64,000 nucleotides of DNA from Flavobacterium johnsoniae. GTDB lineage: Bacteria; Bacteroidota; Bacteroidia; Flavobacteriales; Flavobacteriaceae. Shown here one piece after another: positions 1 to 64,000 of the stretch (the first letter of the stretch is position 1; every line of letters starts with the position of its first letter). The stretch is taken from the NCBI RefSeq assembly GCF_001879205.1, contig NZ_MLFK01000006.1, forward strand, positions 124,001-188,000, read 5' to 3'. The translations under genes were made by a program, and so were the position numbers. A model generated the notes under the pieces. The model saw only the letters and a list, made by a program, of their open reading frames with translations. It made no database searches and was not told where the DNA came from.

Positions 1-2016
1 ACATTTGCCAACTGCGGGGCGATTGTAGTTGACGAATGGCACGAATTGTTAGGTACAAAACGGGGTGTTCAAATGGAATTGGCGCTTTCGCGTTTAAAAA
101 CGATTACACCAAAAATGCGCATTTGGGGAATTTCAGCAACAATTGGCAATCTCGAATTAGCACAAGAAGTTTTGTTAGGTCATAATACAGAAGCATACAA
201 AAATTCGGTTTTGATTAAAGCGCATATCAATAAAAAAATCAAAATTGAATCGATTCTTCCGGAGAAAATGGAAACTTATCCGTGGCGCGGACACATGGGT
301 TTGCATTTAATTGATGAGGTTGCCAAAATCATCAGAAGAAGTAAAACTACTTTGATTTTTACCAATGTGCGTTCGGCATGCGAAATTTGGTTTCAGGCCA
401 TTTTAGATAAATATCCGGAATTTGCGGGCGAAATGGCCATGCATCACGGAAGCATCAGCAGAGAAACTCGTTTGTGGGTTGAAGATGCCATCAGAAAAGA
501 AGAATTAAAAGTCGTGGTTTGCACTTCGAGTTTGGATCTCGGCGTGGATTTTGCACCAGTTGAAACGATTATTCAGGTGGGCGGACCAAAAGGCGTTGCG
601 CGTTTTTTGCAAAGAGCCGGAAGAAGCGGCCACCAGCCCGGAAAAGAAAGTGTGATTTATTTTCTTGCTACACACGCAATGGAATTGATCGAAGCTTCGG
701 CACTAAAAAAAGCAGTCGCCAAAACTGTTGTTGAAGACCGAATGCCGTATTTAAACAGCTGGGATGTTTTGGTTCAATACTTAAATACGCTCGCCGTTTC
801 TGACGGATTTTTTCCTGATGAAATTTACGAAGAAGTCAAGACAACATTTTGCTATCAAAATATAACAAAAGAAAACTGGAACTGGATTTTAAATTTCATT
901 ACAAACGGAAGCCAGAGTCTGCAGGCGTATGACGAATTTAAAAAAGTAGAAATTGAAGAAGACGGACGTTTTAAAATTAACAGCCGTTTTATTGCCATGC
1001 ATCATCGTATGCAAATGGGAACTATTGTGGGCGATGCAGTTTTGAATGTAAAATTTTTAGGCGGGGGATTTATTGGAACTGTCGAAGAATGGTTTGCTTC
1101 AAAATTACAACGAGGCGATGTTTTTACTTTTGCCGGAAGGCGACTCGAGTTATTCCAGATAAAAAACATGCAGGTTTTAGTGCGAAAAGCCGATCCTAAA
1201 AAAACGGCGCGTGTGGTAAGCTGGATGGGCGGTAGAATGACATTATCAGCACAAATGAGTGAATTGCTCCGGGAGGAATTGTATGCTGCAAATACAGAAC
1301 ATTTGTCTCCTGAATTAAAAGCGCTCAGACCTATTTTTGAAAGACAGCGAAAAGAAAGTATCGTGCCCAATAATGATGAATTTTTAATCGAAACTTTTAA
1401 AACCAGAGAAGGCTTTCATGCTATTTTTTATCCTTTTGAAGGGCGTTATGTGCATGAAGCAATGGCTAGTTTAATTTCGTATCGTATTAGTCTGCTTTCG
1501 CTAATTACTTTTTCTCTCGCTTATAATGATTATGGATTTGAATTGCTTTCTGATCAGGAAATTGATATGGAGGCCGTTTTTGATAATGATTTATTTACGA
1601 CAGCTTACGTGCATCACGATCTGCAGAAAAGTTTAAATTCGACCGAAATGGCGCGTAGAAAATTTAGGGATATTGCTGTTATAGCAGGTTTGGTTTTTAC
1701 CGGAATGCCCGGAAAACCAGTTAAAACAAAACATTTGCAAAGCGGTTCGCAATTGCTTTTTGAGGTTTTTAGAGATTATGAACCGGATAATTTATTATTA
1801 CAGCAGGCTTTTATAGAAACATTTGAACATCAATTAGAAGAAGGGCGTTTGATTGAGGCAATGGAAAGAATAAGTAACCAGACGATTGTCTGGAAACAAT
1901 GCAAAAAACCTACGCCGTTTAGTTTTCCAATAATTACAGATCGCTTGAGAGAGAAAATTTCCAGCGAAACATTACAGGAAAGAATCAAAAAAATGACGGC
2001 GAGCTACATGAAATAA
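1..2016 (+). CDS. Ligase-associated DEXH-box DNA helicase, 5' end cut by window edge
   Basis: An Lhr-like ATP-dependent helicase that forms a DNA-repair cassette with an ATP-dependent ligase, an exonuclease and PdeM. The frame is open from base 1, so the gene begins outside the window and its Walker A part is missing. The first visible codons contain VVDEWHELLG, the DEXH motif II. SATIG (motif III), TSSLDLGVDF (motif V) and QRAGRSGHQPG (motif VI) follow, then a long C-terminal region typical of Lhr-type enzymes. A TTG inside motif II could be mistaken for a start. pdeM follows after 7 bases, which supports the ligase-associated assignment over a stand-alone Lhr. Confidence 0.92.
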   Translation, partial: TFANCGAIVVDEWHELLGTKRGVQMELALSRLKTITPKMRIWGISATIGNLELAQEVLLGHNTEAYKNSVLIKAHINKKIKIESILPEKMETYPWRGHMGLHLIDEVAKIIRRSKTTLIFTNVRSACEIWFQAILDKYPEFAGEMAMHHGSISRETRLWVEDAIRKEELKVVVCTSSLDLGVDFAPVETIIQVGGPKGVARFLQRAGRSGHQPGKESVIYFLATHAMELIEASALKKAVAKTVVEDRMPYLNSWDVLVQYLNTLAVSDGFFPDEIYEEVKTTFCYQNITKENWNWILNFITNGSQSLQAYDEFKKVEIEEDGRFKINSRFIAMHHRMQMGTIVGDAVLNVKFLGGGFIGTVEEWFASKLQRGDVFTFAGRRLELFQIKNMQVLVRKADPKKTARVVSWMGGRMTLSAQMSELLREELYAANTEHLSPELKALRPIFERQRKESIVPNNDEFLIETFKTREGFHAIFYPFEGRYVHEAMASLISYRISLLSLITFSLAYNDYGFELLSDQEIDMEAVFDNDLFTTAYVHHDLQKSLNSTEMARRKFRDIAVIAGLVFTGMPGKPVKTKHLQSGSQLLFEVFRDYEPDNLLLQQAFIETFEHQLEEGRLIEAMERISNQTIVWKQCKKPTPFSFPIITDRLREKISSETLQERIKKMTASYMK

Positions 2017-2023
2017 TTACAAC

Positions 2024-2659
2024 ATGAAAATTAAGATAAACAATCACGAATTCGTTTTACATCAATCCGGTGCTGCTTTTTGGGAGGAAAAGAAAATACT
2101 CCTGATCTCTGATCTGCATTTAGGGAAAATTGTGCATTTTAGAAAACATGGAATGGCAATACCTGAAAAAGCTGTTCTTGAAAATTTTGCGAGATTAAAT
2201 GAAGTGTTGGGTTTATTCGATGCAGAGACGATTATTTTTCTCGGAGATTTATTTCACAGTAAAATCAATAACGAATGGAACTTTTTTTCAGATTGGACTA
2301 AAACAGTTTCTCAGCAGATTATTTTGGTTGAGGGCAATCATGATATTATTTCAAAAAAAAACTACGCTGATCTAAATATCGAAATTTACGAAGAATTAAT
2401 AATCGACGATTTTCTGCTTACACATCATCCCACAACAAGAGAAAACTTTTTTAATTTTTGCGGACACATTCATCCCGGAATAAAACTAAAAGGATTGGGC
2501 AGGCAGTTTTTGAGTTTATCCTGTTTTTTTAGAAAACCGCAGCAATTGATTTTTCCTTCTTTTGGAGAATTCACAGGTAATTTTTATCTGATTCCCGAAG
2601 AAAATGATAAAGTTTATGCATTAACAAAAGAAGAAGTAATAGAAATAACCCTGCATTAG
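2024..2659 (+). CDS. pdeM: Ligase-associated metallophosphoesterase PdeM
   Basis: A calcineurin-type phosphoesterase (211 aa), predicted to be a nuclease or phosphodiesterase of the ligase-associated DNA-damage cassette. All the metal-binding blocks are visible in order: LISDLHLGK, FLGDLFHS, VEGNHD, THHP and CGHIHPG. No signal peptide is seen, so it should act in the cytoplasm. It begins 7 bases after the helicase stop and is almost certainly cotranscribed with it. Its stop overlaps the apaG stop on the other strand by 4 bases. The in vivo substrate of this family is not known to me. Confidence 0.9.
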   Translation: MKIKINNHEFVLHQSGAAFWEEKKILLISDLHLGKIVHFRKHGMAIPEKAVLENFARLNEVLGLFDAETIIFLGDLFHSKINNEWNFFSDWTKTVSQQIILVEGNHDIISKKNYADLNIEIYEELIIDDFLLTHHPTTRENFFNFCGHIHPGIKLKGLGRQFLSLSCFFRKPQQLIFPSFGEFTGNFYLIPEENDKVYALTKEEVIEITLH

Positions 2660-3042
2660 TTTAATGCAAAAGGAGCGCACATTCTAAAAGTAGGAACAAT
2701 AACTTTGAATGTTTTGGTTGTTGTGAAATTGATCATATTAAAATGACCTTTCATAGCACCATAAGGAGATGATAATAAACAACCAGAGCTGTAAGTGTGA
2801 TTTTCACCAGGTTTTAGAACTGGTTTTTTTCCTATAACGCCTTCGCCGTCAACAATATCTAAATCGTTTAAAGAGTCAAAAATTTCCCAGTGACGAGAAG
2901 TTAACTGAACAGAATCTTTACTGTGATTTTCAATTGTAACTACGTAACTAAAAGCAAAGTGAATCTTGTAGTTCTTGAAGTATGTACCTTCAAAACTAGT
3001 TAAAACCGATATTTTTATGCCTCGTGTAATTTGAGAAACCAT
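2656..3042 (-). CDS. apaG: ApaG family protein
   Basis: A small single-domain protein (128 aa, the usual family length) with an FN3-like beta fold, historically linked to Co2+/Mg2+ resistance. Family marks are TIENHS near the start, LTSRHWEIFD, GVIGKKPVLKPGE, and SPYGAMKGHF toward the end. No signal peptide or membrane segment is seen. It is transcribed toward pdeM and its stop overlaps that gene. A TAGCTTTG box lies 34 bases upstream on the same strand, so it probably has its own promoter. The molecular function is poorly defined in all species. Confidence 0.93.
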   Translation of the reverse strand: MVSQITRGIKISVLTSFEGTYFKNYKIHFAFSYVVTIENHSKDSVQLTSRHWEIFDSLNDLDIVDGEGVIGKKPVLKPGENHTYSSGCLLSSPYGAMKGHFNMINFTTTKTFKVIVPTFRMCAPFALN

Positions 3043-3075
3043 ACTAACCTAGTAAATCTGTGTGCGTTATAGGTA

Positions 3076-3083
3076 CAAAGCTA
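3076..3083 (-). promoter_or_regulatory. Candidate -7 box of apaG
   Basis: Read on the minus strand this is TAGCTTTG, matching the Bacteroidota -7 consensus TAnnTTTG, 33 bases before the apaG start. No convincing -33 TTG is seen at the right distance, so this is moderate evidence only. Confidence 0.45.
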
Positions 3084-3121
3084 CGAAAAAAAACTATGAA
3101 TCCTAAAACCTTAACAATGTT

Positions 3122-4381
3122 TTAATTAACGATGTTTATTGAGTTTGCATTGCCTTTTCCGATAACTCTTTGATAACGATCTGTACTTTCTCTGTAATAA
3201 ACTAATATAGTGTACTCGTTTTCTGTCTGATAAAAATTTCCGTCAACGGCATTTTCAAAATCAATATTTCCTTTTTTATCAGCAATTGTATATTGAAAAT
3301 TAGTGAAACCCTGCTTGATCATTACCGCTTTTTCAAAAACAGCCTTGTCTGCATTATAGTCCATTTTGTATTCTGGCGAAATGCTGTAATTATTAAACAT
3401 TCCGGTAATATAAATATCTTTATTAAGCATGAAGGCAGGTGCCGAAAGTGTAAAATAAACCCAGGCATAATCGGCTTCAATACTGTTGTCAGAACCGTTG
3501 ATGTTTTTAACCACAAAATTCCCGTTTACATCCTGATAATTGGTGTAAATCTGATTTCCTCTTGCAGCATTTGTGTACAAATACGCATTGTAGATATCAT
3601 TGTTAGAACCAATTCTTCCTACATTATTATTGGCTGCCCGAATGTCTTTATTTTCAAAATATAAAAATTCATTACCGGCCCAAAATTGCGTTTCAGCATC
3701 GTATTTATAAACCAATTGATTCCCGATAGTATATTGTGGTACAATGTTTTTAATAGCAGTATTGAAGTTTCCATTTTGTAATAAAAGAACCTTTACATTC
3801 TGGGTTGGCGTTTGAAAAGTAATATCATTTGAAGCAATCGTGAAATCCAGATTATGTTTGTGCTCAATATTGTTGAGGTTTCGGGTTCGTTTTACCTGCG
3901 CTGCAACTGTACAATGTTCTTCGTATACGATAAATTTTCGGGATAAAACGACTTCTTTATCTTCATTTAAAATTTTCAAAATATAATTTCCGGATAATCT
4001 TATCTGGGTTGTAAATTGATTTGGAAAAGGAAGTCTGTAATGGGAGTAAACCTGAAGTGTATTAAAGGAATTAGAATAATCTGTAATTCGCTGGCCGTCA
4101 AAACCTCTTAAATAATCTGTTTTAGGAATATCGCTTGGTTTCCAGTTGTAATCGCAATGTGTAATTTCGAAATAATAATTGGCTTCGTTTCCAAATAAGT
4201 CATCAAACTCAAATTGAAATGTCGAATTCAGTTCAAATATCGGAACGACATTATTGCCATTCTGAACAAAAGTTACGGTTTTAATATTGTATGGAGGAAC
4301 TACCTCAGTTTGGATTTCCTGGGCTTTCGCCGAAGTAAAAATAAAAAGCGCAATTAAGCTTTGATATAAAAAATTTGGCAT
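3122..4381 (-). CDS. Type IX secretion system plug protein (DUF5103 family)
   Basis: A 419-aa periplasmic protein with an N-terminal signal peptide ending near the SAKAQ of the first 21 residues. The order of segments (an N-terminal beta domain with YNIKTVTF, the conserved THCDYNWKPSDI stretch, then LRGFDGQRITDYSNSFNT) is that of the DUF5103 family. Its Flavobacterium member was found as the plug closing the periplasmic end of the SprA translocon. It would therefore help gate export of gliding and secreted T9SS cargo. It stands alone between apaG and the SNF2 helicase on the same strand. The role is inferred from family membership. Confidence 0.85.
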   Translation of the reverse strand: MPNFLYQSLIALFIFTSAKAQEIQTEVVPPYNIKTVTFVQNGNNVVPIFELNSTFQFEFDDLFGNEANYYFEITHCDYNWKPSDIPKTDYLRGFDGQRITDYSNSFNTLQVYSHYRLPFPNQFTTQIRLSGNYILKILNEDKEVVLSRKFIVYEEHCTVAAQVKRTRNLNNIEHKHNLDFTIASNDITFQTPTQNVKVLLLQNGNFNTAIKNIVPQYTIGNQLVYKYDAETQFWAGNEFLYFENKDIRAANNNVGRIGSNNDIYNAYLYTNAARGNQIYTNYQDVNGNFVVKNINGSDNSIEADYAWVYFTLSAPAFMLNKDIYITGMFNNYSISPEYKMDYNADKAVFEKAVMIKQGFTNFQYTIADKKGNIDFENAVDGNFYQTENEYTILVYYRESTDRYQRVIGKGNANSINIVN

Positions 4382-4466
4382 CTTATTACGTTGTAAGATT
4401 GTAAATATAAGAATTTTATTAAACGTATTAAGATGCCAATTTATTGGTTAAAAAAAAAGGAATTGG

Positions 4467-7367
4467 CTAAGAATTCAAAATGTACTCTAAATTAGCTTCG
4501 ATTTCATCATTGATATAGCTTTCTTCTAAAAGGGAATCAGACAGTAGTTTTTTGTTTTCCTGCAGTTTGATAATTTTTTCTTCTACTGTATTTTTAGAAA
4601 TAAAACGAATAACGTTTACTTTATTTAACTGCCCAATTCGGTGTGCTCTTCCTACTCCTTGTTTTTCTGCAAAAGGATTCCACCACGGGTCTAAAAATAA
4701 AACATAAGAAGCTTTTGTGATGTTCAAACCAACGCCTCCTGCTTTCAGCGAAATAAAAAACAATAAAGGATTTTCTTTTTCCTGAAACAATTTTACCTGC
4801 TGTTCTCTTTTTCCTGAAGGGGTTTCACCGGTAATTTCGCAATATTCTATTTTGTTTTCTCTGCACCAATCTGTATAAAAACTCAAGTTGGTAACAAATG
4901 AGCTGAAAATGATTACTTTTTGTTTTGCTTTGACTAAATTATCCAGATAATTGGTAACGGCAATATATTTCCCGGAATCAATTTCTGATTCCTGATCTAT
5001 CATTTTCGGGTGATTACTCAACTGTCTTAACTTCATCAGCGTATTGATTATACTGATTTTATCAGGACTTGAACCGTCTGTTTTTAATAAAAAGTTACGC
5101 GCTTTCGATTTTTCTTTTTCATATAATTTTTCCTGTTCAGGATCCATATCGCAATAATAAATCTGTTCGGATAACTCGGGTAAATCTTTTAAAACCTGTT
5201 CTTTGGTTCTTCTTAAAATATAAGGCTGCACGAGTTTTTTTAATTCAGATAAAACATCTTCATTCTGTTTTTTCTCAATTGGAATTTTAAAGTTTGCTGC
5301 GAAAAAATTATACGTTCCCAGAATATCCGGGTTTATAAACTGCATCTGCGACCATAAATCGTCAAGCGAATTTTCGATTGGCGTACCGCTCAGTGCGATT
5401 TTATGCCCTGTACTTATTTTATTTATAGCTTTGAAAATCTTAGAATCTTTATTTTTAATATATTGACTTTCGTCCAGAATTAAATAACGGAAATCATATT
5501 TTTCTAAAATTGAAATATCACGATGAATAATGCTGTAACTCGTAAAAATTAGATCGGTTGCTGCTAATCTGCTCGCTAATTGTTTCCTGTCATTACCCAC
5601 ATATTGCATTTTTGAAAAATGCGGCGTGAATTTTCCGGCTTCATTAAACCAGTTAAAAACCAATGAAGAAGGCAAAACAATCAAGGCTTTAAGCGGTTCT
5701 CTTTCGATTGTAGTTTCGTTTGCAAATAAATCAAAATTGGTCGTTTTCGTGGTGAATCCTAATTGTTCCTGAACGGCAACGAGAACAGCTAAAGTCTGCA
5801 GCGTTTTTCCAAGTCCCATATCATCAGCTAGGCACGCACCCAAATTGGAATTAAAATGTCCTAAAAGCCATTTTACACCATCAATTTGATACGGTCTCAA
5901 TGTTGCTTTTAATAAATCAGAAGCAATATATTCGGCTTTATAAGTTACTTCGTCTTTAATTTCAGGAATCGCATCCAGTGCAGTAAAATTACTTTTTCGT
6001 AAAAGTAAGTTCCCGCTTTCTGTTTTGGCCAGTTTTGCAAGTGAACTGTATTTACTAAACCATTCTAAAGGAATCAAAAAGTAGTTTCCGTCAGGCAGAG
6101 CAAAAAGTCTTTCCTTGCTTTTTATATTTGGAATAATTTCACTGAAATTAATCGTGTAAGTTCCAATTGTAATGATGATTTTAATGTCAAACCAATCTCC
6201 ATTTGTGTCTTTTGAAGCCGAAACAGTGTGGTTTTCTGTAATGATTTCTTTGCTTTCGAGTTTTAAATTTTGAATATTGAAACCTAAATTTTCCAGCTTT
6301 TCCTTATGGTCAATTATCAATTGAATATTGGCATAGGGATCAGAAGTTTCAGCATCAGAATTCAGCCCAAATAATTCGTTTTTAATTTTTGCTAAACCAA
6401 TTTCAATTAATTTATCGGCATATAAATTTTCGTCAGTATTTCGTTTAAACTGAATAATTTTAGGTTCATTGGTAACACTAAAATCAACGAATGAATGCGT
6501 TTTTTTTGTTTTACTTGCATCAAATGAATATCCGTTATAATCAAAATAAAGGTTGAGATAATAGCAGTTTTTGAAGAAGTCAAAAACGGGCTGAATGGTG
6601 CAGGATACAATTGTATCGCGAAGCTCGATTTCAAAACCTGTTGCTTCGATGTCAATTTTTTTTGCTATTTCCGGAATGAAATTCTTAAAATAATCATCAA
6701 CTAATTTTGAGGGTATTTCGATTGATTTTTTCTTTAAAAAAGGCATTAGTTTTTTGGCATTAAGCTCTTTTAACTGTCCTAATTTTTTATTGATAATTAA
6801 CCAGCCCGGCTCATCCAGCAGTATATCGACATTGCGGTCCATAGGCAAAAAAGCCGTTTCGTTTTCTTTTAAAGAAAGGGTATAGGTGATTCCTTCGGCA
6901 TGTTTGTCAAATTGAATTTGTGGTTCAAAATAAAGCGGACTTATATCAACTCTGGAACGATAGAAATCTTTTTCGGGTCCAAGATTTATAGATAAGGGAA
7001 ATTGCTCCTGAACTATGAGGTTGTAAAATGAGCTTAAATGAAATTTTAAATGCTGACGGATTGCAAACTCAATTTTAGAATCTTTTTGCAAATCAGCAAT
7101 AGTTTTAGCTGATTTGATTTTGGAACTGAATTTTTTAAATATGAATTCAGGTTTTAAAGATTCGCAGGCAGTCAGTATTTTTTTTGTATTAGAATCTAAA
7201 TTTTCAAAAACAATTCCGAAGCTTTCAATTATGCCGGGGGTTGCTTTTTTATCCAGATATTTTATTTCATCGGTATCCTCAATAATGTAGGATGTTGGGA
7301 TATAGGTATTCAGGTTTTTTTCAAAACTGATGTCAAAACAAAATTGATATGATTTTGAAGGTTTCAA
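4467..7367 (-). CDS. SNF2-family DEAD/DEAH-box helicase
   Basis: A 966-aa Swi2/Snf2 ATPase that translocates on double-stranded DNA. About 480 N-terminal residues have no motif I recognise. The motor follows: DDMGLGKTLQT (Walker A, near residue 515), DESQ (motif II, near 630; the usual DEAH is DESQ here), ALSGTPIENSLDDLW (motif III), and the C-terminal lobe with SLKAGGVGLNITKA and QGVGRAHRIGQ. The whole is typical of Bacteroidota SNF2 proteins of unknown target. No partner gene is nearby. Chromatin-type naming should not be transferred. Confidence 0.9.
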   Translation of the reverse strand: MKPSKSYQFCFDISFEKNLNTYIPTSYIIEDTDEIKYLDKKATPGIIESFGIVFENLDSNTKKILTACESLKPEFIFKKFSSKIKSAKTIADLQKDSKIEFAIRQHLKFHLSSFYNLIVQEQFPLSINLGPEKDFYRSRVDISPLYFEPQIQFDKHAEGITYTLSLKENETAFLPMDRNVDILLDEPGWLIINKKLGQLKELNAKKLMPFLKKKSIEIPSKLVDDYFKNFIPEIAKKIDIEATGFEIELRDTIVSCTIQPVFDFFKNCYYLNLYFDYNGYSFDASKTKKTHSFVDFSVTNEPKIIQFKRNTDENLYADKLIEIGLAKIKNELFGLNSDAETSDPYANIQLIIDHKEKLENLGFNIQNLKLESKEIITENHTVSASKDTNGDWFDIKIIITIGTYTINFSEIIPNIKSKERLFALPDGNYFLIPLEWFSKYSSLAKLAKTESGNLLLRKSNFTALDAIPEIKDEVTYKAEYIASDLLKATLRPYQIDGVKWLLGHFNSNLGACLADDMGLGKTLQTLAVLVAVQEQLGFTTKTTNFDLFANETTIEREPLKALIVLPSSLVFNWFNEAGKFTPHFSKMQYVGNDRKQLASRLAATDLIFTSYSIIHRDISILEKYDFRYLILDESQYIKNKDSKIFKAINKISTGHKIALSGTPIENSLDDLWSQMQFINPDILGTYNFFAANFKIPIEKKQNEDVLSELKKLVQPYILRRTKEQVLKDLPELSEQIYYCDMDPEQEKLYEKEKSKARNFLLKTDGSSPDKISIINTLMKLRQLSNHPKMIDQESEIDSGKYIAVTNYLDNLVKAKQKVIIFSSFVTNLSFYTDWCRENKIEYCEITGETPSGKREQQVKLFQEKENPLLFFISLKAGGVGLNITKASYVLFLDPWWNPFAEKQGVGRAHRIGQLNKVNVIRFISKNTVEEKIIKLQENKKLLSDSLLEESYINDEIEANLEYILNS

Positions 7368-7409
7368 GGTTTAGGGATTTGATTGGCTTATAATTAGGGA
7401 TTGGGCAAA

Positions 7410-7453
7410 AAAAAAGAGTTTTCAAATTATTACTATTTTGAAAACTCTTTTTT
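7410..7453. terminator. Bidirectional Rho-independent terminator
   Basis: Arms 7410-7426 and 7436-7453 pair perfectly over 17 bases (AAAAAAGAGTTTTCAAA and its complement) around a 9-base loop, with A and T runs at the two ends. It lies 32 bases past the stop of the minus-strand methyltransferase gene and upstream of the SNF2 gene, so it mainly ends the former transcript. Confidence 0.8.
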
Positions 7454-7484
7454 AAATGAACTTAGATCACTTATATGGTGAAAA

Positions 7485-8258
7485 TTAGTTTTCCTGTTTA
7501 AAGCAAAGTGGAATGATTTCGCCTTTTGCTAAACAGTATTTCTCAACTAATTCTGGTGCAATTTTGTTGGTATAATCTTCTTCAATTACGATAAATCCAA
7601 TGCTTCTTAATTTGTCAAAATAATCTCTTCCGTAAATACGAACGTGATCATATTGTCCAAATATTTTAGCGCGTTCTTTTTGATCTGTAATAGAATCATC
7701 GGCAAAAGTCACTTCACGGTTTAAATCCTGCGGAATCTGTAAAATAGCCATTCCGCCCGGTTTTAAAACACGGAATAATTCCTGCATCGCTTTCGTGTCA
7801 TCCGGAATATGTTCTAAAACGTGATTGCATAAAATGACATCATACTCATTGTCTTTAAAAGGCAGATTACAGATGTCTGCTTTTACATCGGCCAAAGGCG
7901 AAAACAAATCGGTTGTCGTATAATCCAAGTTTTTCTGCTTGCGAAATCTTTTGTAAAAAGCTTGTTCCGGAGCAAAATGAAGTACTTTTTTTGGTGCTGT
8001 AAAAAAATCAGTCTGATCGTTTAAATACAACCAAAGCAAACGATGTCTTTCTAACGAAAGTGTGCTTGGCGAAAGCACATTATTACGCTGTTTTCCGTAT
8101 CCGTAAGGCAAAAACGATTTAAAACTTCTCCCGTCGATAGGATCTGTAAATTTATCTCCTTTTAATGAGAAAGCTAAAATTGGTCGCGCAACATAACTCA
8201 AACGAATTAATAATGGGCGGGGGATTGTATTAAGTACGAGTTTAAAAAGTTTTTTCAT
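7485..8258 (-). CDS. Class I SAM-dependent methyltransferase
   Basis: A 257-aa protein with a Methyltransf_11-type core: VLHFAPEQAF in place of a textbook glycine-rich motif I, the acidic YTTTDL end of strand 2, ADICNLPFKDNEYDVILCNHVLEHI (motifs II-III, split by position) and ELFRVLKPGGMAIL. The N-terminal 60 residues, rich in basic and hydrophobic residues (NTIPRPLLIRLSYV), may sit at the membrane. The substrate cannot be told from sequence. It is a single gene bracketed by a strong terminator and the repeat-bounded GxxExxY gene upstream. Confidence 0.82.
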   Translation of the reverse strand: MKKLFKLVLNTIPRPLLIRLSYVARPILAFSLKGDKFTDPIDGRSFKSFLPYGYGKQRNNVLSPSTLSLERHRLLWLYLNDQTDFFTAPKKVLHFAPEQAFYKRFRKQKNLDYTTTDLFSPLADVKADICNLPFKDNEYDVILCNHVLEHIPDDTKAMQELFRVLKPGGMAILQIPQDLNREVTFADDSITDQKERAKIFGQYDHVRIYGRDYFDKLRSIGFIVIEEDYTNKIAPELVEKYCLAKGEIIPLCFKQEN

Positions 8259-8269
8259 GGGGCTGTTTC

Positions 8270-8306
8270 GCAGAGTTACACAAAGTAGGCAAAGAGCTTC
8301 ACAAAG
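8270..8306 (+). repeat. Left imperfect inverted repeat bounding the GxxExxY gene
   Basis: The stretch GCAGAGTTACACAAAGTAGG and its continuation resembles the reverse complement of 8726-8761: both carry GCA-AG-T-CACAAAG, then GC--AGA, then TCACAA, with one gap. It overlaps the last codons and stop of the GxxExxY gene. Confidence 0.5.
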
Positions 8307-8703
8307 TGTTTATAAATCTTTTTATATTGTTTTTTAATATTTTTGAATCAAAATTAATGAGCAATCCTAATGGATAATTTCCTAGTTTCAAATAAGTTAA
8401 TATTTGGGCAAAATGTACTTCCGTAAAAGCTTCAACAGTTTTTAATTCAATTACTATTTTATTTTCTATCAGTAAATCAATTCTATAACCATGATCTAAT
8501 TTTATGTCCTTATAGATTATGGGTAAAGCTTTTTGTTTTTCAACAATTAAACCAGAATTCATAATTTCATAATACAAACATTCCTGATAAGCAGATTCTA
8601 ATAGACCAGGGCCTAATTGTCTGTGAACTTCAATCGCTAAACCAATAATTTTATATGAAATAGAATCTAGCTCATTTTGAGAGACTAAATTTTGAGAATT
8701 CAT
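8299..8703 (-). CDS. GxxExxY family protein
   Basis: A 134-aa protein with the family signature: GLAIEVHRQLGPGLLESAYQ near the N-terminus (the GxxExxY motif lies in GLLESAY), LIVEKQKALPIIYKDIKLD in the middle, and an IVIELKTVEA block resembling the core strands of PD-(D/E)XK nucleases (here a D in YRIDLLIENK, then ELK). The biochemical function of the family is not established. Genes of this type commonly occur as scattered, repeated copies in Bacteroidota. Here it is flanked by imperfect inverted repeats, which suggests a mobile or gene-in-repeat unit. Confidence 0.88.
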   Translation of the reverse strand: MNSQNLVSQNELDSISYKIIGLAIEVHRQLGPGLLESAYQECLYYEIMNSGLIVEKQKALPIIYKDIKLDHGYRIDLLIENKIVIELKTVEAFTEVHFAQILTYLKLGNYPLGLLINFDSKILKNNIKRFINTL

Positions 8704-8725
8704 TTTAAAGGCGTATAAATAATTT

Positions 8726-8761
8726 TTGTGAATCTCGGCGTATATCTTTGTGAATCTTTGC
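8726..8761 (-). repeat. Right imperfect inverted repeat bounding the GxxExxY gene
   Basis: TTGTGAATCTCGGCGTATAT plus the following TTTGTGAATCTTTGC is the partner of 8270-8306 in opposite orientation. It begins 23 bases before the GxxExxY start and ends 8 bases from the map stop. Confidence 0.5.
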
Positions 8762-8768
8762 GTAATAA

Positions 8769-9587
8769 CTATAATACCAAAGGCACTTTTCTGAATTCGT
8801 CTTCTTCGTTGCTTTCGATCCCCAGGGCTTTATAGATGTATTGGAAAGTCGATAATAATTCTGGTTTTCCGTCTATTAAAGCTACATCGTGTTCGAAATG
8901 GGCACTTGCTTTTCCGTCAGCAGTTAAAATAGTCCAGCCGTCTTTTAATTGTTTTATATTTCTTGTTCCAAGGTTGATCATAGGTTCAATTGCAACAACC
9001 ATTCCTTCAACAAAAAGTTTTCCGCGGCCGCGTTTTCCGTAGTTTGGCATTTCCGGTTCTTCGTGCATTTTTTGCCCTAAACCGTGCCCAACTAATTCGC
9101 GAACCACTCCGTATCCGTGAGATTCTGTATATTTTTGAATCGCATTTCCAACATCTTCTACGCGATTTCCGGCTTTAAATTCTCTAATTCCAACATAAAG
9201 AGATTCTTTGGTTACTTTTAGAAGTTGTTTTACTTCCGGAGCAACTTCTCCAATTTCGAAACTATAGGCGTGATCTCCGTGATATCCGTTTTTAAATGCA
9301 CCGCAGTCAACAGAAATTACATCTCCATTTTTTAAAGGCGTATTATTCGGGATTCCGTGAACAACCTGAGCATTTGGACTCATGCAAAGTGAATTCGGGA
9401 AATCGTATAACCCCAAGAAACTTGGAACCGCACCGTGATCACGAATAAATTCTTCGGCTAATTTGTCAAGATATAATGTAGTAACTCCTTCTTTAATTTC
9501 AGAAGCAATCATTCCTAATGTTTTCGATACGATCAAAGCACTTTCGCGCATTAATTCGATTTCTTCTCTGGTTTTTTGGATGATCAT
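8769..9587 (-). CDS. map: Type I methionyl aminopeptidase
   Basis: Removes the initiator methionine from nascent proteins. The 272-aa product carries the pita-bread metallopeptidase marks: VVHGIPN, DVISVDCGAF and GDHAYSFE (two Asp ligands), GHGLGQKMHEEP (His ligand), AIEPMI (Glu) and HFEHDVALID (Glu). I chose the ATG at 9587, starting MIIQKTREEIELM. A TTG 24 bases earlier lies inside the TACTTTTG promoter box and cannot be the start of a transcript beginning there. No adk or infA neighbours are seen, unlike in many genomes. Confidence 0.95.
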   Translation of the reverse strand: MIIQKTREEIELMRESALIVSKTLGMIASEIKEGVTTLYLDKLAEEFIRDHGAVPSFLGLYDFPNSLCMSPNAQVVHGIPNNTPLKNGDVISVDCGAFKNGYHGDHAYSFEIGEVAPEVKQLLKVTKESLYVGIREFKAGNRVEDVGNAIQKYTESHGYGVVRELVGHGLGQKMHEEPEMPNYGKRGRGKLFVEGMVVAIEPMINLGTRNIKQLKDGWTILTADGKASAHFEHDVALIDGKPELLSTFQYIYKALGIESNEEDEFRKVPLVL

Positions 9588-9608
9588 ATTTTTCAGATTT
9601 TCAGTTGG

Positions 9609-9616
9609 CAAAAGTA
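9609..9616 (-). promoter_or_regulatory. Candidate -7 box of map
   Basis: On the minus strand this reads TACTTTTG, a full TAnnTTTG match, 21 bases before the map ATG. It supports the shorter map start. Confidence 0.55.
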
Positions 9617-9831
9617 CAATTTTTATCTCATTTTTTAAGTTATTTTTTTGACGCGAATTGTCGAATTATTAAGAATGGAAAATTTTAAAATGGATTTCAT
9701 AAATTTTATATTTTAAAAATTTCATAAAGAAGTTTTGTATAAAATTCGTGAATCAGAGACTGTTTAAACAGTGATGAGAATCAAATATCTCGCAAAAAAG
9801 CCCTAAATTAGTAGTAAAAACGAATCTAATC

Positions 9832-11085
9832 ATGAAAACTATTATAGATCAAGATATATCAAAAGTAAAGGCTTTAAGAAAGATGAAAGGAAATGCTCTG
9901 GCACTTTTGGGTGTTGCAGTGCTCTTGTTTATTATTGCTATTTATTTCAAAATTCCGATGCTTCAGGCTTTTAGCGAAGCGGCGATGGTAGGAGGAATTG
10001 CCGATTGGTTTGCAGTTGTGGCTTTATTTCGCCATCCTATGGGAATCCCGATTTGGCACACGGCCATTATTCCGACGAAGAAAAATGAAATTGGAGAAAA
10101 CTTAGGGAATTTTGTTTCAGAAGAATTTTTAAACCGGGAAAAATTAGAAATTAAACTAGAAGAATTCAACTTCGCCACAAAAGCTTCAGAATGGCTTTCG
10201 CAAAACGAAAATGCCAATAAAATTGCCAATGTAGTTGCGGTAAATATTATCCCGGGAATTTTAAAAACCATAAAAGACGAAGACATTAAAAGGTTTATTC
10301 AGGTTCAGTTTAAAGAAAAACTGGAGGCAATAAATTTTGGAGACTGGATTGCGCTGGCCTTAGAACCTTTGCACAAAGGAAATGTAAAAGATGAACTTTT
10401 AACGAATGTGCTCGAAGTGATGAGCAATGAGTTAACGAATAACAAAGATTTGATTCGAAAAAAAGTAAAACAATCTACGCCATTTTTGAGTTTTGGCTTA
10501 GCCGATAAAAGTATTTCAGAAGGGATTTTTAATGGCTTACAGGAATTTTTAAATGAAGCCAAAAAACCGCAAAGCGAAATAAGGGTTAAAATTGATGAAT
10601 ATGTTTATGATTTCTTGGAGAAAGTAAAAAACTCTGAAGAAATGAGAATTAAAATCAATAATATGATTCTGAGTTTTGCCGGAAAAAAAGAAGTTCAGGA
10701 TTATATTAACGGAATTTGGGATGAAATAAAACTTTCGATAAATAATGACTTAAATAAAGGTGATGAGTCTTCAATAAAAAATAATATTGCCAATGTGATT
10801 CAGGTATTCGGAAACGGACTCAAAGAAGATTCTGTGATGATAGACAAAATCAATAATTTTATTAAAAATGATGTTTTGTCGATTCTTTTAAACAACAAAA
10901 AAGTAATTGGAGATTTAATTTCGTCAACCGTAAAAAGCTGGGATGGAAAAGAGGTTTCTGAAAAACTGGAATTAGAAATCGGAAAAGATCTTCAATACAT
11001 CAGAATCAACGGAACTTTGGTAGGAGGAATTATTGGACTTGTGATTTATGGGGTTGAACAGCTTTATCATTATTTTGTTGTTTGA
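9832..11085 (+). CDS. DUF445 family membrane-anchored protein
   Basis: A 417-aa protein of the DUF445 (YjiN-like) family. It has an N-terminal hydrophobic segment near residues 22-40 (ALLGVAVLLFIIAIYF), the conserved AAMVGGIADWFAVVALFRHP block, IPIWHTAIIPTKKNEIGENLG, a long charged helical middle, and a second membrane segment at the C-terminus (GGIIGLVIYGVEQLYHYF). It is a single gene divergent from map. No catalytic motif is seen and the family function is unknown; I infer only an inner-membrane location with both ends anchored. Confidence 0.88.
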   Translation: MKTIIDQDISKVKALRKMKGNALALLGVAVLLFIIAIYFKIPMLQAFSEAAMVGGIADWFAVVALFRHPMGIPIWHTAIIPTKKNEIGENLGNFVSEEFLNREKLEIKLEEFNFATKASEWLSQNENANKIANVVAVNIIPGILKTIKDEDIKRFIQVQFKEKLEAINFGDWIALALEPLHKGNVKDELLTNVLEVMSNELTNNKDLIRKKVKQSTPFLSFGLADKSISEGIFNGLQEFLNEAKKPQSEIRVKIDEYVYDFLEKVKNSEEMRIKINNMILSFAGKKEVQDYINGIWDEIKLSINNDLNKGDESSIKNNIANVIQVFGNGLKEDSVMIDKINNFIKNDVLSILLNNKKVIGDLISSTVKSWDGKEVSEKLELEIGKDLQYIRINGTLVGGIIGLVIYGVEQLYHYFVV

Positions 11086-11105
11086 TATTGAGTAATAGAT
11101 ACGAA

Positions 11106-11173
11106 TCAGGCTGAGCGAAGCTGAAGCCTTTTTTGAGTTAAACGTCATGTGCCTTTGACTTCGCTCAGGCTGA
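11106..11173. repeat. CTTCGCTCAG-type inverted repeat
   Basis: TCAGGCTGAGCGAAG (11106-11120) pairs with CTTCGCTCAGGCTGA (11159-11173) with one mismatch in 15. I recall this sequence type as a common interspersed repeat in Flavobacterium genomes; that recollection has not been checked here. Confidence 0.6.
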
Positions 11174-11306
11174 CAAAATGGGATATTAGAAATATAAACC
11201 ATATAAGTGATATAAGTAAATATAAATAAGCATTGTTTAATTTAAGAAATGAAAATCACATAAGATAAAAGCTAAACTAAGCGTTACATTTTGGTATAAA
11301 ATAGTT

Positions 11307-11368
11307 CTCGCAAAGTCGCAGAGGCGCAAAGTTTTATAAATTTCTTTGCGGCTTAGCGTCTTTGCGAG
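11307..11368. repeat. GCAAAG-rich inverted repeat, no gene inside
   Basis: Arms 11307-11331 (CTCGCAAAGTCGCAGAGGCG plus CAAAG) and 11344-11368 match at 21 of 25 positions around a 12-base A/T spacer. The arms share GCAAAG and CGCAGAG words with the repeats bounding the GxxExxY gene at 8270-8761. Confidence 0.65.
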
Positions 11369-11430
11369 ATTTTTTAAGTTCGATTTGAATGAACTTATTA
11401 TTACTTATATGTTTAAAGTTTAAGCGTTTT

Positions 11431-12948
11431 CTACAAAAGCGAATGACAAGTCATTGCATTTGGCTGCTGTACTCCCATTAATTCTAAAATAGTAGGAGCA
11501 ATATCGCCTAAAACACCATCCTGAATATTTTTCAAGTGTTTATCTACTAAAATAATAGGTACAGGGTTTGTGGTGTGGGCTGTATTTGGGCTTCCGTCAG
11601 GATTAATCATCGTTTCGCAGTTTCCGTGGTCTGCAATTACAATTGTGGTGTAATCGTTAGCAAGAGCAGCTTCGATTACTTTTTTAGCGCAGGCATCAAC
11701 GGCTTCGCAGGCTTTAATTGCAGCGCTCATAATTCCGGTGTGGCCTACCATGTCTCCATTTGCAAAATTCAAACAAACGAAATCCACTTCGCCTTTGTTT
11801 AATTCAGGAACAAGAGCGTCGGCTAACTCGTAAGCGCTCATTTCCGGCTGTAAATCATAAGTTGCTACTTTAGGAGAATTTCTTAAAATTCTGCTTTCTC
11901 CTTCAAAAGGGACTTCTCTTCCTCCAGAGAAGAAAAATGTTACGTGCGGATATTTTTCAGTTTCGGCAATACGAATTTGTTTTTTACCTGCTTTTTCTAA
12001 AACTTCGCCAAGAGTTTCGGTAATATTATCTTTATTGTAAACTACTTTTACGTTTTGGTATGTTTCGTCGTAATTGGTAAGTGTTACATAATACAAGTTT
12101 AACTTGTGCATGTTTTGCTCATGAAAATCTTGTTGTGAAAGCGCTTCCGTAAGTTCACGGCCTCTGTCTGTTCTAAAGTTAAAGAAAATGACAACATCAC
12201 CTTCAATAATTGTGGCTAAAGGTTTTTGTTCTTCATTAACAATTACTACCGGCTCAATAAATTCGTCAGTAACGTCGTGTGCATAACTGTCAAGAACACT
12301 TGCTACAGCATTTGTAGACGGAATTCCCACTCCGTTAACTACTAAATCGTAAGCTAATTTTACACGTTCCCAGCGTTTGTCACGATCCATTGCATAATAA
12401 CGGCCAATGATAGAAGCAATTTTTACAGGAGTATCTTTGATATAATCTTCTAAATCGTGAATGTATTTTGCTCCGGATTTTGGGTCAACATCACGTCCGT
12501 CTGTAAAAGCGTGAACGTAAACCTGATCTAAACCATATTCCTGAGAAGCATCAATTAGGCCTCTTAAATGAGAAGTATGAGAGTGAACACCTCCGTCAGA
12601 AACTAATCCTAAAAAGTGTACTTTTTTATTGTTTTCTTTAGCGTAAGTAAAGGCATCAATTAAAACTTGTTCTTTAGCCAGTGTTTTGTGGGCTACGGCT
12701 AAATTTATTTTGGCTAAATCCTGATATACAATTCGTCCGGCACCAAGATTCATGTGCCCAACTTCACTGTTTCCCATTTGACCTTCAGGTAAACCAACAT
12801 TTAATCCATCGGTACGAAGCTGTGCGCTTGGGTAATTTTTGTAAAGACTGTTTATAAAAGGAACATTTGCATTGTCTATTGCAGATACTTTAGGGTCAGG
12901 AGATTTTCCCCAACCATCTAAAATCATAAGGATAACTTTTTTGTTCAT
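11431..12948 (-). CDS. gpmI: 2,3-bisphosphoglycerate-independent phosphoglycerate mutase
   Basis: Interconverts 3- and 2-phosphoglycerate in glycolysis and gluconeogenesis, in the cytoplasm, using two Mn2+ ions. The 505-aa length is normal. The alkaline-phosphatase-like marks are ILDGWG (Asp11), MGNSEVGH with catalytic Ser61, HAFTDGRDVDP, FFNFRTDRGRE, NFANGDMVGHTG and IADHGNCE. It is a single gene with a TATCTTTG box 18 bases upstream of the start. No cofactor-dependent enzyme (gpmA) is seen in the window. Confidence 0.97.
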   Translation of the reverse strand: MNKKVILMILDGWGKSPDPKVSAIDNANVPFINSLYKNYPSAQLRTDGLNVGLPEGQMGNSEVGHMNLGAGRIVYQDLAKINLAVAHKTLAKEQVLIDAFTYAKENNKKVHFLGLVSDGGVHSHTSHLRGLIDASQEYGLDQVYVHAFTDGRDVDPKSGAKYIHDLEDYIKDTPVKIASIIGRYYAMDRDKRWERVKLAYDLVVNGVGIPSTNAVASVLDSYAHDVTDEFIEPVVIVNEEQKPLATIIEGDVVIFFNFRTDRGRELTEALSQQDFHEQNMHKLNLYYVTLTNYDETYQNVKVVYNKDNITETLGEVLEKAGKKQIRIAETEKYPHVTFFFSGGREVPFEGESRILRNSPKVATYDLQPEMSAYELADALVPELNKGEVDFVCLNFANGDMVGHTGIMSAAIKACEAVDACAKKVIEAALANDYTTIVIADHGNCETMINPDGSPNTAHTTNPVPIILVDKHLKNIQDGVLGDIAPTILELMGVQQPNAMTCHSLL

Positions 12949-12965
12949 TACATTTTTGTTTTCTA

Positions 12966-12973
12966 CAAAGATA
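12966..12973 (-). promoter_or_regulatory. Candidate -7 box of gpmI
   Basis: TATCTTTG on the minus strand, a full match to TAnnTTTG, 17 bases before the gpmI ATG. Confidence 0.55.
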
Positions 12974-13110
12974 AGTCATTTCTAAAATTTGGAGAGAAAG
13001 CTTTATTACATTTATGTTTAATAAAATGAAGTGTAACAAAAAATACTAATTTAATTATAGAACTCTTTATTTTTTAAAATTAATTCACACTAAGCTCTTT
13101 TTCTAAGCTT

Positions 13111-13118
13111 TATTTTTG
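13111..13118 (+). promoter_or_regulatory. Candidate -7 box upstream of a 28-codon ORF
   Basis: TATTTTTG, matching TAnnTTTG, 31 bases before the ATG at 13150. A TTGACA...TGTCAA inverted repeat (13115-13137) overlaps it and could be an operator or a chance match. Confidence 0.35.
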
Positions 13119-13149
13119 ACAGCGCTTTTGAATGTCAAATATTGGCACA

Positions 13150-13236
13150 ATGAAAAATGTGATGAAGACCTCGCTGATTCAAAGTTATTTTTTAGGGGCT
13201 GTTAATCAAAATAGTAATCAAAAAAAGAATTACTAA
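13150..13236 (+). CDS. Possible 28-aa peptide
   Basis: An ATG-started frame reading MKNVMKTSLIQSYFLGAVNQ and then NSNQKKNY before TAA. It is preceded by a full -7 box at 13111. It starts with MKN and is rich in N, Q and K, but it has no membrane segment and no family I know. It may be a real small protein, a leader peptide or a chance frame in a long gap; conservation of the frame would decide. Confidence 0.25.
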   Translation: MKNVMKTSLIQSYFLGAVNQNSNQKKNY

Positions 13237-13498
13237 ATATATGGTTTAAAGTAGAAAATGTTTCTGTTTTAATGCTTTAATTTAAAAAAAACAGGCTGAA
13301 TTTTGTTCTATTTATTACATTCTGAGTTTCAATATTTCCATTTTCTTCTGTTTTTTTTAAGAAAATACGCTGAAATGTTATGATTTTTTGAGTGGGAAAT
13401 AATCTTACAGAAAGAATCATTTTATGTTAATAATGTTAAAATTTAAGCAAAAAAGGCCTGATTTTCAGGGTTATATTTTGCGTGGGGTGATTTTTTTC

Positions 13499-13506
13499 TA
13501 TTTTTG
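13499..13506 (+). promoter_or_regulatory. Candidate -7 box of the YkuD_2 L,D-transpeptidase gene
   Basis: TATTTTTG, a full match to TAnnTTTG, ending 39 bases before the start codon at 13546. Confidence 0.5.
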
Positions 13507-13545
13507 CCTTACCCAAATTTTTTATTATTAACCTAAAGAAATTCA

Positions 13546-14271
13546 ATGATTTACAAAATGTATCCGCTGCTTGTGTTTTTGTTATTGTCTTTTGGCAAAG
13601 ATTCAAAAAACACCTCCGAATTAAAGATTGCAACAACAAGAAGTATTGCTAAAGTTGAAAAAAAGCTTACAGTTGATGCAAAAATTGAAACCATTTATAA
13701 CTCTTTAAATTCTAACAATTTTAAGCTTCCTGAACTAAAATCTTTTACTGAAGCGTTGAAAGGTTTTTATCTTTTGAAAGAAAAAGGGATTATTCAGAAA
13801 AACATTCTAACATTAGTTGATTTTAGTTTATCATCAAATACCAAACGTCTTTGGGTAATTGATATGACTACCAATACGATTTTATTTAACTCTCTGGTGG
13901 CGCACGGAAGAAACACCGGAGAAGAATTTGCCAATACATTTTCTAACTTAAATTCTTCTTTTAAAAGCAGTTTAGGTTTTTATGCAACTGGCGAAATTTA
14001 TCAGGGTAAACACGGAGCCTCATTGCGTTTAGACGGTCTTGAAAGAGGTTTGAATGACAAGGCCCGCGAAAGAGGAGTGGTAATGCATGGTGCAGATTAT
14101 GTTTCTGAATCGTTTATCAGAGATCATAAAAGACTAGGCAGAAGCCAGGGATGTCCCGCTGTTCCGGTAGAATTAACAGATGAAATCATCCAGACTATAA
14201 AAGACAAATCATGTTTGTATATCTATCATCCATCAAGAAGTTTTACAATGGAAGAAAGGCTAATTTCTTAA
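13546..14271 (+). CDS. Murein L,D-transpeptidase catalytic-domain protein (YkuD_2 type)
   Basis: A 241-aa exported protein with a short hydrophobic N-terminus (MYPLLVFLLLSFG) and the YkuD_2 catalytic block VVMHGADYVSESFIRDHKRL followed by GRSQGCPAVP. The nucleophilic cysteine is Cys203, with the His in MHGADY. It would act on peptidoglycan stem peptides in the periplasm. ATGs at 13546 and 13558 are both usable; the second gives a tighter signal peptide. Its last 12 bases overlap the end of a second, unrelated L,D-transpeptidase on the other strand. Confidence 0.85.
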   Translation: MIYKMYPLLVFLLLSFGKDSKNTSELKIATTRSIAKVEKKLTVDAKIETIYNSLNSNNFKLPELKSFTEALKGFYLLKEKGIIQKNILTLVDFSLSSNTKRLWVIDMTTNTILFNSLVAHGRNTGEEFANTFSNLNSSFKSSLGFYATGEIYQGKHGASLRLDGLERGLNDKARERGVVMHGADYVSESFIRDHKRLGRSQGCPAVPVELTDEIIQTIKDKSCLYIYHPSRSFTMEERLIS

Positions 14272-15843
14272 TTTAGCATACAAATCTGAATCTAGATTAT
14301 AAATGTCAGCTCTGAAAATGAGCTGATTTTTTTTGCTCCAGGCTGTCCAGTACCATTGATACAATGCATATTTTTTTGTGATTTTGAAACTCATTGTTTT
14401 TTTTGAAGCAATTATAGTGTCGATTTTTTCTTTTGAAAATCTTGTTGAGTCATTTAAAATGTGTTCGGCCAGTTCCAGCGGATTTTCGACACGAACACAA
14501 CCCGAACTTAAAGAGCGATTGTTTCTTACGAAATTATTTCGATGATTGGTATCGTGCAAGTAAACACTATGATGATTTGGAAATAGGATTTTCATTAATC
14601 CTAATGAGTTATTATAACCCGGACTTTGAACGTATCGATAGTTATTAGGTTTGTTTTCGTTCCATGCAGCAGGTTCAACCACATTTCCTGATGTGTCGTA
14701 AATAGTGATATTTTTCTTTGTCAGGTAATTTCGGTTTCGCTTCATTGCAGGAACAACGTCTTCCTTTAAAATAGTAGGAGGGACGGTCCATGTTGGATTA
14801 AAAACGACTGTTCTTAAAAACGATGTGATGATAGGGGTTTTTCTTTTACTGGTTCCTACGACAACATTTCTGACCAAAGTCGTATCTTGATTCTCAACTA
14901 CATGTAAGCTGTAATCCGGAATATTGATGATAAAGTAATTTTCGGACAACTCGGTTGGGTACCATCTCCAGCGTTCTAAATTGGCGATAATCTGCTGTTT
15001 TCTTCTTTCTTTAGAATAATTTAATGCGCTGATAGTTCCAATGCCAATAACACCATCATCGGCAAGGCCGTGACGAGCCTGGAATTTTTTAACTGCCTCA
15101 AAAGTTTTTTTGTCGTATTTATCAGTTAGACTGTCTTTTCCTGACATATCTTTCCAGAATAAAAGTTTCTTTTTAATAGGTATTAAAGCATTGTTTGTAT
15201 CATTTAAAGTGATTTTCTTAACCGCATCAATTGTGCTAATGTTTTCATCTGGAAAAGAATTGATGATTTCAAGTGATTTTAATAACTGCTTGTATGTTTC
15301 TGATTTTGGCTGAATACTCTCAACAATGCTGTCTAATTTATTTTTGTTGAAAGCTTTTATCAAAACATTATTTACGTCGAATGTTTTTTCATCTAAATCC
15401 CAATCTGTATACAATTTCTTCGGATCTAGTTTTCCTTTGTACAAATGGTTTAAGTATTTTTCGAAATTATAGGTCAGAAGTATATCGTAAGTGGCTAAAT
15501 CAGCATCATTTAGATTACTTATTTTGCTTTCAAATTTCTTTAGCTGCGAAGCCTTGTAGTCTTCAGGATCTAAACCTAATGCAGCCGATTTTTCTAATTG
15601 AGATAAAACGTAAGTTCGTTTTTTTAGATTTCCCCAAACCGTTTTATTTTCAGATGAAATGTAAAACTGTTTGAGGGTTTCACTTTTAAAAGTATTTAAT
15701 AATGCTGTATCGATCTCTACTTTTCGTTCGTCAGTAAGTATAATTGCAGGAGCCTTTTTGATTACAATAGGTTTAATCTTAGGTTCTTCTTTCTTGCAAC
15801 TAATAAAAATGCATACTGCTAATAAAAAGTAAAGTTTTTTCAT
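14260..15843 (-). CDS. L,D-transpeptidase lipoprotein, YcbB/LdtD type
   Basis: A 527-aa predicted lipoprotein (FISCKKEE, lipidated Cys16). It has a helical scaffold domain with WGNLKKRTYVL, a PG_binding_1 repeat (KFQARHGLADDGVIGIGT), then a YkuD domain ending HDTNHRNNF...SLSSGCVRVENP with catalytic Cys449. This is the YcbB layout for 3-3 crosslinking of peptidoglycan or attachment to the wall. It starts one base after the GNAT gene stop, so the two share a transcript. The lipobox predicts anchoring in a membrane facing the periplasm. Confidence 0.9.
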   Translation of the reverse strand: MKKLYFLLAVCIFISCKKEEPKIKPIVIKKAPAIILTDERKVEIDTALLNTFKSETLKQFYISSENKTVWGNLKKRTYVLSQLEKSAALGLDPEDYKASQLKKFESKISNLNDADLATYDILLTYNFEKYLNHLYKGKLDPKKLYTDWDLDEKTFDVNNVLIKAFNKNKLDSIVESIQPKSETYKQLLKSLEIINSFPDENISTIDAVKKITLNDTNNALIPIKKKLLFWKDMSGKDSLTDKYDKKTFEAVKKFQARHGLADDGVIGIGTISALNYSKERRKQQIIANLERWRWYPTELSENYFIINIPDYSLHVVENQDTTLVRNVVVGTSKRKTPIITSFLRTVVFNPTWTVPPTILKEDVVPAMKRNRNYLTKKNITIYDTSGNVVEPAAWNENKPNNYRYVQSPGYNNSLGLMKILFPNHHSVYLHDTNHRNNFVRNNRSLSSGCVRVENPLELAEHILNDSTRFSKEKIDTIIASKKTMSFKITKKYALYQWYWTAWSKKNQLIFRADIYNLDSDLYAKLRN

Positions 15844-15844
15844 T

Positions 15845-16282
15845 CTATAATCTTTTAAACATTAAATAATGTTCTCCAACATCTTTTATATCAAAGGGGG
15901 TTCCTAAAATTTGGTAATTCATTTTTTTGTAAAAACCAACTGCAGCAGTTCGGGCATTAAACCAAATTAAGTCAGTTTGATTATTTTTGCAATAGGTTTC
16001 ACAATGTTTAACCAGTGCTTCGCCAAAACCTTTTTTCTGATGATTTTCTAAAATGGCCATTCCTCGAATCTGCGCCTGATTTTTTTCGGCAAATATAGGG
16101 TTGCTTTGATTGAATAACGAAATAATTCCTGTTAAATTTTCGTCACTAAATAAACCAAAGTGGTGTGTTGTCTCAAGATCGTCTCCATCAAAGACACAAC
16201 TTTCGATAGGTTTTCCTTTTCTTAAAACTGGCTGGCGTACGATATAGGTTTCTTGTGATGGAATTTCTTTAATAATATTCAT
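15845..16282 (-). CDS. GNAT family N-acetyltransferase
   Basis: A 145-aa acyl-CoA N-acyltransferase. The acetyl-CoA binding loop is in ENHQKKGFGEALVKHCETY (Q-x-x-G-x-G/A type), followed by the typical WFNARTAAVGFYKKMNYQI stretch where the acceptor-side strand and helix lie. The substrate is not evident. It is the first gene of a two-gene unit with the L,D-transpeptidase, separated from it by a single base, which hints at but does not show a wall-related role. Confidence 0.85.
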   Translation of the reverse strand: MNIIKEIPSQETYIVRQPVLRKGKPIESCVFDGDDLETTHHFGLFSDENLTGIISLFNQSNPIFAEKNQAQIRGMAILENHQKKGFGEALVKHCETYCKNNQTDLIWFNARTAAVGFYKKMNYQILGTPFDIKDVGEHYLMFKRL

Positions 16283-16398
16283 GATTTTTAAAAAATAATT
16301 GATTTTATAATGATTTAATTTTAAATAGGTTATAAAAAAATGTTGATTTTAATTAATTTTTTTTGCCAAAAAGCTTGTTTTGAACTTAACTTTATTTT

Positions 16399-16406
16399 TA
16401 TATTTG
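16399..16406 (+). promoter_or_regulatory. Promoter -7 box of first tRNA-Gly
   Basis: TATATTTG followed by CACC, ending 10 bases before the mature tRNA. A TTTTG at 16378-16382 is a possible -33 element with a 16-base spacer. Nearly the same box precedes the second copy. Confidence 0.65.
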
Positions 16407-16416
16407 CACCAGCAAT

Positions 16417-16489
<73 letters not shown>

Positions 16490-16491
16490 CT

Positions 16492-16524
16492 AAAAAACCG
16501 GAACTTAATTGTTTCGGTTTTTTT
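16492..16524 (+). terminator. Terminator of first tRNA-Gly
   Basis: AAAAAACCGGAAC (16492-16504) pairs with GTTTCGGTTTTTT (16511-16523) with one mismatch, ending in a T run. Confidence 0.75.
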
Positions 16525-16574
16525 ATCAAACTAAATAATTTTTGATTTTTGTTTTTTAGAATGATTTAATTATT

Positions 16575-16582
16575 TATATTTG
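16575..16582 (+). promoter_or_regulatory. Promoter -7 box of second tRNA-Gly
   Basis: TATATTTG followed by CACCC, ending 12 bases before the second tRNA. A TTTG at 16548-16551 lies 23 bases upstream as a possible -33. Confidence 0.65.
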
Positions 16583-16594
16583 CACCCTGTTAAT

Positions 16595-16667
<73 letters not shown>

Positions 16668-16671
16668 CTTC

Positions 16672-16703
16672 AAAAGCCTCAAACATTGTTTGAGGCTTTT
16701 TTG
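16672..16703 (+). terminator. Terminator of second tRNA-Gly
   Basis: AAAAGCCTCAAAC and GTTTGAGGCTTTT pair perfectly over 13 bases around an ATT loop, followed by Ts. Confidence 0.85.
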
Positions 16704-16794
16704 TTTTATATTTCTTTTGAACCATTTAAGTTATATAACTAAAGTAAGTTTGGATAACGCTTTCTTTAAATAACATAACTTAAAATGGTGAAAA

Positions 16795-17502
16795 TTAATT
16801 CAGGTTGCTTAAGTCGCTTTCAGTCTCTAATTCTGTAGGTGTTTCATTTTGTTTAAAAAGTCTTGCCTTTAAGGAGCCTTTTAGGGTTATTTTTTCGCCT
16901 TTTACCTCAAGCCAGCTTCCTTCTCTTAAACCTAAAACCGGAATTGCGTTAAAGGCATGGAATTCTTTTATTCGGGTTTCACGAGTTTCGCCCATGTGCT
17001 GTGAGTTTGCATCAGGATCTAAATAGTGTGGATTTAAGTTAAACGGAATTAATCCTAAGGTTTGAAAACTAGGCGGATAAATAATAGGCATGTCATTAGT
17101 AGTCTGCATTGATAATCCGCAAATATTGCTTCCTGCACTTGTTCCTAGATAGGGAGTTCCGTTTTTTACCTTTTCTGCAAGAAATTGCATGATGTTGTGT
17201 TTGTATAATTGGGTTACCAGTAAAAAGGTATTTCCTCCGCCGGTAAATATTCCTTCGGCATTTTCTATGGCTTTCTTAGGATCTTCAAATTCATGAATTC
17301 CTTGAAGGTTAAGATTTATTGAAGCAAATGCCTGTGCGGCTTTTGTGGTGTACTCGTCATGCGAAATTCCGCTGGGACGTGCATAAGGAATAAATAAAAT
17401 GTTTTTACAGTTTTTAAAATGTAATTGTAATACGGGTAGTAAATAATCCAAATAACTTCCGCCGTGCAGGGTAGAAGTGCTGGCGATAATAATGCTTTTC
17501 AT
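16795..17502 (-). CDS. pepE: Dipeptidase PepE (peptidase E, family S51)
   Basis: Cleaves alpha-aspartyl dipeptides (Asp-Xaa) in the cytoplasm. The 235-aa length is normal. The nucleophile elbow is YLGTSAGSNIC, preceded by AEGIFTGGGNTFLL. TTNDMPIIYPPSFQTLGLIP, LNPHYLDPD (His of the triad region) and GETRETRIKEFH are family blocks. There is no signal peptide. It is a single gene between the tRNA pair and the secreted-paralogue operon, which it faces away from. Confidence 0.93.
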   Translation of the reverse strand: MKSIIIASTSTLHGGSYLDYLLPVLQLHFKNCKNILFIPYARPSGISHDEYTTKAAQAFASINLNLQGIHEFEDPKKAIENAEGIFTGGGNTFLLVTQLYKHNIMQFLAEKVKNGTPYLGTSAGSNICGLSMQTTNDMPIIYPPSFQTLGLIPFNLNPHYLDPDANSQHMGETRETRIKEFHAFNAIPVLGLREGSWLEVKGEKITLKGSLKARLFKQNETPTELETESDLSNLN

Positions 17503-17609
17503 AATTTTTTAAACTCAAATTCTATCCGTTAAAGGTATTAAAAAAAGCGATGTTCTGAAAATTGGCATATACGGCTTTAATTAACATATTTTTACCAACT
17601 CATTAGTAT

Positions 17610-17617
17610 TAAATTTG
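17610..17617 (+). promoter_or_regulatory. Candidate -7 box of the secreted-paralogue operon
   Basis: TAAATTTG, a full TAnnTTTG match, 52 bases before the proposed TTG start at 17669. A T-rich stretch about 16 bases upstream could serve as -33. Confidence 0.4.
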
Positions 17618-17668
17618 GAAGACATTAGGATATTTTTACCTTTTTAATAATTTCCTAATTTATTCGTT

Positions 17669-18436
17669 TTGACAAAGAATATTGTATGTTTTTTAGTTGC
17701 TGTTTTAAGTCAGAATTCTTGGTCTCAAAGTCAGGAACGCTCTGCTATAAACGGAAAAATAACAGCAAATACAAATGATCTGGAAGGTGTGTATGTTGTG
17801 AATGCCCAAACCGAAGCTATGACAACAACGGATGCATCCGGAGCTTTTTCAATTTTGGCAAAACCTGATGATATGCTAGTTTTTTCTTCTATTCAATTTA
17901 AAGAAAACAGAGTAATATTAACTAGTGAAAATTTTACTGACTTAAATTTTACAGTAAAAATGAATCTCATTATGCATCAATTGCAGGAAGTTGTGATTAA
18001 AAGATATGACAATATTAACGCTGCTTCTTTAGGAATTGTTCCTTATGGACAGAAAACTTATACCGAGGCAGAAAGAAAACTACGCACAGCTACGGCTTTA
18101 AATCCAACAGCAAATGCTGGAACTATGGCTGGAGGGTCGATTTCTGCTGATCCTTTATTTAACTTGTTTTCGGGTAGGACTGCTATGCTGAAAAAAGAAG
18201 TCGAAGTAGAAAAGAAAGAATTTTTTATGAAGCTTCTGGAGAAAATGTTCAGTATTGAGCATTTTGTTGAAAGGTTAAAAATTCCGGCTGAATATGTAAA
18301 GGGGTTTGAATATTATGCAGTCGAAAATAAACAGTTTACAAATATTTTGAATTCTAAAAATAAAACTTCAACAGAATTTTTGTTGGGCGAATTAGCTGTG
18401 AAGTATAAAGAAATTATTGCAAGTGAAAGGAAATAA
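17669..18436 (+). CDS. Secreted carboxypeptidase-regulatory-like protein, paralogue 1 of 3
   Basis: A 255-aa exported protein with a signal peptide ending near SWSQ. Residues about 27-100 look like a CarboxypepD_reg-like beta sandwich (INGKITANTNDLEGVYVVN, FSILAKPDDMLVFSSIQFKE). The C-terminal half has GIVPYGQKTYTEAERKL, GRTAMLKKEV and ERLKIPAEYVKGFEYY, shared with the next gene but not part of a domain I can name. There is no ATG in frame before the signal peptide, so the TTG at 17669 is taken. It overlaps paralogue 2. No catalytic residues are seen; a binding or structural role is likely. Confidence 0.75.
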   Translation: MTKNIVCFLVAVLSQNSWSQSQERSAINGKITANTNDLEGVYVVNAQTEAMTTTDASGAFSILAKPDDMLVFSSIQFKENRVILTSENFTDLNFTVKMNLIMHQLQEVVIKRYDNINAASLGIVPYGQKTYTEAERKLRTATALNPTANAGTMAGGSISADPLFNLFSGRTAMLKKEVEVEKKEFFMKLLEKMFSIEHFVERLKIPAEYVKGFEYYAVENKQFTNILNSKNKTSTEFLLGELAVKYKEIIASERK

Positions 18437-19151
18437 TGCTTTTTATCTCATTCTGTTTCTGTTTTTTGTGGAGCTTAGTTTTGGGCAAAATACTGCTTCT
18501 AAAGAAATTTTAGGGCAAATTCTGGAAAAATCAACTTCTGTAAACGGAGTAAATATCATCAATAATACAACTCAGGTTTCTACTGTCTCAGATGATGACG
18601 GTAGATTTTCTATTGCAGTTAAAGAAGGAGATGTTCTGGTTTTTTCGGCTGTAAACTTAGAACCGTATAAGCGCCGAATTTCGGCCGAAGATTTACGCAT
18701 AAGTCTGCTGGTGATAAAAATGACAGCAAAAGAAATAGAATTAAAAGAGGTTGTTGTAAATGATAATCTTGGAATTACAGCTGAAAATTTAGGCATTATA
18801 CCGCACGGACAAAAAACATATACCCCGGCAGAACGTAAAGTTTATACAGCTACTTCTACCTCTATAGATAAAATTTTAAATGGGATTTCAGGACGTACTG
18901 CAATGTTAAAAAAAGAGGTGAATGTAGAGAAAAAAGAAGCGCTTTTTAGAAAAATAGAGTATCTTTTTGATGAGAATTATTATACCGAAAGATTGAAAAT
19001 TCCGGTAGATGATATTAAAGGATTTCAATTATATTGTGTGGATGATGCTGATTTTGCCGTATCTTTGAATACAAAGAACAAAACAATGAGTATGTTTTTG
19101 ATAACAGATTTAGCCCGAAAATATCTAATAATTCTTAAAAATGAAAAATAA
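18423..19151 (+). CDS. Secreted carboxypeptidase-regulatory-like protein, paralogue 2 of 3
   Basis: About 242 aa with the same plan as the gene before it: signal peptide (LILFLFFVELSFGQ), beta domain (GQILEKSTSVNGVNIIN, GRFSIAVKEGDVLVFSAVN), then GIIPHGQKTYTPAERKV, GRTAMLKKEV and ERLKIPVDDIKGFQLYC. I prefer the GTG at 18423; a TTG at 18417 adds two residues. Either way it overlaps the upstream gene by 14 to 20 bases and the downstream one by 11, pointing to coupled translation. Function unknown. Confidence 0.75.
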   Translation: MKGNNAFYLILFLFFVELSFGQNTASKEILGQILEKSTSVNGVNIINNTTQVSTVSDDDGRFSIAVKEGDVLVFSAVNLEPYKRRISAEDLRISLLVIKMTAKEIELKEVVVNDNLGITAENLGIIPHGQKTYTPAERKVYTATSTSIDKILNGISGRTAMLKKEVNVEKKEALFRKIEYLFDENYYTERLKIPVDDIKGFQLYCVDDADFAVSLNTKNKTMSMFLITDLARKYLIILKNEK

Positions 19152-19893
19152 TCTAGGAGTACTTGTTGTCTGCTTATTTTGCCAAATAATGCTTGCGCAA
19201 AACGGTACAAGAAAATCACTGCACGGTCAGGTTACCAACAAATCGCTTTCTATTGAAAGTGGTTATGTAATGAATATTAATGCAAAATCCAGAACTTTTA
19301 TAGGTCCGGGCGGGTTGTTTGATATTTTGGCTCAGCCAAAAGATACACTGCTTTTTACAGGCTTGGCTTTTCAGTCTAAAAAAATAGTTTTAACAGAAAA
19401 AGATTGTGCGCAAATACTTCTCTCTGTTCCTTTGGATTTAGTTAGTAATGAATTAAAGGAGGTTTTGGTTAAAAAAGATCTCAAAGTAAAATCACTGGAC
19501 AAGAATACTCAAAAATATGTTGATATGCAGTTTGAAGATGATAAGCAATCGACAGCAAAAAATATAGCAATGTATTCTGATCAAACCATTAAATACGGAA
19601 CAGATTTTGTTCGTATTTTTAAAGATGTTAAAAAACTTCTTTCTAAAAATGATGAAGTAAAAGAGGAGGTAATCTCCGATATTGCATTTGTTGAATATGC
19701 TAAAGCGAATTTTAAACCGGATTTTTTTACCAAAACCCTAGGTTTAAAGTCAGATGAAGTAGATTTATTTTTAATGTACTGCTCAAACGATCCAGAGTCG
19801 AAAAGGCATCTTAATGAAGATCAGAAATTTGAATTGATCGATTTTTTAATCAATAAAAATGCTGAATTTAAAAAAGTGAATGCTGCTCAATAA
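19141..19893 (+). CDS. Secreted carboxypeptidase-regulatory-like protein, paralogue 3 of 3
   Basis: A 250-aa exported protein (signal peptide ending near IMLAQ). It keeps the beta domain (GQVTNKSLSIESGYVMNINA, LFDILAQPKDTLLFTGLAFQ) but has lost the GQKTYT and GRTAMLKKE blocks. It still ends with a related TKTLGLKSDEVDLFLMYC stretch, so it is the most divergent of the three. It overlaps the gene before it by 11 bases and shares a TAATG stop/start with the DUF6702 gene after it. Confidence 0.75.
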   Translation: MKNNLGVLVVCLFCQIMLAQNGTRKSLHGQVTNKSLSIESGYVMNINAKSRTFIGPGGLFDILAQPKDTLLFTGLAFQSKKIVLTEKDCAQILLSVPLDLVSNELKEVLVKKDLKVKSLDKNTQKYVDMQFEDDKQSTAKNIAMYSDQTIKYGTDFVRIFKDVKKLLSKNDEVKEEVISDIAFVEYAKANFKPDFFTKTLGLKSDEVDLFLMYCSNDPESKRHLNEDQKFELIDFLINKNAEFKKVNAAQ

Positions 19894-20399
19894 TGAAGAA
19901 AATAATGTTCTATCCTTTAATCGGGATATTGTTTTTATCGCTTTCTGCTTTTGCATTTCATAAATTTTATGTAGGTGTTTTTCAGGTTGAATATGCATCA
20001 GAAAAAAAAATGATTCAAATTACATCTCGTATTTTTATAGATGATTTGAATAATGCTGTGGAGAAAAAATACCATAAAAAAACATTCATAGGAACAGAAA
20101 AAGAAACGCAGGCTGACCTCGATTTATTTAAAAAATACCTGGCCGAAAATTTTACTATTAAAATAAACGGCCAGAATAAGCCTATTACCTTTTTGTCTAA
20201 AGAAGTTGAAGCTGGTGATGTGCTGGTTTGTTATTCCAGAATAAAAGATATTGATAAGTTTAAAAATATCGAAATTTCAAATACAATACTTGTTGACTGG
20301 AATTCTGAGCAGCAAAACATTACACATATTTCAGCATTTGGTACAAAAAGAAGTGTTCTCTTTACAGTATCTTCAAGGAAAGAATTGTTAAAGTATTAA
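19893..20399 (+). CDS. DUF6702 family exported protein
   Basis: A 168-aa protein with an N-terminal membrane or signal segment (MFYPLIGILFLSLSAFAFHK), then HKFYVGVFQVEY, ITSRIFIDDLNNAVEKKY and DLDLFKKYLAENFTIKINGQ, the marks of a small Bacteroidota family placed next to M1 peptidases. The A of its ATG is the last base of the preceding TAA, and the M1 peptidase starts 66 bases later. Its role is unknown; the context suggests an accessory to the peptidase or the secreted paralogues. Confidence 0.75.
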   Translation: MKKIMFYPLIGILFLSLSAFAFHKFYVGVFQVEYASEKKMIQITSRIFIDDLNNAVEKKYHKKTFIGTEKETQADLDLFKKYLAENFTIKINGQNKPITFLSKEVEAGDVLVCYSRIKDIDKFKNIEISNTILVDWNSEQQNITHISAFGTKRSVLFTVSSRKELLKY

Positions 20400-20465
20400 T
20401 TAATAAGTTAAATTAATCTTTTAATTATTATTTTCACACCCTGACAAAATTACCATTACCTTTTT

Positions 20466-22703
20466 ATGAAAAAGCTTTCATTATTATTAATTTTTCCTGC
20501 AATGTTAATTGCTCAGGAAAAAGCCGTCACCCCTAAACAGCAAGGCAAATACGATACAAACAAGTTTAGCCAGATGTATGATCTGCTGGCAACGCCTAAT
20601 ATGTTTCGTACAGCTTCTGGGGCACCTGGACCTGCATACTATCAACAGCAGGCAGATTATAAAATTGATATTGAGTTAGACGATAAAAAATCAAAATTAA
20701 CAGGTGCTGAAACGATTACTTATTCTAATAATTCGCCTGATAGTTTAGAATATTTATGGATTCAGTTAGATCAAAATCAAGCCAGAGCAAACGGGCAGAC
20801 TTCTTTAGCAGAAGGCGAAAAAATCAATCAGGTTTTACCGCTTGAAGGTTTTTCAACTAAATATTTAAAGAAAGACTTAGAGCGTGGTTTTAATATTGAA
20901 CAGGTAAAAGATGCGAAAGGAAATGCAATGTCGTATACTATCAATGAAACGATGATGCGTATCAATTTGGCTTCACCACTAAAACCGGGAGAGAAAATTT
21001 CATTTTCTATAAAATGGTGGTATAACATTAATAATTATAGAAAAGAAGGCGGACGTTCTGGTTATGAATTGTTTGAAAAAGATGGTAATAAATTATATGT
21101 AATTGCACAATTCTACCCAAGAATGGCAGTTTACAATGATGTTGAAGGATGGCAGAATATGCAATTCTGGGGAAGCGGCGAATTTGCTCTTCCTTTTGGA
21201 AATTTCGATGTAAATATTACAGTTCCTGCTGATCACGTTATTGATGCTACAGGAGAGTTGACTAATAGAAGTGAAGTTTTTACTCCGGAACAAGTTAAAC
21301 GTTACGAACAAGCGCAAAAATCATTTGACAAACCGGTTGTTATTGTAACGCAGGCAGAAGCAGAAGCTGCTGAAAAAGGTTTTTCAGAAAAGAAAAAAAC
21401 ATGGAAATTCAGTGCCAAAAATGTTCGTGATTTTGGTATCGCTTCTTCAAGAAAATTCATTTATGATGCAATGGCTGTGAAAATTGGAAACAGAACTGTT
21501 ATGGCAGAATCTGTTTATCCAAAAGAAGCCAATCCGCTTTGGGGAGAAACTTCTACAATGGTTGTAGCACATACTTTAAAAAGTTATTCATCTCATACTT
21601 TTGATTATCCTTATCCAAAAGCAGTATCAGTTTCTGCAGAAGATCAGGGAATGGAATATCCAATGATTTGCTGGAATTACGGTCGTCCTGATGAAAATGG
21701 GGTAACTAGTAAAGAAGTTAAAAACGGAATGATTGGCGTAATTATTCACGAAGTTGGACATACTTTCTTTCCAATGATCGTGAACTCTGATGAGCGTCAA
21801 TGGACCTGGATGGACGAAGGGTTGAATTCATTTTTAGAATATTTGGCAGAACAGGAATTAGATCCTAACTTCCCGTCACGACGAGGGCCTGCAAAAAATA
21901 TTGTTCCTTATATGAGCGGTGATCAAAAATTTTTGGAGCCAATTATGTCTAACTCTGAAACGATTCACCAGTTTGGAAATAACGCTTACGGAAAACCGGC
22001 TACAGGTCTTAATATCTTAAGAGAAGTTGTAATGGGAAGAGAATTGTTTGATTATGCTTTTAAAACATACGCCAACAGATGGAAATTCAAACACCCAACT
22101 CCGGAAGATTTCTTTAGAACCATGGAAGATGCATCTGCTGTAGATTTGGACTGGTTTTTTAGAGGATGGTTTTATTCAACAGATTTTGTAGATATCGGAA
22201 TTAAAGATGTAAAACAATATTATGTTTCTGAAACTCCAACTGCTGATATCAAAGATGTAAAAGTAAGAAAAGGACGTTTTGGATTCGAGAAAGGACCATT
22301 TGTTTATTTGGTTAACGGAGATAATCCGGAAGTTAATGCTGCAAATAAAAAAGCGCTAAAAGTAGAAGATATTAAGCCGTTGGCAGATTATGTGGATCAA
22401 ACTTTTACTGCCGAAGAAAAAACAAGCATTAAATCACCTAAATATTTTTATGAAGTAGAGTTCAACAAACCGGGAGGTATGATTATGCCGATTCTTGTTG
22501 AGATTACTTATGAAGATGGTACAAAAGATAATTACCAATATCCGGCGCAAATCTGGAGAAAAAATAACGATACCGCTAAAAAAGTTTATGCAACTGCAAA
22601 AGCGATTAAAAGCATTCAGATCGATCCAAAATTGCTGACAGCCGATATTGATGTAACCAATAATTCATGGCCAAAAGTTGAACAAAAATCAAAGTTTGAC
22701 TAA
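20466..22703 (+). CDS. M1 family zinc metallopeptidase (aminopeptidase N-like), exported
   Basis: A 745-aa exported peptidase with a short signal peptide (LLLIFPAMLIAQ). The zinc site HEVGH is at residues 428-432 with the third ligand Glu in WMDEGLNSF near 451. The exopeptidase motif GxMEN is replaced by QGMEYPMI, as in other Bacteroidota M1-like proteins, so aminopeptidase activity should not be assumed. The N-terminal beta domain (YKIDIELDDKKSKLTGAETI) and C-terminal helical region are present. It is the last gene of the 17.7-22.7 kb unit, followed by a terminator. Likely periplasmic or outer-surface peptide processing. Confidence 0.9.
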   Translation: MKKLSLLLIFPAMLIAQEKAVTPKQQGKYDTNKFSQMYDLLATPNMFRTASGAPGPAYYQQQADYKIDIELDDKKSKLTGAETITYSNNSPDSLEYLWIQLDQNQARANGQTSLAEGEKINQVLPLEGFSTKYLKKDLERGFNIEQVKDAKGNAMSYTINETMMRINLASPLKPGEKISFSIKWWYNINNYRKEGGRSGYELFEKDGNKLYVIAQFYPRMAVYNDVEGWQNMQFWGSGEFALPFGNFDVNITVPADHVIDATGELTNRSEVFTPEQVKRYEQAQKSFDKPVVIVTQAEAEAAEKGFSEKKKTWKFSAKNVRDFGIASSRKFIYDAMAVKIGNRTVMAESVYPKEANPLWGETSTMVVAHTLKSYSSHTFDYPYPKAVSVSAEDQGMEYPMICWNYGRPDENGVTSKEVKNGMIGVIIHEVGHTFFPMIVNSDERQWTWMDEGLNSFLEYLAEQELDPNFPSRRGPAKNIVPYMSGDQKFLEPIMSNSETIHQFGNNAYGKPATGLNILREVVMGRELFDYAFKTYANRWKFKHPTPEDFFRTMEDASAVDLDWFFRGWFYSTDFVDIGIKDVKQYYVSETPTADIKDVKVRKGRFGFEKGPFVYLVNGDNPEVNAANKKALKVEDIKPLADYVDQTFTAEEKTSIKSPKYFYEVEFNKPGGMIMPILVEITYEDGTKDNYQYPAQIWRKNNDTAKKVYATAKAIKSIQIDPKLLTADIDVTNNSWPKVEQKSKFD

Positions 22704-22714
22704 AAATAAATACT

Positions 22715-22742
22715 AAAGACTCTGAAAAGAGTCTTTTTTTTT
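22715..22742 (+). terminator. Terminator after the M1 peptidase
   Basis: AAAGACTCT/AGAGTCTTT stem of 9 bases with a GAAA loop, followed by a T run, 12 bases past the M1 stop. Confidence 0.85.
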
Positions 22743-22777
22743 AAGTAAATTTTAAAACGGTGCGCTTCAAAATTTAA

Positions 22778-22785
22778 TATCTTTG
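22778..22785 (+). promoter_or_regulatory. Promoter -7 box of tatA
   Basis: TATCTTTG, a full TAnnTTTG match, 21 bases before the ATG at 22807. It overlaps a TTG that would otherwise look like an upstream start. Confidence 0.6.
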
Positions 22786-22806
22786 TTGCACACAAAAATA
22801 AAAGAT

Positions 22807-23154
22807 ATGTTTGGTATAGGAGGAGGAGAACTAGTTTTCATACTGTTTATAGTACTAATGCTTTTTGGTTCAGATAAAGTGCCGGAAATTGCTCGTACAA
22901 TGGGTAAAGCTATGGCACAGTTAAAAAATGCAACTAACGATATTAAAAGTGAAATTCAAAAAGGAGCAGAGGCAAACGGTCTCGATTCTAAATCTTTGAA
23001 TAGCCTGACAGGTAATATCAATGCCGAGATTAATAATGCAAAATCAAACTTATTAGGCGATACAACTAATTTGCTTGGTGATACTGCAACAGAAATCGAT
23101 AAGGTAAAAGAAGATATAGATTCAATTTCAGGACCTGTAAAACGCCAAAGATAA
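22807..23154 (+). CDS. tatA: Sec-independent protein translocase TatA/E
   Basis: The pore-forming subunit of the twin-arginine translocase, which moves folded proteins across the inner membrane. The 115-aa protein has the short N-terminal segment GGGELVFILFIVLMLFG, the hinge SDKVPEIARTMGKAM and an amphipathic helix, then a polar tail. I start it at the ATG giving MFGIGGGE, since the longer TTG frame would begin inside the promoter. One base separates it from the PAP2 gene. No tatC is in the window. Confidence 0.9.
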   Translation: MFGIGGGELVFILFIVLMLFGSDKVPEIARTMGKAMAQLKNATNDIKSEIQKGAEANGLDSKSLNSLTGNINAEINNAKSNLLGDTTNLLGDTATEIDKVKEDIDSISGPVKRQR

Positions 23155-23155
23155 T

Positions 23156-23719
23156 ATGCTGGAAAAAATAGAACAATTAGATATCAATCTATTGGTATAT
23201 CTGAACGGTTTAGGTTCTGAAACATACGATAAATTTTGGCTAATCATTACTGATCAATTAAATTGGACGCCATTTTTCTTATTGCTTTTTTATCTTATTT
23301 ATAAAAAAATAGGTGGAAAACAGACTCTTTATTTATTGCTTTTTATAGCAGTTTTAATTGCTTTTACAGACCAGACAACAAATCTGTTTAAACATACCTT
23401 TCAACGTTTACGTCCTTGTAATAATCCTGATATCAATACGATTATCAGAGTTGTTCAGGTTAGAAAATCTTTTAGCTTTTTCTCAGGACATGCCGCCAAT
23501 ACAATGGCTGTTGCAACGTTTTTATATTTAGTTTTAAAACGCCATTTCAAGTATTTAGGATTCTTGTTTTTATGGCCTCTAATTTTCGCTTACAGCCGAA
23601 TTTATTTGGGATTACATTATCCGGGAGATATTCTGACAGGATATTTCTTTGGAGCAATTTTTGGTTCCCTGATCTTTTTAGCTTACAAACGATTGAAACC
23701 TCAATATTTTCCAGGGTAA
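23156..23719 (+). CDS. PAP2 family phosphatase
   Basis: A 187-aa integral membrane lipid phosphatase. All three PAP2 motifs are present: KHTFQRLRP, SFFSGHAANT and SRIYLGLHYPGDILTG, separated by four to five hydrophobic segments. The likely substrates are undecaprenyl pyrophosphate or phosphatidate-type lipids; sequence does not decide. The first motif sits in the region RLRPCNNPDINTI. It is cotranscribed with tatA (one-base gap) and followed by the nested repeat at 23731. Confidence 0.9.
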   Translation: MLEKIEQLDINLLVYLNGLGSETYDKFWLIITDQLNWTPFFLLLFYLIYKKIGGKQTLYLLLFIAVLIAFTDQTTNLFKHTFQRLRPCNNPDINTIIRVVQVRKSFSFFSGHAANTMAVATFLYLVLKRHFKYLGFLFLWPLIFAYSRIYLGLHYPGDILTGYFFGAIFGSLIFLAYKRLKPQYFPG

Positions 23720-23730
23720 AATTTTTTAAA

Positions 23731-23984
23731 AAGGTTCTGAGTTACTAAGATACTATCTCGATAGTTATCGGGACTAAGTTTTTAAACTCAAAAAATATGC
23801 AAGTGAGTTGCCTCCAGCTTTAGCTGGAGATAATAAAGTCTAAAAGGAAAAGGCTTTAGCCAAATACACAATGGATTTTGGCTAAAACCTTTTTTTATTT
23901 TGCTCTATAAAAAAAACTCCAGCTAAAGCTGGAGGCAATTCATATAAAACTAAGATTCTTGGTTTCTTAGCCCCTCAGAACCTT
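23731..23984. repeat. Nested inverted-repeat element, 254 bases, no gene
   Basis: Three inverted pairs sit inside one another. The outer arms 23731-23753 and 23962-23984 match at 19 of 23. The middle arms TTGCCTCCAGCTTTAGCTGG (23808-23829) and 23917-23938 are perfect complements in part and each is itself a CTCCAGCT/AGCTGGAG hairpin. The inner arms 23850-23864 and 23877-23891 match at 14 of 15. No ORF is inside. It resembles a REP/BIME or MITE-like element that may be moved by an enzyme encoded elsewhere. Confidence 0.75.
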
Positions 23985-23989
23985 AGTAT

Positions 23990-24631
23990 CTATAAAACTC
24001 TCGAAACTGTCAATCCATCACGGATTGGTAATAAAACCGTTTCTACTCTTGGATCGTTTTTTAAAAGCAGATTATACTCTAAAAGAACTTTTGTACTTAC
24101 ATCGTTTGGATGAACCGGCTCAAGGATTTTTCCGCTCCATAAAACATTATCAGATAAAATAATGCCGCCTTTATTCATCTTGGGAACAATCATTTCCCAA
24201 TAATTAAGATAATTTTCTTTATCGGCGTCAATAAATACGAGATCAAATTTTACATCTAAAGTTGGGATAATATCTATGGCTTCACCCAAATGCTGAAAAA
24301 TCTGATTTCCCCAGGGCGATGCATCAAAGTATTTTCTCTGAAAATCAACTAATTCTTCTTTAATGTCAATAGTGTGCAACTGTCCGTTTTCCTGCATTCC
24401 TTCACATAAACAAAGCGCGGCATAACCTGTGTAAGTTCCAATTTCCAAAATATTTACCGGACGTATTAATTTGGATAACATACTTAAAACACGGCCTTGA
24501 AAATGTCCGCTCAGCATTCGTGGTAAAAGTATTTTCTGGTAGGTTTCTTTATTAAGTTTAGCTAATAATTCTGGTTCATTTTCAGAATGCTGCTCGATAT
24601 AATCTTCTAATTCTTGTGATATAAAATGCAT
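23990..24631 (-). CDS. O-methyltransferase (COMT/CCoAMT family)
   Basis: A 213-aa cation-dependent SAM methyltransferase: NILEIGTYTGYAALCLCEGM (motif I), HTIDIKEELV (motif II), and FDLVFIDADKENYLNYWE with metal-binding acidic residues, then GGIILSDNVLWSGKI. The full Leu-x-Ile ending DGLTVSRVL is present. The acceptor is unknown; in bacteria such enzymes methylate catechol-like or small phenolic compounds. It is a single gene with a TATTTTTG box 24 bases upstream on its strand. Confidence 0.9.
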   Translation of the reverse strand: MHFISQELEDYIEQHSENEPELLAKLNKETYQKILLPRMLSGHFQGRVLSMLSKLIRPVNILEIGTYTGYAALCLCEGMQENGQLHTIDIKEELVDFQRKYFDASPWGNQIFQHLGEAIDIIPTLDVKFDLVFIDADKENYLNYWEMIVPKMNKGGIILSDNVLWSGKILEPVHPNDVSTKVLLEYNLLLKNDPRVETVLLPIRDGLTVSRVL

Positions 24632-24654
24632 TTTGTAGTTGTTCTAATTTAAAA

Positions 24655-24662
24655 CAAAAATA
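24655..24662 (-). promoter_or_regulatory. Candidate -7 box of the O-methyltransferase gene
   Basis: TATTTTTG on the minus strand, matching TAnnTTTG, 23 bases before the start at 24631. Confidence 0.45.
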
Positions 24663-24693
24663 CAAAAAATATCCGCTGCCTATTTTGCATAAA

Positions 24694-24720
24694 AAAACCA
24701 TTCGGTTATCGAATGGTTTT
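24694..24720 (-). terminator. Terminator of the amphipathic lipoprotein gene
   Basis: AAAACCATTCG (24694-24704) and CGAATGGTTTT (24710-24720) form an 11-base perfect stem with a 5-base loop. The run of As on the plus strand gives a T run at the minus-strand 3' side, 24 bases past the lipoprotein stop. Confidence 0.75.
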
Positions 24721-24744
24721 AGTTTAATTGAATGAGGAATGAAG

Positions 24745-25143
24745 TTATTTTTTCAAAGCTTCATTTACTTCTTTTGCTGTTTTTACAGTTCCGTCTTTCG
24801 CCGCTTTCGCTGCATTTTCAACTTTTTCTGCCCCTTTTTTAGTAGCATCTTTTACGTCAGTTGCCGTTTTCTTTGCTGCATTTTCAACATCTGTTGCTGC
24901 TTTTTTAGTTGCATCTTTTACATCCTGAGCGGCATTTTCAGTAGCTGCTTTGGCTTTGTCAGCCGCATTTTCTGCTTTTGTTACAGCAGTGTCTGTTACT
25001 TCTTTAATATCTGTAGTCAGGGAATCGACTTTGTTTCCAAGAGTTAATTCTTCATCTGCAGGTTTAGTTTCTTTCTTTTCGCAAGATTGTACTCCGAAAG
25101 CTAATAGAGCTACAACAGCTAAGCTTAAAATTTGTTTTTTCAT
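24745..25143 (-). CDS. Amphipathic-repeat lipoprotein, LEA-like
   Basis: A 132-aa predicted lipoprotein: signal peptide with Cys at FGVQSCEKK (residue 21), then about 100 residues of repeats rich in Ala, Lys, Asp and Glu such as KAENAADKAKAATENAAQDV and DATKKGAEKVENAAKAAK. The 11-residue-like spacing of A/V/K is typical of LEA-type amphipathic helices. It would be anchored to the outer or inner membrane and form a helical surface. An antisense frame on the plus strand is a by-product of the A/K/T repeats. No family function is known to me. Confidence 0.8.
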   Translation of the reverse strand: MKKQILSLAVVALLAFGVQSCEKKETKPADEELTLGNKVDSLTTDIKEVTDTAVTKAENAADKAKAATENAAQDVKDATKKAATDVENAAKKTATDVKDATKKGAEKVENAAKAAKDGTVKTAKEVNEALKK

Positions 25144-25342
25144 AATAAATTGTCTTTTTAGGTTATAAAATTTAAAAGGTTATAAAGTGGAATAATAAAA
25201 ATACAAATTTTAAAATGATTGCGCGCTTTGTAAGATTATTTTTCATTTGAGTGCAAGACAATTCTTATGCCAAACTTTTTAGTTTTTAGAAATGAGAATT
25301 ATTTTTTTTAAGAGCGTATAATTTTAGATTCATAGTAAGCTG

Positions 25343-25936
25343 TTATTTGATAACTAGAACATTTTCATTTTTTGCAAAATCATTAAAAGTAATATTAAAA
25401 ATAACGGTTAATTCTTTGCCGGCTTTTACCACTCCCAGTGCTGCTGATGGGGGCGTCATTTCAAAATCAGTAAATGTCATTCGGTTCGAACCTTGTAATA
25501 CAAAAGTACCGTTATCATAATTAGTAACTTTTACTTGTGTTTTAAAATCTTTACTAACACCTGCAATAGTGTAAGTTCCGGTTAAAACCCATGTTGTTTC
25601 GTTTACCTTGTCAGCAGATTTTAAAACGTATTTAATGTTTTTGTACGTTTTAGTATTTAAAGATTCGTACGCTACATCATCCATACTTGTTTTGCTGCTT
25701 TTTATGCTTTCTGCCAATAAGGTAATTGATAAGTTTTTAATGTCTGTTAGTTTTGAGTCGGTAATTGTTAAGTAAGCGCTTCCGGTTGCTTCAGAGGATT
25801 TCATTACCCAGTCGTGTATATTAGAAGTTCCGGCAACTTCAAAAGTTGATTTTACCAGACTGTATCTTTTTTGTGCGTTTACTTGTAATGACAATATGAT
25901 TACTACTGTCAATAAAATTGATTTGATCGTTTTCAT
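25343..25936 (-). CDS. YceI family exported lipid-binding-like protein
   Basis: A 197-aa protein of the YceI family, beta-barrel lipocalin-like folds that bind isoprenoid lipids in studied members. It has a signal peptide ending NAQ, and STFEVAGTSNIHDWVMKS, SIKSSKTSMDDVAYESL and YTIAGVSKDFKTQVKV, the family's order. The missing GHSGVG-like motif of E. coli YceI is normal for Bacteroidota versions. It is a single gene; no promoter match was found upstream. Confidence 0.85.
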   Translation of the reverse strand: MKTIKSILLTVVIILSLQVNAQKRYSLVKSTFEVAGTSNIHDWVMKSSEATGSAYLTITDSKLTDIKNLSITLLAESIKSSKTSMDDVAYESLNTKTYKNIKYVLKSADKVNETTWVLTGTYTIAGVSKDFKTQVKVTNYDNGTFVLQGSNRMTFTDFEMTPPSAALGVVKAGKELTVIFNITFNDFAKNENVLVIK

Positions 25937-26246
25937 CTCTATGTGGTATTTAGTTAAATCTAAAAAAGGTTTATAATTGGACTAGGTTTGATTATAAATC
26001 CCTTTCTTTTCTTGGATCAAATTTATTGCGAACGAATAGTAAAAGAACTGATAAAAATCATGGTTAGAATTTTATTAAAATCTTATAATTAAAAAGTAAA
26101 TCATATTTTTTTGAAAGGACAGCTAATTAGTGGACTTTAGTTTTGTATACAATAGAGATCGATAAAAAAGATTGTATGTTTTGGATCTTTAAACAAGAAT
26201 GCATCTAAAAATCGAAAAAAATGACAAAAGTGATTAACTTTGCAGC
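25937..26246. other. 310-base gap between YceI and rlmN
   Basis: No coding frame of interest. It holds the rlmN promoter at its right end (26235-26242) and A/T-rich DNA with weak, interrupted inverted words (TACAAT/ATTGTA near 26140-26180). I see no repeat family or RNA here. Confidence 0.6.
26235..26242 (+). promoter_or_regulatory. Candidate -7 box of rlmN
   Basis: TAACTTTG, matching TAnnTTTG, ending only 4 bases before the rlmN ATG at 26247, so the transcript may be leaderless or nearly so. Confidence 0.5.
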
Positions 26247-27296
26247 ATGCAAATTGAGAAAAAAGATATAAGAGCGTTATCAAAAGAACAGCTGCGAGAT
26301 TTTTTTGTCGCAAATAACGACAAAGCTTTTCGCGGTAATCAAGTTTATGAATGGCTTTGGAGCAAGGGAGCGCATAGTTTTGAGGATATGACCAATGTTG
26401 CTAAAACAACACGTTCTATGCTTGAAGAGAATTTTGTTATCAACCATATTAAAGTAGATACCATGCAGCGAAGCAGTGACGGAACAGTAAAAAATGCTGT
26501 ACGACTGCATGATGGTTTAGTGGTAGAATCTGTTTTAATACCTACTGATACACGTACAACAGCTTGTGTTTCTAGTCAGGTTGGCTGTAGTTTGGATTGT
26601 AATTTTTGTGCTACTGCCCGTTTAAAACGTATGCGAAATTTGGAGCCGGGAGAAATTTACGATCAAATTATGGCAATTGATAAAGAAAGTCGTTTGTATT
26701 ACAATCATCCGCTTTCGAATATTGTTTTTATGGGAATGGGAGAGCCTTTAATGAACTATAATAATGTCATTAAAGCCATCGATATGATTACCTCTCCGGA
26801 AGGTTTAGGAATGTCGCCAAAACGTATTATGCTTTCGACATCCGGAATTCCGAAAATGATTAAGAAAATGGCCGATGATGATGTAAAATTCAAATTGGCA
26901 GTTTCACTGCATTCGGCTATTGACGAAACACGCGCGAAGATTATGCCTTTCAGCAAAAATTTTCCTTTAAAAGACCTTCGCGAAGCATTAGAATATTGGT
27001 ACAGAAAAACCAAAAGCAAAATTTCGTATGAATATGTAGTTTGGAAAGGAATTAACGACGATAAAGCCTCAATTGATGCTTTGGTTAAGTTCTGTAAATA
27101 TGTGCCATGCAAAGTTAATTTAATTGAATATAATCCAATTGATGACGGAGAATTTCAACAGGCATCTGAAGAATCTATTTTGGCTTACATTAAAGCATTA
27201 GAAAGCATTGATGTTGTAGTAAAAGTACGTCGAAGCCGCGGAAAAGATATCGATGCCGCCTGTGGCCAGTTAGCCAATAAGGAAGCAGAAGTTTAA
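26247..27296 (+). CDS. rlmN: 23S rRNA/tRNA (adenine-C2) methyltransferase RlmN
   Basis: A radical-SAM dual-specificity methylase of A2503 in 23S rRNA and A37 in tRNA. The 349-aa protein has the Cys-rich cluster CSLDCNFC (Cys114, 118, 121) for the 4Fe-4S centre and the essential second cysteine in AACGQL (Cys339), with the conserved NIVFMGMGEPLMNY block. Length and start (MQIEKKDIRALSKEQLRDFF) are typical of Flavobacterium. The -7 box lies almost on the start codon. A bidirectional terminator follows at 27327. Confidence 0.96.
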   Translation: MQIEKKDIRALSKEQLRDFFVANNDKAFRGNQVYEWLWSKGAHSFEDMTNVAKTTRSMLEENFVINHIKVDTMQRSSDGTVKNAVRLHDGLVVESVLIPTDTRTTACVSSQVGCSLDCNFCATARLKRMRNLEPGEIYDQIMAIDKESRLYYNHPLSNIVFMGMGEPLMNYNNVIKAIDMITSPEGLGMSPKRIMLSTSGIPKMIKKMADDDVKFKLAVSLHSAIDETRAKIMPFSKNFPLKDLREALEYWYRKTKSKISYEYVVWKGINDDKASIDALVKFCKYVPCKVNLIEYNPIDDGEFQQASEESILAYIKALESIDVVVKVRRSRGKDIDAACGQLANKEAEV

Positions 27297-27326
27297 TATA
27301 TATTCAACGAGGAATATTTTATAAAT

Positions 27327-27373
27327 AAAAAAGCATTAAAAACGAGAGTGAATCTTGTTTTTAATGCTTTTTT
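27327..27373. terminator. Bidirectional terminator between rlmN and the broken lipoprotein
   Basis: AAAAAAGCATTAAAAAC (27327-27343) pairs perfectly with GTTTTTAATGCTTTTTT (27357-27373) over 17 bases around a 13-base loop; T runs on both strands. It ends both the rlmN transcript and the converging lipoprotein gene. Confidence 0.85.
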
Positions 27374-27390
27374 TCTGGGCAAAAAGGGAA

Positions 27391-28252
27391 TTATTTTTTC
27401 AAGTCGATTTCTTCGGTTACCCCGTCTTTTGTTACAGAAGCCAGCGTGTCACAATCTCCGTTACCATAATCAATTACAGCAGAAGCTCCATTTTTGGTTA
27501 CAGAAACAATTCCTTTTAAAGCAAATGATTTTCTGCAAGAAGCTTTAAATTCTAAAGGTGTTGTAATTTCTGCTGAAAAAGTATCTCCATTTGGTAAAGT
27601 TGTCGTCCCGCTTCCGGTCACAACAAATACGTTATCTTCCCAATTAAACCAGGTGTTGTAACCAGCGGTCATTTCTTTGACTAAAGAACCTTTTCTGCTG
27701 TACACACTTCCGTCATCAAAAGTAATGGTTAAATCTATTGCTGCCGTCGAAACCGGATGTGCTTCTGCTAATAGATCTGTTGATTTAACAGTTCGAACAA
27801 TGCTTTTACTTCCCTGCAGTTTTTTACCATTATGATAAAAACCTTCAAACGTATAACTAATGGTTTGTGTCGAAGCCGAAAAATCATTAGAAAATGAAAC
27901 GACCATTTTTCCTTTTACTGTATTTCCGTTATCGAGTGTACAGCCGTCAACGCCAAAATCTACTGTTTTTGTAAAAGTATTATTCGTTAAAACTGTTGTA
28001 ATAACAGCGCAGCTAGGCAAAAAGTTTTTAAATGTTTCCGGAAGGTTTGTTGTTAATATTAAGCTGAGAACTAAATTGGTCTTCAGCAATATTCGTAACA
28101 TCTTCTATTGAGGCATCAATTTTGGCATTTGCAATAATTTCGTCATTCGTAATTACCTTACTCGTTCCGTCATTTGTGTTTTCATCAGAATTACAACTTG
28201 TAAATAATGATAAAGCCATACAGGTTCCAATTAATAAAAATTTTGTTTTCAT
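27391..28252 (-). pseudogene. Frameshifted exported lipoprotein of unknown function
   Basis: Two overlapping minus-strand frames belong to one gene. The first (28252 to about 28040) begins with a lipoprotein signal, LFTSCNSDEN, and runs through SIEDVTNIAEDQFSSQL. The second (to 27391) continues with ETFKNFLPSCAVITTVL and a beta-rich domain with NGNTVKGKMVVSF, YTFEGFYHNGKKLQG and TFDDGSVYSRKGS. Reading KPSG switches to PETF by one extra base at about 28036-28044 (CCTTCCGGAAAC), where CCTTCGGAAAC would restore the frame. This is a broken gene or a sequencing error; no programmed-shift signal is obvious. Confidence 0.75.
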
Positions 28253-28394
28253 AATAGTAGTTTTTTGGTTTTACTTTAATTAATGAATTCAAATTAGTAT
28301 TAGATTGAGGTGTTTTTGGATTGTTTTTTTTAAATTAGTGCATAATTGTTAATATACTAACTTAAAATAGACAACGTTTTTTTATTTAAAATAG

Positions 28395-28402
28395 TATATT
28401 TG
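28395..28402 (+). promoter_or_regulatory. Candidate -7 box of the polyprenyl synthase gene
   Basis: TATATTTG, full match to TAnnTTTG, 8 bases before the ATG at 28411, so the leader would be very short. Confidence 0.5.
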
Positions 28403-28410
28403 GAATCGAA

Positions 28411-29388
28411 ATGAATATTACTTCACAAATAAAACAGCCCATTATTGCCGAGATGGAACTTTTTGAAAAAAAGTTTCATGAATCGATGACTTCAAAGGTT
28501 GCGTTACTGAACCGAATTACTTATTATATCGTCAATAGAAAAGGGAAACAAATGCGTCCGATGTTTGTTTTTCTGACTGCAAAAATGGTTTCTGGCGGCA
28601 TTGTAAACGAAAGAACCTATCGTGGTGCTTCGGTTATTGAGTTAATTCATACCGCAACTTTAGTTCATGATGATGTTGTGGACGACAGTAATCGCCGCCG
28701 TGGATTTTTCTCTATCAACGCCCTTTGGAAAAATAAAATTGCTGTTCTTGTTGGAGATTATTTACTTTCGAAAGGGTTGCTGCTTTCTATAGATAACGGC
28801 GATTTCGATTTACTCCGAATCATTTCTGTAGCTGTTCGCGAAATGAGCGAAGGAGAACTACTTCAAATAGAAAAAGCCCGAAGACTCGATATTACCGAAG
28901 ATGTTTATTACGAAATTATCCGAAAAAAAACCGCTACTCTTATTGCGGCTTGCTGTGCTCTTGGTGCAAAATCGGTAATTGAAGATGATGCTCAGGTTGA
29001 GAATATGCGAATGTTCGGCGAACTTATCGGAATGGCTTTCCAGATTAAAGACGACTTGTTTGATTATAGTGAAGAAGCCATTGGAAAACCAACCGGAATC
29101 GATATTAAAGAGCAAAAAATGACTTTGCCTTTAATTCATGTTTTAAATACTTGTACAACGCAGGAAAAAAAGTGGCTGATAAACTCCATCAAAAACCACA
29201 ACAAAGACAAAAAACGCGTAAAAGAAGTGATTGCCTTTGTAAAAAATAATAATGGTTTGGCTTACGCCGAAAACAAAATGGTGCAATTCCAGCAGGAAGC
29301 ACTTTCTCTTTTAAACAATTACCCGGATTCTGAGTTCAAAGCGGCGCTTACCCTGATGGTAAACTACGTTATTGAAAGAAAGAAATAA
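28411..29388 (+). CDS. Polyprenyl (octaprenyl-type) diphosphate synthase
   Basis: A 325-aa trans-prenyltransferase extending isopentenyl chains, most likely for the menaquinone side chain. Both aspartate-rich motifs are visible: LVHDDVVDDSNRRR (first, DDxxD-like with the typical RR after) and FQIKDDLFDYSEE (second), plus GKQMRPMFVFLTAKM. Chain length cannot be told from sequence, though the small residues before the first motif suit a long product. It is a single gene with a TATATTTG box. Confidence 0.9.
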   Translation: MNITSQIKQPIIAEMELFEKKFHESMTSKVALLNRITYYIVNRKGKQMRPMFVFLTAKMVSGGIVNERTYRGASVIELIHTATLVHDDVVDDSNRRRGFFSINALWKNKIAVLVGDYLLSKGLLLSIDNGDFDLLRIISVAVREMSEGELLQIEKARRLDITEDVYYEIIRKKTATLIAACCALGAKSVIEDDAQVENMRMFGELIGMAFQIKDDLFDYSEEAIGKPTGIDIKEQKMTLPLIHVLNTCTTQEKKWLINSIKNHNKDKKRVKEVIAFVKNNNGLAYAENKMVQFQQEALSLLNNYPDSEFKAALTLMVNYVIERKK

Positions 29389-29515
29389 TTTTTTAATTAA
29401 ATAATTGGAAAATTTATCAATTAGATAGTTGGTTTACTTTATTGTAAATCAGTGTGTATTTCTATTTTCTGGAATTTTGATTTAATTTCTTTTGAAATTT
29501 TCACAACCTTCATGC

Positions 29516-29541
29516 AACCATTTTAAAACTCTAAGCGTCTA
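29516..29541 (+). promoter_or_regulatory. Candidate ECF-sigma promoter (auto-regulation)
   Basis: A -35-like GCAACC (AACC at 29516-29519) is followed after a 16-base spacer by a -10-like CGTCTA (29536-29541). This is the AAC...CGT layout typical of ECF sigma-dependent promoters, not the TAnnTTTG type. It lies 53 bases before the sigma factor start, as expected for an auto-regulated ECF gene. Confidence 0.55.
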
Positions 29542-29594
29542 TGCTAATAGAAGTCTGTTTCTAAAACCAAAAAACAAAAACCGAAAGCTTATTA

Positions 29595-30155
29595 ATGAAA
29601 ATTATTCATTTACATCAAGAAGAAACTGAAGTCATAAAGCTGGCTGTCGAAAATAATCGTCAGGCACAACAGCAGATTTACAGCAGGTTTTCTCCTAAAA
29701 TGTTAAGCGTATGCCGGCAATATATAAAGGACATTCAGCTGGCAGAAGATGTAATGATAACGGCTTTTATGAAGGTATTTACCAATTTAAGCAAGTTTGA
29801 AAATAAAGGAAGTTTTGAAGGCTGGATCCGCCGAATTATGGTTAACGAATGCATTTCGTATTTGAGAGTTCAGAAGAAAGTAAAATTTGCCGAAGATGAA
29901 TTTTTTGTCGAAGAAAGTTTTAATGAAATCGACAGCCAGTTTACCGTTGAACAGATTCAGTTTTTAATTGATGCTTTGCCCGATGGTTATAAAATGGTTT
30001 TCAATCTGTACGCCATCGAAGGTTACAAACACAATGAAATTGCCAAGATGTTAGGAATTAATGAAGGAACATCGAAATCGCAATTATCGCACGCCAGAAA
30101 AATGCTGCAAACACAAATTAGTATTTTAAAAAAACAAGATAATGGAACCGAATAA
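29595..30155 (+). CDS. ECF-type sigma-70 RNA polymerase factor
   Basis: A 186-aa sigma factor with region 2 (YSRFSPKMLSVCRQYIKD, LAEDVMITAFMKVF, and the core-binding GSFEGWIRRIMVNECISYLR) and region 4 (QFLIDALPDGYKMVFNLYAI, then EGYKHNEIAKMLGINEGTSK helix-turn-helix). There is no region 1.1 or 3. It overlaps the next gene by 14 bases, the normal arrangement for a sigma factor and its membrane partner. The site at 29516 suggests that it activates itself. The target stress cannot be read from sequence. Confidence 0.92.
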   Translation: MKIIHLHQEETEVIKLAVENNRQAQQQIYSRFSPKMLSVCRQYIKDIQLAEDVMITAFMKVFTNLSKFENKGSFEGWIRRIMVNECISYLRVQKKVKFAEDEFFVEESFNEIDSQFTVEQIQFLIDALPDGYKMVFNLYAIEGYKHNEIAKMLGINEGTSKSQLSHARKMLQTQISILKKQDNGTE

Positions 30156-30870
30156 TTTTGAAAAGGATTTCCGTGAAAAGCTAAACGAACGCAAAATTGA
30201 GCCAGGCAATAAAGCCTGGGATCGATTAGATGCGATGTTGAGCGTAGCTGAAGAAAAGAAAACGCCAGTAAAACATTCAAAAAGAAAATGGCTGTACATC
30301 GCGGCTAGTATTGCAGGCTTTTTATTGGCGGGAACGTTCTTTTTTAATCAAAAGAAACATGCGGTTGAAGTAACTAAAAATGTTGTAATAGAAGAAAATA
30401 CAAAGAGAAATTCTGTCGAAAAACCAATCTTAAATAAAGTTGATTCCGTTAAGGCTGAAACTGTAATTGCCGAAAAAACTTCAACAGAACCTTCTACCCA
30501 AAAATCAAATCAACAAGGAAATAATGTTAGCCTAAAACCAAATAAAATCATCCCAAACAAATCAAATCAAATAGTGGAGTCTTCAGTCATCATCAAAAAC
30601 AATCAAGAAAAACAATCAAATAATAGTCAAACCGTAATTGCTGAAAACCCTCAAAAAGAAAATGTAGATCAATTACTGGAAGCGGCAGAAAAAACAGTTT
30701 TGGCTGAAAATTCGGCAAAGCCAAAAAAAGTAAAAATCAATGCTTCGGATTTACTGAATCAGGTCGACGGCGAATTGGAACTTTCATTTAGAGAGAAAAT
30801 GATCACAAAAATCAATAAAAGCTATCATACGGTAAAAGTAGCGGTAGAAAATCGTAATGTCAAAAATTAA
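30142..30870 (+). CDS. Single-pass membrane protein, probable anti-sigma partner
   Basis: A 242-aa protein with an N-terminal soluble segment (EKDFREKLNERKIEPGNKAW, DRLDAML) facing the cytoplasm, one membrane helix near residues 49-68 (WLYIAASIAGFLLAGTFFF), and a long Asn/Gln/Lys-rich periplasmic tail. No known anti-sigma domain (zinc-binding or ASD) is evident, but the position (14-base overlap with the sigma gene) and topology fit. It could alternatively be a sensor that only controls its neighbours. Confidence 0.65.
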   Translation: MEPNNFEKDFREKLNERKIEPGNKAWDRLDAMLSVAEEKKTPVKHSKRKWLYIAASIAGFLLAGTFFFNQKKHAVEVTKNVVIEENTKRNSVEKPILNKVDSVKAETVIAEKTSTEPSTQKSNQQGNNVSLKPNKIIPNKSNQIVESSVIIKNNQEKQSNNSQTVIAENPQKENVDQLLEAAEKTVLAENSAKPKKVKINASDLLNQVDGELELSFREKMITKINKSYHTVKVAVENRNVKN

Positions 30871-30904
30871 ATAATCATCAATCAAATCAATCAAATCAAC
30901 AATT

Positions 30905-31996
30905 ATGAAAAATTTTACAATTTATTTATTTCTCTTAGTATTCTTATTTGTTACTAAAATGGTAGGGCAGGAAACTTTTGAGAACAAAGCAAAATCAATT
31001 GCTGTAAATATTGAAAAAATCACCAATGAAGAGAAAGCAGCATTAAAAAAGGAAGTTGATGAAGTCAATAATCAGTTAGTTGAAGGAGTGATTTCTAAAG
31101 AGGAAGCGGAAAAAAAGAAAAAAGAATTTGCAGAAAAAAGAGCGCGTAATATAGAAAATAGAGTTGCAATAGAGCAGGAAAAACTAGAAAAACTAGTACA
31201 GGAAAAAGTAGATGGTAAAATAAATTATGATAAGGAGAAAGGTGGTACTATATTGTTAATTGGAGGAGGTAATGATTCTATCAGGCCTCACCAGACCGAA
31301 ATAAAAATTCCTGCTATGAAAGTATATGATGGACAGGATGACAAGGTAAAAAGAGAATCAAAAAGAACTACTTCTCAATTTGTATTTGCTATGGGGTTAA
31401 ACAGCACAATGGCTGACGGCAAACTTCAGGATTCAAATTACAATTTTATTGGTTCTCATTTTTATGAATGGGGTTTAACTTTTAATTCCAGAATATTAGA
31501 ACATAATAATTTACTTCATGCAAAATATGGACTTTCATTAATGTATAACAATCTTCGTCCGACAGATAATCGCAGTTTTGTGGTGAATGGTGAGCAGACA
31601 GATTTGGTTACGAATCCTATAAATTTAAAAGAATCTCGTTTTAGAAATGTGTATTTGGTGGCTCCTGTACATCTTGAATTTGATTTTTCGAAAGATGGAA
31701 ATTATGAAGGGAAATCATATTATAGAACACACAAGGGTTTTCGTATGGGGTTTGGAGGTTATGCAGGAATCAATGTCAAATCTAAACAGATTTTAAAATT
31801 TGAAGATAATGATTATAAAACAACACAGAAAACAAAAGGGGATTTTAATGTAAACAATTTTGTTTACGGATTGAGTTCATACATAGGTTATAAAGAAATA
31901 AGTTTGTATTTAAAATATGATTTAAATCCGATTTTTAAAAGTAATACAGTCGACGAAAACAATATTTCTTTAGGTATTCGTTTCGATTTTAATTAA
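30905..31996 (+). CDS. Exported coiled-coil and beta-barrel-like protein of the sigma module
   Basis: A 363-aa exported protein (signal peptide near FLFVTKMVGQ). Residues about 25-100 form a charged coiled coil rich in Glu and Lys (EEKAALKKEVDEVNNQLVEG). The second half has alternating aromatic strands (FVFAMGLNSTMADGKL, YEWGLTFNSRI, FRMGFGGYAGI, ISLGIRFDFN) ending in an aromatic residue before the final N, like an outer-membrane barrel. It is the third gene of the ECF unit, 34 bases after gene 2. It may report envelope state to the sigma system; unproven. Confidence 0.65.
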   Translation: MKNFTIYLFLLVFLFVTKMVGQETFENKAKSIAVNIEKITNEEKAALKKEVDEVNNQLVEGVISKEEAEKKKKEFAEKRARNIENRVAIEQEKLEKLVQEKVDGKINYDKEKGGTILLIGGGNDSIRPHQTEIKIPAMKVYDGQDDKVKRESKRTTSQFVFAMGLNSTMADGKLQDSNYNFIGSHFYEWGLTFNSRILEHNNLLHAKYGLSLMYNNLRPTDNRSFVVNGEQTDLVTNPINLKESRFRNVYLVAPVHLEFDFSKDGNYEGKSYYRTHKGFRMGFGGYAGINVKSKQILKFEDNDYKTTQKTKGDFNVNNFVYGLSSYIGYKEISLYLKYDLNPIFKSNTVDENNISLGIRFDFN

Positions 31997-32022
31997 GGAC
32001 AAAGTTTGAGTTTAGTTAGTAG

Positions 32023-32053
32023 AAAAAGTGCTTCGAAAGAGGCACTTTTTTTT
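32023..32053 (+). terminator. Terminator of the ECF module
   Basis: AAAAAGTGCTTC/GAGGCACTTTTT stem (11 of 12) with a short loop, followed by Ts, 27 bases past the last gene's stop. Confidence 0.75.
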
Positions 32054-32126
32054 GCTTAAAACCTAAAAATTCAGGCTGGATTTATGTACTTTTACAGGCT
32101 CTCATTTTTAAAAAATAATTTAAGTT

Positions 32127-34196
32127 TTGATTTCACAAAATACAATAGATACTGTTTTTGAAACTGCTCGAGTTGAGGAGGTTATTGGTGATTTTGTCAA
32201 TTTAAAGCGCGCAGGAAGTAACTTCAAGGGATTAAGTCCGTTTTCAGATGAGCGGTCGCCATCGTTTATGGTTTCGCCTGTAAAACAAATCTGGAAAGAC
32301 TTTAGTACTGGTAAAGGAGGGAATTCTGTTAAATTCTTAATGGAACATTCGCAGTTTACTTATCCCGAAGCGATTCGGTATTTAGCTAAAAAATACAATA
32401 TCGAAATTGAAGAAACGGAGCAGACAGACGAAGAAAAAGCCATAACCGATGTACGCGAAAGTATGTATCTGGTTTCTGAGTTTGCATCCAAATATTTTCA
32501 GGATGTACTTTTAAATTCTGAAGAAGGAAAAGCCATTGGTTTGTCTTATTTTAAAGAAAGAGGTTTTACCAATGAAACCATCAAAAAATTTAGTTTAGGA
32601 TATTCTCCGGAAACCTGGGACGCTTTGACGAAAGAAGCATTAGGAAAAGGTTACAAATTAGAATTTCTGGAAAGTACAGGTTTGACAATTCCAAGAGAAG
32701 ACCGCCCGTTTGACCGTTTCAAAGGGCGTGTTATGTTTCCTATACAAAGTATGTCCGGACGAGTTCTGGGTTTTGGAGGACGTATTTTAACCAATGATAA
32801 AAAAGCGGCAAAATACCTCAATTCACCAGAAAGTGATATTTACCATAAAAGTAAAGTGCTTTACGGAATTTATCAGGCCAAACAGTCCATAGCCAAACAA
32901 AACAATTGCTACCTGGTTGAAGGATATACAGATGTTATTCAGTTTAATCAGGCCGGAATTGAAAACGTTGTGGCTTCCTCGGGAACTGCTTTAACGCCGG
33001 ATCAAATTCGATTAATCAATCGTCTGACCAGAAATATCACCGTTCTTTTTGATGGTGATGCGGCGGGTTTACGTGCGGCAATTAGAGGAATCGATTTGAT
33101 TCTTGAAGAAGGAATGAATGTAAGAGTCTGTTCTTTTCCAGATGGAGAAGATCCGGATAGTTTTGCGAGAAAAAATTCGCATGACGATTTAGTTGCTTAT
33201 TTAGAAAATAACAGCAAAGATTTTATACAGTTTAAAGCTTCGATCCTGATGGGCGAGGCTAAAAACGATCCTATAAAAAAAGCCGATTTAATTCGGGATA
33301 TGGTTAGCAGTATTTCTAAAATACCGGATCGCATCCAGCGTGAAGTATATATTCAGGAATGTGCCCGAATTATGGATATTTCGGAACAGGTTTTGGTAAG
33401 TACGCTGGCGCAGCTGATTCAAAAAGATATTGCAGACGTTAATAAAAAACAAAAGCAGGAACAAAAGCCTTTTGAAGTCGTTAGAAACCAAAATCCAAAA
33501 TATACAAGCTTTTCGGGTGGAGATCCCGAAGATCCAAGAACAGGCCCGCCGGATGATTATCCGGGAGACTATGGATATCCTGGAGAGCAGACAGAAAAAG
33601 TAGATATTTTATATGGTTTCGAGAAAAAAATTATCGAACTATTATTGCTATACGGAAGCGTAGAAGAAGATTTTGAAGATGTTTTCCTGAAAGCAGATGA
33701 AGAAGGAAATGTTAAGGAAGTCAGCGAAAAACGAAAATACAGAGTTTACGAAAAAATTTATTTAAGCCTGCAGGAAGATGAAGTAGAGCTGTCTAATACT
33801 TTGTTTCAGAATATTTTTGCTGGATTAATTGATTTTTACAATCGAAACGAAACTTTTAGTTTAGATAAATATTTGATGCATCTGCATCCTGATTTTGCTC
33901 AGGAAGTCACCAATATTTTAATGGAAGATGAAAAAGTAACAATCCACAACTGGGAAGGACAGAATATTTTTCCAAAACATAAAAATGTTACGATCGAGCA
34001 AAATGTTTCAGATACTATTTTTTCGATGCGTTGGTTTTTAATCTCAAAAATAATTCACGATTTAAAAAATTCGCTGGTTTCTGATCCACAGGAAGATAAT
34101 TCAGAAATATTATCAATGGTGGTCGATTATTCTAAACTGCTCAATAATTTTTCAAAAAAACTGGGAAGGGTAGTGGTCCCTTATCATGGCGGATAA
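32127..34196 (+). CDS. dnaG: DNA primase
   Basis: Makes RNA primers for replication. The 689-aa protein has the RNA polymerase core (GRVMFPIQSMSGRVLGFGGR), the toprim block (NCYLVEGYTDVIQF, VLFDGDAAGLRAA, FPDGEDPDSF) and a C-terminal helicase-binding region. The N-terminal CHC2 zinc domain is degenerate: where other primases have CPFH and CFGCG, this reads SPFSDE and DFSTG, so all four zinc ligands are gone, although the surrounding KGLSPF...SPSF and SGKGG frame is kept. The start is a TTG (MISQNTIDTVFETARV), needed to keep the conserved N-terminus. No ATG in frame is nearby. Confidence 0.92.
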   Translation: MISQNTIDTVFETARVEEVIGDFVNLKRAGSNFKGLSPFSDERSPSFMVSPVKQIWKDFSTGKGGNSVKFLMEHSQFTYPEAIRYLAKKYNIEIEETEQTDEEKAITDVRESMYLVSEFASKYFQDVLLNSEEGKAIGLSYFKERGFTNETIKKFSLGYSPETWDALTKEALGKGYKLEFLESTGLTIPREDRPFDRFKGRVMFPIQSMSGRVLGFGGRILTNDKKAAKYLNSPESDIYHKSKVLYGIYQAKQSIAKQNNCYLVEGYTDVIQFNQAGIENVVASSGTALTPDQIRLINRLTRNITVLFDGDAAGLRAAIRGIDLILEEGMNVRVCSFPDGEDPDSFARKNSHDDLVAYLENNSKDFIQFKASILMGEAKNDPIKKADLIRDMVSSISKIPDRIQREVYIQECARIMDISEQVLVSTLAQLIQKDIADVNKKQKQEQKPFEVVRNQNPKYTSFSGGDPEDPRTGPPDDYPGDYGYPGEQTEKVDILYGFEKKIIELLLLYGSVEEDFEDVFLKADEEGNVKEVSEKRKYRVYEKIYLSLQEDEVELSNTLFQNIFAGLIDFYNRNETFSLDKYLMHLHPDFAQEVTNILMEDEKVTIHNWEGQNIFPKHKNVTIEQNVSDTIFSMRWFLISKIIHDLKNSLVSDPQEDNSEILSMVVDYSKLLNNFSKKLGRVVVPYHGG

Positions 34197-34201
34197 AAAT
34201 C

Positions 34202-34238
34202 AAAAAGCTCTATAGTGATTAACAATATAGAGCTTTTT
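34202..34238 (+). terminator. Terminator of dnaG
   Basis: AAAAAGCTCTATA (34202-34214) and TATAGAGCTTTTT (34226-34238) pair perfectly over 13 bases, followed by Ts, 6 bases past the dnaG stop. Confidence 0.85.
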
Positions 34239-34280
34239 TTATGGTTGATGACTTGCAAAGCAAATCAGGATACCACCAAA

Positions 34281-34910
34281 TTAAATAATTTCTAAAGTCT
34301 TAGCTTTGTTTACTAAGTCAACTAAATTAGTAACGTTCAATTTAGTCAATAATCTTAGTTTGTAAGTACTGATCGTTTTTTCGTTCAGGTTTAAGATTTT
34401 AGAGATTTCATTGTTTTTCTTACCATCACTTAAGTAACGTAAAACCTCGATTTCACGGTTAGAAAGTTTTCTGTACAAACGCTCGCTTTTGCTTTGTTTA
34501 GCAATAAGTGCCATGTTTTTACGTACAGTTTCGTTGATGATAATTTTTCCTTCGTGTACTTTAATAATAGAAAGACCTAAAGTTTCAAGTTTTTCTGTTT
34601 TGTGTACATACCCGGATACACCTGCTTTAATTGCGTTTGGAGCATACATTTGCTCAGCCAGGTCACTGAAAATCACAATTTTTGTTTTTGGGAAATTTTT
34701 CAAGATTGATTTAACTTCAAAGATACTTGAAAGACCTTCTAATTCTAGATCTAAAATTAGAATGTCGATTTCTTTCGTTTGAAGAATATCTCTAACCATT
34801 GAAAAATTGCCTACGTTGGCAACAATTGAAATTTGATCGTGGTCTTTGAAATAAGACTTAACGCCAAAGTGAGTCACAGGATGATTGTCTGCAAGACATA
34901 CTTTAATCAT
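34281..34910 (-). CDS. NarL/LuxR-type response regulator
   Basis: A 209-aa two-component regulator. The receiver domain has ADNHP at residues 7-11 and the phospho-acceptor Asp54 in LILDLELEG, with the Thr/Ser and Lys positions near FSDLAE and VHKTEKL. The C-terminal LuxR-type helix-turn-helix is LSNREIEVLRYLSDGKKNNE and then ISKILNLNEKTISTYKLRL. It is an orphan: no histidine kinase gene is in the window. The target is unknown. dnaG converges on it from the left. Confidence 0.9.
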   Translation of the reverse strand: MIKVCLADNHPVTHFGVKSYFKDHDQISIVANVGNFSMVRDILQTKEIDILILDLELEGLSSIFEVKSILKNFPKTKIVIFSDLAEQMYAPNAIKAGVSGYVHKTEKLETLGLSIIKVHEGKIIINETVRKNMALIAKQSKSERLYRKLSNREIEVLRYLSDGKKNNEISKILNLNEKTISTYKLRLLTKLNVTNLVDLVNKAKTLEII

Positions 34911-35002
34911 AATTTTACCTTTTTAGAATTGTTATCATGTTTTTGGAACTGTAAAATTAATAAATAAATTCTGTAATTAATTGCAGACAAATGTTAAAAA
35001 AA

Positions 35003-35809
35003 TTATTTTAACGTTTTTGGTATTAAACAAACGGGTATTGATTCCATTTTATGCTTGTTGCTGGTGTTTAATCTTTTATAGATTTCAAAGACAGATTTTT
35101 CTCTCCCATTAAAGTCATCTGCCGTATTTCCTGACTCCGCGGCCAACATGGCCCACTCCAGTTCATCGTAACTTGCGCCTAATTGATCTTCGTCGGTTCT
35201 GTTATCGCCAAAAAGACCATCAGTTGGAGCAGCTGTTAAAATTGATTTTGGAATCTCTAAAAATTCTCCCAAAGCATAAACATCCGACTTCATTAAATCG
35301 GCAATTGGACTTAAATCGACGCCGCCGTCACCATATTTTGTATAAAATCCTACTCCAAAATCTTCTACTTTATTGCCCGTTCCTGCTACTAAAAGCCCGT
35401 GAATACCGGCTAAATAGTATAAAGAAGTCATTCTTAAACGTGCTCGGGTATTGGCTAACGATAAATTAACTTTTGTTGAATCTTTTGTGGTAGGCACAGA
35501 GGCCTTAAAAGCTTCAAAAGTGTCAGTTAAATCCGTTTTTACACTCAAAACGTTAGAAAAACGCTTCGATAATTGCTCTATATGTTCTCTTCCTCTTGAT
35601 ACCTGACTTTCAGCCTGATGAATTGGCATTTCTACACATAAAACCTGTAAACCGGTCTGTGCGCATAGTGTAGAAGTTACTGCAGAGTCTACTCCGCCCG
35701 AAATACCAATTACAAAACCGTTTACTTTTGCGTTATCAGCGTAATTTTTTAACCACTCAACAATATGTTTATTTACTTTTTCTGTTTGAATTGTGCTTTT
35801 TTTAGCCAT
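35003..35809 (-). CDS. nadE: NH3-dependent NAD+ synthetase
   Basis: Converts deamido-NAD+ to NAD+ with ammonia and ATP, in the cytoplasm. The 268-aa length is that of the short, ammonia-only form: no glutaminase domain. The PP-loop SGGVDSAVT (residues 37-45) binds ATP; GTGNKVEDFGVGFYTKYGDG and LSPIADLMKSDVY follow, with TDGLFGDNRTDEDQLGASYD as the NAD-binding region. It is a single gene diverging from gldB. Confidence 0.94.
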   Translation of the reverse strand: MAKKSTIQTEKVNKHIVEWLKNYADNAKVNGFVIGISGGVDSAVTSTLCAQTGLQVLCVEMPIHQAESQVSRGREHIEQLSKRFSNVLSVKTDLTDTFEAFKASVPTTKDSTKVNLSLANTRARLRMTSLYYLAGIHGLLVAGTGNKVEDFGVGFYTKYGDGGVDLSPIADLMKSDVYALGEFLEIPKSILTAAPTDGLFGDNRTDEDQLGASYDELEWAMLAAESGNTADDFNGREKSVFEIYKRLNTSNKHKMESIPVCLIPKTLK

Positions 35810-35838
35810 AATAGTTCAAGTTTTAAGATGCAGGGATG

Positions 35839-35846
35839 TATATTTG
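35839..35846 (+). promoter_or_regulatory. Candidate -7 box of gldBC
   Basis: TATATTTG followed by CAG, full match to TAnnTTTG. Transcription would start about 35852, just before the inverted repeat at 35858-35888, giving a 70-base leader. Confidence 0.5.
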
Positions 35847-35857
35847 CAGAATTATTT

Positions 35858-35888
35858 TAAGTACACATACTACACATATATGTACTTA
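35858..35888. repeat. 12-base inverted repeat in the gldB leader
   Basis: TAAGTACACATA (35858-35869) pairs with TATATGTACTTA (35877-35888) at 11 of 12 positions around a 7-base spacer. By position it falls in the gldB 5' leader, next to the nadE promoter region on the other strand. It could be a regulator site, a leader hairpin or chance. Confidence 0.5.
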
Positions 35889-35920
35889 AATTCCAGCAAC
35901 ACAAATCTAATTAAAATAAA

Positions 35921-36877
35921 ATGAAAATTTATCGCTTTGTAGTGGTTCTGTGCTTGTTTTTTTTGTCTTGTGACCAAAAAACAAAGGTTGAAAAAGAGGT
36001 TGAAGAAATCCCGGTTAATATTAAAGTAGAGCGTTTTGATAAAGTGTTTTTTGAAACCAAGCCACAAGATTTGGCCAAAGTAAAAAAGCAGTATCCGTTC
36101 TTTTTTCCTGAAGGAAACGATGACAGTGTTTGGCTGCAAAAAATGCAGGAACCAATTTGGAGAGAAGTATATGAGGAGGTACAAAAAAAATATGCCAATT
36201 TTGAACCCGTTCAAGAAGAATTCGATGACCTTTTTAAACATGTAAAATATTATTTTCCAAAAACGAAAACACCAAAAGTGATTACGGTAATTGGAGAAAT
36301 GGACTATAATGCAAAGGCAATTTATGCAGACAGTCTCGTAATTGTTGCATTAGAATTATATTTAGGAAGGGATCATAAGTTTTATGAGTTTCCAAAATAC
36401 CTGAAATATAATTTTGAAGAAAAACAAATAATGCCAGATGTTGTTTCGAGTTTTACGTATCGAAATATTCCGGCCTATCAGGATAAAAATCTAATTTCTC
36501 AAATGATTTTTGAAGGGAAACAATTGTATGCAAAAGATTTGCTTTTGCCTAAATATACTGATGCAGAAAAAATTGGCTATACGCCGGAGCAGATAAAATG
36601 GTGTGAGGAAAATGAAAGTTATATGTGGCGATATTTTCTTGAAAACGAAATGCTGTATAGTTTAGATCCTAAATTAACTACTCGTTTTATAAATCCAGCT
36701 CCATTTTCTAAATTTTATTTAGAGATAGATAATGATTCTCCAGGAAGAGTGGGTGCCTGGATTGGATGGCAGATTGTTCGTTCGTATATGAAGAACAACA
36801 ATGTTTCGTTATCAGAATTGCTAAAAATAAACCCAAAAGAAGTATTCGAAAAGTCAAAATATAAACCTAAGAAATAA
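35921..36877 (+). CDS. gldB: Gliding motility lipoprotein GldB
   Basis: A lipoprotein (318 aa) required for gliding in F. johnsoniae. The lipobox is FFLSCDQ with lipid-carrying Cys17. Further on are VERFDKVFFETK, QYPFFFPEG, the central YYFPKTKTPKVITVIG, YLGRDHKFYEFPKYL and PGRVGAWIGWQIVRSYM, the pattern I recognise as GldB. The periplasmic function is unclear. It is followed by gldC with a TAATG overlap; nadE diverges upstream. Confidence 0.94.
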   Translation: MKIYRFVVVLCLFFLSCDQKTKVEKEVEEIPVNIKVERFDKVFFETKPQDLAKVKKQYPFFFPEGNDDSVWLQKMQEPIWREVYEEVQKKYANFEPVQEEFDDLFKHVKYYFPKTKTPKVITVIGEMDYNAKAIYADSLVIVALELYLGRDHKFYEFPKYLKYNFEEKQIMPDVVSSFTYRNIPAYQDKNLISQMIFEGKQLYAKDLLLPKYTDAEKIGYTPEQIKWCEENESYMWRYFLENEMLYSLDPKLTTRFINPAPFSKFYLEIDNDSPGRVGAWIGWQIVRSYMKNNNVSLSELLKINPKEVFEKSKYKPKK

Positions 36878-37212
36878 TGTCAAATACAATAAAATCAGAA
36901 ATTAAATTCAACGTTGAATTAGATGAAAACCGTGTTCCCGAAAAATTAACGTGGAGTGCTCAAGACGGCGGCATTCAGGCTGAAGAAGCAAAAGCAATAA
37001 TGTTGTCTATTTGGGACAGCAAAGCGCAGGAAACAATGCGCATCGATTTATGGACAAAAGATATGCCGGTAGACGAAATGAAAATTTTCTTTCACCAGAC
37101 TTTAGTTGCCATGGCTGATACTTTTAAACGTGCTACAGACGACGAAAAAATGTCGGACACAATGAAGGATTTCTGTGATTACTTTGCAGAGAAACTGGAA
37201 TTGACTAAATAG
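36877..37212 (+). CDS. gldC: Gliding motility protein GldC
   Basis: A small soluble protein (111 aa) that enhances but is not strictly needed for gliding in F. johnsoniae. Typical runs are KFNVELDENRVPEKLTW, AQDGGIQAEEAKAIMLSIWD and RIDLWTKDMPVDEMKIFFHQ. No signal peptide is seen. The start shares bases with the gldB stop (TAATG), so it is translationally coupled. A hairpin of the AATTCC repeat type follows and probably ends the operon. Confidence 0.94.
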   Translation: MSNTIKSEIKFNVELDENRVPEKLTWSAQDGGIQAEEAKAIMLSIWDSKAQETMRIDLWTKDMPVDEMKIFFHQTLVAMADTFKRATDDEKMSDTMKDFCDYFAEKLELTK

Positions 37213-37231
37213 TATAAAATTCTAAATATTT

Positions 37232-37273
37232 AAATCCCAAATCCAAGTTTACAATTGGAATTTGGGATTTTTT
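37232..37273 (+). terminator. Terminator of gldBC, repeat-type hairpin
   Basis: AAATCCCAAATCCAA (37232-37246) and TTGGAATTTGGGATTT (37255-37270) pair over 15 bases with one bulge, then a T run. The words resemble the AAATTCCAAATTCCAA repeats at 38136 and 56800. Confidence 0.75.
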
Positions 37274-37384
37274 ATTTTGATTTTTGAAATTTCAGCTTTG
37301 AATATAAAAAAGTTTGCAGTCGCGGTTTTTAGTTAGAACTTTACATTGGTTTGAAAATGGCTTCGTCGAATATTAAGAGATTAA

Positions 37385-37420
37385 CACAGATAAAAATCCT
37401 TTTAAATCGTTTAATCTGTG
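37385..37420. repeat. CACAGAT/ATCTGTG inverted repeat
   Basis: CACAGAT (37385-37391) and ATCTGTG (37414-37420), in a TTAACACAGATAAA...TTTAATCTGTG context that I recall as a common interspersed repeat in Flavobacterium. It lies in the 244-base gap between gldC and the next gene. Confidence 0.4.
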
Positions 37421-37456
37421 GCAGCAAAAACATTTAACTTTCTCTGAAAACGGAGA

Positions 37457-38083
37457 CTATTTCACAGACCTTTTAGTCAAATCTTTAAAAATTCGTTTTA
37501 AAGCTCCGTTCATTAAACTGTTTGAGTTTTTGTAAAATTGTATGTTGTCAGCAAGTTTGCTTGATTTTTCTGTTTCCCACATAGATTTCGAATTGTCTTT
37601 ATGAGTGACACCGGTAACGGTTTGCGAATATATAATCTGATGCAGATTTAAATCGTAAATTTCCAGAGTTACCGAAGCCTGATTTTTTCCGGAAGAATAA
37701 TCGTCCTGATACAGTTCTATTGAATATAAATCGCTTTTGCTTTTTTTGGTAGAAATATTAATGAAAAAATCAAAGCCGGTTCCGTCTTTCAGTTCCTTCA
37801 TTTTTGCCCTATTCGGATTTAAATTAATTTTTCTCGTAATAAGCAGTCCATTAACATCATGAATGTATGAAATTCTTTCTCCTACGTTTTTTTTGAAAAA
37901 ATTTAAGGTCTCTTCGGTCAGTTTGTCTTTAGAATTTTTAGGGCAGTCTAATTCATTCAAAAGCCATTTTCCCGAAGTAAAATCAACTCCGGTTCTTTGT
38001 CCGGTTTCAAATATGTAAGATGGAGTGGAGCATGATGAAAAAACAATAAAAAGAAAGCTTAGAAAGAGCAGGACTTTTTTCAT
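37457..38083 (-). CDS. Predicted lipoprotein of unknown function
   Basis: A 208-aa predicted lipoprotein from the ATG at 38083 (MKKVLLFLSFLFIVFSSC), with lipidated Cys18. A frame reaching 38200 adds a residue-poor N-terminus and covers the repeat at 38136, so the shorter form is preferred. The body has TLNFFKKNVGERISYIHDVN, FFINISTKKSKSDLYSIELY and DLNLHQIIYSQTVTGV. No family is recognised. It is separated from engB upstream by a hairpin. Confidence 0.7.
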   Translation of the reverse strand: MKKVLLFLSFLFIVFSSCSTPSYIFETGQRTGVDFTSGKWLLNELDCPKNSKDKLTEETLNFFKKNVGERISYIHDVNGLLITRKINLNPNRAKMKELKDGTGFDFFINISTKKSKSDLYSIELYQDDYSSGKNQASVTLEIYDLNLHQIIYSQTVTGVTHKDNSKSMWETEKSSKLADNIQFYKNSNSLMNGALKRIFKDLTKRSVK

Positions 38084-38135
38084 AACCAGGTTTTGGATTC
38101 GCCTCAAATATAGTGTAAAAAAGTTACAATAAATA

Positions 38136-38176
38136 AAATTCCAAATTCCAACTGTGTAAATTGAAATTTGGAATTT
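38136..38176. repeat. AAATTCCAAATTCCAA inverted repeat
   Basis: AAATTCCAAATTCCAA (38136-38151) and TTGAAATTTGGAATTT (38161-38176) pair at 15 of 16 around 9 bases. The same words occur at 56800-56834 and, altered, at 37232-37270 and near 45210. It may also terminate engB (minus strand). Confidence 0.65.
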
Positions 38177-38204
38177 AAAGTTTTTCATATTGAAATTCAA
38201 CTAT

Positions 38205-38837
38205 TTAAATTGAATTTAAAAAACCGCTGTTACTTTTAAAAACTTCCTGATTTACTTCGTCAATATAAGAAAGTAATTCTTCTTTACCGATTGATTCTGT
38301 AGATGAGGTAACGAAATACTGAGGCATTTCGGCCCAGTTGTTGGCAAACATTTGTTTTTTGTATGCTGCAATATGCGAATCAATTTTTACCCTGCTTATT
38401 TTATCGGCTTTGGTAAAAATGATGCAAAACGGAATTTCACTTTCGCCCATGTACGACATAAATTCGATGTCTATTTTTTGGGCTTCATGACGAATATCAA
38501 TTAAAACAAAAGCACAAACCAGTTGTTCTCTGTTTTCAAAGTAATCGGTTATAAACTGTTGAAATATTGATTTTGTCTTTTTTGAAACTTTAGCATAACC
38601 ATACCCTGGTAAATCGACTAAAAACCAATTGTTGTTGATTTTAAAGTGATTTATCAGCTGTGTTTTTCCTGGTCTTCCAGATGTTTTTGCTAAGTTTTTA
38701 TGATTGGTAATCATGTTTATCAACGATGATTTACCCACGTTTGATCTGCCTATAAATGCGTATTCCGGTAAGAAATCCTTCGGGCATTTTGATGCATCAG
38801 AATTACTGACAATAAATTCGGCGGTATTAATTTTCAT
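38205..38837 (-). CDS. engB: Ribosome-biogenesis GTP-binding protein EngB (YsxC/YihA)
   Basis: A P-loop GTPase needed for assembly of the large ribosomal subunit. In 210 aa all G motifs are visible: GRSNVGKSS (residues 30-38, G1), PGKTQ (G2), DLPGYG (75-80, G3), TKAD (142-145, G4) and TSS (G5). The size is standard and there is no signal peptide. Its neighbours on the same strand (a hydrolase upstream, 42 bases away) are not related in function. Confidence 0.96.
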   Translation of the reverse strand: MKINTAEFIVSNSDASKCPKDFLPEYAFIGRSNVGKSSLINMITNHKNLAKTSGRPGKTQLINHFKINNNWFLVDLPGYGYAKVSKKTKSIFQQFITDYFENREQLVCAFVLIDIRHEAQKIDIEFMSYMGESEIPFCIIFTKADKISRVKIDSHIAAYKKQMFANNWAEMPQYFVTSSTESIGKEELLSYIDEVNQEVFKSNSGFLNSI

Positions 38838-38879
38838 GCTTTTTGGTTTTAAAACCTCCTTGAAATCGAAAGTTAGATG

Positions 38880-39644
38880 CTATAAATTCTTCTCAACAAG
38901 CCATTGTTCAAGAATTTTGTTGAATTCTTGAGGATGTTCCATCATAGCAGCGTGTCCACATTTGTCAATCCAATACAAAGTTGAATTAGGCAATAAACTG
39001 TCAAATTCTTCAGCCACATTTGGCGGTGTCACGGCGTCATTTTTACCCCAGATGATACAGGTTTCAACTGTCATTTTTGGTAAATCTTTGGCCATATTAT
39101 GACGAATTGCGCTTTTTGCAATTGTTAGTGTTTTGATTAATTTTATACGATCATTTACTGTTGCATAAACTTCATCGATTAATTCTGGTGTTGCTATTTT
39201 TGGATCATAAAATACATCTTCAGCTTTCTTTTTGATGTATTCATAATCGCCTCTTTTTGGGTAGCTGTCTCCCATTGCACTTTCGTAAAGTCCAGAACTT
39301 CCGGTTATTACAAGTCCGGCTACTTTTTCAGGATATAATTTTGTGTGGTAAAGTGCAATATGTCCTCCCAATGAATTTCCTAATAAAATAACTTTGTCAA
39401 AACCTTTAAAAGTGATAAAGTCTTTTACGTATTTCGCAAAACTTTTTACGTTGGTTTTTAAAATGCTTTGTGTGTATATTGGCAAATCCGGGATAACAAC
39501 TTTGTATCCTTTCGTTGGGAAATATTGTGCTACAGCATCAAAGTTACTAAGGCCTCCCATTAACCCGTGTAAAATTACGATAGGAGTTCCTTCTCCAGCT
39601 TCAAAATAGCTGTATTTGCCTTCTTTTTTGTAGTGTTTGTCCAT
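38880..39644 (-). CDS. Alpha/beta hydrolase
   Basis: A 254-aa alpha/beta-fold hydrolase with oxyanion-side VILHGLMGGLSNFD, nucleophile elbow GNSLGGHIAL, acid in WGKNDAVTPP and His in DKCGHAAMMEHP: the full Ser-Asp-His triad. The cap region is small. The substrate is unknown. Plausible short promoter TATATTTG on the minus strand at 39672. It faces the 378-base control region of the division cluster. Confidence 0.9.
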   Translation of the reverse strand: MDKHYKKEGKYSYFEAGEGTPIVILHGLMGGLSNFDAVAQYFPTKGYKVVIPDLPIYTQSILKTNVKSFAKYVKDFITFKGFDKVILLGNSLGGHIALYHTKLYPEKVAGLVITGSSGLYESAMGDSYPKRGDYEYIKKKAEDVFYDPKIATPELIDEVYATVNDRIKLIKTLTIAKSAIRHNMAKDLPKMTVETCIIWGKNDAVTPPNVAEEFDSLLPNSTLYWIDKCGHAAMMEHPQEFNKILEQWLVEKNL

Positions 39645-39671
39645 CTAATCTAATGCCAATTTCAATTTCGA

Positions 39672-39679
39672 CAAATATA
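39672..39679 (-). promoter_or_regulatory. Candidate -7 box of the alpha/beta hydrolase gene
   Basis: TATATTTG on the minus strand, a full match to TAnnTTTG, 27 bases before the start at 39644. Confidence 0.5.
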
Positions 39680-39920
39680 GGGTTAAATAAATAAAAATGA
39701 ATTTTTGCCGCCATTTTTTAACTAGATTATTTTAGTAGAACATCTAAGTGTTTAAAAATCAGCTTTTCTGTTGGGTTTTGTTATATTGTTTAAATGTTAA
39801 AATCATTGCATTATAATTAATTTTTTAAGAGAAATGATGTTTAATTTTTGTAATTGTTAAAAGAATCTTTCTCTGCGCTGATTAATATCTAAACTGTTGA
39901 TTGCTTAATGTTTATGAGAA

Positions 39921-39977
39921 GTGGTAGGAAAGTGGTTAAACTTATTAACAAAGTGGTATATAGTGGTAATATGTGGT
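39921..39977 (+). promoter_or_regulatory. Five GTGGT boxes, candidate MraZ operator
   Basis: GTGGT starts at 39921, 39932, 39953, 39963 and 39973, so the gaps are 11, 21, 10 and 10 bases, close to one or two helical turns. MraZ in other bacteria binds GTGGG-type repeats of similar period upstream of its own gene. The boxes lie directly upstream of the mraZ -7 box and would overlap its -33 region. Confidence 0.75.
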
Positions 39978-39988
39978 AAAATTTTTTA

Positions 39989-39996
39989 TATTTTTG
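39989..39996 (+). promoter_or_regulatory. Promoter -7 box of mraZ and the cluster
   Basis: TATTTTTG, full match to TAnnTTTG, 26 bases before the TTG start of mraZ, and 11 bases after the last GTGGT box. Confidence 0.6.
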
Positions 39997-40022
39997 CTGT
40001 ATAACATGTTAATAGATTTTTC

Positions 40023-40496
40023 TTGAACACAATTGTAGGAACATACGAGTGTAAAGTCGATGCAAAAGGGAGGCTGATGATGCCTGCACCCTTAAAAAAG
40101 CAGTTGGCGGCCTCTCTTCAGGATGGTTTTGTCTTGAAGCGCTCGGTATTTCAGCAGTGTTTAGAATTGTATCCAATGGAGGAGTGGAATTTGATGATGG
40201 CGAAAATTAACAAGTTGAATCGTTTTGTAAAAAAGAACAATGATTTCATCCGCAGATTTACTGCCGGCGTAAAAGTGGTAGATATTGATGCATTAGGAAG
40301 ATTATTGGTGCCAAAAGATTTGGTTACGTTTTCGGGTATTTCTAAAGATGTGGTTTTTTCATCTGCGGTTAATATTGTGGAAATTTGGGATAAAGATTTA
40401 TATGAAAAATCAATAAGCGGCGAAGATATGGATTTTGCAGATTTAGCCGAGGAAGTAATGGGAAATATTAATGACGACGACAATGGAATATCATAA
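40023..40496 (+). CDS. mraZ: Transcriptional regulator MraZ
   Basis: A 157-aa DNA-binding protein of the SpoVT-AbrB fold that controls the division and cell-wall genes after it. Two MraZ repeats are visible: GTYECKVDAKGRLMMPAPLK and VKVVDIDALGRLLVPKDL. The start is a TTG, as the sequence NTIVGTYECK allows no earlier ATG. Five candidate binding boxes precede it. It overlaps rsmH by 26 bases. Direct autoregulation is inferred from the boxes. Confidence 0.95.
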   Translation: MNTIVGTYECKVDAKGRLMMPAPLKKQLAASLQDGFVLKRSVFQQCLELYPMEEWNLMMAKINKLNRFVKKNNDFIRRFTAGVKVVDIDALGRLLVPKDLVTFSGISKDVVFSSAVNIVEIWDKDLYEKSISGEDMDFADLAEEVMGNINDDDNGIS

Positions 40497-41379
40497 TCCG
40501 GTTTTACTTCATCCAACAGTTGATGGTTTAAATATTAAACCAGACGGCATTTATGTAGATGTAACGTTTGGCGGCGGAGGCCACTCAAAAGAGATTTTGA
40601 GACGATTAGGGCCAAACGGAAAATTATTTGCCTTTGATCAGGATGAAGACGCGCTGGCAAATGCGCTGCCTGATGAAAGATTTACCTTGATTAATGAAAA
40701 CTTTAGGTTTATAAAAAGATTTCTTCGTTTTCATGGTGTTAAAGGAGTAGATGGGATTTTAGCAGATTTGGGAGTTTCATCACACCAGTTTGATGTTCCG
40801 GAAAGAGGTTTTTCAACCAGATTTGATGCCGAGCTTGATATGCGGATGAGTCAAAAAAATGATTTAAATGCTTATCGGGTGGTTAACGAATATGAAGAAC
40901 AGGATTTACGTCGTGTTTTTTTTGATTATGGGGAGTTGAAAAATGCACCGGTTTTAGCAAGAACTATCGTAGAGGCCAGAGAACATTGGCCAATTAAAAC
41001 TACAGATGAGTTAAAAGAAGTTTTAAAGAAGTATTTGCCAGAGAAAGTTCGAAATAAAATATTAGCCCAGATTTATCAGGCGATTCGAATTGAGGTAAAT
41101 CAGGAAATGGATGTTCTGAAAGAATTTATTGAGCAGTCTCTTGAAATTTTGAATCCGGGCGGAAGATTTTCTGTAATCTCTTATCATTCTTTAGAAGACA
41201 GACTGGTAAAAAGATTTATTAAAAACGGAATGTTTGAAGGAGAACCGGAACGCGATTTTTTTGGAAACTTTTCGGTACCGTTTAAAAGTATTGGCAAGTT
41301 GATTGTTCCGGACGATGAGGAGATCAAAATAAACAATAGAGCAAGAAGTGCAAAATTGAGAATTGCTGAAAAGATATAA
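40471..41379 (+). CDS. rsmH: 16S rRNA (cytosine-1402-N4)-methyltransferase
   Basis: Methylates N4 of C1402 in 16S rRNA. The 302-aa protein shows VDVTFGGGGHSKEIL (motif I), ILADLGVSSHQFD (motif IV) and QAIRIEVNQEMD, with the C-terminal RSAKLRIAE. Either the ATG at 40471 (MTTTMEYHNPV) or that at 40483 may be used; both lie inside mraZ. Formerly called MraW; it sits at its normal place after mraZ. Confidence 0.95.
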   Translation: MTTTMEYHNPVLLHPTVDGLNIKPDGIYVDVTFGGGGHSKEILRRLGPNGKLFAFDQDEDALANALPDERFTLINENFRFIKRFLRFHGVKGVDGILADLGVSSHQFDVPERGFSTRFDAELDMRMSQKNDLNAYRVVNEYEEQDLRRVFFDYGELKNAPVLARTIVEAREHWPIKTTDELKEVLKKYLPEKVRNKILAQIYQAIRIEVNQEMDVLKEFIEQSLEILNPGGRFSVISYHSLEDRLVKRFIKNGMFEGEPERDFFGNFSVPFKSIGKLIVPDDEEIKINNRARSAKLRIAEKI

Positions 41380-41395
41380 TATATATAGGTAGAAA

Positions 41396-41743
41396 ATGAA
41401 GAGTGGAGTATTTGGCATATTAAAAGCAAGATTTCTAATTAACGATGATGCAGTAAAGAACTGGCGGTTCATTGTTTTTATAATTCTGCTGGCGATTTTG
41501 ATGATTGCAAATACACAGCGATATGAGCAGAAGGTATTTGAAATTGCAAAACTAAATAATGAAGTAAAAGAACTAAGATCAGAATTTGTAGATAGGCGTT
41601 CAGAATTAATGAAGCTGAAAATGGAGTCAACAATCTCGGATAAAATGCTCGAAAAGCAGATTTTTCCATCCACTGTTCCTCCAGTTAAGATAGAAGTTGA
41701 AAAAGAAGAAGAAAAAAGTTTCTTTAAAAGAATATGGCAGTAG
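41396..41743 (+). CDS. FtsL-like division protein
   Basis: A 115-aa single-pass inner-membrane protein: a basic N-terminus, a membrane helix (NWRFIVFIILLAILMIANT), then a coiled coil (AKLNNEVKELRSEFVDRRSE). Position between rsmH and ftsI is that of ftsL, a partner of FtsQ and FtsB at the septum. Databases may call it an S-adenosyl-methyltransferase from its neighbour; no methyltransferase motif is present. It overlaps ftsI by 10 bases. Confidence 0.85.
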   Translation: MKSGVFGILKARFLINDDAVKNWRFIVFIILLAILMIANTQRYEQKVFEIAKLNNEVKELRSEFVDRRSELMKLKMESTISDKMLEKQIFPSTVPPVKIEVEKEEEKSFFKRIWQ

Positions 41744-43740
41744 AAGATAAACATATATCCTACAGAATTTACCTCGTAGCAGTTTTCATCTTTTTGATGG
41801 CAATTGCTATTGTCGTTAAATTAACCAATATTCAATGGGTTGAAGGAGATTATTACAGAAAACTGGCCAAACAGCGTACAGTTAGAAATTTTGTAATTCC
41901 GGCAAATAAAGGAAATATCTATTCTGCAGATGGGAGTTTATTGGCAACATCAATTCCTAATTATGAAATTCGTTTTGATGCTAAAGCGCCAAAAACAGAG
42001 ACGTTTGAAAAACATGTCAAAGCATTATCAGATTCTTTAGCGACTGTTTTGGATAGACCCGGAGGTTATTATGAAAAAGAATTACGAAAAGCAAGAGCCA
42101 ATAAAAACCGCTATTATTTAATTGCCCGCAATTTAAGCTATACAGAATATGTTAAGATCAAAGGCTTTCCATTATTCAATTTAGGAGCTTTTAAAGGAGG
42201 TATTATTGTAGAGCAGGAAACAGTTAGAAAACATCCGATAGGAAAAATTGCTGAAAGAACAATTGGTTACGATCGTATTGATCCGGCAACCGGAGTAGAA
42301 GTTGGTAAAGGAATCGAGTGGGCTTTTAAAAGCTATTTGAACGGAAAAGATGGTAAAATTCTAAAGCAAAAAATTGCAAAAGGACAATGGAAACCTATTC
42401 GTGATGTTAACGAAGTAGATCCTATTGATGGTTATGATGTAATTTCTACGATAGATGTTTTTATTCAGGATATTGCGCACCACGCTTTGTTGAAACAATT
42501 GGAAGATTATGAAGCAGATCACGGTTGTGTGGTGGTTATGGAAACAGAAACAGGGCATGTAAAAGCAATTTCGAATTTAGGAAGAGCAGAAGATGGGTCG
42601 TATTACGAAACAACAAATTATGCAATTGCAGAATCTCACGAACCTGGATCGACTTTTAAATTAGTTGATTTAATGGCAATTTTAGAAGATAAAGTTGCAG
42701 ATACAAGTACTGTTTATGACAGTCACGGCGGAGAAATTAGATATTATGGAAGAGCAGTTCGTGATTCGCATAAAGGAGGGTACGGCAAAGTTACATTGGC
42801 ACGTGGATTTGAGCTTTCGTCAAATACTGTAATGGTACAAGCGGTTTATGAAAATTATAAAAATAACCCCTCCAAGTTTGTAAATCATATTAATGCATTA
42901 GGATTAAATAAAACATTAGGGCTGCATTTTAAAGGAGAAGGTAGACCATATATTCCACAGCCTGGAGACAAGCACTGGTCGGGAACTACACTTCCGTGGA
43001 TGGCTTTTGGGTATAATGTTTCGGTTACGCCAATGCAGACCTTAACCTTATATAATGCCGTTGCAAATAATGGGGTTATGGTAAAACCTCAATTTGTATC
43101 TGAAATTAAGGAATGGAATAAGACTATTAAAAAGTTTGATACAGAAGTAATAAATCCAAGAGTTTGTTCGCCGGAAACGCTTAAAAAGGTAAAAGCAGTT
43201 TTAGCAAACGTGGTAAAAAAAGGAACAGGTTCTAAGTTGTATTCGAAAGATTTTTCGATGTCAGGAAAAACGGGAACAGCCATGGTAAATTATGGTAACG
43301 CTGGAAGAGAAGGAATGTATTATGCATCTTCTTTCGCTGGTTTTTTTCCGGCAGATCATCCAAAGTATTCTTGTATTGTAGTGGTTCATAAACCCAATAC
43401 GGCTAGAAATAATTATTACGGAGCAGACGTTGCGGGGCCGGTTTTTAAAAGAATTGCCCAAAAAATATTTACTGACGCACCTTCAACAAATAAAATCAAA
43501 AAACTGGATTCTAAAATTCAAAAACAAGAAAGCAGTTATGATAAATATATCGTTGAAGCCAATAAGAAAATAAATCAAATTCCTGATTTAAAAGGAATGC
43601 CTGGAATGGATGCAATTGCTTTACTGGAAAATTTAGGTTTGAGAGTTAAGGTAAATGGAGTAGGGAAAGTAAAAAAACAGTCTTTACAAGCTGGACAAAA
43701 TATTAGTAAAAACACAACAATAGTATTAGAATTATCGTGA
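41734..43740 (+). CDS. ftsI: Septal penicillin-binding protein (FtsI/PBP3) with PASTA domain
   Basis: The D,D-transpeptidase that crosslinks septal peptidoglycan. The 668-aa protein has a membrane anchor near residues 11-32 (YLVAVFIFLMAIAIVV), a pedestal domain, and the active site: PGSTFK with nucleophile Ser306 and Lys309, SSN at 362-364, KTG at 512-514. A C-terminal PASTA domain (IPDLKGMPGMDAIALLENLG) is normal in Bacteroidota. It overlaps murE by 4 bases. Confidence 0.95.
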   Translation: MAVEDKHISYRIYLVAVFIFLMAIAIVVKLTNIQWVEGDYYRKLAKQRTVRNFVIPANKGNIYSADGSLLATSIPNYEIRFDAKAPKTETFEKHVKALSDSLATVLDRPGGYYEKELRKARANKNRYYLIARNLSYTEYVKIKGFPLFNLGAFKGGIIVEQETVRKHPIGKIAERTIGYDRIDPATGVEVGKGIEWAFKSYLNGKDGKILKQKIAKGQWKPIRDVNEVDPIDGYDVISTIDVFIQDIAHHALLKQLEDYEADHGCVVVMETETGHVKAISNLGRAEDGSYYETTNYAIAESHEPGSTFKLVDLMAILEDKVADTSTVYDSHGGEIRYYGRAVRDSHKGGYGKVTLARGFELSSNTVMVQAVYENYKNNPSKFVNHINALGLNKTLGLHFKGEGRPYIPQPGDKHWSGTTLPWMAFGYNVSVTPMQTLTLYNAVANNGVMVKPQFVSEIKEWNKTIKKFDTEVINPRVCSPETLKKVKAVLANVVKKGTGSKLYSKDFSMSGKTGTAMVNYGNAGREGMYYASSFAGFFPADHPKYSCIVVVHKPNTARNNYYGADVAGPVFKRIAQKIFTDAPSTNKIKKLDSKIQKQESSYDKYIVEANKKINQIPDLKGMPGMDAIALLENLGLRVKVNGVGKVKKQSLQAGQNISKNTTIVLELS

Positions 43741-45200
43741 AAATACTGAAAGACATATTATATAAAGTAGCTATTGAGTCTGTAACGGGTTCGACAGAAA
43801 TCGATATACATAAAATTGAATTTGATTCGAGAAAAATTGAAGCGAATGATGTTTTTGTAGCGATTCGCGGATCACTTTCTGATGGTCATGATTATATAGA
43901 AAAAGCGATTCAGCTGGGGGCTATTGCGATTATTTGCGATACTTTACCTGTAAATATCGAAAAAGGAATTACGTATATTAAAGTAAAAGATACCAACACG
44001 GCATTGGCTTTTATGGCAGCTAATTATTTTGGAAATCCTTCTGAAAAATTAAAATTAGTGGGTGTCACAGGTACAAACGGAAAAACAACTATTGCATCGT
44101 TATTGTTTCAGTTGTTTGAAAAAGCCGGTTTTAAAGTTGGTTTATTATCAACTGTAAAAATCATGGTTGATGAAACAGAATATCCTGCAACGCATACAAC
44201 GCCGGACTCTATTACAATTAATCATTATTTAAATGAAATGGTTGAAGCTGGAGTAACGCATTGTTTTATGGAAGTGAGTTCACACGGAATTCATCAAAAG
44301 CGTACTGAAGCTTTGCATTTCGTAGGCGGTATTTTTACGAATCTTTCGCACGATCATTTAGATTATCACCCAACTTTTGCAGAATACAGAGATGTAAAAA
44401 AATCATTTTTTGATTCGCTGCCCAAAACAGCTTTTGCTTTATCAAACATAGATGATAAAAACGGAACTGTGATGCTGCAAAATACTATGGCAAGAAAGTT
44501 TACATACGCGCTAAAATCGTATGCTGATTTTAAAGCAACAATTTTAGAAAGCCAATTGTCAGGTTTACTGCTAAAAGTTAATGATAATGAAGTTTGGGTA
44601 AAACTAATAGGAACTTTTAATGCCTACAATGTTCTGGCTATTTATGGAACGGCTGTAGAGCTGGGAATGGATAGTCTTGAGGCGTTGCGCTTATTGTCTG
44701 ATTTAGAAAGTGTTTCTGGGCGTTTTCAATACATTGTCACTGATTCTAAAGTGACAGCAATTGTAGATTATGCTCATACTCCGGATGCTCTTGAAAATGT
44801 TTTAAAGACGATCGACGACATCAGAACCAAAAACGAACAATTGATTACAGTTGTGGGCTGCGGAGGAAACCGAGATAAAACTAAAAGACCAATTATGGCC
44901 AAAATTGCGGCAGATCTTAGTGATAAAGCAATTTTAACCTCAGACAATCCAAGAAATGAAGATCCTGAAGTGATTTTAGATGAAATGGAACAAGGTGTTG
45001 AGGCTCATAATTATAAAAAAATATTAAGAATAACCGACAGAAAGCAGGCTATTAAAACTGCCTGTCAGCTGGCTCAGCCTAATGATATTATTCTAATTGC
45101 CGGAAAAGGGCATGAAACCTATCAGGAAATTAAAGGAGTGCGTCATCATTTTGATGATATGGAAACAGTTAAAGAAATTTTAGATCAACTAAACAAATAA
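43737..45200 (+). CDS. murE: UDP-N-acetylmuramoyl-tripeptide synthetase MurE
   Basis: Adds the third residue to UDP-MurNAc-dipeptide, 487 aa. VGVTGTNGKTTIASLLF is the ATP-binding loop, and SDNPRNEDP contains the DNPR motif linked to meso-diaminopimelate, so DAP-type peptidoglycan is expected. The central domain carries SSHGIHQKR. The start is a GTG overlapping the ftsI stop (GTGA). A 78-base gap with a decayed AATTCC-type repeat follows before mraY. Confidence 0.95.
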   Translation: MKILKDILYKVAIESVTGSTEIDIHKIEFDSRKIEANDVFVAIRGSLSDGHDYIEKAIQLGAIAIICDTLPVNIEKGITYIKVKDTNTALAFMAANYFGNPSEKLKLVGVTGTNGKTTIASLLFQLFEKAGFKVGLLSTVKIMVDETEYPATHTTPDSITINHYLNEMVEAGVTHCFMEVSSHGIHQKRTEALHFVGGIFTNLSHDHLDYHPTFAEYRDVKKSFFDSLPKTAFALSNIDDKNGTVMLQNTMARKFTYALKSYADFKATILESQLSGLLLKVNDNEVWVKLIGTFNAYNVLAIYGTAVELGMDSLEALRLLSDLESVSGRFQYIVTDSKVTAIVDYAHTPDALENVLKTIDDIRTKNEQLITVVGCGGNRDKTKRPIMAKIAADLSDKAILTSDNPRNEDPEVILDEMEQGVEAHNYKKILRITDRKQAIKTACQLAQPNDIILIAGKGHETYQEIKGVRHHFDDMETVKEILDQLNK

Positions 45201-45278
45201 TATCCAGATATACAATTCCAAATACCACAGAATAAACGGGGATTTGAAGTTTAAGAAAGGAATTTAAAATAAAGAGAT

Positions 45279-46511
45279 ATGCTATACTATTTATTTGAAT
45301 ATTTTGACAAAACACTGGATGTGCCTGGAACAGGAGTTTTTCAGTACATCACATTTAGATCAGCGTTAGCATTTATGCTTTCGCTGCTGTTGTCAACCAT
45401 TTACGGAAAAAGAATTATTAATTTTTTACGCCGTCAGCAAGTTGGAGAAACAGTGCGTGAGCTTGGTCTTGCAGGTCAAAATGAAAAAGCAGGTACGCCT
45501 ACTATGGGTGGTTTGATCATTATTTTTGCAACATTGGTTCCGGTTTTGTTATTCGCAAGACTGCATAATATTTATATCGTATTGCTTATCGTAACGACGT
45601 TATGGATGGGAACTATTGGCTTTGTAGATGATTATATCAAAATATTCAAAAAAGATAAACAAGGTTTAAAAGGGATTTTTAAAGTAATTGGTCAGGTGGG
45701 TCTTGGAATAATTGTGGGAGCGGTTCTTTATTTTAACCCTGCTGTAACAGTTAGAACAGATACAGGTCGTACAGATGTTTTTAAAACTGTCGCTAATACA
45801 GCAGTTGTACTTCCGGCGCCTGTAGAAGAAAAATCTACGGCAACAACAATTCCGTTCGTAAAAAACAACGAATTTGATTATGCTGAAGTTTTATCGTTTA
45901 TGGGGGATGGATACGAAAAATGGGCTTGGTTAGTATTTATACCAGTAGTAATTTTTATTATCACGGCTGTTTCAAACGGAGCTAATTTAACAGATGGAAT
46001 TGATGGACTCGCTGCCGGAACCTCCGCAGTGTCAGTGCTCGCACTCGGAATATTTACGTTTGTTTCTGGAAATATTATTTTTTCGAACTATTTAAATATA
46101 ATGTACATCCCCAATTCCGGAGAAATGACGGTTTTTATATCGGCTTTTGTGGGGGCATTAATTGGGTTTCTTTGGTATAACTCATTTCCGGCATCTGTTT
46201 TTATGGGAGATACAGGAAGTTTAACCATCGGAGGAATTATTGCCGTTTTAGCAATTGCAGTTCGTAAAGAAATATTAATTGTGTTGTTCTGCGGTATTTT
46301 CCTTGCAGAAAGCGCTTCAGTAATTATTCAGGTAAGTTATTTTAAGTATACTAAAAAACGTTTTGGAGAAGGGCGAAGAATATTTCTGATGTCACCTCTG
46401 CATCATCATTATCAGAAAAAAGGATATCATGAAAGTAAAATTGTGACTCGTTTCTGGATTGTTGCTGTCATGCTGGCCATATTGTCAATTGTTACCTTAA
46501 AATTAAGATAG
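45279..46511 (+). CDS. mraY: Phospho-MurNAc-pentapeptide transferase MraY
   Basis: Makes lipid I by joining the UDP-MurNAc-pentapeptide to undecaprenyl phosphate in the inner membrane. The 410-aa protein has [15 protein letters not shown] (residues 115-121), [18 protein letters not shown] and [10 protein letters not shown]. Residues about 157-212 form an insertion between membrane segments, making it longer than the usual 360 aa; this looks lineage-specific. murD begins directly at the next base after its stop. Confidence 0.95.
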
Positions 46512-47843
46512 ATGAGGCTAGTAGTGTTAGGAGGAGGAGAAAGCGGTGTAGGTACAGCTATTCTCGGAAAGAAACAAGGATATGAAGTTTTTGTATCTGA
46601 TTTTGGAAAGATAAAAGAGAGTTACAAGGAAGTTCTTATCATTAATAAAATTGCCTGGGAGGAAGAACAGCACACAGAAGATTTAATTCTAAATGCTGAT
46701 GTAGTGATGAAAAGCCCCGGAATTCCGGAGAAGTCCCCCATAGTAAAAAAGCTGGTTGCGGCGGGGGTGAAAGTAATTTCGGAAATTGAATTTGCAAAGC
46801 CTTTTACGGAAGCAATGACAATTGGAATTACGGGAAGTAATGGTAAAACGACCACCACAATGCTAACCTATCATTTGCTTAAATCAGCGGGATTAAATGT
46901 AGGTTTGGGAGGTAACATAGGTAAAAGTTTTGCCTGGCAGGTAGCCGAAAATAAATTTGACGCATACGTTCTTGAATTAAGCAGTTTTCAGTTAGACGGA
47001 ATTATAGATTACAGACCAGATATTGCTATTATAACCAATATTAGTCCAGATCATCTGGATCGATATGAATATAAATATCAGAATTATATCAATTCAAAGT
47101 TTCGAATAACGATGAATCAAACCGAAAGTGATTATCTCATTTATGATGCAGACGATGAGGCAAGCGCAGAATGGTTAAAAGAGAACAAAACAAAAGCAAA
47201 ATTAATTCCTTTTTCATTGACTAAATCATTCAGTGAAGGGGCTTCTATAAATAACAACAAAATGGAAATAAAGATCAACCAAGAAGAGTTTACAATGGAA
47301 ACAGAATACATTGCGTTAGAAGGAAAACATAATATGAAAAACGCAATGGCAGCAAGCTCTGTAGCAAAATTGATGCAAATTAGAAATGCAACAATACGCG
47401 AAAGTTTATCCAATTTTCAAGGTGTTGAACACCGTTTAGAGAAAGTATTGAAAATCCAAAATGTACAATACATCAACGATTCTAAAGCAACAAATGTAAA
47501 TGCTACTTTCTTTGCTCTTGACAGCATGAACGTGCCAACGGTTTGGATTGTTGGAGGGGTTGATAAAGGAAATGATTACAATGAATTAATGTCATTGGTT
47601 CGTGAAAAAGTAAAAGCAATTATATGCCTTGGGGTTGATAATCACAAAATTATTAATGCTTTTGGAGACGTGGTTGATATTATGGTTGAAGTTAATAATA
47701 TGAATGATGCTGTAAAAACAGCACAAAGATTAACAGAAAAAGGTGATGCCGTTTTATTGTCCCCAGCCTGCGCAAGTTTCGATTTATTCGAAAACTACGA
47801 AGATCGTGGAAAGCAGTTTAAACAAGCGGTTCATAACTTATAA
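46512..47843 (+). CDS. murD: UDP-N-acetylmuramoylalanine-D-glutamate ligase
   Basis: Adds D-Glu to UDP-MurNAc-L-Ala. The 443-aa protein has the Rossmann start VVLGGGESGVG, the ATP loop GITGSNGKTTTTM, and the Mur-ligase middle block NISPDHLDRYEY. YINDSKATNVNAT and GVDKGNDYNEL are C-terminal MurD marks. It starts where mraY ends, with no gap, and is followed by a hairpin before ftsW. Confidence 0.95.
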   Translation: MRLVVLGGGESGVGTAILGKKQGYEVFVSDFGKIKESYKEVLIINKIAWEEEQHTEDLILNADVVMKSPGIPEKSPIVKKLVAAGVKVISEIEFAKPFTEAMTIGITGSNGKTTTTMLTYHLLKSAGLNVGLGGNIGKSFAWQVAENKFDAYVLELSSFQLDGIIDYRPDIAIITNISPDHLDRYEYKYQNYINSKFRITMNQTESDYLIYDADDEASAEWLKENKTKAKLIPFSLTKSFSEGASINNNKMEIKINQEEFTMETEYIALEGKHNMKNAMAASSVAKLMQIRNATIRESLSNFQGVEHRLEKVLKIQNVQYINDSKATNVNATFFALDSMNVPTVWIVGGVDKGNDYNELMSLVREKVKAIICLGVDNHKIINAFGDVVDIMVEVNNMNDAVKTAQRLTEKGDAVLLSPACASFDLFENYEDRGKQFKQAVHNL

Positions 47844-47859
47844 AATAAAAGTTTCAAGT

Positions 47860-47895
47860 TTCAGGTTTCACGTTACGAGGAACCTGAAACCTGAA
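47860..47895. repeat. GTTTCAGG-type inverted repeat inside the cluster
   Basis: TTCAGGTTTCA (47860-47870) and TGAAACCTGAA (47885-47895) pair perfectly over 11 bases around a 14-base loop, with further GTTTCAAG and GAAACCTGAAAC words nearby. It lies between murD and ftsW in an otherwise tightly packed operon. Confidence 0.6.
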
Positions 47896-47921
47896 ATAAA
47901 AGAAACCTGAAACTAAAAACA

Positions 47922-49241
47922 ATGAAGGAATTAGTAAACAAACTAAAAGGAGATAGGGTAATATGGTCATTCGTGGCTTTATTGGCGTTGTTTTCGTTTA
48001 TGCCTGTTTTTAGTGCGAGTAGTAATCTGGCATATATAGGTCACGGAACCGGAAATACATTGGGTTATTTGGTAAAACATTTGGCGCATGTTTGTATTGG
48101 TTTCTTGATTATTTACTGGGTTCACAAAGTGCCGTATCATTATTTTAGAGCGATTTCTAAAATTGCGCTTCCGGTAGTTTGGCTTTTGTTATTGTATACT
48201 TTATTAAAGGGAACTGTAATTGCAGGAGCAAATGCAAGTCGTTGGATTCAGGTGCCGTTTATCGGAATTACGTTTCAAACTTCGACTTTGGCGGCAAGCG
48301 TATTGTTTATTTATGTAGCACGGTATTTGTCAAAAACCAAAGAAGAAAATGAACCGTTTCAAACCTCATTAATTCAGCTTTGGGTTCCGGTATTTATTAC
48401 TTTGGCATTAATATTACCAGCCAACTTTTCGACCACTGCGTTGATTTTTTCTATGGTAATGATGCTTACGTTTATCGGTAAATATCCATTAAAATATATT
48501 GGTTTTATTATAGGTTCAGGAATTGCCATGCTGGCTTTTTTCCTTTTGGTAGCCAAAGCATTTCCGGAGTCAAGATTTTTCAGCAGGGTATCAACTTGGG
48601 AAAGTCGTATCATGAACTTTACCACTGATAAGCCGGATGAAGATGATTATCAAATAGAAAAAGCAAAAATTGCTATTGCATCCGGAAGATTGGGCGGATT
48701 AGGTCCGGGGAAAAGTGTTCAGAAAAACTTTTTACCGCAGTCGTCTTCGGATTTTATTTATGCCATTGTAGTAGAAGAATATGGTTTAGTAGGAGGAGTT
48801 TCGATATTAGTGCTCTATTTGTTGCTGCTGTTTCGATTTGTGATTGCGTCGCACAAAGCCAATACATTATTTGGTAAGTTAGTCGTCGTAGGCCTCGGAT
48901 TCCCCATGATATTTCAGGCGATGATTAATATGGCAGTTGCAGTCGAATTACTGCCGGTGACAGGACAGACGCTTCCATTGATAAGCTCTGGAGGTAGTTC
49001 TATCTGGATGACTTGTTTTTCTCTTGGGATCATTATTAGCGTAACCAAGAAAGATGAAGAAATCGCCGAAGAACAGGAAGAAAAAGAAAGAAGAAGAGAA
49101 GCGCTTCAACGTTTAATAGATAAAGAATTGGCCGAAGATGATCTGCCAGTTGATGAAAGAGAAGAAATTTACGAAGACGAAGCCATGTATTCTATCGAGG
49201 ATAATTCAAGAAACCCAATGAATGCGGTTTTAAATAAATAA
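47922..49241 (+). CDS. ftsW: Lipid II polymerase / cell-division protein FtsW
   Basis: The SEDS-family glycosyltransferase that polymerises lipid II at the septum, paired with FtsI. The 439-aa protein has about ten membrane segments, the core with GANASRWIQVPF, FIYAIVVEEYGLVGG and LPLISSGGSS (the motif that distinguishes it from RodA only by place). The last 60 residues are charged and cytoplasmic. Position between murD and murG supports ftsW over rodA. Confidence 0.93.
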   Translation: MKELVNKLKGDRVIWSFVALLALFSFMPVFSASSNLAYIGHGTGNTLGYLVKHLAHVCIGFLIIYWVHKVPYHYFRAISKIALPVVWLLLLYTLLKGTVIAGANASRWIQVPFIGITFQTSTLAASVLFIYVARYLSKTKEENEPFQTSLIQLWVPVFITLALILPANFSTTALIFSMVMMLTFIGKYPLKYIGFIIGSGIAMLAFFLLVAKAFPESRFFSRVSTWESRIMNFTTDKPDEDDYQIEKAKIAIASGRLGGLGPGKSVQKNFLPQSSSDFIYAIVVEEYGLVGGVSILVLYLLLLFRFVIASHKANTLFGKLVVVGLGFPMIFQAMINMAVAVELLPVTGQTLPLISSGGSSIWMTCFSLGIIISVTKKDEEIAEEQEEKERRREALQRLIDKELAEDDLPVDEREEIYEDEAMYSIEDNSRNPMNAVLNK

Positions 49242-49286
49242 AAGAATAAAAACAATAGTTTTTAAAGCGTTAAAACTTTTTAAAAG

Positions 49287-50372
49287 ATGTCAAAATATAA
49301 ATTCATATTAAGCGGTGGCGGTACAGGAGGGCATATCTATCCTGCAATTGCGATTGCAAATGAATTAAAATTACAATTTCCTGATGCTGAATTTCTTTTT
49401 GTTGGAGCCAAGGACAAAATGGAAATGCAAAAAGTGCCTCAGGCTGGTTATGAAATAAAAGGGTTGTGGATTGCAGGTTTGCAAAGAAAACTCACGCTTC
49501 AAAATATGATGTTTCCTCTAAAATTAGCAACAAGTTTGTTAGAATCAAGAAGAATCATCAGGCAGTTTAAGCCAAATGTAGTAATAGGAACCGGAGGTTT
49601 TGCCAGCGGACCTTTATTGCAGGCGGCAGGCGGGGCGGGAATCCCGACAGTGATTCAGGAACAGAATTCTTTTCCGGGAATTACCAATAAATTGTTGAGC
49701 AAAAAAGCAAATGCAATTTGTGTGGCTTATGAAAATTTAGAAAGGTTTTTTCCAAAAGAGAAAATAGTTCTAACTGGAAATCCGGTTCGTCAGGATTTAA
49801 TTGATATTGATAGTAAACGCAATGAAGCAATTGCTTTTTATGGTTTAGATCCGAATAAAAAAACATTACTGGTTTTAGGAGGAAGTTTAGGTGCACGAAG
49901 AATCAATCAGCTAATCGAAAAAGAATTGCCAAATTTTCTTTCACAGGACGTTCAGGTAATCTGGCAGTGCGGAAAACTATATTTTGAAGAATATAAAAAA
50001 CACAATCAACAAAACGTTAGAGTAGTTGATTTCATCGAAAGAATGGATTTTGTATACGCTGCTGCGGATGTGATTATTTCGAGAGCAGGAGCATCATCAG
50101 TTTCAGAATTATGTATTGTGGGTAAACCAGTAATATTTATTCCTTCGCCCAATGTTGCTGAGGATCACCAAACTAAAAATGCACAAGCAATTGTAGATGC
50201 AAAAGGTGCAATTTTGTTGAAAGAATCTGAGTTGGAAAGTCAGTTTAGCATTGTTTTTGAAGCGCTGCTGAAAGATGACGGAAAACAAAAACAATTAAGT
50301 GCAAATATTAAAAAACTGGCCCGTCCGGATGCAGTAAAAGTGATTGTAGAGGAGATTAAAAAGTTGTTATAA
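49287..50372 (+). CDS. murG: UDP-GlcNAc transferase MurG
   Basis: Adds GlcNAc to lipid I to make lipid II, at the inner face of the membrane. The 361-aa GT28 enzyme has [42 protein letters not shown] and the second glycine loop [11 protein letters not shown], then [11 protein letters not shown] for UDP-GlcNAc. The length is normal. A 209-base gap with short GCTTAAAGC repeats separates it from murC. Confidence 0.95.
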
Positions 50373-50539
50373 TATAACTTTTTCTAAAAATTGTGAAACA
50401 TTTAGAGAAAAGCAGCATGTTATTTTAGGCAATTTGGTCAAATAAGAACAGAAAAAACACAACGGCTTAATTACTAGTTTTTTATGAGGTGAAAAGCAGT
50501 AAATAGGTTTGAAGATAAAATTAAAGGATAAAGTTTTAC

Positions 50540-50570
50540 GGCTTAAAGCCTAAAGCGTAATGCTTAAAGC
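50540..50570. repeat. GCTTAAAGC repeats upstream of murC
   Basis: GGCTTAAAGCC (50540-50550) is a perfect 11-base palindrome and GCTTAAAGC recurs at 50562-50570, just before the murC start at 50582. The 209-base gap (50373-50581) otherwise shows only A/T-rich DNA, no TAnnTTTG box I can defend. Confidence 0.5.
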
Positions 50571-50581
50571 AAAAATTAAAA

Positions 50582-51931
50582 ATGAATTTAAATCAAATAC
50601 AAAACGTTTATTTTATTGGTATTGGAGGCATCGGAATGAGTGCCCTGGCCCGCTATTTTAAGTATATCGGGAAACAGGTTTCGGGTTACGACAAAACGCC
50701 GTCAATGCTTACAAGCGAATTAATCGAAAGTGGTATTGATATTCATTTTGAAGATAATATTAATTTGATTCCGAGTGACTATTTTGTAGAGAACACACTG
50801 GTTATTTTTACGCCTGCTGTTCCAAAATCACATTCAGAATGGAATTATTTTATCGAAAGAAATTACGAGATTAAAAAGCGTGCAGAGGTTTTAGGAATTA
50901 TCACGAAAGATACTTTTAGTTTTGCAGTTGCCGGAACACACGGTAAAACAACAACTTCAAGTATTTTAGGACATATTTTATACGAAAGCGGAGCAGATGT
51001 TACGGCATTTGTGGGCGGTATTGTAGAAAATTATAATTCTAATTTAATAGGAACCGGAAAAACCGTTACAGTTGTAGAAGCAGATGAATTTGATCGTTCA
51101 TTTTTGCACCTGCATCCAAATATTGCCTGTATAACCTCAATGGACGCAGATCATTTGGATATTTACGGAACAAGCGATGCAATTGAGGCTTCGTTTGTTG
51201 AGTTTGCATCAAAAGTAGAAGATAAAAATAAATTGTTTATAACCAGAGAATTGCCTCTTGAAGGTGTTCAATGTGCTATAAATGAGGATGCTGTTTATAA
51301 AGCATATAATGTTCGAATCGAGGATGGAAGTTATGTTTTTGATGTGCAGACGCCTTCAGAAATTATAAAAGACCTGCATTTCGGACTGCCAGGAAAACAC
51401 AATTTAATGAATGGGTTAATGGCTATTGCGATGGCAAAAACTTATGGCACCCCGACCGAGGCCATTGCAAGAGCTATTGCCTCGTTTAACGGCATCAGAA
51501 GACGTTTTTCTTATCAGATTAAATCTGAAAATTTAGTTTATATAGATGATTATGCACATCATCCAACAGAAATAAACGCTGTTCATCAAGCAGTTAGGGA
51601 ATTGTATCCGGGGCGTAAAGTACTGGCGGTTTTTCAGCCGCATTTATTTAGCAGAACAAGGGATTTTGCTGATGGATTTGCAGCAAGTTTATCACAGTTT
51701 GATGAAGTGTTTTTAATGGATATTTATCCGGCACGCGAATTACCGATGGAAGGAATTACATCGCAATGGCTGTTAGGTAAAATGACAAATTCGAATAAAA
51801 AAATTGTTGCAAAAGAAGATTTATTAGCGGAAATCAAAGCCAGTGATGCGCCAATAATTGTAACAATAGGGGCTGGTGATATTGGTGAAATGGTACCGTC
51901 AATTAAAAAAATGCTAAATGAAAATATTTAA
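50582..51931 (+). CDS. murC: UDP-N-acetylmuramate-L-alanine ligase
   Basis: First amino-acid-adding step of the stem peptide. The 449-aa protein has FIGIGGIGMSALA at the start, VAGTHGKTTTSSILG (ATP loop), the MurC block GGIVENYNSN, and NGIRRRF plus DDYAHHPTEI in the C-terminal domain. It overlaps ftsQ by 14 bases. The gap before it is the largest inside the cluster, which leaves room for an internal promoter. Confidence 0.96.
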   Translation: MNLNQIQNVYFIGIGGIGMSALARYFKYIGKQVSGYDKTPSMLTSELIESGIDIHFEDNINLIPSDYFVENTLVIFTPAVPKSHSEWNYFIERNYEIKKRAEVLGIITKDTFSFAVAGTHGKTTTSSILGHILYESGADVTAFVGGIVENYNSNLIGTGKTVTVVEADEFDRSFLHLHPNIACITSMDADHLDIYGTSDAIEASFVEFASKVEDKNKLFITRELPLEGVQCAINEDAVYKAYNVRIEDGSYVFDVQTPSEIIKDLHFGLPGKHNLMNGLMAIAMAKTYGTPTEAIARAIASFNGIRRRFSYQIKSENLVYIDDYAHHPTEINAVHQAVRELYPGRKVLAVFQPHLFSRTRDFADGFAASLSQFDEVFLMDIYPARELPMEGITSQWLLGKMTNSNKKIVAKEDLLAEIKASDAPIIVTIGAGDIGEMVPSIKKMLNENI

Positions 51932-52640
51932 TTGGACAAATATTCGATTAGTACTCATTTTAGGGCTTGTTCTTTTTCTATATTCTTTCGCGCAGCATCG
52001 AAATGGAGATAGAAAATTGAAAAAATCTATGGTTGTTTTTGTAGGAGAAAATACGCTTTTCGTTAAGCCGGAAACGGTTAATAAATTGTTGATAGAAAAT
52101 AAAAGAGACGCTTCCAGTATTAGAAAAGATGAACTAGATTTGAATAAGATAGAGAAAACCCTGGATACGCAAGACATGATTGAGAAGTCAGATGTTTTTG
52201 TAAGTATCGATGGTGTTCTAAAAGCGGTAGTAAAACAGAAGACACCAATAGCGAGAGTTTATGATGGTGATCACTCTTTTTATATTGACTATGAGGGTAA
52301 TAAAATGCCCTTGTCAGATAATTTTACGGCGCGAGTTCCTCTTATTTCCGGGGCAATAAATGAAAAAAATAACGAAGATTTAGCTGCTTTATTTCGCACA
52401 ATTTACGACGATGCGTTTTTGAAAAAAAACATCATTGCGATACAAATTATGCCGAATGGCAGCCTAAAAATGTTTAACCGAAACTATGATTACATCATAG
52501 ATTTTGGTCGTACGATGAATGTTGATAAAAAATTTAATAACTATAAAGCCTTTTTTCAAAAAGCGGTTTTAGATAGTTCGTTATATAAATACAGTAAGAT
52601 TGACCTTAGGTTTACGGAACAAGTAGTTTGCACAAAATAA
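51918..52640 (+). CDS. ftsQ: Cell-division protein FtsQ (DivIB)
   Basis: A 240-aa bitopic septal protein: a single membrane segment near residues 8-22 (RLVLILGLVLFLYSFA) and a periplasmic body with the POTRA-like start (KSMVVFVGENTLFVKPETVN) and the DivIB-like domain (TPIARVYDGDHSFYIDYEGN). It links FtsL and FtsA to the septum. Sequence conservation is low; the position between murC and ftsA, its length and topology carry the call. Confidence 0.88.
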   Translation: MKIFNWTNIRLVLILGLVLFLYSFAQHRNGDRKLKKSMVVFVGENTLFVKPETVNKLLIENKRDASSIRKDELDLNKIEKTLDTQDMIEKSDVFVSIDGVLKAVVKQKTPIARVYDGDHSFYIDYEGNKMPLSDNFTARVPLISGAINEKNNEDLAALFRTIYDDAFLKKNIIAIQIMPNGSLKMFNRNYDYIIDFGRTMNVDKKFNNYKAFFQKAVLDSSLYKYSKIDLRFTEQVVCTK

Positions 52641-52646
52641 TAGAAA

Positions 52647-54056
52647 ATGGAAAAAGATAACATTGCAGTAGGTCTAGATATTGGAACGACAAAGATAGTT
52701 GCCATGATCGGCAAGAAAAATGAGTATGGAAAGTTGGAAATTTTGGGTATTGGTAAATCCAAAAGTCTGGGAGTTGCACGAGGTGTTGTAAACAACATTA
52801 CGCAAACTATTCAATCCATTCAGCAAGCAATACTTGAAGCCGAAAATAATTCAGGTTATAAAATAAAAGATGTTGTTGTGGGTATCGCCGGACAGCACAT
52901 CAGAAGTATTCAGCATACAGATTACATAAGCCGAAATAACCCGGAAGAAGTAATTGGAGAAAAAGACATTCAGCTTTTAATCGATCAGGTTAATAAACTG
53001 GCTATGTTACCGGGAGAAGAGATTATTCACGTTTTGCCGCAAGAGTTTAAAATTGACGGGCAGTCTGAAATAAAAGAACCTATCGGAATGTACGGCGGAA
53101 GATTAGAATCTAGTTTTCACGTAGTGGTAGGACAGGCATCATCCATCAGAAATGTTGGAAGATGTATTCAAAGTTCAGGAATCGAATTATCAGGATTAAC
53201 ATTAGAACCATTAGCTTCGGCAGATGCAGTTTTAAGTCAGGAAGAAAAAGAAGCTGGTGTTGCGCTTATCGATATTGGAGGCGGAACAACAGATTTGGCT
53301 ATTTTTAAAGACGGAATTATTCGTCATACTGCTGTGATTCCTTTTGGAGGAAATGTAATTACAGATGATATTAAAGAAGGCTGTTCGATTATCGAAAAGC
53401 AAGCTGAACTTTTAAAAATAAAATTCGGATCGGCTTGGCCGGGAGAAAATAAAGACAATGAAATTGTTTCTATTCCAGGTTTAAGAGGCAGAGAACCAAA
53501 AGAAATTTCATTAAAAAATCTTTCTAAAATTATTCACGCCCGTGTGGTGGAAATTGTAGAACAGGTTTTTGCAGAAATTAAAGCTTACGGACACGAAGAT
53601 CCCCGCAAAAAATTAATTGCAGGAATTGTTCTTACGGGCGGCGGTGCACAGCTAAAACATATTAAACAATTAGTAGAATATATTACTGGTATGGATACCA
53701 GAATTGGATATCCAAACGAGCATTTAGCCGGAAACTCAAGCGAAGAAATCTCAAGTCCATTATTTGCAACAGCTGTAGGTTTGGTAATGAACAGTATCGA
53801 AAACAGCACGCAAAGCGCCGTTAGAATGGAAATCGTTAATGAGCAGCCAAAAGTAGTTTACAGAAATGTTCCTCCGCCGGTGCAGCGATACGAAGTTGAA
53901 GAAAACTACGTTGAACAAGTAGAAACCTTTGAAGAAACAAGAGAAGTTAAAACAGCAGCAAAGGTTGAAGCGGAATCTACGGAAACAAAAATTAGAAGAT
54001 CATTTTTTGATAGATATGTCGATAAAATCAAAGATTTTTTAGACAACGCAGAATAA
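52647..54056 (+). CDS. ftsA: Cell-division protein FtsA
   Basis: Actin-like protein that ties FtsZ filaments to the inner membrane. The 469-aa protein has phosphate-1 loop VGLDIGTTKIVAMIG, the SHS2 insertion (VVVGIAGQHIRSI), IDIGGGTTDLAIF and the adenosine-site IVLTGGGAQLKHI. The last residues RSFFDRYVDKIKDFLDNAE form the amphipathic membrane helix. About 60 residues before it are disordered. The start is 6 bases after ftsQ. Confidence 0.95.
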   Translation: MEKDNIAVGLDIGTTKIVAMIGKKNEYGKLEILGIGKSKSLGVARGVVNNITQTIQSIQQAILEAENNSGYKIKDVVVGIAGQHIRSIQHTDYISRNNPEEVIGEKDIQLLIDQVNKLAMLPGEEIIHVLPQEFKIDGQSEIKEPIGMYGGRLESSFHVVVGQASSIRNVGRCIQSSGIELSGLTLEPLASADAVLSQEEKEAGVALIDIGGGTTDLAIFKDGIIRHTAVIPFGGNVITDDIKEGCSIIEKQAELLKIKFGSAWPGENKDNEIVSIPGLRGREPKEISLKNLSKIIHARVVEIVEQVFAEIKAYGHEDPRKKLIAGIVLTGGGAQLKHIKQLVEYITGMDTRIGYPNEHLAGNSSEEISSPLFATAVGLVMNSIENSTQSAVRMEIVNEQPKVVYRNVPPPVQRYEVEENYVEQVETFEETREVKTAAKVEAESTETKIRRSFFDRYVDKIKDFLDNAE

Positions 54057-54142
54057 CAAGAATAAAAAGAGAAAAGGATTACTTTTTGCCCCAAGTCAAG
54101 AAGTAAAAAATGTACTAAATAAGAATTTCAAAAACCAAAAAG

Positions 54143-56131
54143 ATGATGAGCAACTCAGAATTTGGAAGTATTTCATTTGATTTACCAAAAAACCAATCAA
54201 ATGTAATCAAAGTAATAGGTGTAGGTGGAGGTGGTAGTAACGCTATTAACCACATGTTTAAACAAGGTATTAAAGGTGTTGATTTTATAGTTTGTAATAC
54301 CGATTCACAAGCACTGCAGAACAGTTCGGTGCCTAACAAAATTCAGTTAGGGATGAATTTAACAGAAGGTCTGGGAGCAGGAGCAAATCCTGATGTTGGA
54401 CAGCAGTCTGCTATTGAGAGTATCGCTGACATTGAGAAAATGTTAGATCGTGGTACCAAGATGGTATTTATTACAGCCGGTATGGGTGGTGGAACCGGTA
54501 CAGGTGCTGCTCCGGTAATCGCACAATTAGCAAAAGAAAGAGAAATTCTTACAGTTGGTATCGTGACAATTCCTTTTCAGTTTGAAGGGAAAGTGCGTCA
54601 GGAACAAGCTTTATTAGGAATCGAAAAATTACGTAAACAAGTTGACTCTTTAATTGTAATTAATAATAACAAATTAAGAGAGGTTTATGGAAATCTTGGT
54701 TTTAAAGCAGGATTCTCTAAAGCAGACGAAGTTTTGGCAACAGCCTCAAGAGGTATTGCCGAAGTAATTACGCACCACTATACTCAAAATATCGATTTAC
54801 GTGACGCTAAAACTGTTTTGGCAAACAGCGGAACAGCGATCATGGGATCTGCAGTATCAGAAGGTGAAAACAGAGCAAAAGATGCTATTGTATCAGCATT
54901 AGATTCTCCGTTATTAAATGACAATAAAATTACAGGAGCCAAAAACGTATTGTTGCTTATCGTTTCTGGATCTAACGAAATAACGCTTGATGAGATTGGA
55001 GAAATCAACGATCACATTCAGGCAGAAGCAGGTTATAATGCCAATATTATCATGGGAGTTGGTGAAGACGAAACTCTTGGTGAGGCTATTGCAGTAACTA
55101 TTATTGCTACCGGTTTTGATGTTGAACAGCAAAACGAAATCGTTAATACTGAGCCTAAAAAAATCATTCATACGTTAGAAGATGAGCAGAGAAGTGTTCA
55201 TAATCTAACCAATAGAACATTGACTTCTTTTGATTTAAATGCTGAAACACCTACTGCAAAATCAGAAGAGAAAATTGTTTTTGATTTAATGGAAGATACG
55301 GTTGCTCCCGTAGTACAAACTCCAGCTGCGCCAGTAAAAACACCAACAATCAATCAGGAAGAATTGGTAGTAATGTCTGAGTTTATTAAAAACCTGGATG
55401 TAACTTTTGAAATTGTTTCGCCAATTACTGATATTGATTTTAAAATTTCTACTCCGGCACCGGCAGCAGAAACTATTCAGGAAGTAAAACCTGTACAGCA
55501 GAGAACTTTTGAGAGAGAAGAACAAACTACTTTTTCATTTGATTTACCGCTTTTCAGATCTGAGCCTGAAGTTAAAAGAGAGCCGGTTGCAGAACAAGAT
55601 AATAAAATTGTTTTTGAACTTTCAAACGAAACTCGTAATATTAAAGTAAACGATCCAGTTTCATTTGTACCGGTAACGGAACTTTCTGATAACGGAATCA
55701 TCAAGTATTCGTTGGAAGAATATATGGAAGTTGAAAATGATTTAATGGCTTCTAAACCAGTTGAAAAAGTAGTTGAAGATGTTGTTCCTGAGGAATTGAA
55801 CATTACTTTAAAACCAAGAGTTGATTTTGCAAGCCAGCCTGATTTTTCTACAACTTCTGAAGTTTCTCCACTTGAATTAACAATTGAAGAGACTTTACGC
55901 TTAAGAGCAGAAGAAAGAAGAAAGAAACTAAAAGAATTTAATTATAAATTCCACAATAATGTTTCAAGAATTGATGAGTTGGAAAAAGAACCGGCTTATA
56001 AAAGATTAGGAATCGATTTGTCGAATTCTCAGTCAAACAATACAAATTCAAGAATTTCGGTTGGAACAGATAGTAACAACGATTTGCAATTGCGTTCAAA
56101 CAATTCATTTTTGCACGACAACGTAGATTAA
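54143..56131 (+). CDS. ftsZ: Cell-division protein FtsZ with long C-terminal linker
   Basis: Tubulin-like GTPase of the division ring. In 662 aa, VIGVGGGGSNAINHM is at residues 24-38 and the tubulin signature GMGGGTGTG at 113-121; the T7 loop region NLGFKAGFSKADEV follows. The folded domain ends near residue 325. A linker of about 290 acidic, Pro-, Thr- and Glu-rich residues precedes EPAYKRLGIDLS (616-627), the Bacteroidota counterpart of the C-terminal conserved peptide, and 35 more residues follow. A near-match promoter word (TACTTTTTG at 54080) lies in the 86-base gap before it. Confidence 0.96.
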   Translation: MMSNSEFGSISFDLPKNQSNVIKVIGVGGGGSNAINHMFKQGIKGVDFIVCNTDSQALQNSSVPNKIQLGMNLTEGLGAGANPDVGQQSAIESIADIEKMLDRGTKMVFITAGMGGGTGTGAAPVIAQLAKEREILTVGIVTIPFQFEGKVRQEQALLGIEKLRKQVDSLIVINNNKLREVYGNLGFKAGFSKADEVLATASRGIAEVITHHYTQNIDLRDAKTVLANSGTAIMGSAVSEGENRAKDAIVSALDSPLLNDNKITGAKNVLLLIVSGSNEITLDEIGEINDHIQAEAGYNANIIMGVGEDETLGEAIAVTIIATGFDVEQQNEIVNTEPKKIIHTLEDEQRSVHNLTNRTLTSFDLNAETPTAKSEEKIVFDLMEDTVAPVVQTPAAPVKTPTINQEELVVMSEFIKNLDVTFEIVSPITDIDFKISTPAPAAETIQEVKPVQQRTFEREEQTTFSFDLPLFRSEPEVKREPVAEQDNKIVFELSNETRNIKVNDPVSFVPVTELSDNGIIKYSLEEYMEVENDLMASKPVEKVVEDVVPEELNITLKPRVDFASQPDFSTTSEVSPLELTIEETLRLRAEERRKKLKEFNYKFHNNVSRIDELEKEPAYKRLGIDLSNSQSNNTNSRISVGTDSNNDLQLRSNNSFLHDNVD

Positions 56132-56156
56132 ATTTACAATCATAATATTAGGATAG

Positions 56157-56190
56157 CCCGAAAATTGGATTTAATTTTCGGGTTATTTTT
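56157..56190 (+). terminator. Terminator after ftsZ
   Basis: CCCGAAAATT (56157-56166) and AATTTTCGGG (56173-56182) pair perfectly over 10 bases, followed by T-rich DNA. It ends the division and cell-wall cluster. Confidence 0.75.
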
Positions 56191-56192
56191 TT

Positions 56193-56200
56193 TATCTTCG
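56193..56200 (+). promoter_or_regulatory. Candidate -7 box upstream of the YqeY-like gene
   Basis: TATCTTCG, one base off TAnnTTTG, 135 bases before the start at 56336. Between them is a decayed GTTCGAGCC...GCGAGAA word, which I take to be a repeat remnant. Confidence 0.35.
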
Positions 56201-56335
56201 CACAGAATTTAGAAATTTGACTTCTTTACTTAACTTTTAAAGTTAATTCTGTTGTCAGTTCGAGCCGAGGCGAGAATACTTTCAATGCAATATCAATTTA
56301 TAAGCAGTTGGCTTATATAAATAAAAAATAAAAAG

Positions 56336-56785
56336 ATGAGTTTACAAGCAAAGATCATGGACGAGATCAAAACGGCCATGAAAGCAAAAGATACAGTAGC
56401 GTTAGAGGCTTTAAGAGCAATTAAATCTGAATTGTTATTAGCTTCAACTTCTTCGGGATCTAAAGAAGATTTGTCAGAAGATGAAGAAATTAAATTGCTT
56501 CAAAGATTAGTTAAAACCCGTAAAGAAAGCGCAAGAATTTTTACAGAGCAAAACCGCGCTGATTTAGCTGAACCAGAATTAGCTCAGGTTGCTGTAATCG
56601 AGAAGTTTTTACCAGCTCAGTTAAGCGAAGAAGAAGTAGAAGCAGTAATTGCAAAAATTATTGCAGAAACAGGAGCTTCAGGAATTGCTTCAATGGGTAA
56701 AGTTATGGGATTAGCTTCTGCTCAATTAGGCGGAACTGCTGAAGGAAAAACAATCTCTACAATTGTTAAGAAGTTACTTTCGTAA
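56336..56785 (+). CDS. GatB/YqeY domain-containing protein
   Basis: A 149-aa protein of the YqeY family, which resembles the tail of GatB in the tRNA amidotransferase. It has SLQAKIMDEIKTAMKAKD, LLQRLVKTRKESARIFTEQN and IEKFLPAQLSEEEVEAVIAK, then MGKVMGLASAQLGGTAEG near the end. A tRNA-binding role is inferred. It is a single gene, and the tRNA-Arg gene follows 90 bases later with no clear promoter of its own, so read-through is possible. Confidence 0.9.
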   Translation: MSLQAKIMDEIKTAMKAKDTVALEALRAIKSELLLASTSSGSKEDLSEDEEIKLLQRLVKTRKESARIFTEQNRADLAEPELAQVAVIEKFLPAQLSEEEVEAVIAKIIAETGASGIASMGKVMGLASAQLGGTAEGKTISTIVKKLLS

Positions 56786-56799
56786 AAAAATCCAATATA

Positions 56800-56849
56800 A
56801 AATTCCAAATTCCAAAGCTAAATTGGAATTTGGTCCCGAAACTTCGGGA
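56800..56849. repeat. AATTCC inverted repeat plus CCCGAA hairpin
   Basis: AAATTCCAAATTCCAA (56800-56815) with TTGGAATTTGG (56823-56833), then TCCCGAA/TTCGGGA (56834-56849). Both words recur elsewhere in the window or in related genomes I recall. They lie between the YqeY-like gene and tRNA-Arg. Confidence 0.55.
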
Positions 56850-56875
56850 TAAAAAATTGAAAATTTAATATTTTT

Positions 56876-56949
56876 GACCGCGTAGTTCAACTGGATAGAA
56901 TATCAGATTTCGGCTCTGAGGGTTGGGGGTTCGAACCCCTCCGCGGTCA
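56876..56949 (+). tRNA. tRNA-Arg (TCG)
   Basis: A 74-base cloverleaf: acceptor GACCGCG/CGCGGTC, D-arm AGTTCAACTGGATAGAAT, anticodon stem TCAGA/TCTGA with loop TTTCGGC (anticodon TCG), T-arm GGGGGTTCGAACCCCTC, discriminator A. No CCA is encoded. A TAnnTTTG word at 56869-56876 overlaps its first base, so it cannot be the promoter. Confidence 0.95.
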
Positions 56950-56954
56950 CTATA

Positions 56955-56990
56955 AAGACTTATTTCGTTTTGAAATAGGTCTTTTTTTAT
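56955..56990. terminator. Terminator of tRNA-Arg
   Basis: AAGACTTATTTC (56955-56966) pairs with GAAATAGGTCTT (56972-56983), with one G-T pair, followed by Ts. It also sits where the small minus-strand gene ends (56992). Confidence 0.75.
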
Positions 56991-56991
56991 T

Positions 56992-57177
56992 TTAAGATTG
57001 TTTCTTAGAGTTTTTAATTATAGCAAAAACTGAAAAAACAAAAACAATTATATAAACAACTGCAAGCGCTGGTTTCTCAAATGTTAGATTTTTAAAGTCA
57101 AATTGTTTAAACAATGTTACGCCTAAAATGATAGCAATTATGCTAAAGGTAAATACTAATAAGTTGTTTTTTTTCAT
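56992..57177 (-). CDS. Small two-helix membrane protein
   Basis: A 61-aa protein with two membrane segments: FTFSIIAIILGVTLF near the N-terminus and ALAVVYIIVFVFSVFAII toward the end, basic N-terminus (MKKNN) and basic tail (KNSKKQS). The pattern of a short, balanced hydrophobic protein with its own ATG and a terminator downstream suggests a real gene. No family is recognised. Confidence 0.5.
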   Translation of the reverse strand: MKKNNLLVFTFSIIAIILGVTLFKQFDFKNLTFEKPALAVVYIIVFVFSVFAIIKNSKKQS

Positions 57178-57443
57178 AGTTTTTTATGTTTTGATTGGTT
57201 GTTTAGAGGCTAATATAAAGAAATATTTAATTCCAATTAAGGGAGTTACTAATAAAGCTCTCTGTTTTTTGACGGGAATTAAATTCTACTTAGGTAAGAT
57301 ATCAGTTAAGGCTTGGCTTTAAGCAGCAACTAATAAATAATAAAAGGAATAATATCGCTTTAGGTAAGGATTTAAGAATTTAGTTTTTAGTCTTTTAATT
57401 TGTTATTTTAGCGAAATAGAGACAGCATATTTAGGTGCTTATA

Positions 57444-58274
57444 ATGCATGTTTCATCCCAAATCCTATCTTGTTTTATGTTTGCATTATTATTTCTTGCT
57501 GTTTTATTTGGTTTTATATTTCTGGTAATTATTGTTTTTAGAGTCATTGAACCAGCTTATATGTTGATGTTCAATAAACCATTATTCTTATTTTGGAATC
57601 CTATTTTGAAGAAAATGGTGCTTAAAGACAAAATCTTTTTAAGTAAAGAATTCCCTTTTTATACCCAGCTTTCAGATAAAAGAAAGAGTTATTTTGAACA
57701 TCGAATTTATTGTTTCCTGAATCATTATAATTTTGACGGAAAAGACGTTGAAGTTACTCAGGAAATGAAATTGATTATTGCCGGAACTTATGTGATGCTC
57801 ACTTTTGGAATGAGAAAGTATCTTATTGAATTATTTGAAAGCATCATTGTATATCCGTCCGTTTATTATTCGATTATTAACGACGAATACCATAAAGGAG
57901 AATACAATCCAAGGGCTAAAACAGTGGTTTTTTCCTGGGAAGATTTTTTAAGCGGACATCAGACAAAAGACAACATAAACCTCGGATTACATGAATTTGC
58001 ACATGTTCTGCATTATAATTCAAGAAAAAGCAGAGATCCAAATGCAATTATTTTCTTTGATGAATTCAGTGAAATTGAGAAATATTTTGATGAGGAAAAT
58101 TTAAGGAACCAATTAAAACAAAAGCAGTATTTTAGAGAATATGCCTATACCAATAAATTCGAATTTCTGGCTGTTCTTTTGGAACACTTTTTTGAAACTC
58201 CGGAAACCTTTAAAAAAGAATTCCCGGAGTTGTTTGAACATGTAAAAGTGATGATTAATTTTAAAGAAGAATAG
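57444..58274 (+). CDS. MtfA-like zinc metallopeptidase (M90 family)
   Basis: A 276-aa protein with one N-terminal membrane segment (CFMFALLFLAVLFGFIFLVI), the conserved MKLIIAGTYVMLTFGM stretch, a strand with ILVY-type IVYPSVYY, then the zinc site HEFAHVLHY (HExxH) and the downstream acidic EFSEIEKYF and EYAYTNKFEFLAVLLEHFFE blocks of MtfA. In E. coli MtfA controls sugar uptake via Mlc; no Mlc is expected here, so only the peptidase fold is transferred. I take the ATG at 57444; a GTG at 57435 is possible. Confidence 0.85.
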   Translation: MHVSSQILSCFMFALLFLAVLFGFIFLVIIVFRVIEPAYMLMFNKPLFLFWNPILKKMVLKDKIFLSKEFPFYTQLSDKRKSYFEHRIYCFLNHYNFDGKDVEVTQEMKLIIAGTYVMLTFGMRKYLIELFESIIVYPSVYYSIINDEYHKGEYNPRAKTVVFSWEDFLSGHQTKDNINLGLHEFAHVLHYNSRKSRDPNAIIFFDEFSEIEKYFDEENLRNQLKQKQYFREYAYTNKFEFLAVLLEHFFETPETFKKEFPELFEHVKVMINFKEE

Positions 58275-58288
58275 AAATTTCCGGAAAT

Positions 58289-59140
58289 CTATTTTGTATT
58301 CTGTAGAAAATTATCGATGTAATTGACCACTAGTGGAATATTTTGATGCTGAGGAGCATGACCTGTTTGTGGCAGCACAATTAGCTGTGATGTTGGAAGC
58401 TGTTTGGTCAGCGGATACCAATTTTCTACAGCAAAACTAATATCGTGATCTCCGGAAATAATTAATATTGGTGTTTTTGTTGTTTTTAATTTGGCTCTAA
58501 AATTGTCTTTGTCAGCAACGGCACCTTCGCCTCCTGCAAAGTACAATTGAAAAATGTCCATTGTAGATGGGATTTTAGAAACGTCAATTCTTTTAGCAAT
58601 TCGATCGTGAGACGATTTTGCCGCTTTTTTACTTTCTTCAGATTCTGGCTCAAAGAAGAGTACAATTTCATCATTAAAATCGTTAACAGGTTTTAAAGCT
58701 GCATCCAGAAAAGCCTGCTCCAGCGGTACAACCCTTTCTCCCACAGGACCTGTTCCTAGTAATACGGTGTGTGTTGTAAGCTCAGGATATTCAAAAGTGG
58801 CAGCTTGTGTTACCAGTCCGCCGTAAGACCAGCCCATTAAAGCTGTTTTTTTGATTTTAAGAAAATCAGCAAGATCCTTTACATCTTTAGCGACTTCTTT
58901 AATATCGGAAGGTAATTTCCCCGTCGAATAGCCAATTCCGGAATAATCAAAAGTGATAACCTGATATTTTTCGGCCAGAAGATCCAAAAACAAGGGGTCC
59001 CAGGTGTCAAGCGTTCCTCTAAAACGGTTAATTAAAATAATTGGAGTTCCTTCGCCAATTGATCTATAAGCGATTTTTCGCCCAGAGATGTCGGCAAATT
59101 GAGTTTCAGAGTTTGAAGCGTCTATTTTTAATGTACTCAT
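58289..59140 (-). CDS. Alpha/beta hydrolase, haloperoxidase-like
   Basis: A 283-aa hydrolase from the ATG at 59140 (MSTLKIDASNSE); a longer frame to 59179 lacks support. It has ILINRFRGTLDTWDP (oxyanion side), MGWSYGGLVTQAA (Ser elbow), ISGDHDISF (acid) and LPQTGHAPQHQ (His), the Ser-Asp-His triad of esterases and chloroperoxidases. The pattern LINRFRG-D-W is typical of a small family of non-heme peroxidase-like proteins. The substrate is unknown. It is a single gene. Confidence 0.85.
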   Translation of the reverse strand: MSTLKIDASNSETQFADISGRKIAYRSIGEGTPIILINRFRGTLDTWDPLFLDLLAEKYQVITFDYSGIGYSTGKLPSDIKEVAKDVKDLADFLKIKKTALMGWSYGGLVTQAATFEYPELTTHTVLLGTGPVGERVVPLEQAFLDAALKPVNDFNDEIVLFFEPESEESKKAAKSSHDRIAKRIDVSKIPSTMDIFQLYFAGGEGAVADKDNFRAKLKTTKTPILIISGDHDISFAVENWYPLTKQLPTSQLIVLPQTGHAPQHQNIPLVVNYIDNFLQNTK

Positions 59141-59291
59141 TACTTTTAGTTTTTTGGTTAATAATGAACTACTAAACAATTTTGATGCCTTTTGAAAAAA
59201 ATAATTAAAATCAAGCTTTAGCAGAACAGGGTATAAATTTTTCTGTTTTATTTCGCTAACAAAAAAGATCTTTCACGAAATATAGAAAATG

Positions 59292-59972
59292 CTACAACTC
59301 AATTGTATCGCCAATTTTTGGTAAATAAAGATTCAAATCAGCGTTTTTAAAATCATTTAAAGCTTTTTGATGATCCATTTTTATGAAACCAAAAGTGTCA
59401 TAATGAACGCCCAGTATTTTATCAACTTCAACGAGTTTAGAAGCTTCAATGGCTTCTTCAATTCCCATTGTTAAACCATCGCCAATTGGGAAAACGGCAA
59501 AATCAAGTTTCGTAAATTTCGGAATCAGTTTCATGTCTAAAGTCAAAGCAGTATCGCCGCTGTAATAAAAATTTCCATCAGCTGTTGAGAGTACAAAACC
59601 CGTAGCAATACCGCCGTAAGTTCCATCGATAAAACTACTCGGATGCTGTGCTATAACACATTTTACGGTTCCAAAATCAAAACTGAATTTTCCACCCGGA
59701 TTTATGGGGTGTGCATTTTCGATTCCGTTTTTTAAAAGCCAATTGTAAATTTCAAAATTCCCGAGCACTTTTGCTCCCGTGTTTTTCGCAATTCTTTCAA
59801 CATCCAGAATATGATCGTAATGCGCGTGTGAAATAAAAATATAATCGGCTTTTATTTCGTCGACATTGATGTGTTTTGCTAATTCATTTGGTGTAATAAA
59901 AGGGTCAAAAAGAAGATGTTTTCCATTAGCATAAACAGAAAAACACGAATGACCATAATACGTTAGTTTCAT
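59292..59972 (-). CDS. UPF0173 family metal-dependent hydrolase
   Basis: A 226-aa metallo-beta-lactamase-fold protein: YYGHSCFSV at the N-terminus, the two-metal site HAHYDHILD, a His in VIAQHPSSF, YSGDTALTLDM with Asp and GVHYDTFGF near the end. Family members with known structure hydrolyse small esters or amides; function here is open. It is a single gene, following a terminator that ends the TlpA-like gene. Confidence 0.9.
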   Translation of the reverse strand: MKLTYYGHSCFSVYANGKHLLFDPFITPNELAKHINVDEIKADYIFISHAHYDHILDVERIAKNTGAKVLGNFEIYNWLLKNGIENAHPINPGGKFSFDFGTVKCVIAQHPSSFIDGTYGGIATGFVLSTADGNFYYSGDTALTLDMKLIPKFTKLDFAVFPIGDGLTMGIEEAIEASKLVEVDKILGVHYDTFGFIKMDHQKALNDFKNADLNLYLPKIGDTIEL

Positions 59973-60032
59973 AAGATATGTTTTTTAGGATTAATAATCT
60001 ATTGATTTTTAGTTCAATAAAGATACCAATAA

Positions 60033-60062
60033 AAAATGCGCAGTAGTTTTACTGCGCATTTT
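60033..60062 (-). terminator. Terminator of the TlpA-like gene
   Basis: AAAATGCGCAGTA and TACTGCGCATTTT pair perfectly over 13 bases with a GTTT loop. It lies 23 bases past the stop of the gene ending at 60086 and has A/T runs at both ends. Confidence 0.85.
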
Positions 60063-60085
60063 AGACTTTAATATTTAGAGTAAAT

Positions 60086-61927
60086 CTATTTTAATTCTTC
60101 ATCAATCATTTCTCCTAAGCTGCCATTAGCATGGCCTGAAAATAGAATGTTTCCTTTTTTCCCAATCAGAATAGAGGTTGGAATTCCTTTTATTTTATAA
60201 TCAGCCACCACTTCAGATTTAGAGTCAAAAACAACATTAAAATCGTATTTTTTTTCTGTTATATAATTTGTAACATTTTTTAAAACTTCATCTTCTTTTT
60301 TATTCTCCCAGGTATTTATAAATAAAAAAGCGACATCCTTGTCTTTATATTGCGTAACTAGTTCCTGCATTTTAGGGAAAGAAGCTTTGCAAGGACCGCA
60401 CCATGTTGCCCAGAAATCAAGTACCACAACTTTGCCTTTGTAATCTGAAAGTTTAACTTCTTTTCCGTCCAGATTTTTCAGGGCAAAATCAGTTGCTGTG
60501 GCATTACCAAAAGTCTCCAGTACATTTTTTGCTCTGGCTGCTTTATTGCTTTTATCTGCTTTTTCTTTAAATTTCTCATAACCATCAAGAGGAAGGTTTT
60601 GTGCAACGTATATTTCTTTTAATTTGGTAAGGAATATTGCGGGAGGAACATTATTGCTATTGATTTCATTTTCAATGTATTCTTTAACTTCTCCCTGGCT
60701 TTTTACTTTTTCAAGAATCGCTAAGTAGCATTCTTTACCATTGGAATCTAATCCGTCAATTTTTCTTAAACTGTCCTGATATGTAAATGCTTCTTTGTAT
60801 TTACCTTGTTTGTAAAGTATATGAGCGTATGTATCTGCATACATATTATATAAGCTTTGATATTCCGGATAAAAATTCTCTTTTTTCTTTTCTTCCAAAA
60901 GGTCCAATGATCTTTTAGAAATCGTTGCCGCAAAGTCAAGATCTTTACCGGGAGCTTTTAATGAACCTCCGGACAAAACCCACGCAGCATCATTATATGT
61001 ATTTGAAGGATTATATAAATAAGGCTCGATTGATTTTGCTTTTTCAAGATCTTTTTTACTCAGATATATTTGTGCTAAATTTCCATAGAAAAAACTTAAG
61101 GATCTTTTCGAATGATCTTTAAATTTTGTTTTAAGCGTATTTATTGATTCTAAAACATAAGCTTCACTCTTATTCGGATGGTTCATAAAACCTTGAATAA
61201 ACATCGTTTTTTGCATTTCTCCGTTTGGGTATCTCTTTAAGACCTCTTTTTTAATTTTTGCTGCATCTGTTTGCATGCCATAATTTTCATATATATGATA
61301 GGCCGTAACTAAGCTGTTTTCATTGTTTTTCTTCACGCATCTTGTTGCAAAAGCTATTGTCTCATCCTTAAGCTTCGTTTTTTTAACGTTTTCCAGATTG
61401 TACAAGTAACTCAAATAAGATTTATCATTTTTTAAATCAGGGTATTTTTTAAATAAAGTTTCGTATTCAAGAACCAGGTTTTCGGGTTTATTATCCAGGT
61501 CTAGTTTCAATACGTTTACAGCATAATATCGAATGAAAATTTCATTAGCCAGCGTTTTGCCTAATTCAGACTCATTTTGTGTTTTAAGATGTACGATATA
61601 TCCTTTATTGTTATTATTATCTGCAATTTTTTGCAAGTCGCTTATAACTACTAAAATTGTTCGGGCAGAATCCGGGACTTTTGCAGTAAACTCATAACCT
61701 TTTTCACTTTTCTTTAATGGACTTATATCTACACTGTAATCAGTATCAAAAGCATATAGAATATTGGCTTTAGAGTTATTTTCTATTACTAAACCTGTCG
61801 GTGGTTCGTAAACATAAGTGTTTTCGGCACCTGTTTTAAATTTTGGAATTTTTAAATAGATTTTTCCGTTTTGAGAAAACACATTGTTAATGAGGGAAAG
61901 AAATAATAAAATGGTAATTTTTTTCAT
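60086..61927 (-). CDS. TlpA-type thioredoxin-fold protein with long N-terminal domain
   Basis: A 613-aa exported protein (signal peptide ILLFLSLINNVFSQ). The first 450 residues have helical repeat-like stretches (YKEAFTYQDSLRKI, YLSKKDLEKAKSIEPY) resembling TPR. A TlpA/AhpC-TSA domain ends the protein: LKNLDGKEVKLSDYKGKVVV, then WCGPC (active cysteines about 510 and 513), and GIPTSILIGKKGNI with cis-Pro. It may reduce disulfides in the periplasm or be linked to a bound polypeptide. No cytochrome-maturation genes are nearby. Confidence 0.85.
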   Translation of the reverse strand: MKKITILLFLSLINNVFSQNGKIYLKIPKFKTGAENTYVYEPPTGLVIENNSKANILYAFDTDYSVDISPLKKSEKGYEFTAKVPDSARTILVVISDLQKIADNNNNKGYIVHLKTQNESELGKTLANEIFIRYYAVNVLKLDLDNKPENLVLEYETLFKKYPDLKNDKSYLSYLYNLENVKKTKLKDETIAFATRCVKKNNENSLVTAYHIYENYGMQTDAAKIKKEVLKRYPNGEMQKTMFIQGFMNHPNKSEAYVLESINTLKTKFKDHSKRSLSFFYGNLAQIYLSKKDLEKAKSIEPYLYNPSNTYNDAAWVLSGGSLKAPGKDLDFAATISKRSLDLLEEKKKENFYPEYQSLYNMYADTYAHILYKQGKYKEAFTYQDSLRKIDGLDSNGKECYLAILEKVKSQGEVKEYIENEINSNNVPPAIFLTKLKEIYVAQNLPLDGYEKFKEKADKSNKAARAKNVLETFGNATATDFALKNLDGKEVKLSDYKGKVVVLDFWATWCGPCKASFPKMQELVTQYKDKDVAFLFINTWENKKEDEVLKNVTNYITEKKYDFNVVFDSKSEVVADYKIKGIPTSILIGKKGNILFSGHANGSLGEMIDEELK

Positions 61928-62162
61928 TCGTTTGTGGTTTTTGGTTAGAATATTTCTTAAATACTTAACGAATTGTAAAAGTATATATTATGCCTTAGTT
62001 CACTTTTTTTATTAAGAAAATATTAGCAGAAATTATTCAAGAGAAGAAAAAATGATTTTGTTAGTAAACGATAAAGTGCTTGTTAGTCAGTTAATTGATT
62101 TTGATTTTTTAAAAAGTACCAGGAGATTTGTTCTTAATTATCTTTTCTTTGAAAAATGCTTC

Positions 62163-62993
62163 TTAAGGATAACGAGTTATTGTAGTTTTTGTTTTTATAA
62201 ATATGATTGTGTCTGTATTTACAAGACCATCCGAACTTAGGCTTTTGTTAGAATATTCCCTAAGAATGATTTTGATAGTGTCATTTAGTTTTTTTAAATA
62301 TAATTGTTTGTATTTTATTTGACTGCTTGATCCTCCAAATTCATTTGTAGAATCAAGAGCTTTAAAAGCAAAAGGAATATTTTCTTTATGATGAGAATTG
62401 AAATAAATGGTAAAGTCTAAATCTTTTTCAATTGCTTCTTTGTCACTGTAGTAATTAATAATAGAAATTGCTGAATCTATTTTTAATGTTGAACTGTCTA
62501 ATAATATTTTAGAGTAGTTAACAGGTTGATAATTGTAAGTTTTAGAATGTGTTAAAAATTTATCGTAGGCATTGTCAGGAAAATAATTAATCAATATATA
62601 AACTAATGAAAGAGAATAAAAGGATAGAATTAATACTTTATATATTTTAAAAAAGGTGTTTTTCGTGTTTTTATAAAAATATTCTAAAAAGAAAAAAGCT
62701 TGAATTCGCAATAAGATGATAAAAAATAATAAGTAAGTGATTTTTTCAATCAAATCATTTTTCCTGCTAAAATTTAGAATATAGATATTTAAAAGAAAAC
62801 TTATTATATAAATAAAAACAAGCGTAGCATATAAAGTTAAATTTGATTTTAGAACTTTTGAGAAGCTAATGACATTCCATTTTCTTGCAATAGTAATTAC
62901 CGCAATTGAGAAAGTCATTACTGCAATAAAAAGAAAAATAATAATAATAAAAAGGCTTATCTTGGTATCTATGTGTGGTTGTCCGTACTGCAA
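62163..62993 (-). CDS. Four-helix integral membrane protein of unknown function
   Basis: A 276-aa protein with four predicted membrane segments in the first 150 residues (SLFIIIIFLFIAVMTFSIAV, LTLYATLVFIYIISFLLNIY, IIFFIILL-type stretch, IYKVLILSFYSLSLVYILIN) and a soluble C-terminal half. It starts 18 bases after the stop of the methyltransferase gene upstream on the same strand, so the two probably share a transcript. No family is recognised. Confidence 0.7.
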   Translation of the reverse strand: MQYGQPHIDTKISLFIIIIFLFIAVMTFSIAVITIARKWNVISFSKVLKSNLTLYATLVFIYIISFLLNIYILNFSRKNDLIEKITYLLFFIILLRIQAFFFLEYFYKNTKNTFFKIYKVLILSFYSLSLVYILINYFPDNAYDKFLTHSKTYNYQPVNYSKILLDSSTLKIDSAISIINYYSDKEAIEKDLDFTIYFNSHHKENIPFAFKALDSTNEFGGSSSQIKYKQLYLKKLNDTIKIILREYSNKSLSSDGLVNTDTIIFIKTKTTITRYP

Positions 62994-63011
62994 TTTGAAA
63001 TGTTATAAAAA

Positions 63012-63884
63012 TTATTGTTTTGTCGCAAAAACAGTTCTGTAAAATTCATATCCTTTTTCAGATCTATTAGGAAGGAATTTTTGACGGTATTCATCGGCAC
63101 CTAAGTCTTCTAAAAGCTGTAAGTTAAACAGATTTAAATACTGAGGTAACTCTTCAGGCTTAAAGCCAAAGGTCCAATGTTCTTCTAACCTCTCAAGGTC
63201 TTCTAAAAGCTTTTTACCACCCAAAAATGATTCAGGATTGTCAAGTATATCTTTATGTACGTAAGTAAATATGACAGAGCTGTTTTGGGCAAATTTAGAA
63301 ATGAAAGCAAAGGTACTTTTTACAGCCTCTTCGGTTAGATAATTGGTTACGCCTTCCCATATTACAACAGTTGGTTTAGAAAAATCTAAATGGTGTTCTA
63401 TTGCCAATTGATCCAGACTTTGTTTATTAAAATCAATTTGAAGAAAAGTGACATTTTTGGGAATTTGACCAATACGTTTCTTGTAGATTTCGGCTTTATA
63501 ATTTGACGTATTCGGATGATCGATTTCTATTACCGGAATTGTTTTTAGAAAATCAAGACGCACCGCTCTGGTGTCAAAACCGGCTCCCAAAATTATAACT
63601 TGTTGTGCTCCGTTAGAAATCGCTTTTTGAAGCAATTCATCGATGTATTTTGTTCTGGCAATTCCCGAAGATAAGGCGCCCGGAATTTTTTTGTTGATAG
63701 TATTGCTTATGTATTTTGAAACAATCGAATATTTTGATAAACGCGCGGCCCATCTTAATTTAGAATCCAGAAAATGAACCGCGTATGGATCCAAGAATAA
63801 TCTGTCGTTTATATTACGCTGTGTTTCTAAAGCTCTAAAAAAAGCCATGTATTGAGCCGTTCTGCTGGTTCTTTCTGCTTTCAT
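63012..63884 (-). CDS. SAM-dependent methyltransferase (TIGR00027/PPM1-like)
   Basis: A 290-aa methyltransferase from the ATG at 63884 (MKAERTSRTAQYMAFFRALE). The family start, then DRLFLDPYA, the motif I block VIILGAGFDTRAVRL, PVIEIDHP (motif II), VIWEGVTNYLTEEAV and the C-terminal YRTVFATK fit the PPM1-like group. The acceptor is unknown. It starts 8 bases after the stop of the gene cut by the right edge and is followed by the membrane protein gene. Confidence 0.9.
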   Translation of the reverse strand: MKAERTSRTAQYMAFFRALETQRNINDRLFLDPYAVHFLDSKLRWAARLSKYSIVSKYISNTINKKIPGALSSGIARTKYIDELLQKAISNGAQQVIILGAGFDTRAVRLDFLKTIPVIEIDHPNTSNYKAEIYKKRIGQIPKNVTFLQIDFNKQSLDQLAIEHHLDFSKPTVVIWEGVTNYLTEEAVKSTFAFISKFAQNSSVIFTYVHKDILDNPESFLGGKKLLEDLERLEEHWTFGFKPEELPQYLNLFNLQLLEDLGADEYRQKFLPNRSEKGYEFYRTVFATKQ

Positions 63885-63892
63885 GGCAACGC

Positions 63893-64000
63893 TTATTTTC
63901 TGGAAAATAAGTTGTCGACAACCCAAGCCGGACCAATTAGCAGAAACTGAAGATCTTTTAAGAAAGAAGGTTTTTTTCCTTCGATATTATGGCCATAAAA
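63893..64000 (-). CDS. C-terminal end of an unidentified gene, cut by the right edge
   Basis: The last 35 codons of a minus-strand gene that starts outside the window: FYGHNIEGKKPSFLKDLQ, then FLLIGPAWVVDNLFSRK before TAA. The tail has a hydrophobic patch (FLLIGPAWVV) that may be membrane-associated. It is 8 bases from the methyltransferase start, so they are probably one operon. Too little is visible to name it. Confidence 0.65.
   Translation of the reverse strand, partial: FYGHNIEGKKPSFLKDLQFLLIGPAWVVDNLFSRK

Follow-up and report, generated by a model that had tools for sequence, protein, structure and literature searches.

A DnaA-box-like nonamer beside a predicted MraZ operator at the dcw cluster of Flavobacterium johnsoniae and its relatives

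Introduction

The division and cell wall (dcw) gene cluster of Flavobacterium johnsoniae, which lives in soil and water, begins with mraZ, and the DNA upstream of this gene carries five GTGGT boxes, which raises the question of which regulator or regulators would read this promoter. The initial annotation proposed a single one, MraZ itself, acting through five boxes with one skipped helical turn. In E. coli, the MraZ operator consists of direct GTGG repeats at 10-bp steps upstream of mraZ (Eraso et al. 2014, as given in excerpts of PMC8475190), and in Mollicutes the site is described as direct repeats of AAAGTG[T/G] (Fisunov et al. 2016, cited in the same excerpts). MraZ is a repressor in both E. 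coli and M. genitalium, according to those sections of PMC8475190. Here, we analyze a stretch of 64,000 nucleotides (G000:C10:124001-188000; the window) from a genome of 5.49 Mb in 13 contigs (G000), together with the corresponding loci of related bacteria.

Results and discussion

Layout of the promoter and the dcw cluster

All five GTGGT boxes lie on the + strand in the 378-bp intergenic stretch upstream of mraZ, at steps of 11, 21, 10, and 10 as originally described, and the -7 box and the TTG start codon of mraZ are also where they had been placed (Table 1). The Bacteroidota promoter consensus has TAnnTTTG at -7 and TTG at -33. In the sequence, there is no TTG 17 to 23 nt upstream of the -7 box, where box 4 and its linker are found instead, and boxes 4 and 5 occupy the expected position of the -33 element. 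A sigma-70-type scan, which is uninformative for a promoter of the Bacteroidota type, gave five sites versus 2.9 in shuffles and no terminator, and an Rfam search of positions 39640-40100 gave no match.

Table 1. Positions of features in and around the mraZ promoter of the window
Feature	Position	Strand	Remarks
Alpha/beta-hydrolase-like gene, divergent from mraZ	38880-39644	minus	
GTGGT box 1, outermost, lineage-specific extra	39921..39925	+	Present in 53/80 close relatives and 4/31 genus genomes
GTGGT box 2, flanking the DnaA-like box on its upstream side	39932..39936	+	Present in 78/80 close relatives, 21/31 genus genomes, and 4/27 family arrays
TTATTAACA, DnaA-box-like nonamer in the supposed skipped turn, 2 nt 5' of box 3	39942..39950	+	
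GTGGT box 3, first of the core triple of putative MraZ boxes	39953..39957	+	GTGG invariant in 81 aligned promoters
GTGGT box 4, core	39963..39967	+	GTGG invariant in 81 aligned promoters
GTGGT box 5, core	39973..39977	+	GTGG invariant in 81 aligned promoters
TATTTTTG, -7 box, Bacteroidota type TAnnTTTG	39989..39996	+	TAnnTTTG in 31/31 genus genomes and 27/27 family arrays
mraZ, 157 aa, TTG start	40023..40496	+	Pfam PF02381 twice, above cut-off
Rest of dcw cluster: rsmH, FtsL-like small protein, PBP/FtsI, murE, mraY, murD, ftsW, murG, murC, ftsQ, ftsA, ftsZ	40471..56131	+	
ftsZ, 662 aa	54143-56131	+	Tubulin and FtsZ_C domains end at about residue 326
TTATCAACA within the end of the ftsQ-like gene	52520-52528	minus	

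As had been proposed, mraZ heads a cluster of about 16 kb, which we identify as a 16.1-kb dcw cluster with ftsZ as its last gene. The mraZ product matches the NCBIfam MraZ models with a best E value of 4.9e-33, under their curated cut-offs; the protein is conserved and of known fold, its sequence matching, for example, PDB entries 1n0e and 9qlg. Among the other genes, rsmH exceeds its NCBIfam cut-off, the PBP was named by family matches and FtsZ by Pfam, and the remainder were named from translated starts and gene order. An MraZ match is absent in 11 of 158 genomes of the phylum, 8 of which belong to family f22. The FtsZ of the window is long, and about half of it is a C-terminal extension. 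The TTATCAACA inside the ftsQ-like gene (Table 1) is probably a chance occurrence; E. coli ftsQA also has DnaA boxes.

Conservation of the phased boxes

Three sets of genomes were compared. The close relatives are represented by the best 80 MraZ loci (77 from Flavobacterium and 3 from Flavobacteriaceae or Bacteroidetes); the genus set consists of the 31 genomes that were read, from 41 searched of which 40 gave an MraZ match; and the phylum set contains 147 genomes with an MraZ match, from which 69 upstreams outside the genus were used, namely, the 30 best-scoring loci and 39 hand-picked to spread over families. We take the family of the window (f1) to be Flavobacteriaceae and its class to be Bacteroidia.

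An alignment of mraZ upstreams across relatives, which had been suggested as a check, keeps the phased boxes at 10-bp steps. Among the 81 promoters aligned (the window and its 80 close relatives), the GTGG core reaches 2.0 bits per column in boxes 3 to 5, where it is invariant, 1.90 in box 2, and 1.17 in box 1. Three phased GTGG boxes are likewise found in 30 of the 31 genus genomes, and the second box is altered in the other (L019). The idea of five boxes with one skipped turn is not supported: the conserved core consists of boxes 3 to 5, and box 1 is missing from its place in a third of the close relatives and in most of the genus. Box 2 is intermediate, being present in nearly all close relatives and two-thirds of the genus genomes but in few of the family arrays described below (Table 1). 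Because boxes 1 and 2 vary among relatives, the conserved unit comprises the nonamer discussed below, three boxes, and the -7 box. From comparison and from its architecture, with three GTGG at exact 10-bp steps and two more upstream of mraZ, identification of the array as a putative MraZ-type operator is well supported.

The fifth base of the boxes is T in 235 of the 240 core boxes of the 80 close relatives. The phased boxes in 21 upstreams from other families of the class have T 22 times, G 15 times, and A twice, and those in 42 upstreams from other classes have G 69 times, T 12 times, C twice, and A once. GTGGT is the form of this lineage, as the initial annotation had anticipated, with G mostly taking the place of T in other classes. 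Several of the other-class mraZ upstreams (e.g., L033, L039, and L058) have a TTGACTT-like -35 element ahead of boxes of the GTGGGGA type, a promoter type unlike that of Flavobacterium.

Could such an array be a matter of chance or a by-product of an AT-rich promoter, with no regulatory role? Apart from the low complexity of the region, nothing was found in favor of this explanation, which we regard as scarcely credible. When the 378-bp intergenic stretch was shuffled 100,000 times under a first-order Markov model, at least five GTGGT occurred in 6 shuffles and three at exact 10-bp steps in none. Although the pair GTGG-N6-GTGG is as frequent genome-wide as its reversed control (22 versus 22), the mraZ promoter is the only site in the genome with two overlapping pairs, i.e., a triple. 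Since the shuffles never gave a 10-bp triple and the triple is unique in the genome, the phased array is not due to chance; conservation over 168 of 203 genera (see below) also argues against that explanation.

The window shares with E. coli K-12, whose operator has three core GTGGG boxes (GTGGGAAATTGTGGGGCAAAGTGGG), the presence of three core GTGG boxes at 10-bp steps. It differs from that operator in having T rather than G at base 5, a Bacteroidota -7 promoter, and a DnaA-like nonamer upstream of the triple. Boxes 2 and 3 of the window (AAAGTGGT) also closely match the Mollicutes site, although the latter belongs to another host group, and an adjacent DnaA-like site is not mentioned for it in the excerpts of PMC8475190.

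A conserved nonamer ahead of the core boxes

Boxes 2 and 3 are 21 bp apart, a gap previously described as one skipped turn. It is filled by AAACTTATTAACAAA and holds a separate conserved element, TTATTAACA, which resembles a DnaA box. The columns of this nonamer average 1.94 bits in the 81-promoter alignment, and it is present in all 80 close relatives, as TTATTAACA in 69 and as TTATCAACA in 11. All 31 genus genomes have TTAT[T/C]AACA (T in 20, C in 11) exactly 2 nt ahead of the array.

Loci from the wider family were fetched by the triple-GTGG pattern alone, without asking for the nonamer. Of the 30 obtained, 27 were recognized as lying upstream of mraZ, and L133, L143, and L155 were dropped because mraZ was unrecognized downstream (L155 has TTATCAACA before its array, which is not counted). 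TT[A/G]TNAACA precedes the first GTGG in every one of these 27 arrays, in the forms TTATCAACA (13 arrays), TTATTAACA (12), TTATAAACA (1), and TTGTTAACA (1), with a gap of 2 nt in 25 and 3 nt in 2, and TAnnTTTG stands at one of two distances. This triple-array-only search matched 200 of 299 family genomes, a tally that is rough both ways, in that some matches lie away from mraZ and the window's own genome is missed, the first letter of the pattern (not G) meeting a G there.

The combined pattern TTATNNACA-N1..4-GTGG-N6-GTGG matches 247 of the 299 family genomes, covering the 168 of 203 genera given above, versus 1 match for the reversed control, and is absent from the other 52 genomes. Among the matches listed, the nonamer varies at position 5, where C and T occur along with a few G and A. 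Every row but one has A at position 6, the one being an additional hit at another site in G474; the gap measures 2 nt, or 3 nt in a minority of rows. One genome with no match to the pattern, G069 (L086), has three boxes and a DnaA with the motif DHATV, and the nonamer is absent.

These data bear on an alternative, namely, a plain MraZ operator in which AAACTTATYAACAAA is a part of the MraZ recognition site or an A/T-rich UP-like element and no second regulator is involved. Such an operator would fit the near-fixed spacing at which AAACTTATYAACAAA abuts the array and the helical phase kept by box 2 across it. However, spacings of either 2 or 3 nt are tolerated, families f3 and f4 have their box near -100 on the opposite strand, and same-type nonamers are also found at HU and dnaB, where they stand without GTGG, and in origin regions, all of which makes this alternative unlikely in our view. 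A degenerate MraZ box was also considered for the gap element and set aside, given that nonamers of the same type recur elsewhere without GTGG.

Resemblance to the DnaA box

Position 5 of the DnaA box is N, and, among the matches listed, the variable base of the nonamer is likewise position 5, corresponding to the N of TTATNCACA. The TTATTAACA of the window fails this strict DnaA consensus, with A and not C at position 6, and for this reason we term it DnaA-box-like; the form given as the DnaA-box consensus in excerpts of PMC8203912 is TTATCCACA. Since most of the family departs from the strict consensus at position 6, the nonamer might instead be bound by another, undescribed cell-cycle regulator of the class that controls dcw, HU, and dnaB, a possibility to which we assign a low probability. 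Speaking against it, G093 (L087), from genus g3 of the family, has a perfect TTATCCACA in the position that the nonamer occupies in others, and TTATCCACA is also found in the dnaB pair of G143 described below.

The 250 bp ahead of mraZ in other families of the class point in the same direction as G093: in 21 such upstreams, TTATCCACA occurs 9 times versus 0.07 expected, and TTWTN[CA]ACA is present in 17 of 21 versus 3.9 expected. The corresponding figures for the 42 upstreams from other classes are 8 versus 5.1 expected for TTWTN[CA]ACA and 5 versus 1.9 expected for the stricter TTWTNCACA, a slight excess, the latter count being reached by 6 of 300 shuffles. The box near -100 in families f3 and f4 sits on the opposite strand, and families f5, f8, and f9 are mostly without a clear box upstream of mraZ. 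Genome-wide, TTATCCACA is not enriched in the window's genome (38 versus 35 for the reversed control).

Further C-type boxes were seen 160 to 211 bp upstream of mraZ in six f4 loci (L036, L046, L050, L051, L056, and L102), four of which also have a box near -100.

Nonamer pairs at HU, dnaB, and other promoters

Two copies of TTATNNACA within 30 bp occur 104 times in 12 genomes versus 99 times for the reversed control, and therefore such pairs are not enriched as a class. One precise form with an exact 20-bp period, TTATN[CA]ACA-N11-TTATN[CA]ACA, nevertheless recurs at two promoters, neither of which has GTGG boxes. Nine of the 12 genomes (five genera) have it after recQ-fmt, ahead of HU, and four of the 12 (three genera) have it ahead of dnaB, next to accA. 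The dnaB pair in G143 consists of TTATCCACA and TTATTAACA; none of the five genus genomes searched has the dnaB pair form. The identities of HU in G000, DnaB in G471, and AccA in G158 were checked by Pfam, and the others rest on gene order and translated starts. A dimeric regulator would be compatible with the paired form and its exact period at these two promoters, and in this respect the pairs are a point for the undescribed regulator considered above. A third "TTATGAACA" at HU in G000 overlaps the start codon of that gene and was left out of the count.

In G000 and G036, the space between dprA and a divergent HU-CCDC81/SPOR gene holds another arrangement, TTATTCACA-N4-TTATTAACA (L216, 7390-7411; L215, 7510-7531; Pfam-checked in G000).

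Likely replication origin at rnr-rpiB

GC skew and coding-strand bias were sampled in 20 stretches of about 20 kb per genome. Cumulative skew in G036 is lowest at 850-870 kb, with rpiB at 869.9-870.4 kb, and both skew and coding bias flip sign between 850-870 kb and 874-894 kb; a second, shallower low lies at 1.40 Mb. The skew in G010 changes sign between the 863-kb and 1035-kb stretches, the latter of which contains rnr-rpiB (1.040 Mb), and this locus also has the densest box cluster among the 20 stretches (4 in 500 bp), its intergenic region holding 4 boxes versus 0.4 expected. In G143, the skew has a broad minimum from which rpiB does not stand out, and all three sampled genomes have a noisy coding bias.

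Boxes upstream of rpiB are in excess in the set of 10 genomes as a whole: their 2.8-kb upstreams hold 35 TTATN[CA]ACA (29 A-type and 6 C-type) versus about 6.4 expected from summed per-region shuffle means, and at least two are found in 9 of the 10. Single copies of TTATCCACA are found there in G143, G158, G471, and G135. The mnmG upstreams of 10 genomes, used as a control, hold 3 versus about 3.7 expected. Altogether, rnr-rpiB is the likely replication origin of the family, a conclusion that rests on the sampled skew in two genomes. The clustering of same-type nonamers at a likely origin argues for DnaA over another regulator as the protein that would bind them. Exact searches for TTATCCACA as a means of origin finding would overlook most of the A-type nonamers found here.

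Other candidate origins were examined and rejected. The neighborhood of mnmG (gidA) has 0 or 1 box in each of 10 genomes, and for that reason served as the control. No box cluster was found beside dnaA in the window's genome, where the nearest such nonamer lies about 490 bp upstream of the dnaA start, inside another open reading frame. Contig C3 has a pair of TTATCCACA, which falls within a gene judged SusC-like from its sequence. In G022, no boxes were found upstream of rpiB, and seven TTATNNACA nonamers were seen upstream of ybeY-mnmG, about 75 kb from rpiB (L213, 7330-7576); the origin may have been relocated in this species.

The DnaA recognition motif and the box type

A motif in domain IV of DnaA takes part in box recognition. 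It reads DHTTV in the DnaA of B. subtilis (chain 8btg), and 30 genomes examined here have DHATV (8), DHTTV (8), or DHSTV (14). DHATV is found in all six tested family genomes outside g3 and also in f6 and f7; DHTTV is found in all seven f4 genomes and in one of f9; and DHSTV is found in both g3 genomes and in f2, f3, f5, and f8, with one other-class genome included. At mraZ, A-type boxes accompany DHATV in the core of the family (f1) and in f6, and the upstreams of f4 (DHTTV) have 14 C-type and 3 A-type boxes. C-type boxes occur with DHSTV in G093, the only g3 genome in which the box was read, and near -100 in three of four f3 genomes, the exception being L061, with the A-type TTTTCAACA. Two families break the correspondence, and this is a further point for an undescribed regulator: f7 has DHATV yet TTTTCCACA, and f2 has DHSTV yet TTATYAACA at mraZ (in G135, a cluster of five TTATCCACA is found elsewhere). 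Hence, going by sequence comparison, the apparent match between the DnaA recognition motif and position 6 of the nonamer is partial.

A model for the composite promoter

We consider it probable that this stretch is a composite DnaA-MraZ promoter. The three core boxes, which follow each other at one helical turn and reach as far as the -33 region, would be bound by MraZ along a single face of the DNA. Through them, MraZ would control its own gene and the dcw cluster, most likely by repression, with RNA polymerase blocked; the outer boxes would lengthen the array in some species. TTATTAACA, with its center about 47 bp upstream of that of the -7 box, would be a site for DnaA in the variant form TTATNAACA, which also predominates at the likely origin of the family. 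Where box 2 exists, the putative DnaA site is enclosed by MraZ boxes 21 bp (two turns) apart, and therefore the two proteins may be expected to compete or cooperate. DnaA bound at the nonamer could touch MraZ or compete with it and in this way tie dcw transcription to the state of replication initiation. Both the binding of the two proteins and an effect of DnaA on transcription are inferred. As to the direction of that effect, we would guess at activation or anti-repression, with slightly better than even confidence, over repression, which we consider a lesser though appreciable possibility.

More tentatively, and with a little less than even confidence, the model can be extended to Bacteroidia: DnaA would be a cell-cycle transcription regulator of the entire division and cell wall cluster by way of a single box fused to the MraZ array, HU, dnaB, and the HU-CCDC81/SPOR gene would belong to its regulon, and DnaA would have changed jointly with its boxes in Flavobacteriaceae (DHATV with TTATNAACA). 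If this is true, replication initiation would be directly coupled to dcw expression across a whole bacterial class.

DnaA boxes have been described at the cell-division promoters of Caulobacter ftsZ, B. subtilis ftsL, and E. coli ftsQA (excerpts of PMC8203912), which, like the window, place a DnaA-type site at a cell-division operon. The nonamer of the window differs from those boxes in being fused to an MraZ array, in its conservation in most of the family's sampled genera, and in having A at position 6 in most of the family. The excerpts of that review also state that the E. coli ftsQA boxes were found to be immaterial to ftsZ transcription and that there is no species with a proven major impact of DnaA transcriptional activity on the timing of cytokinesis. 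In B. subtilis, ftsL is in one operon with rsmH and pbpB, and RsmH and PbpB are unchanged upon replication arrest, which counts against the model (PMC11019786, in part). DnaA boxes at mraZ in Bacteroidota are unreported in the open-access titles and abstract openings searched, and the fusion of a box to the MraZ array and its family-wide conservation are likewise unreported in the open-access literature searched. The conserved DnaA-like site in a predicted MraZ operator suggests a direct and testable link between replication initiation and preparation for division, and a single mutation of the nonamer, conserved across most sampled genera (168 of 203), makes the question of coupling testable.

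A last observation concerns E. coli K-12, which has a minus-strand TTTTCCACA about 244 bp ahead of mraZ (L349, 191-199).
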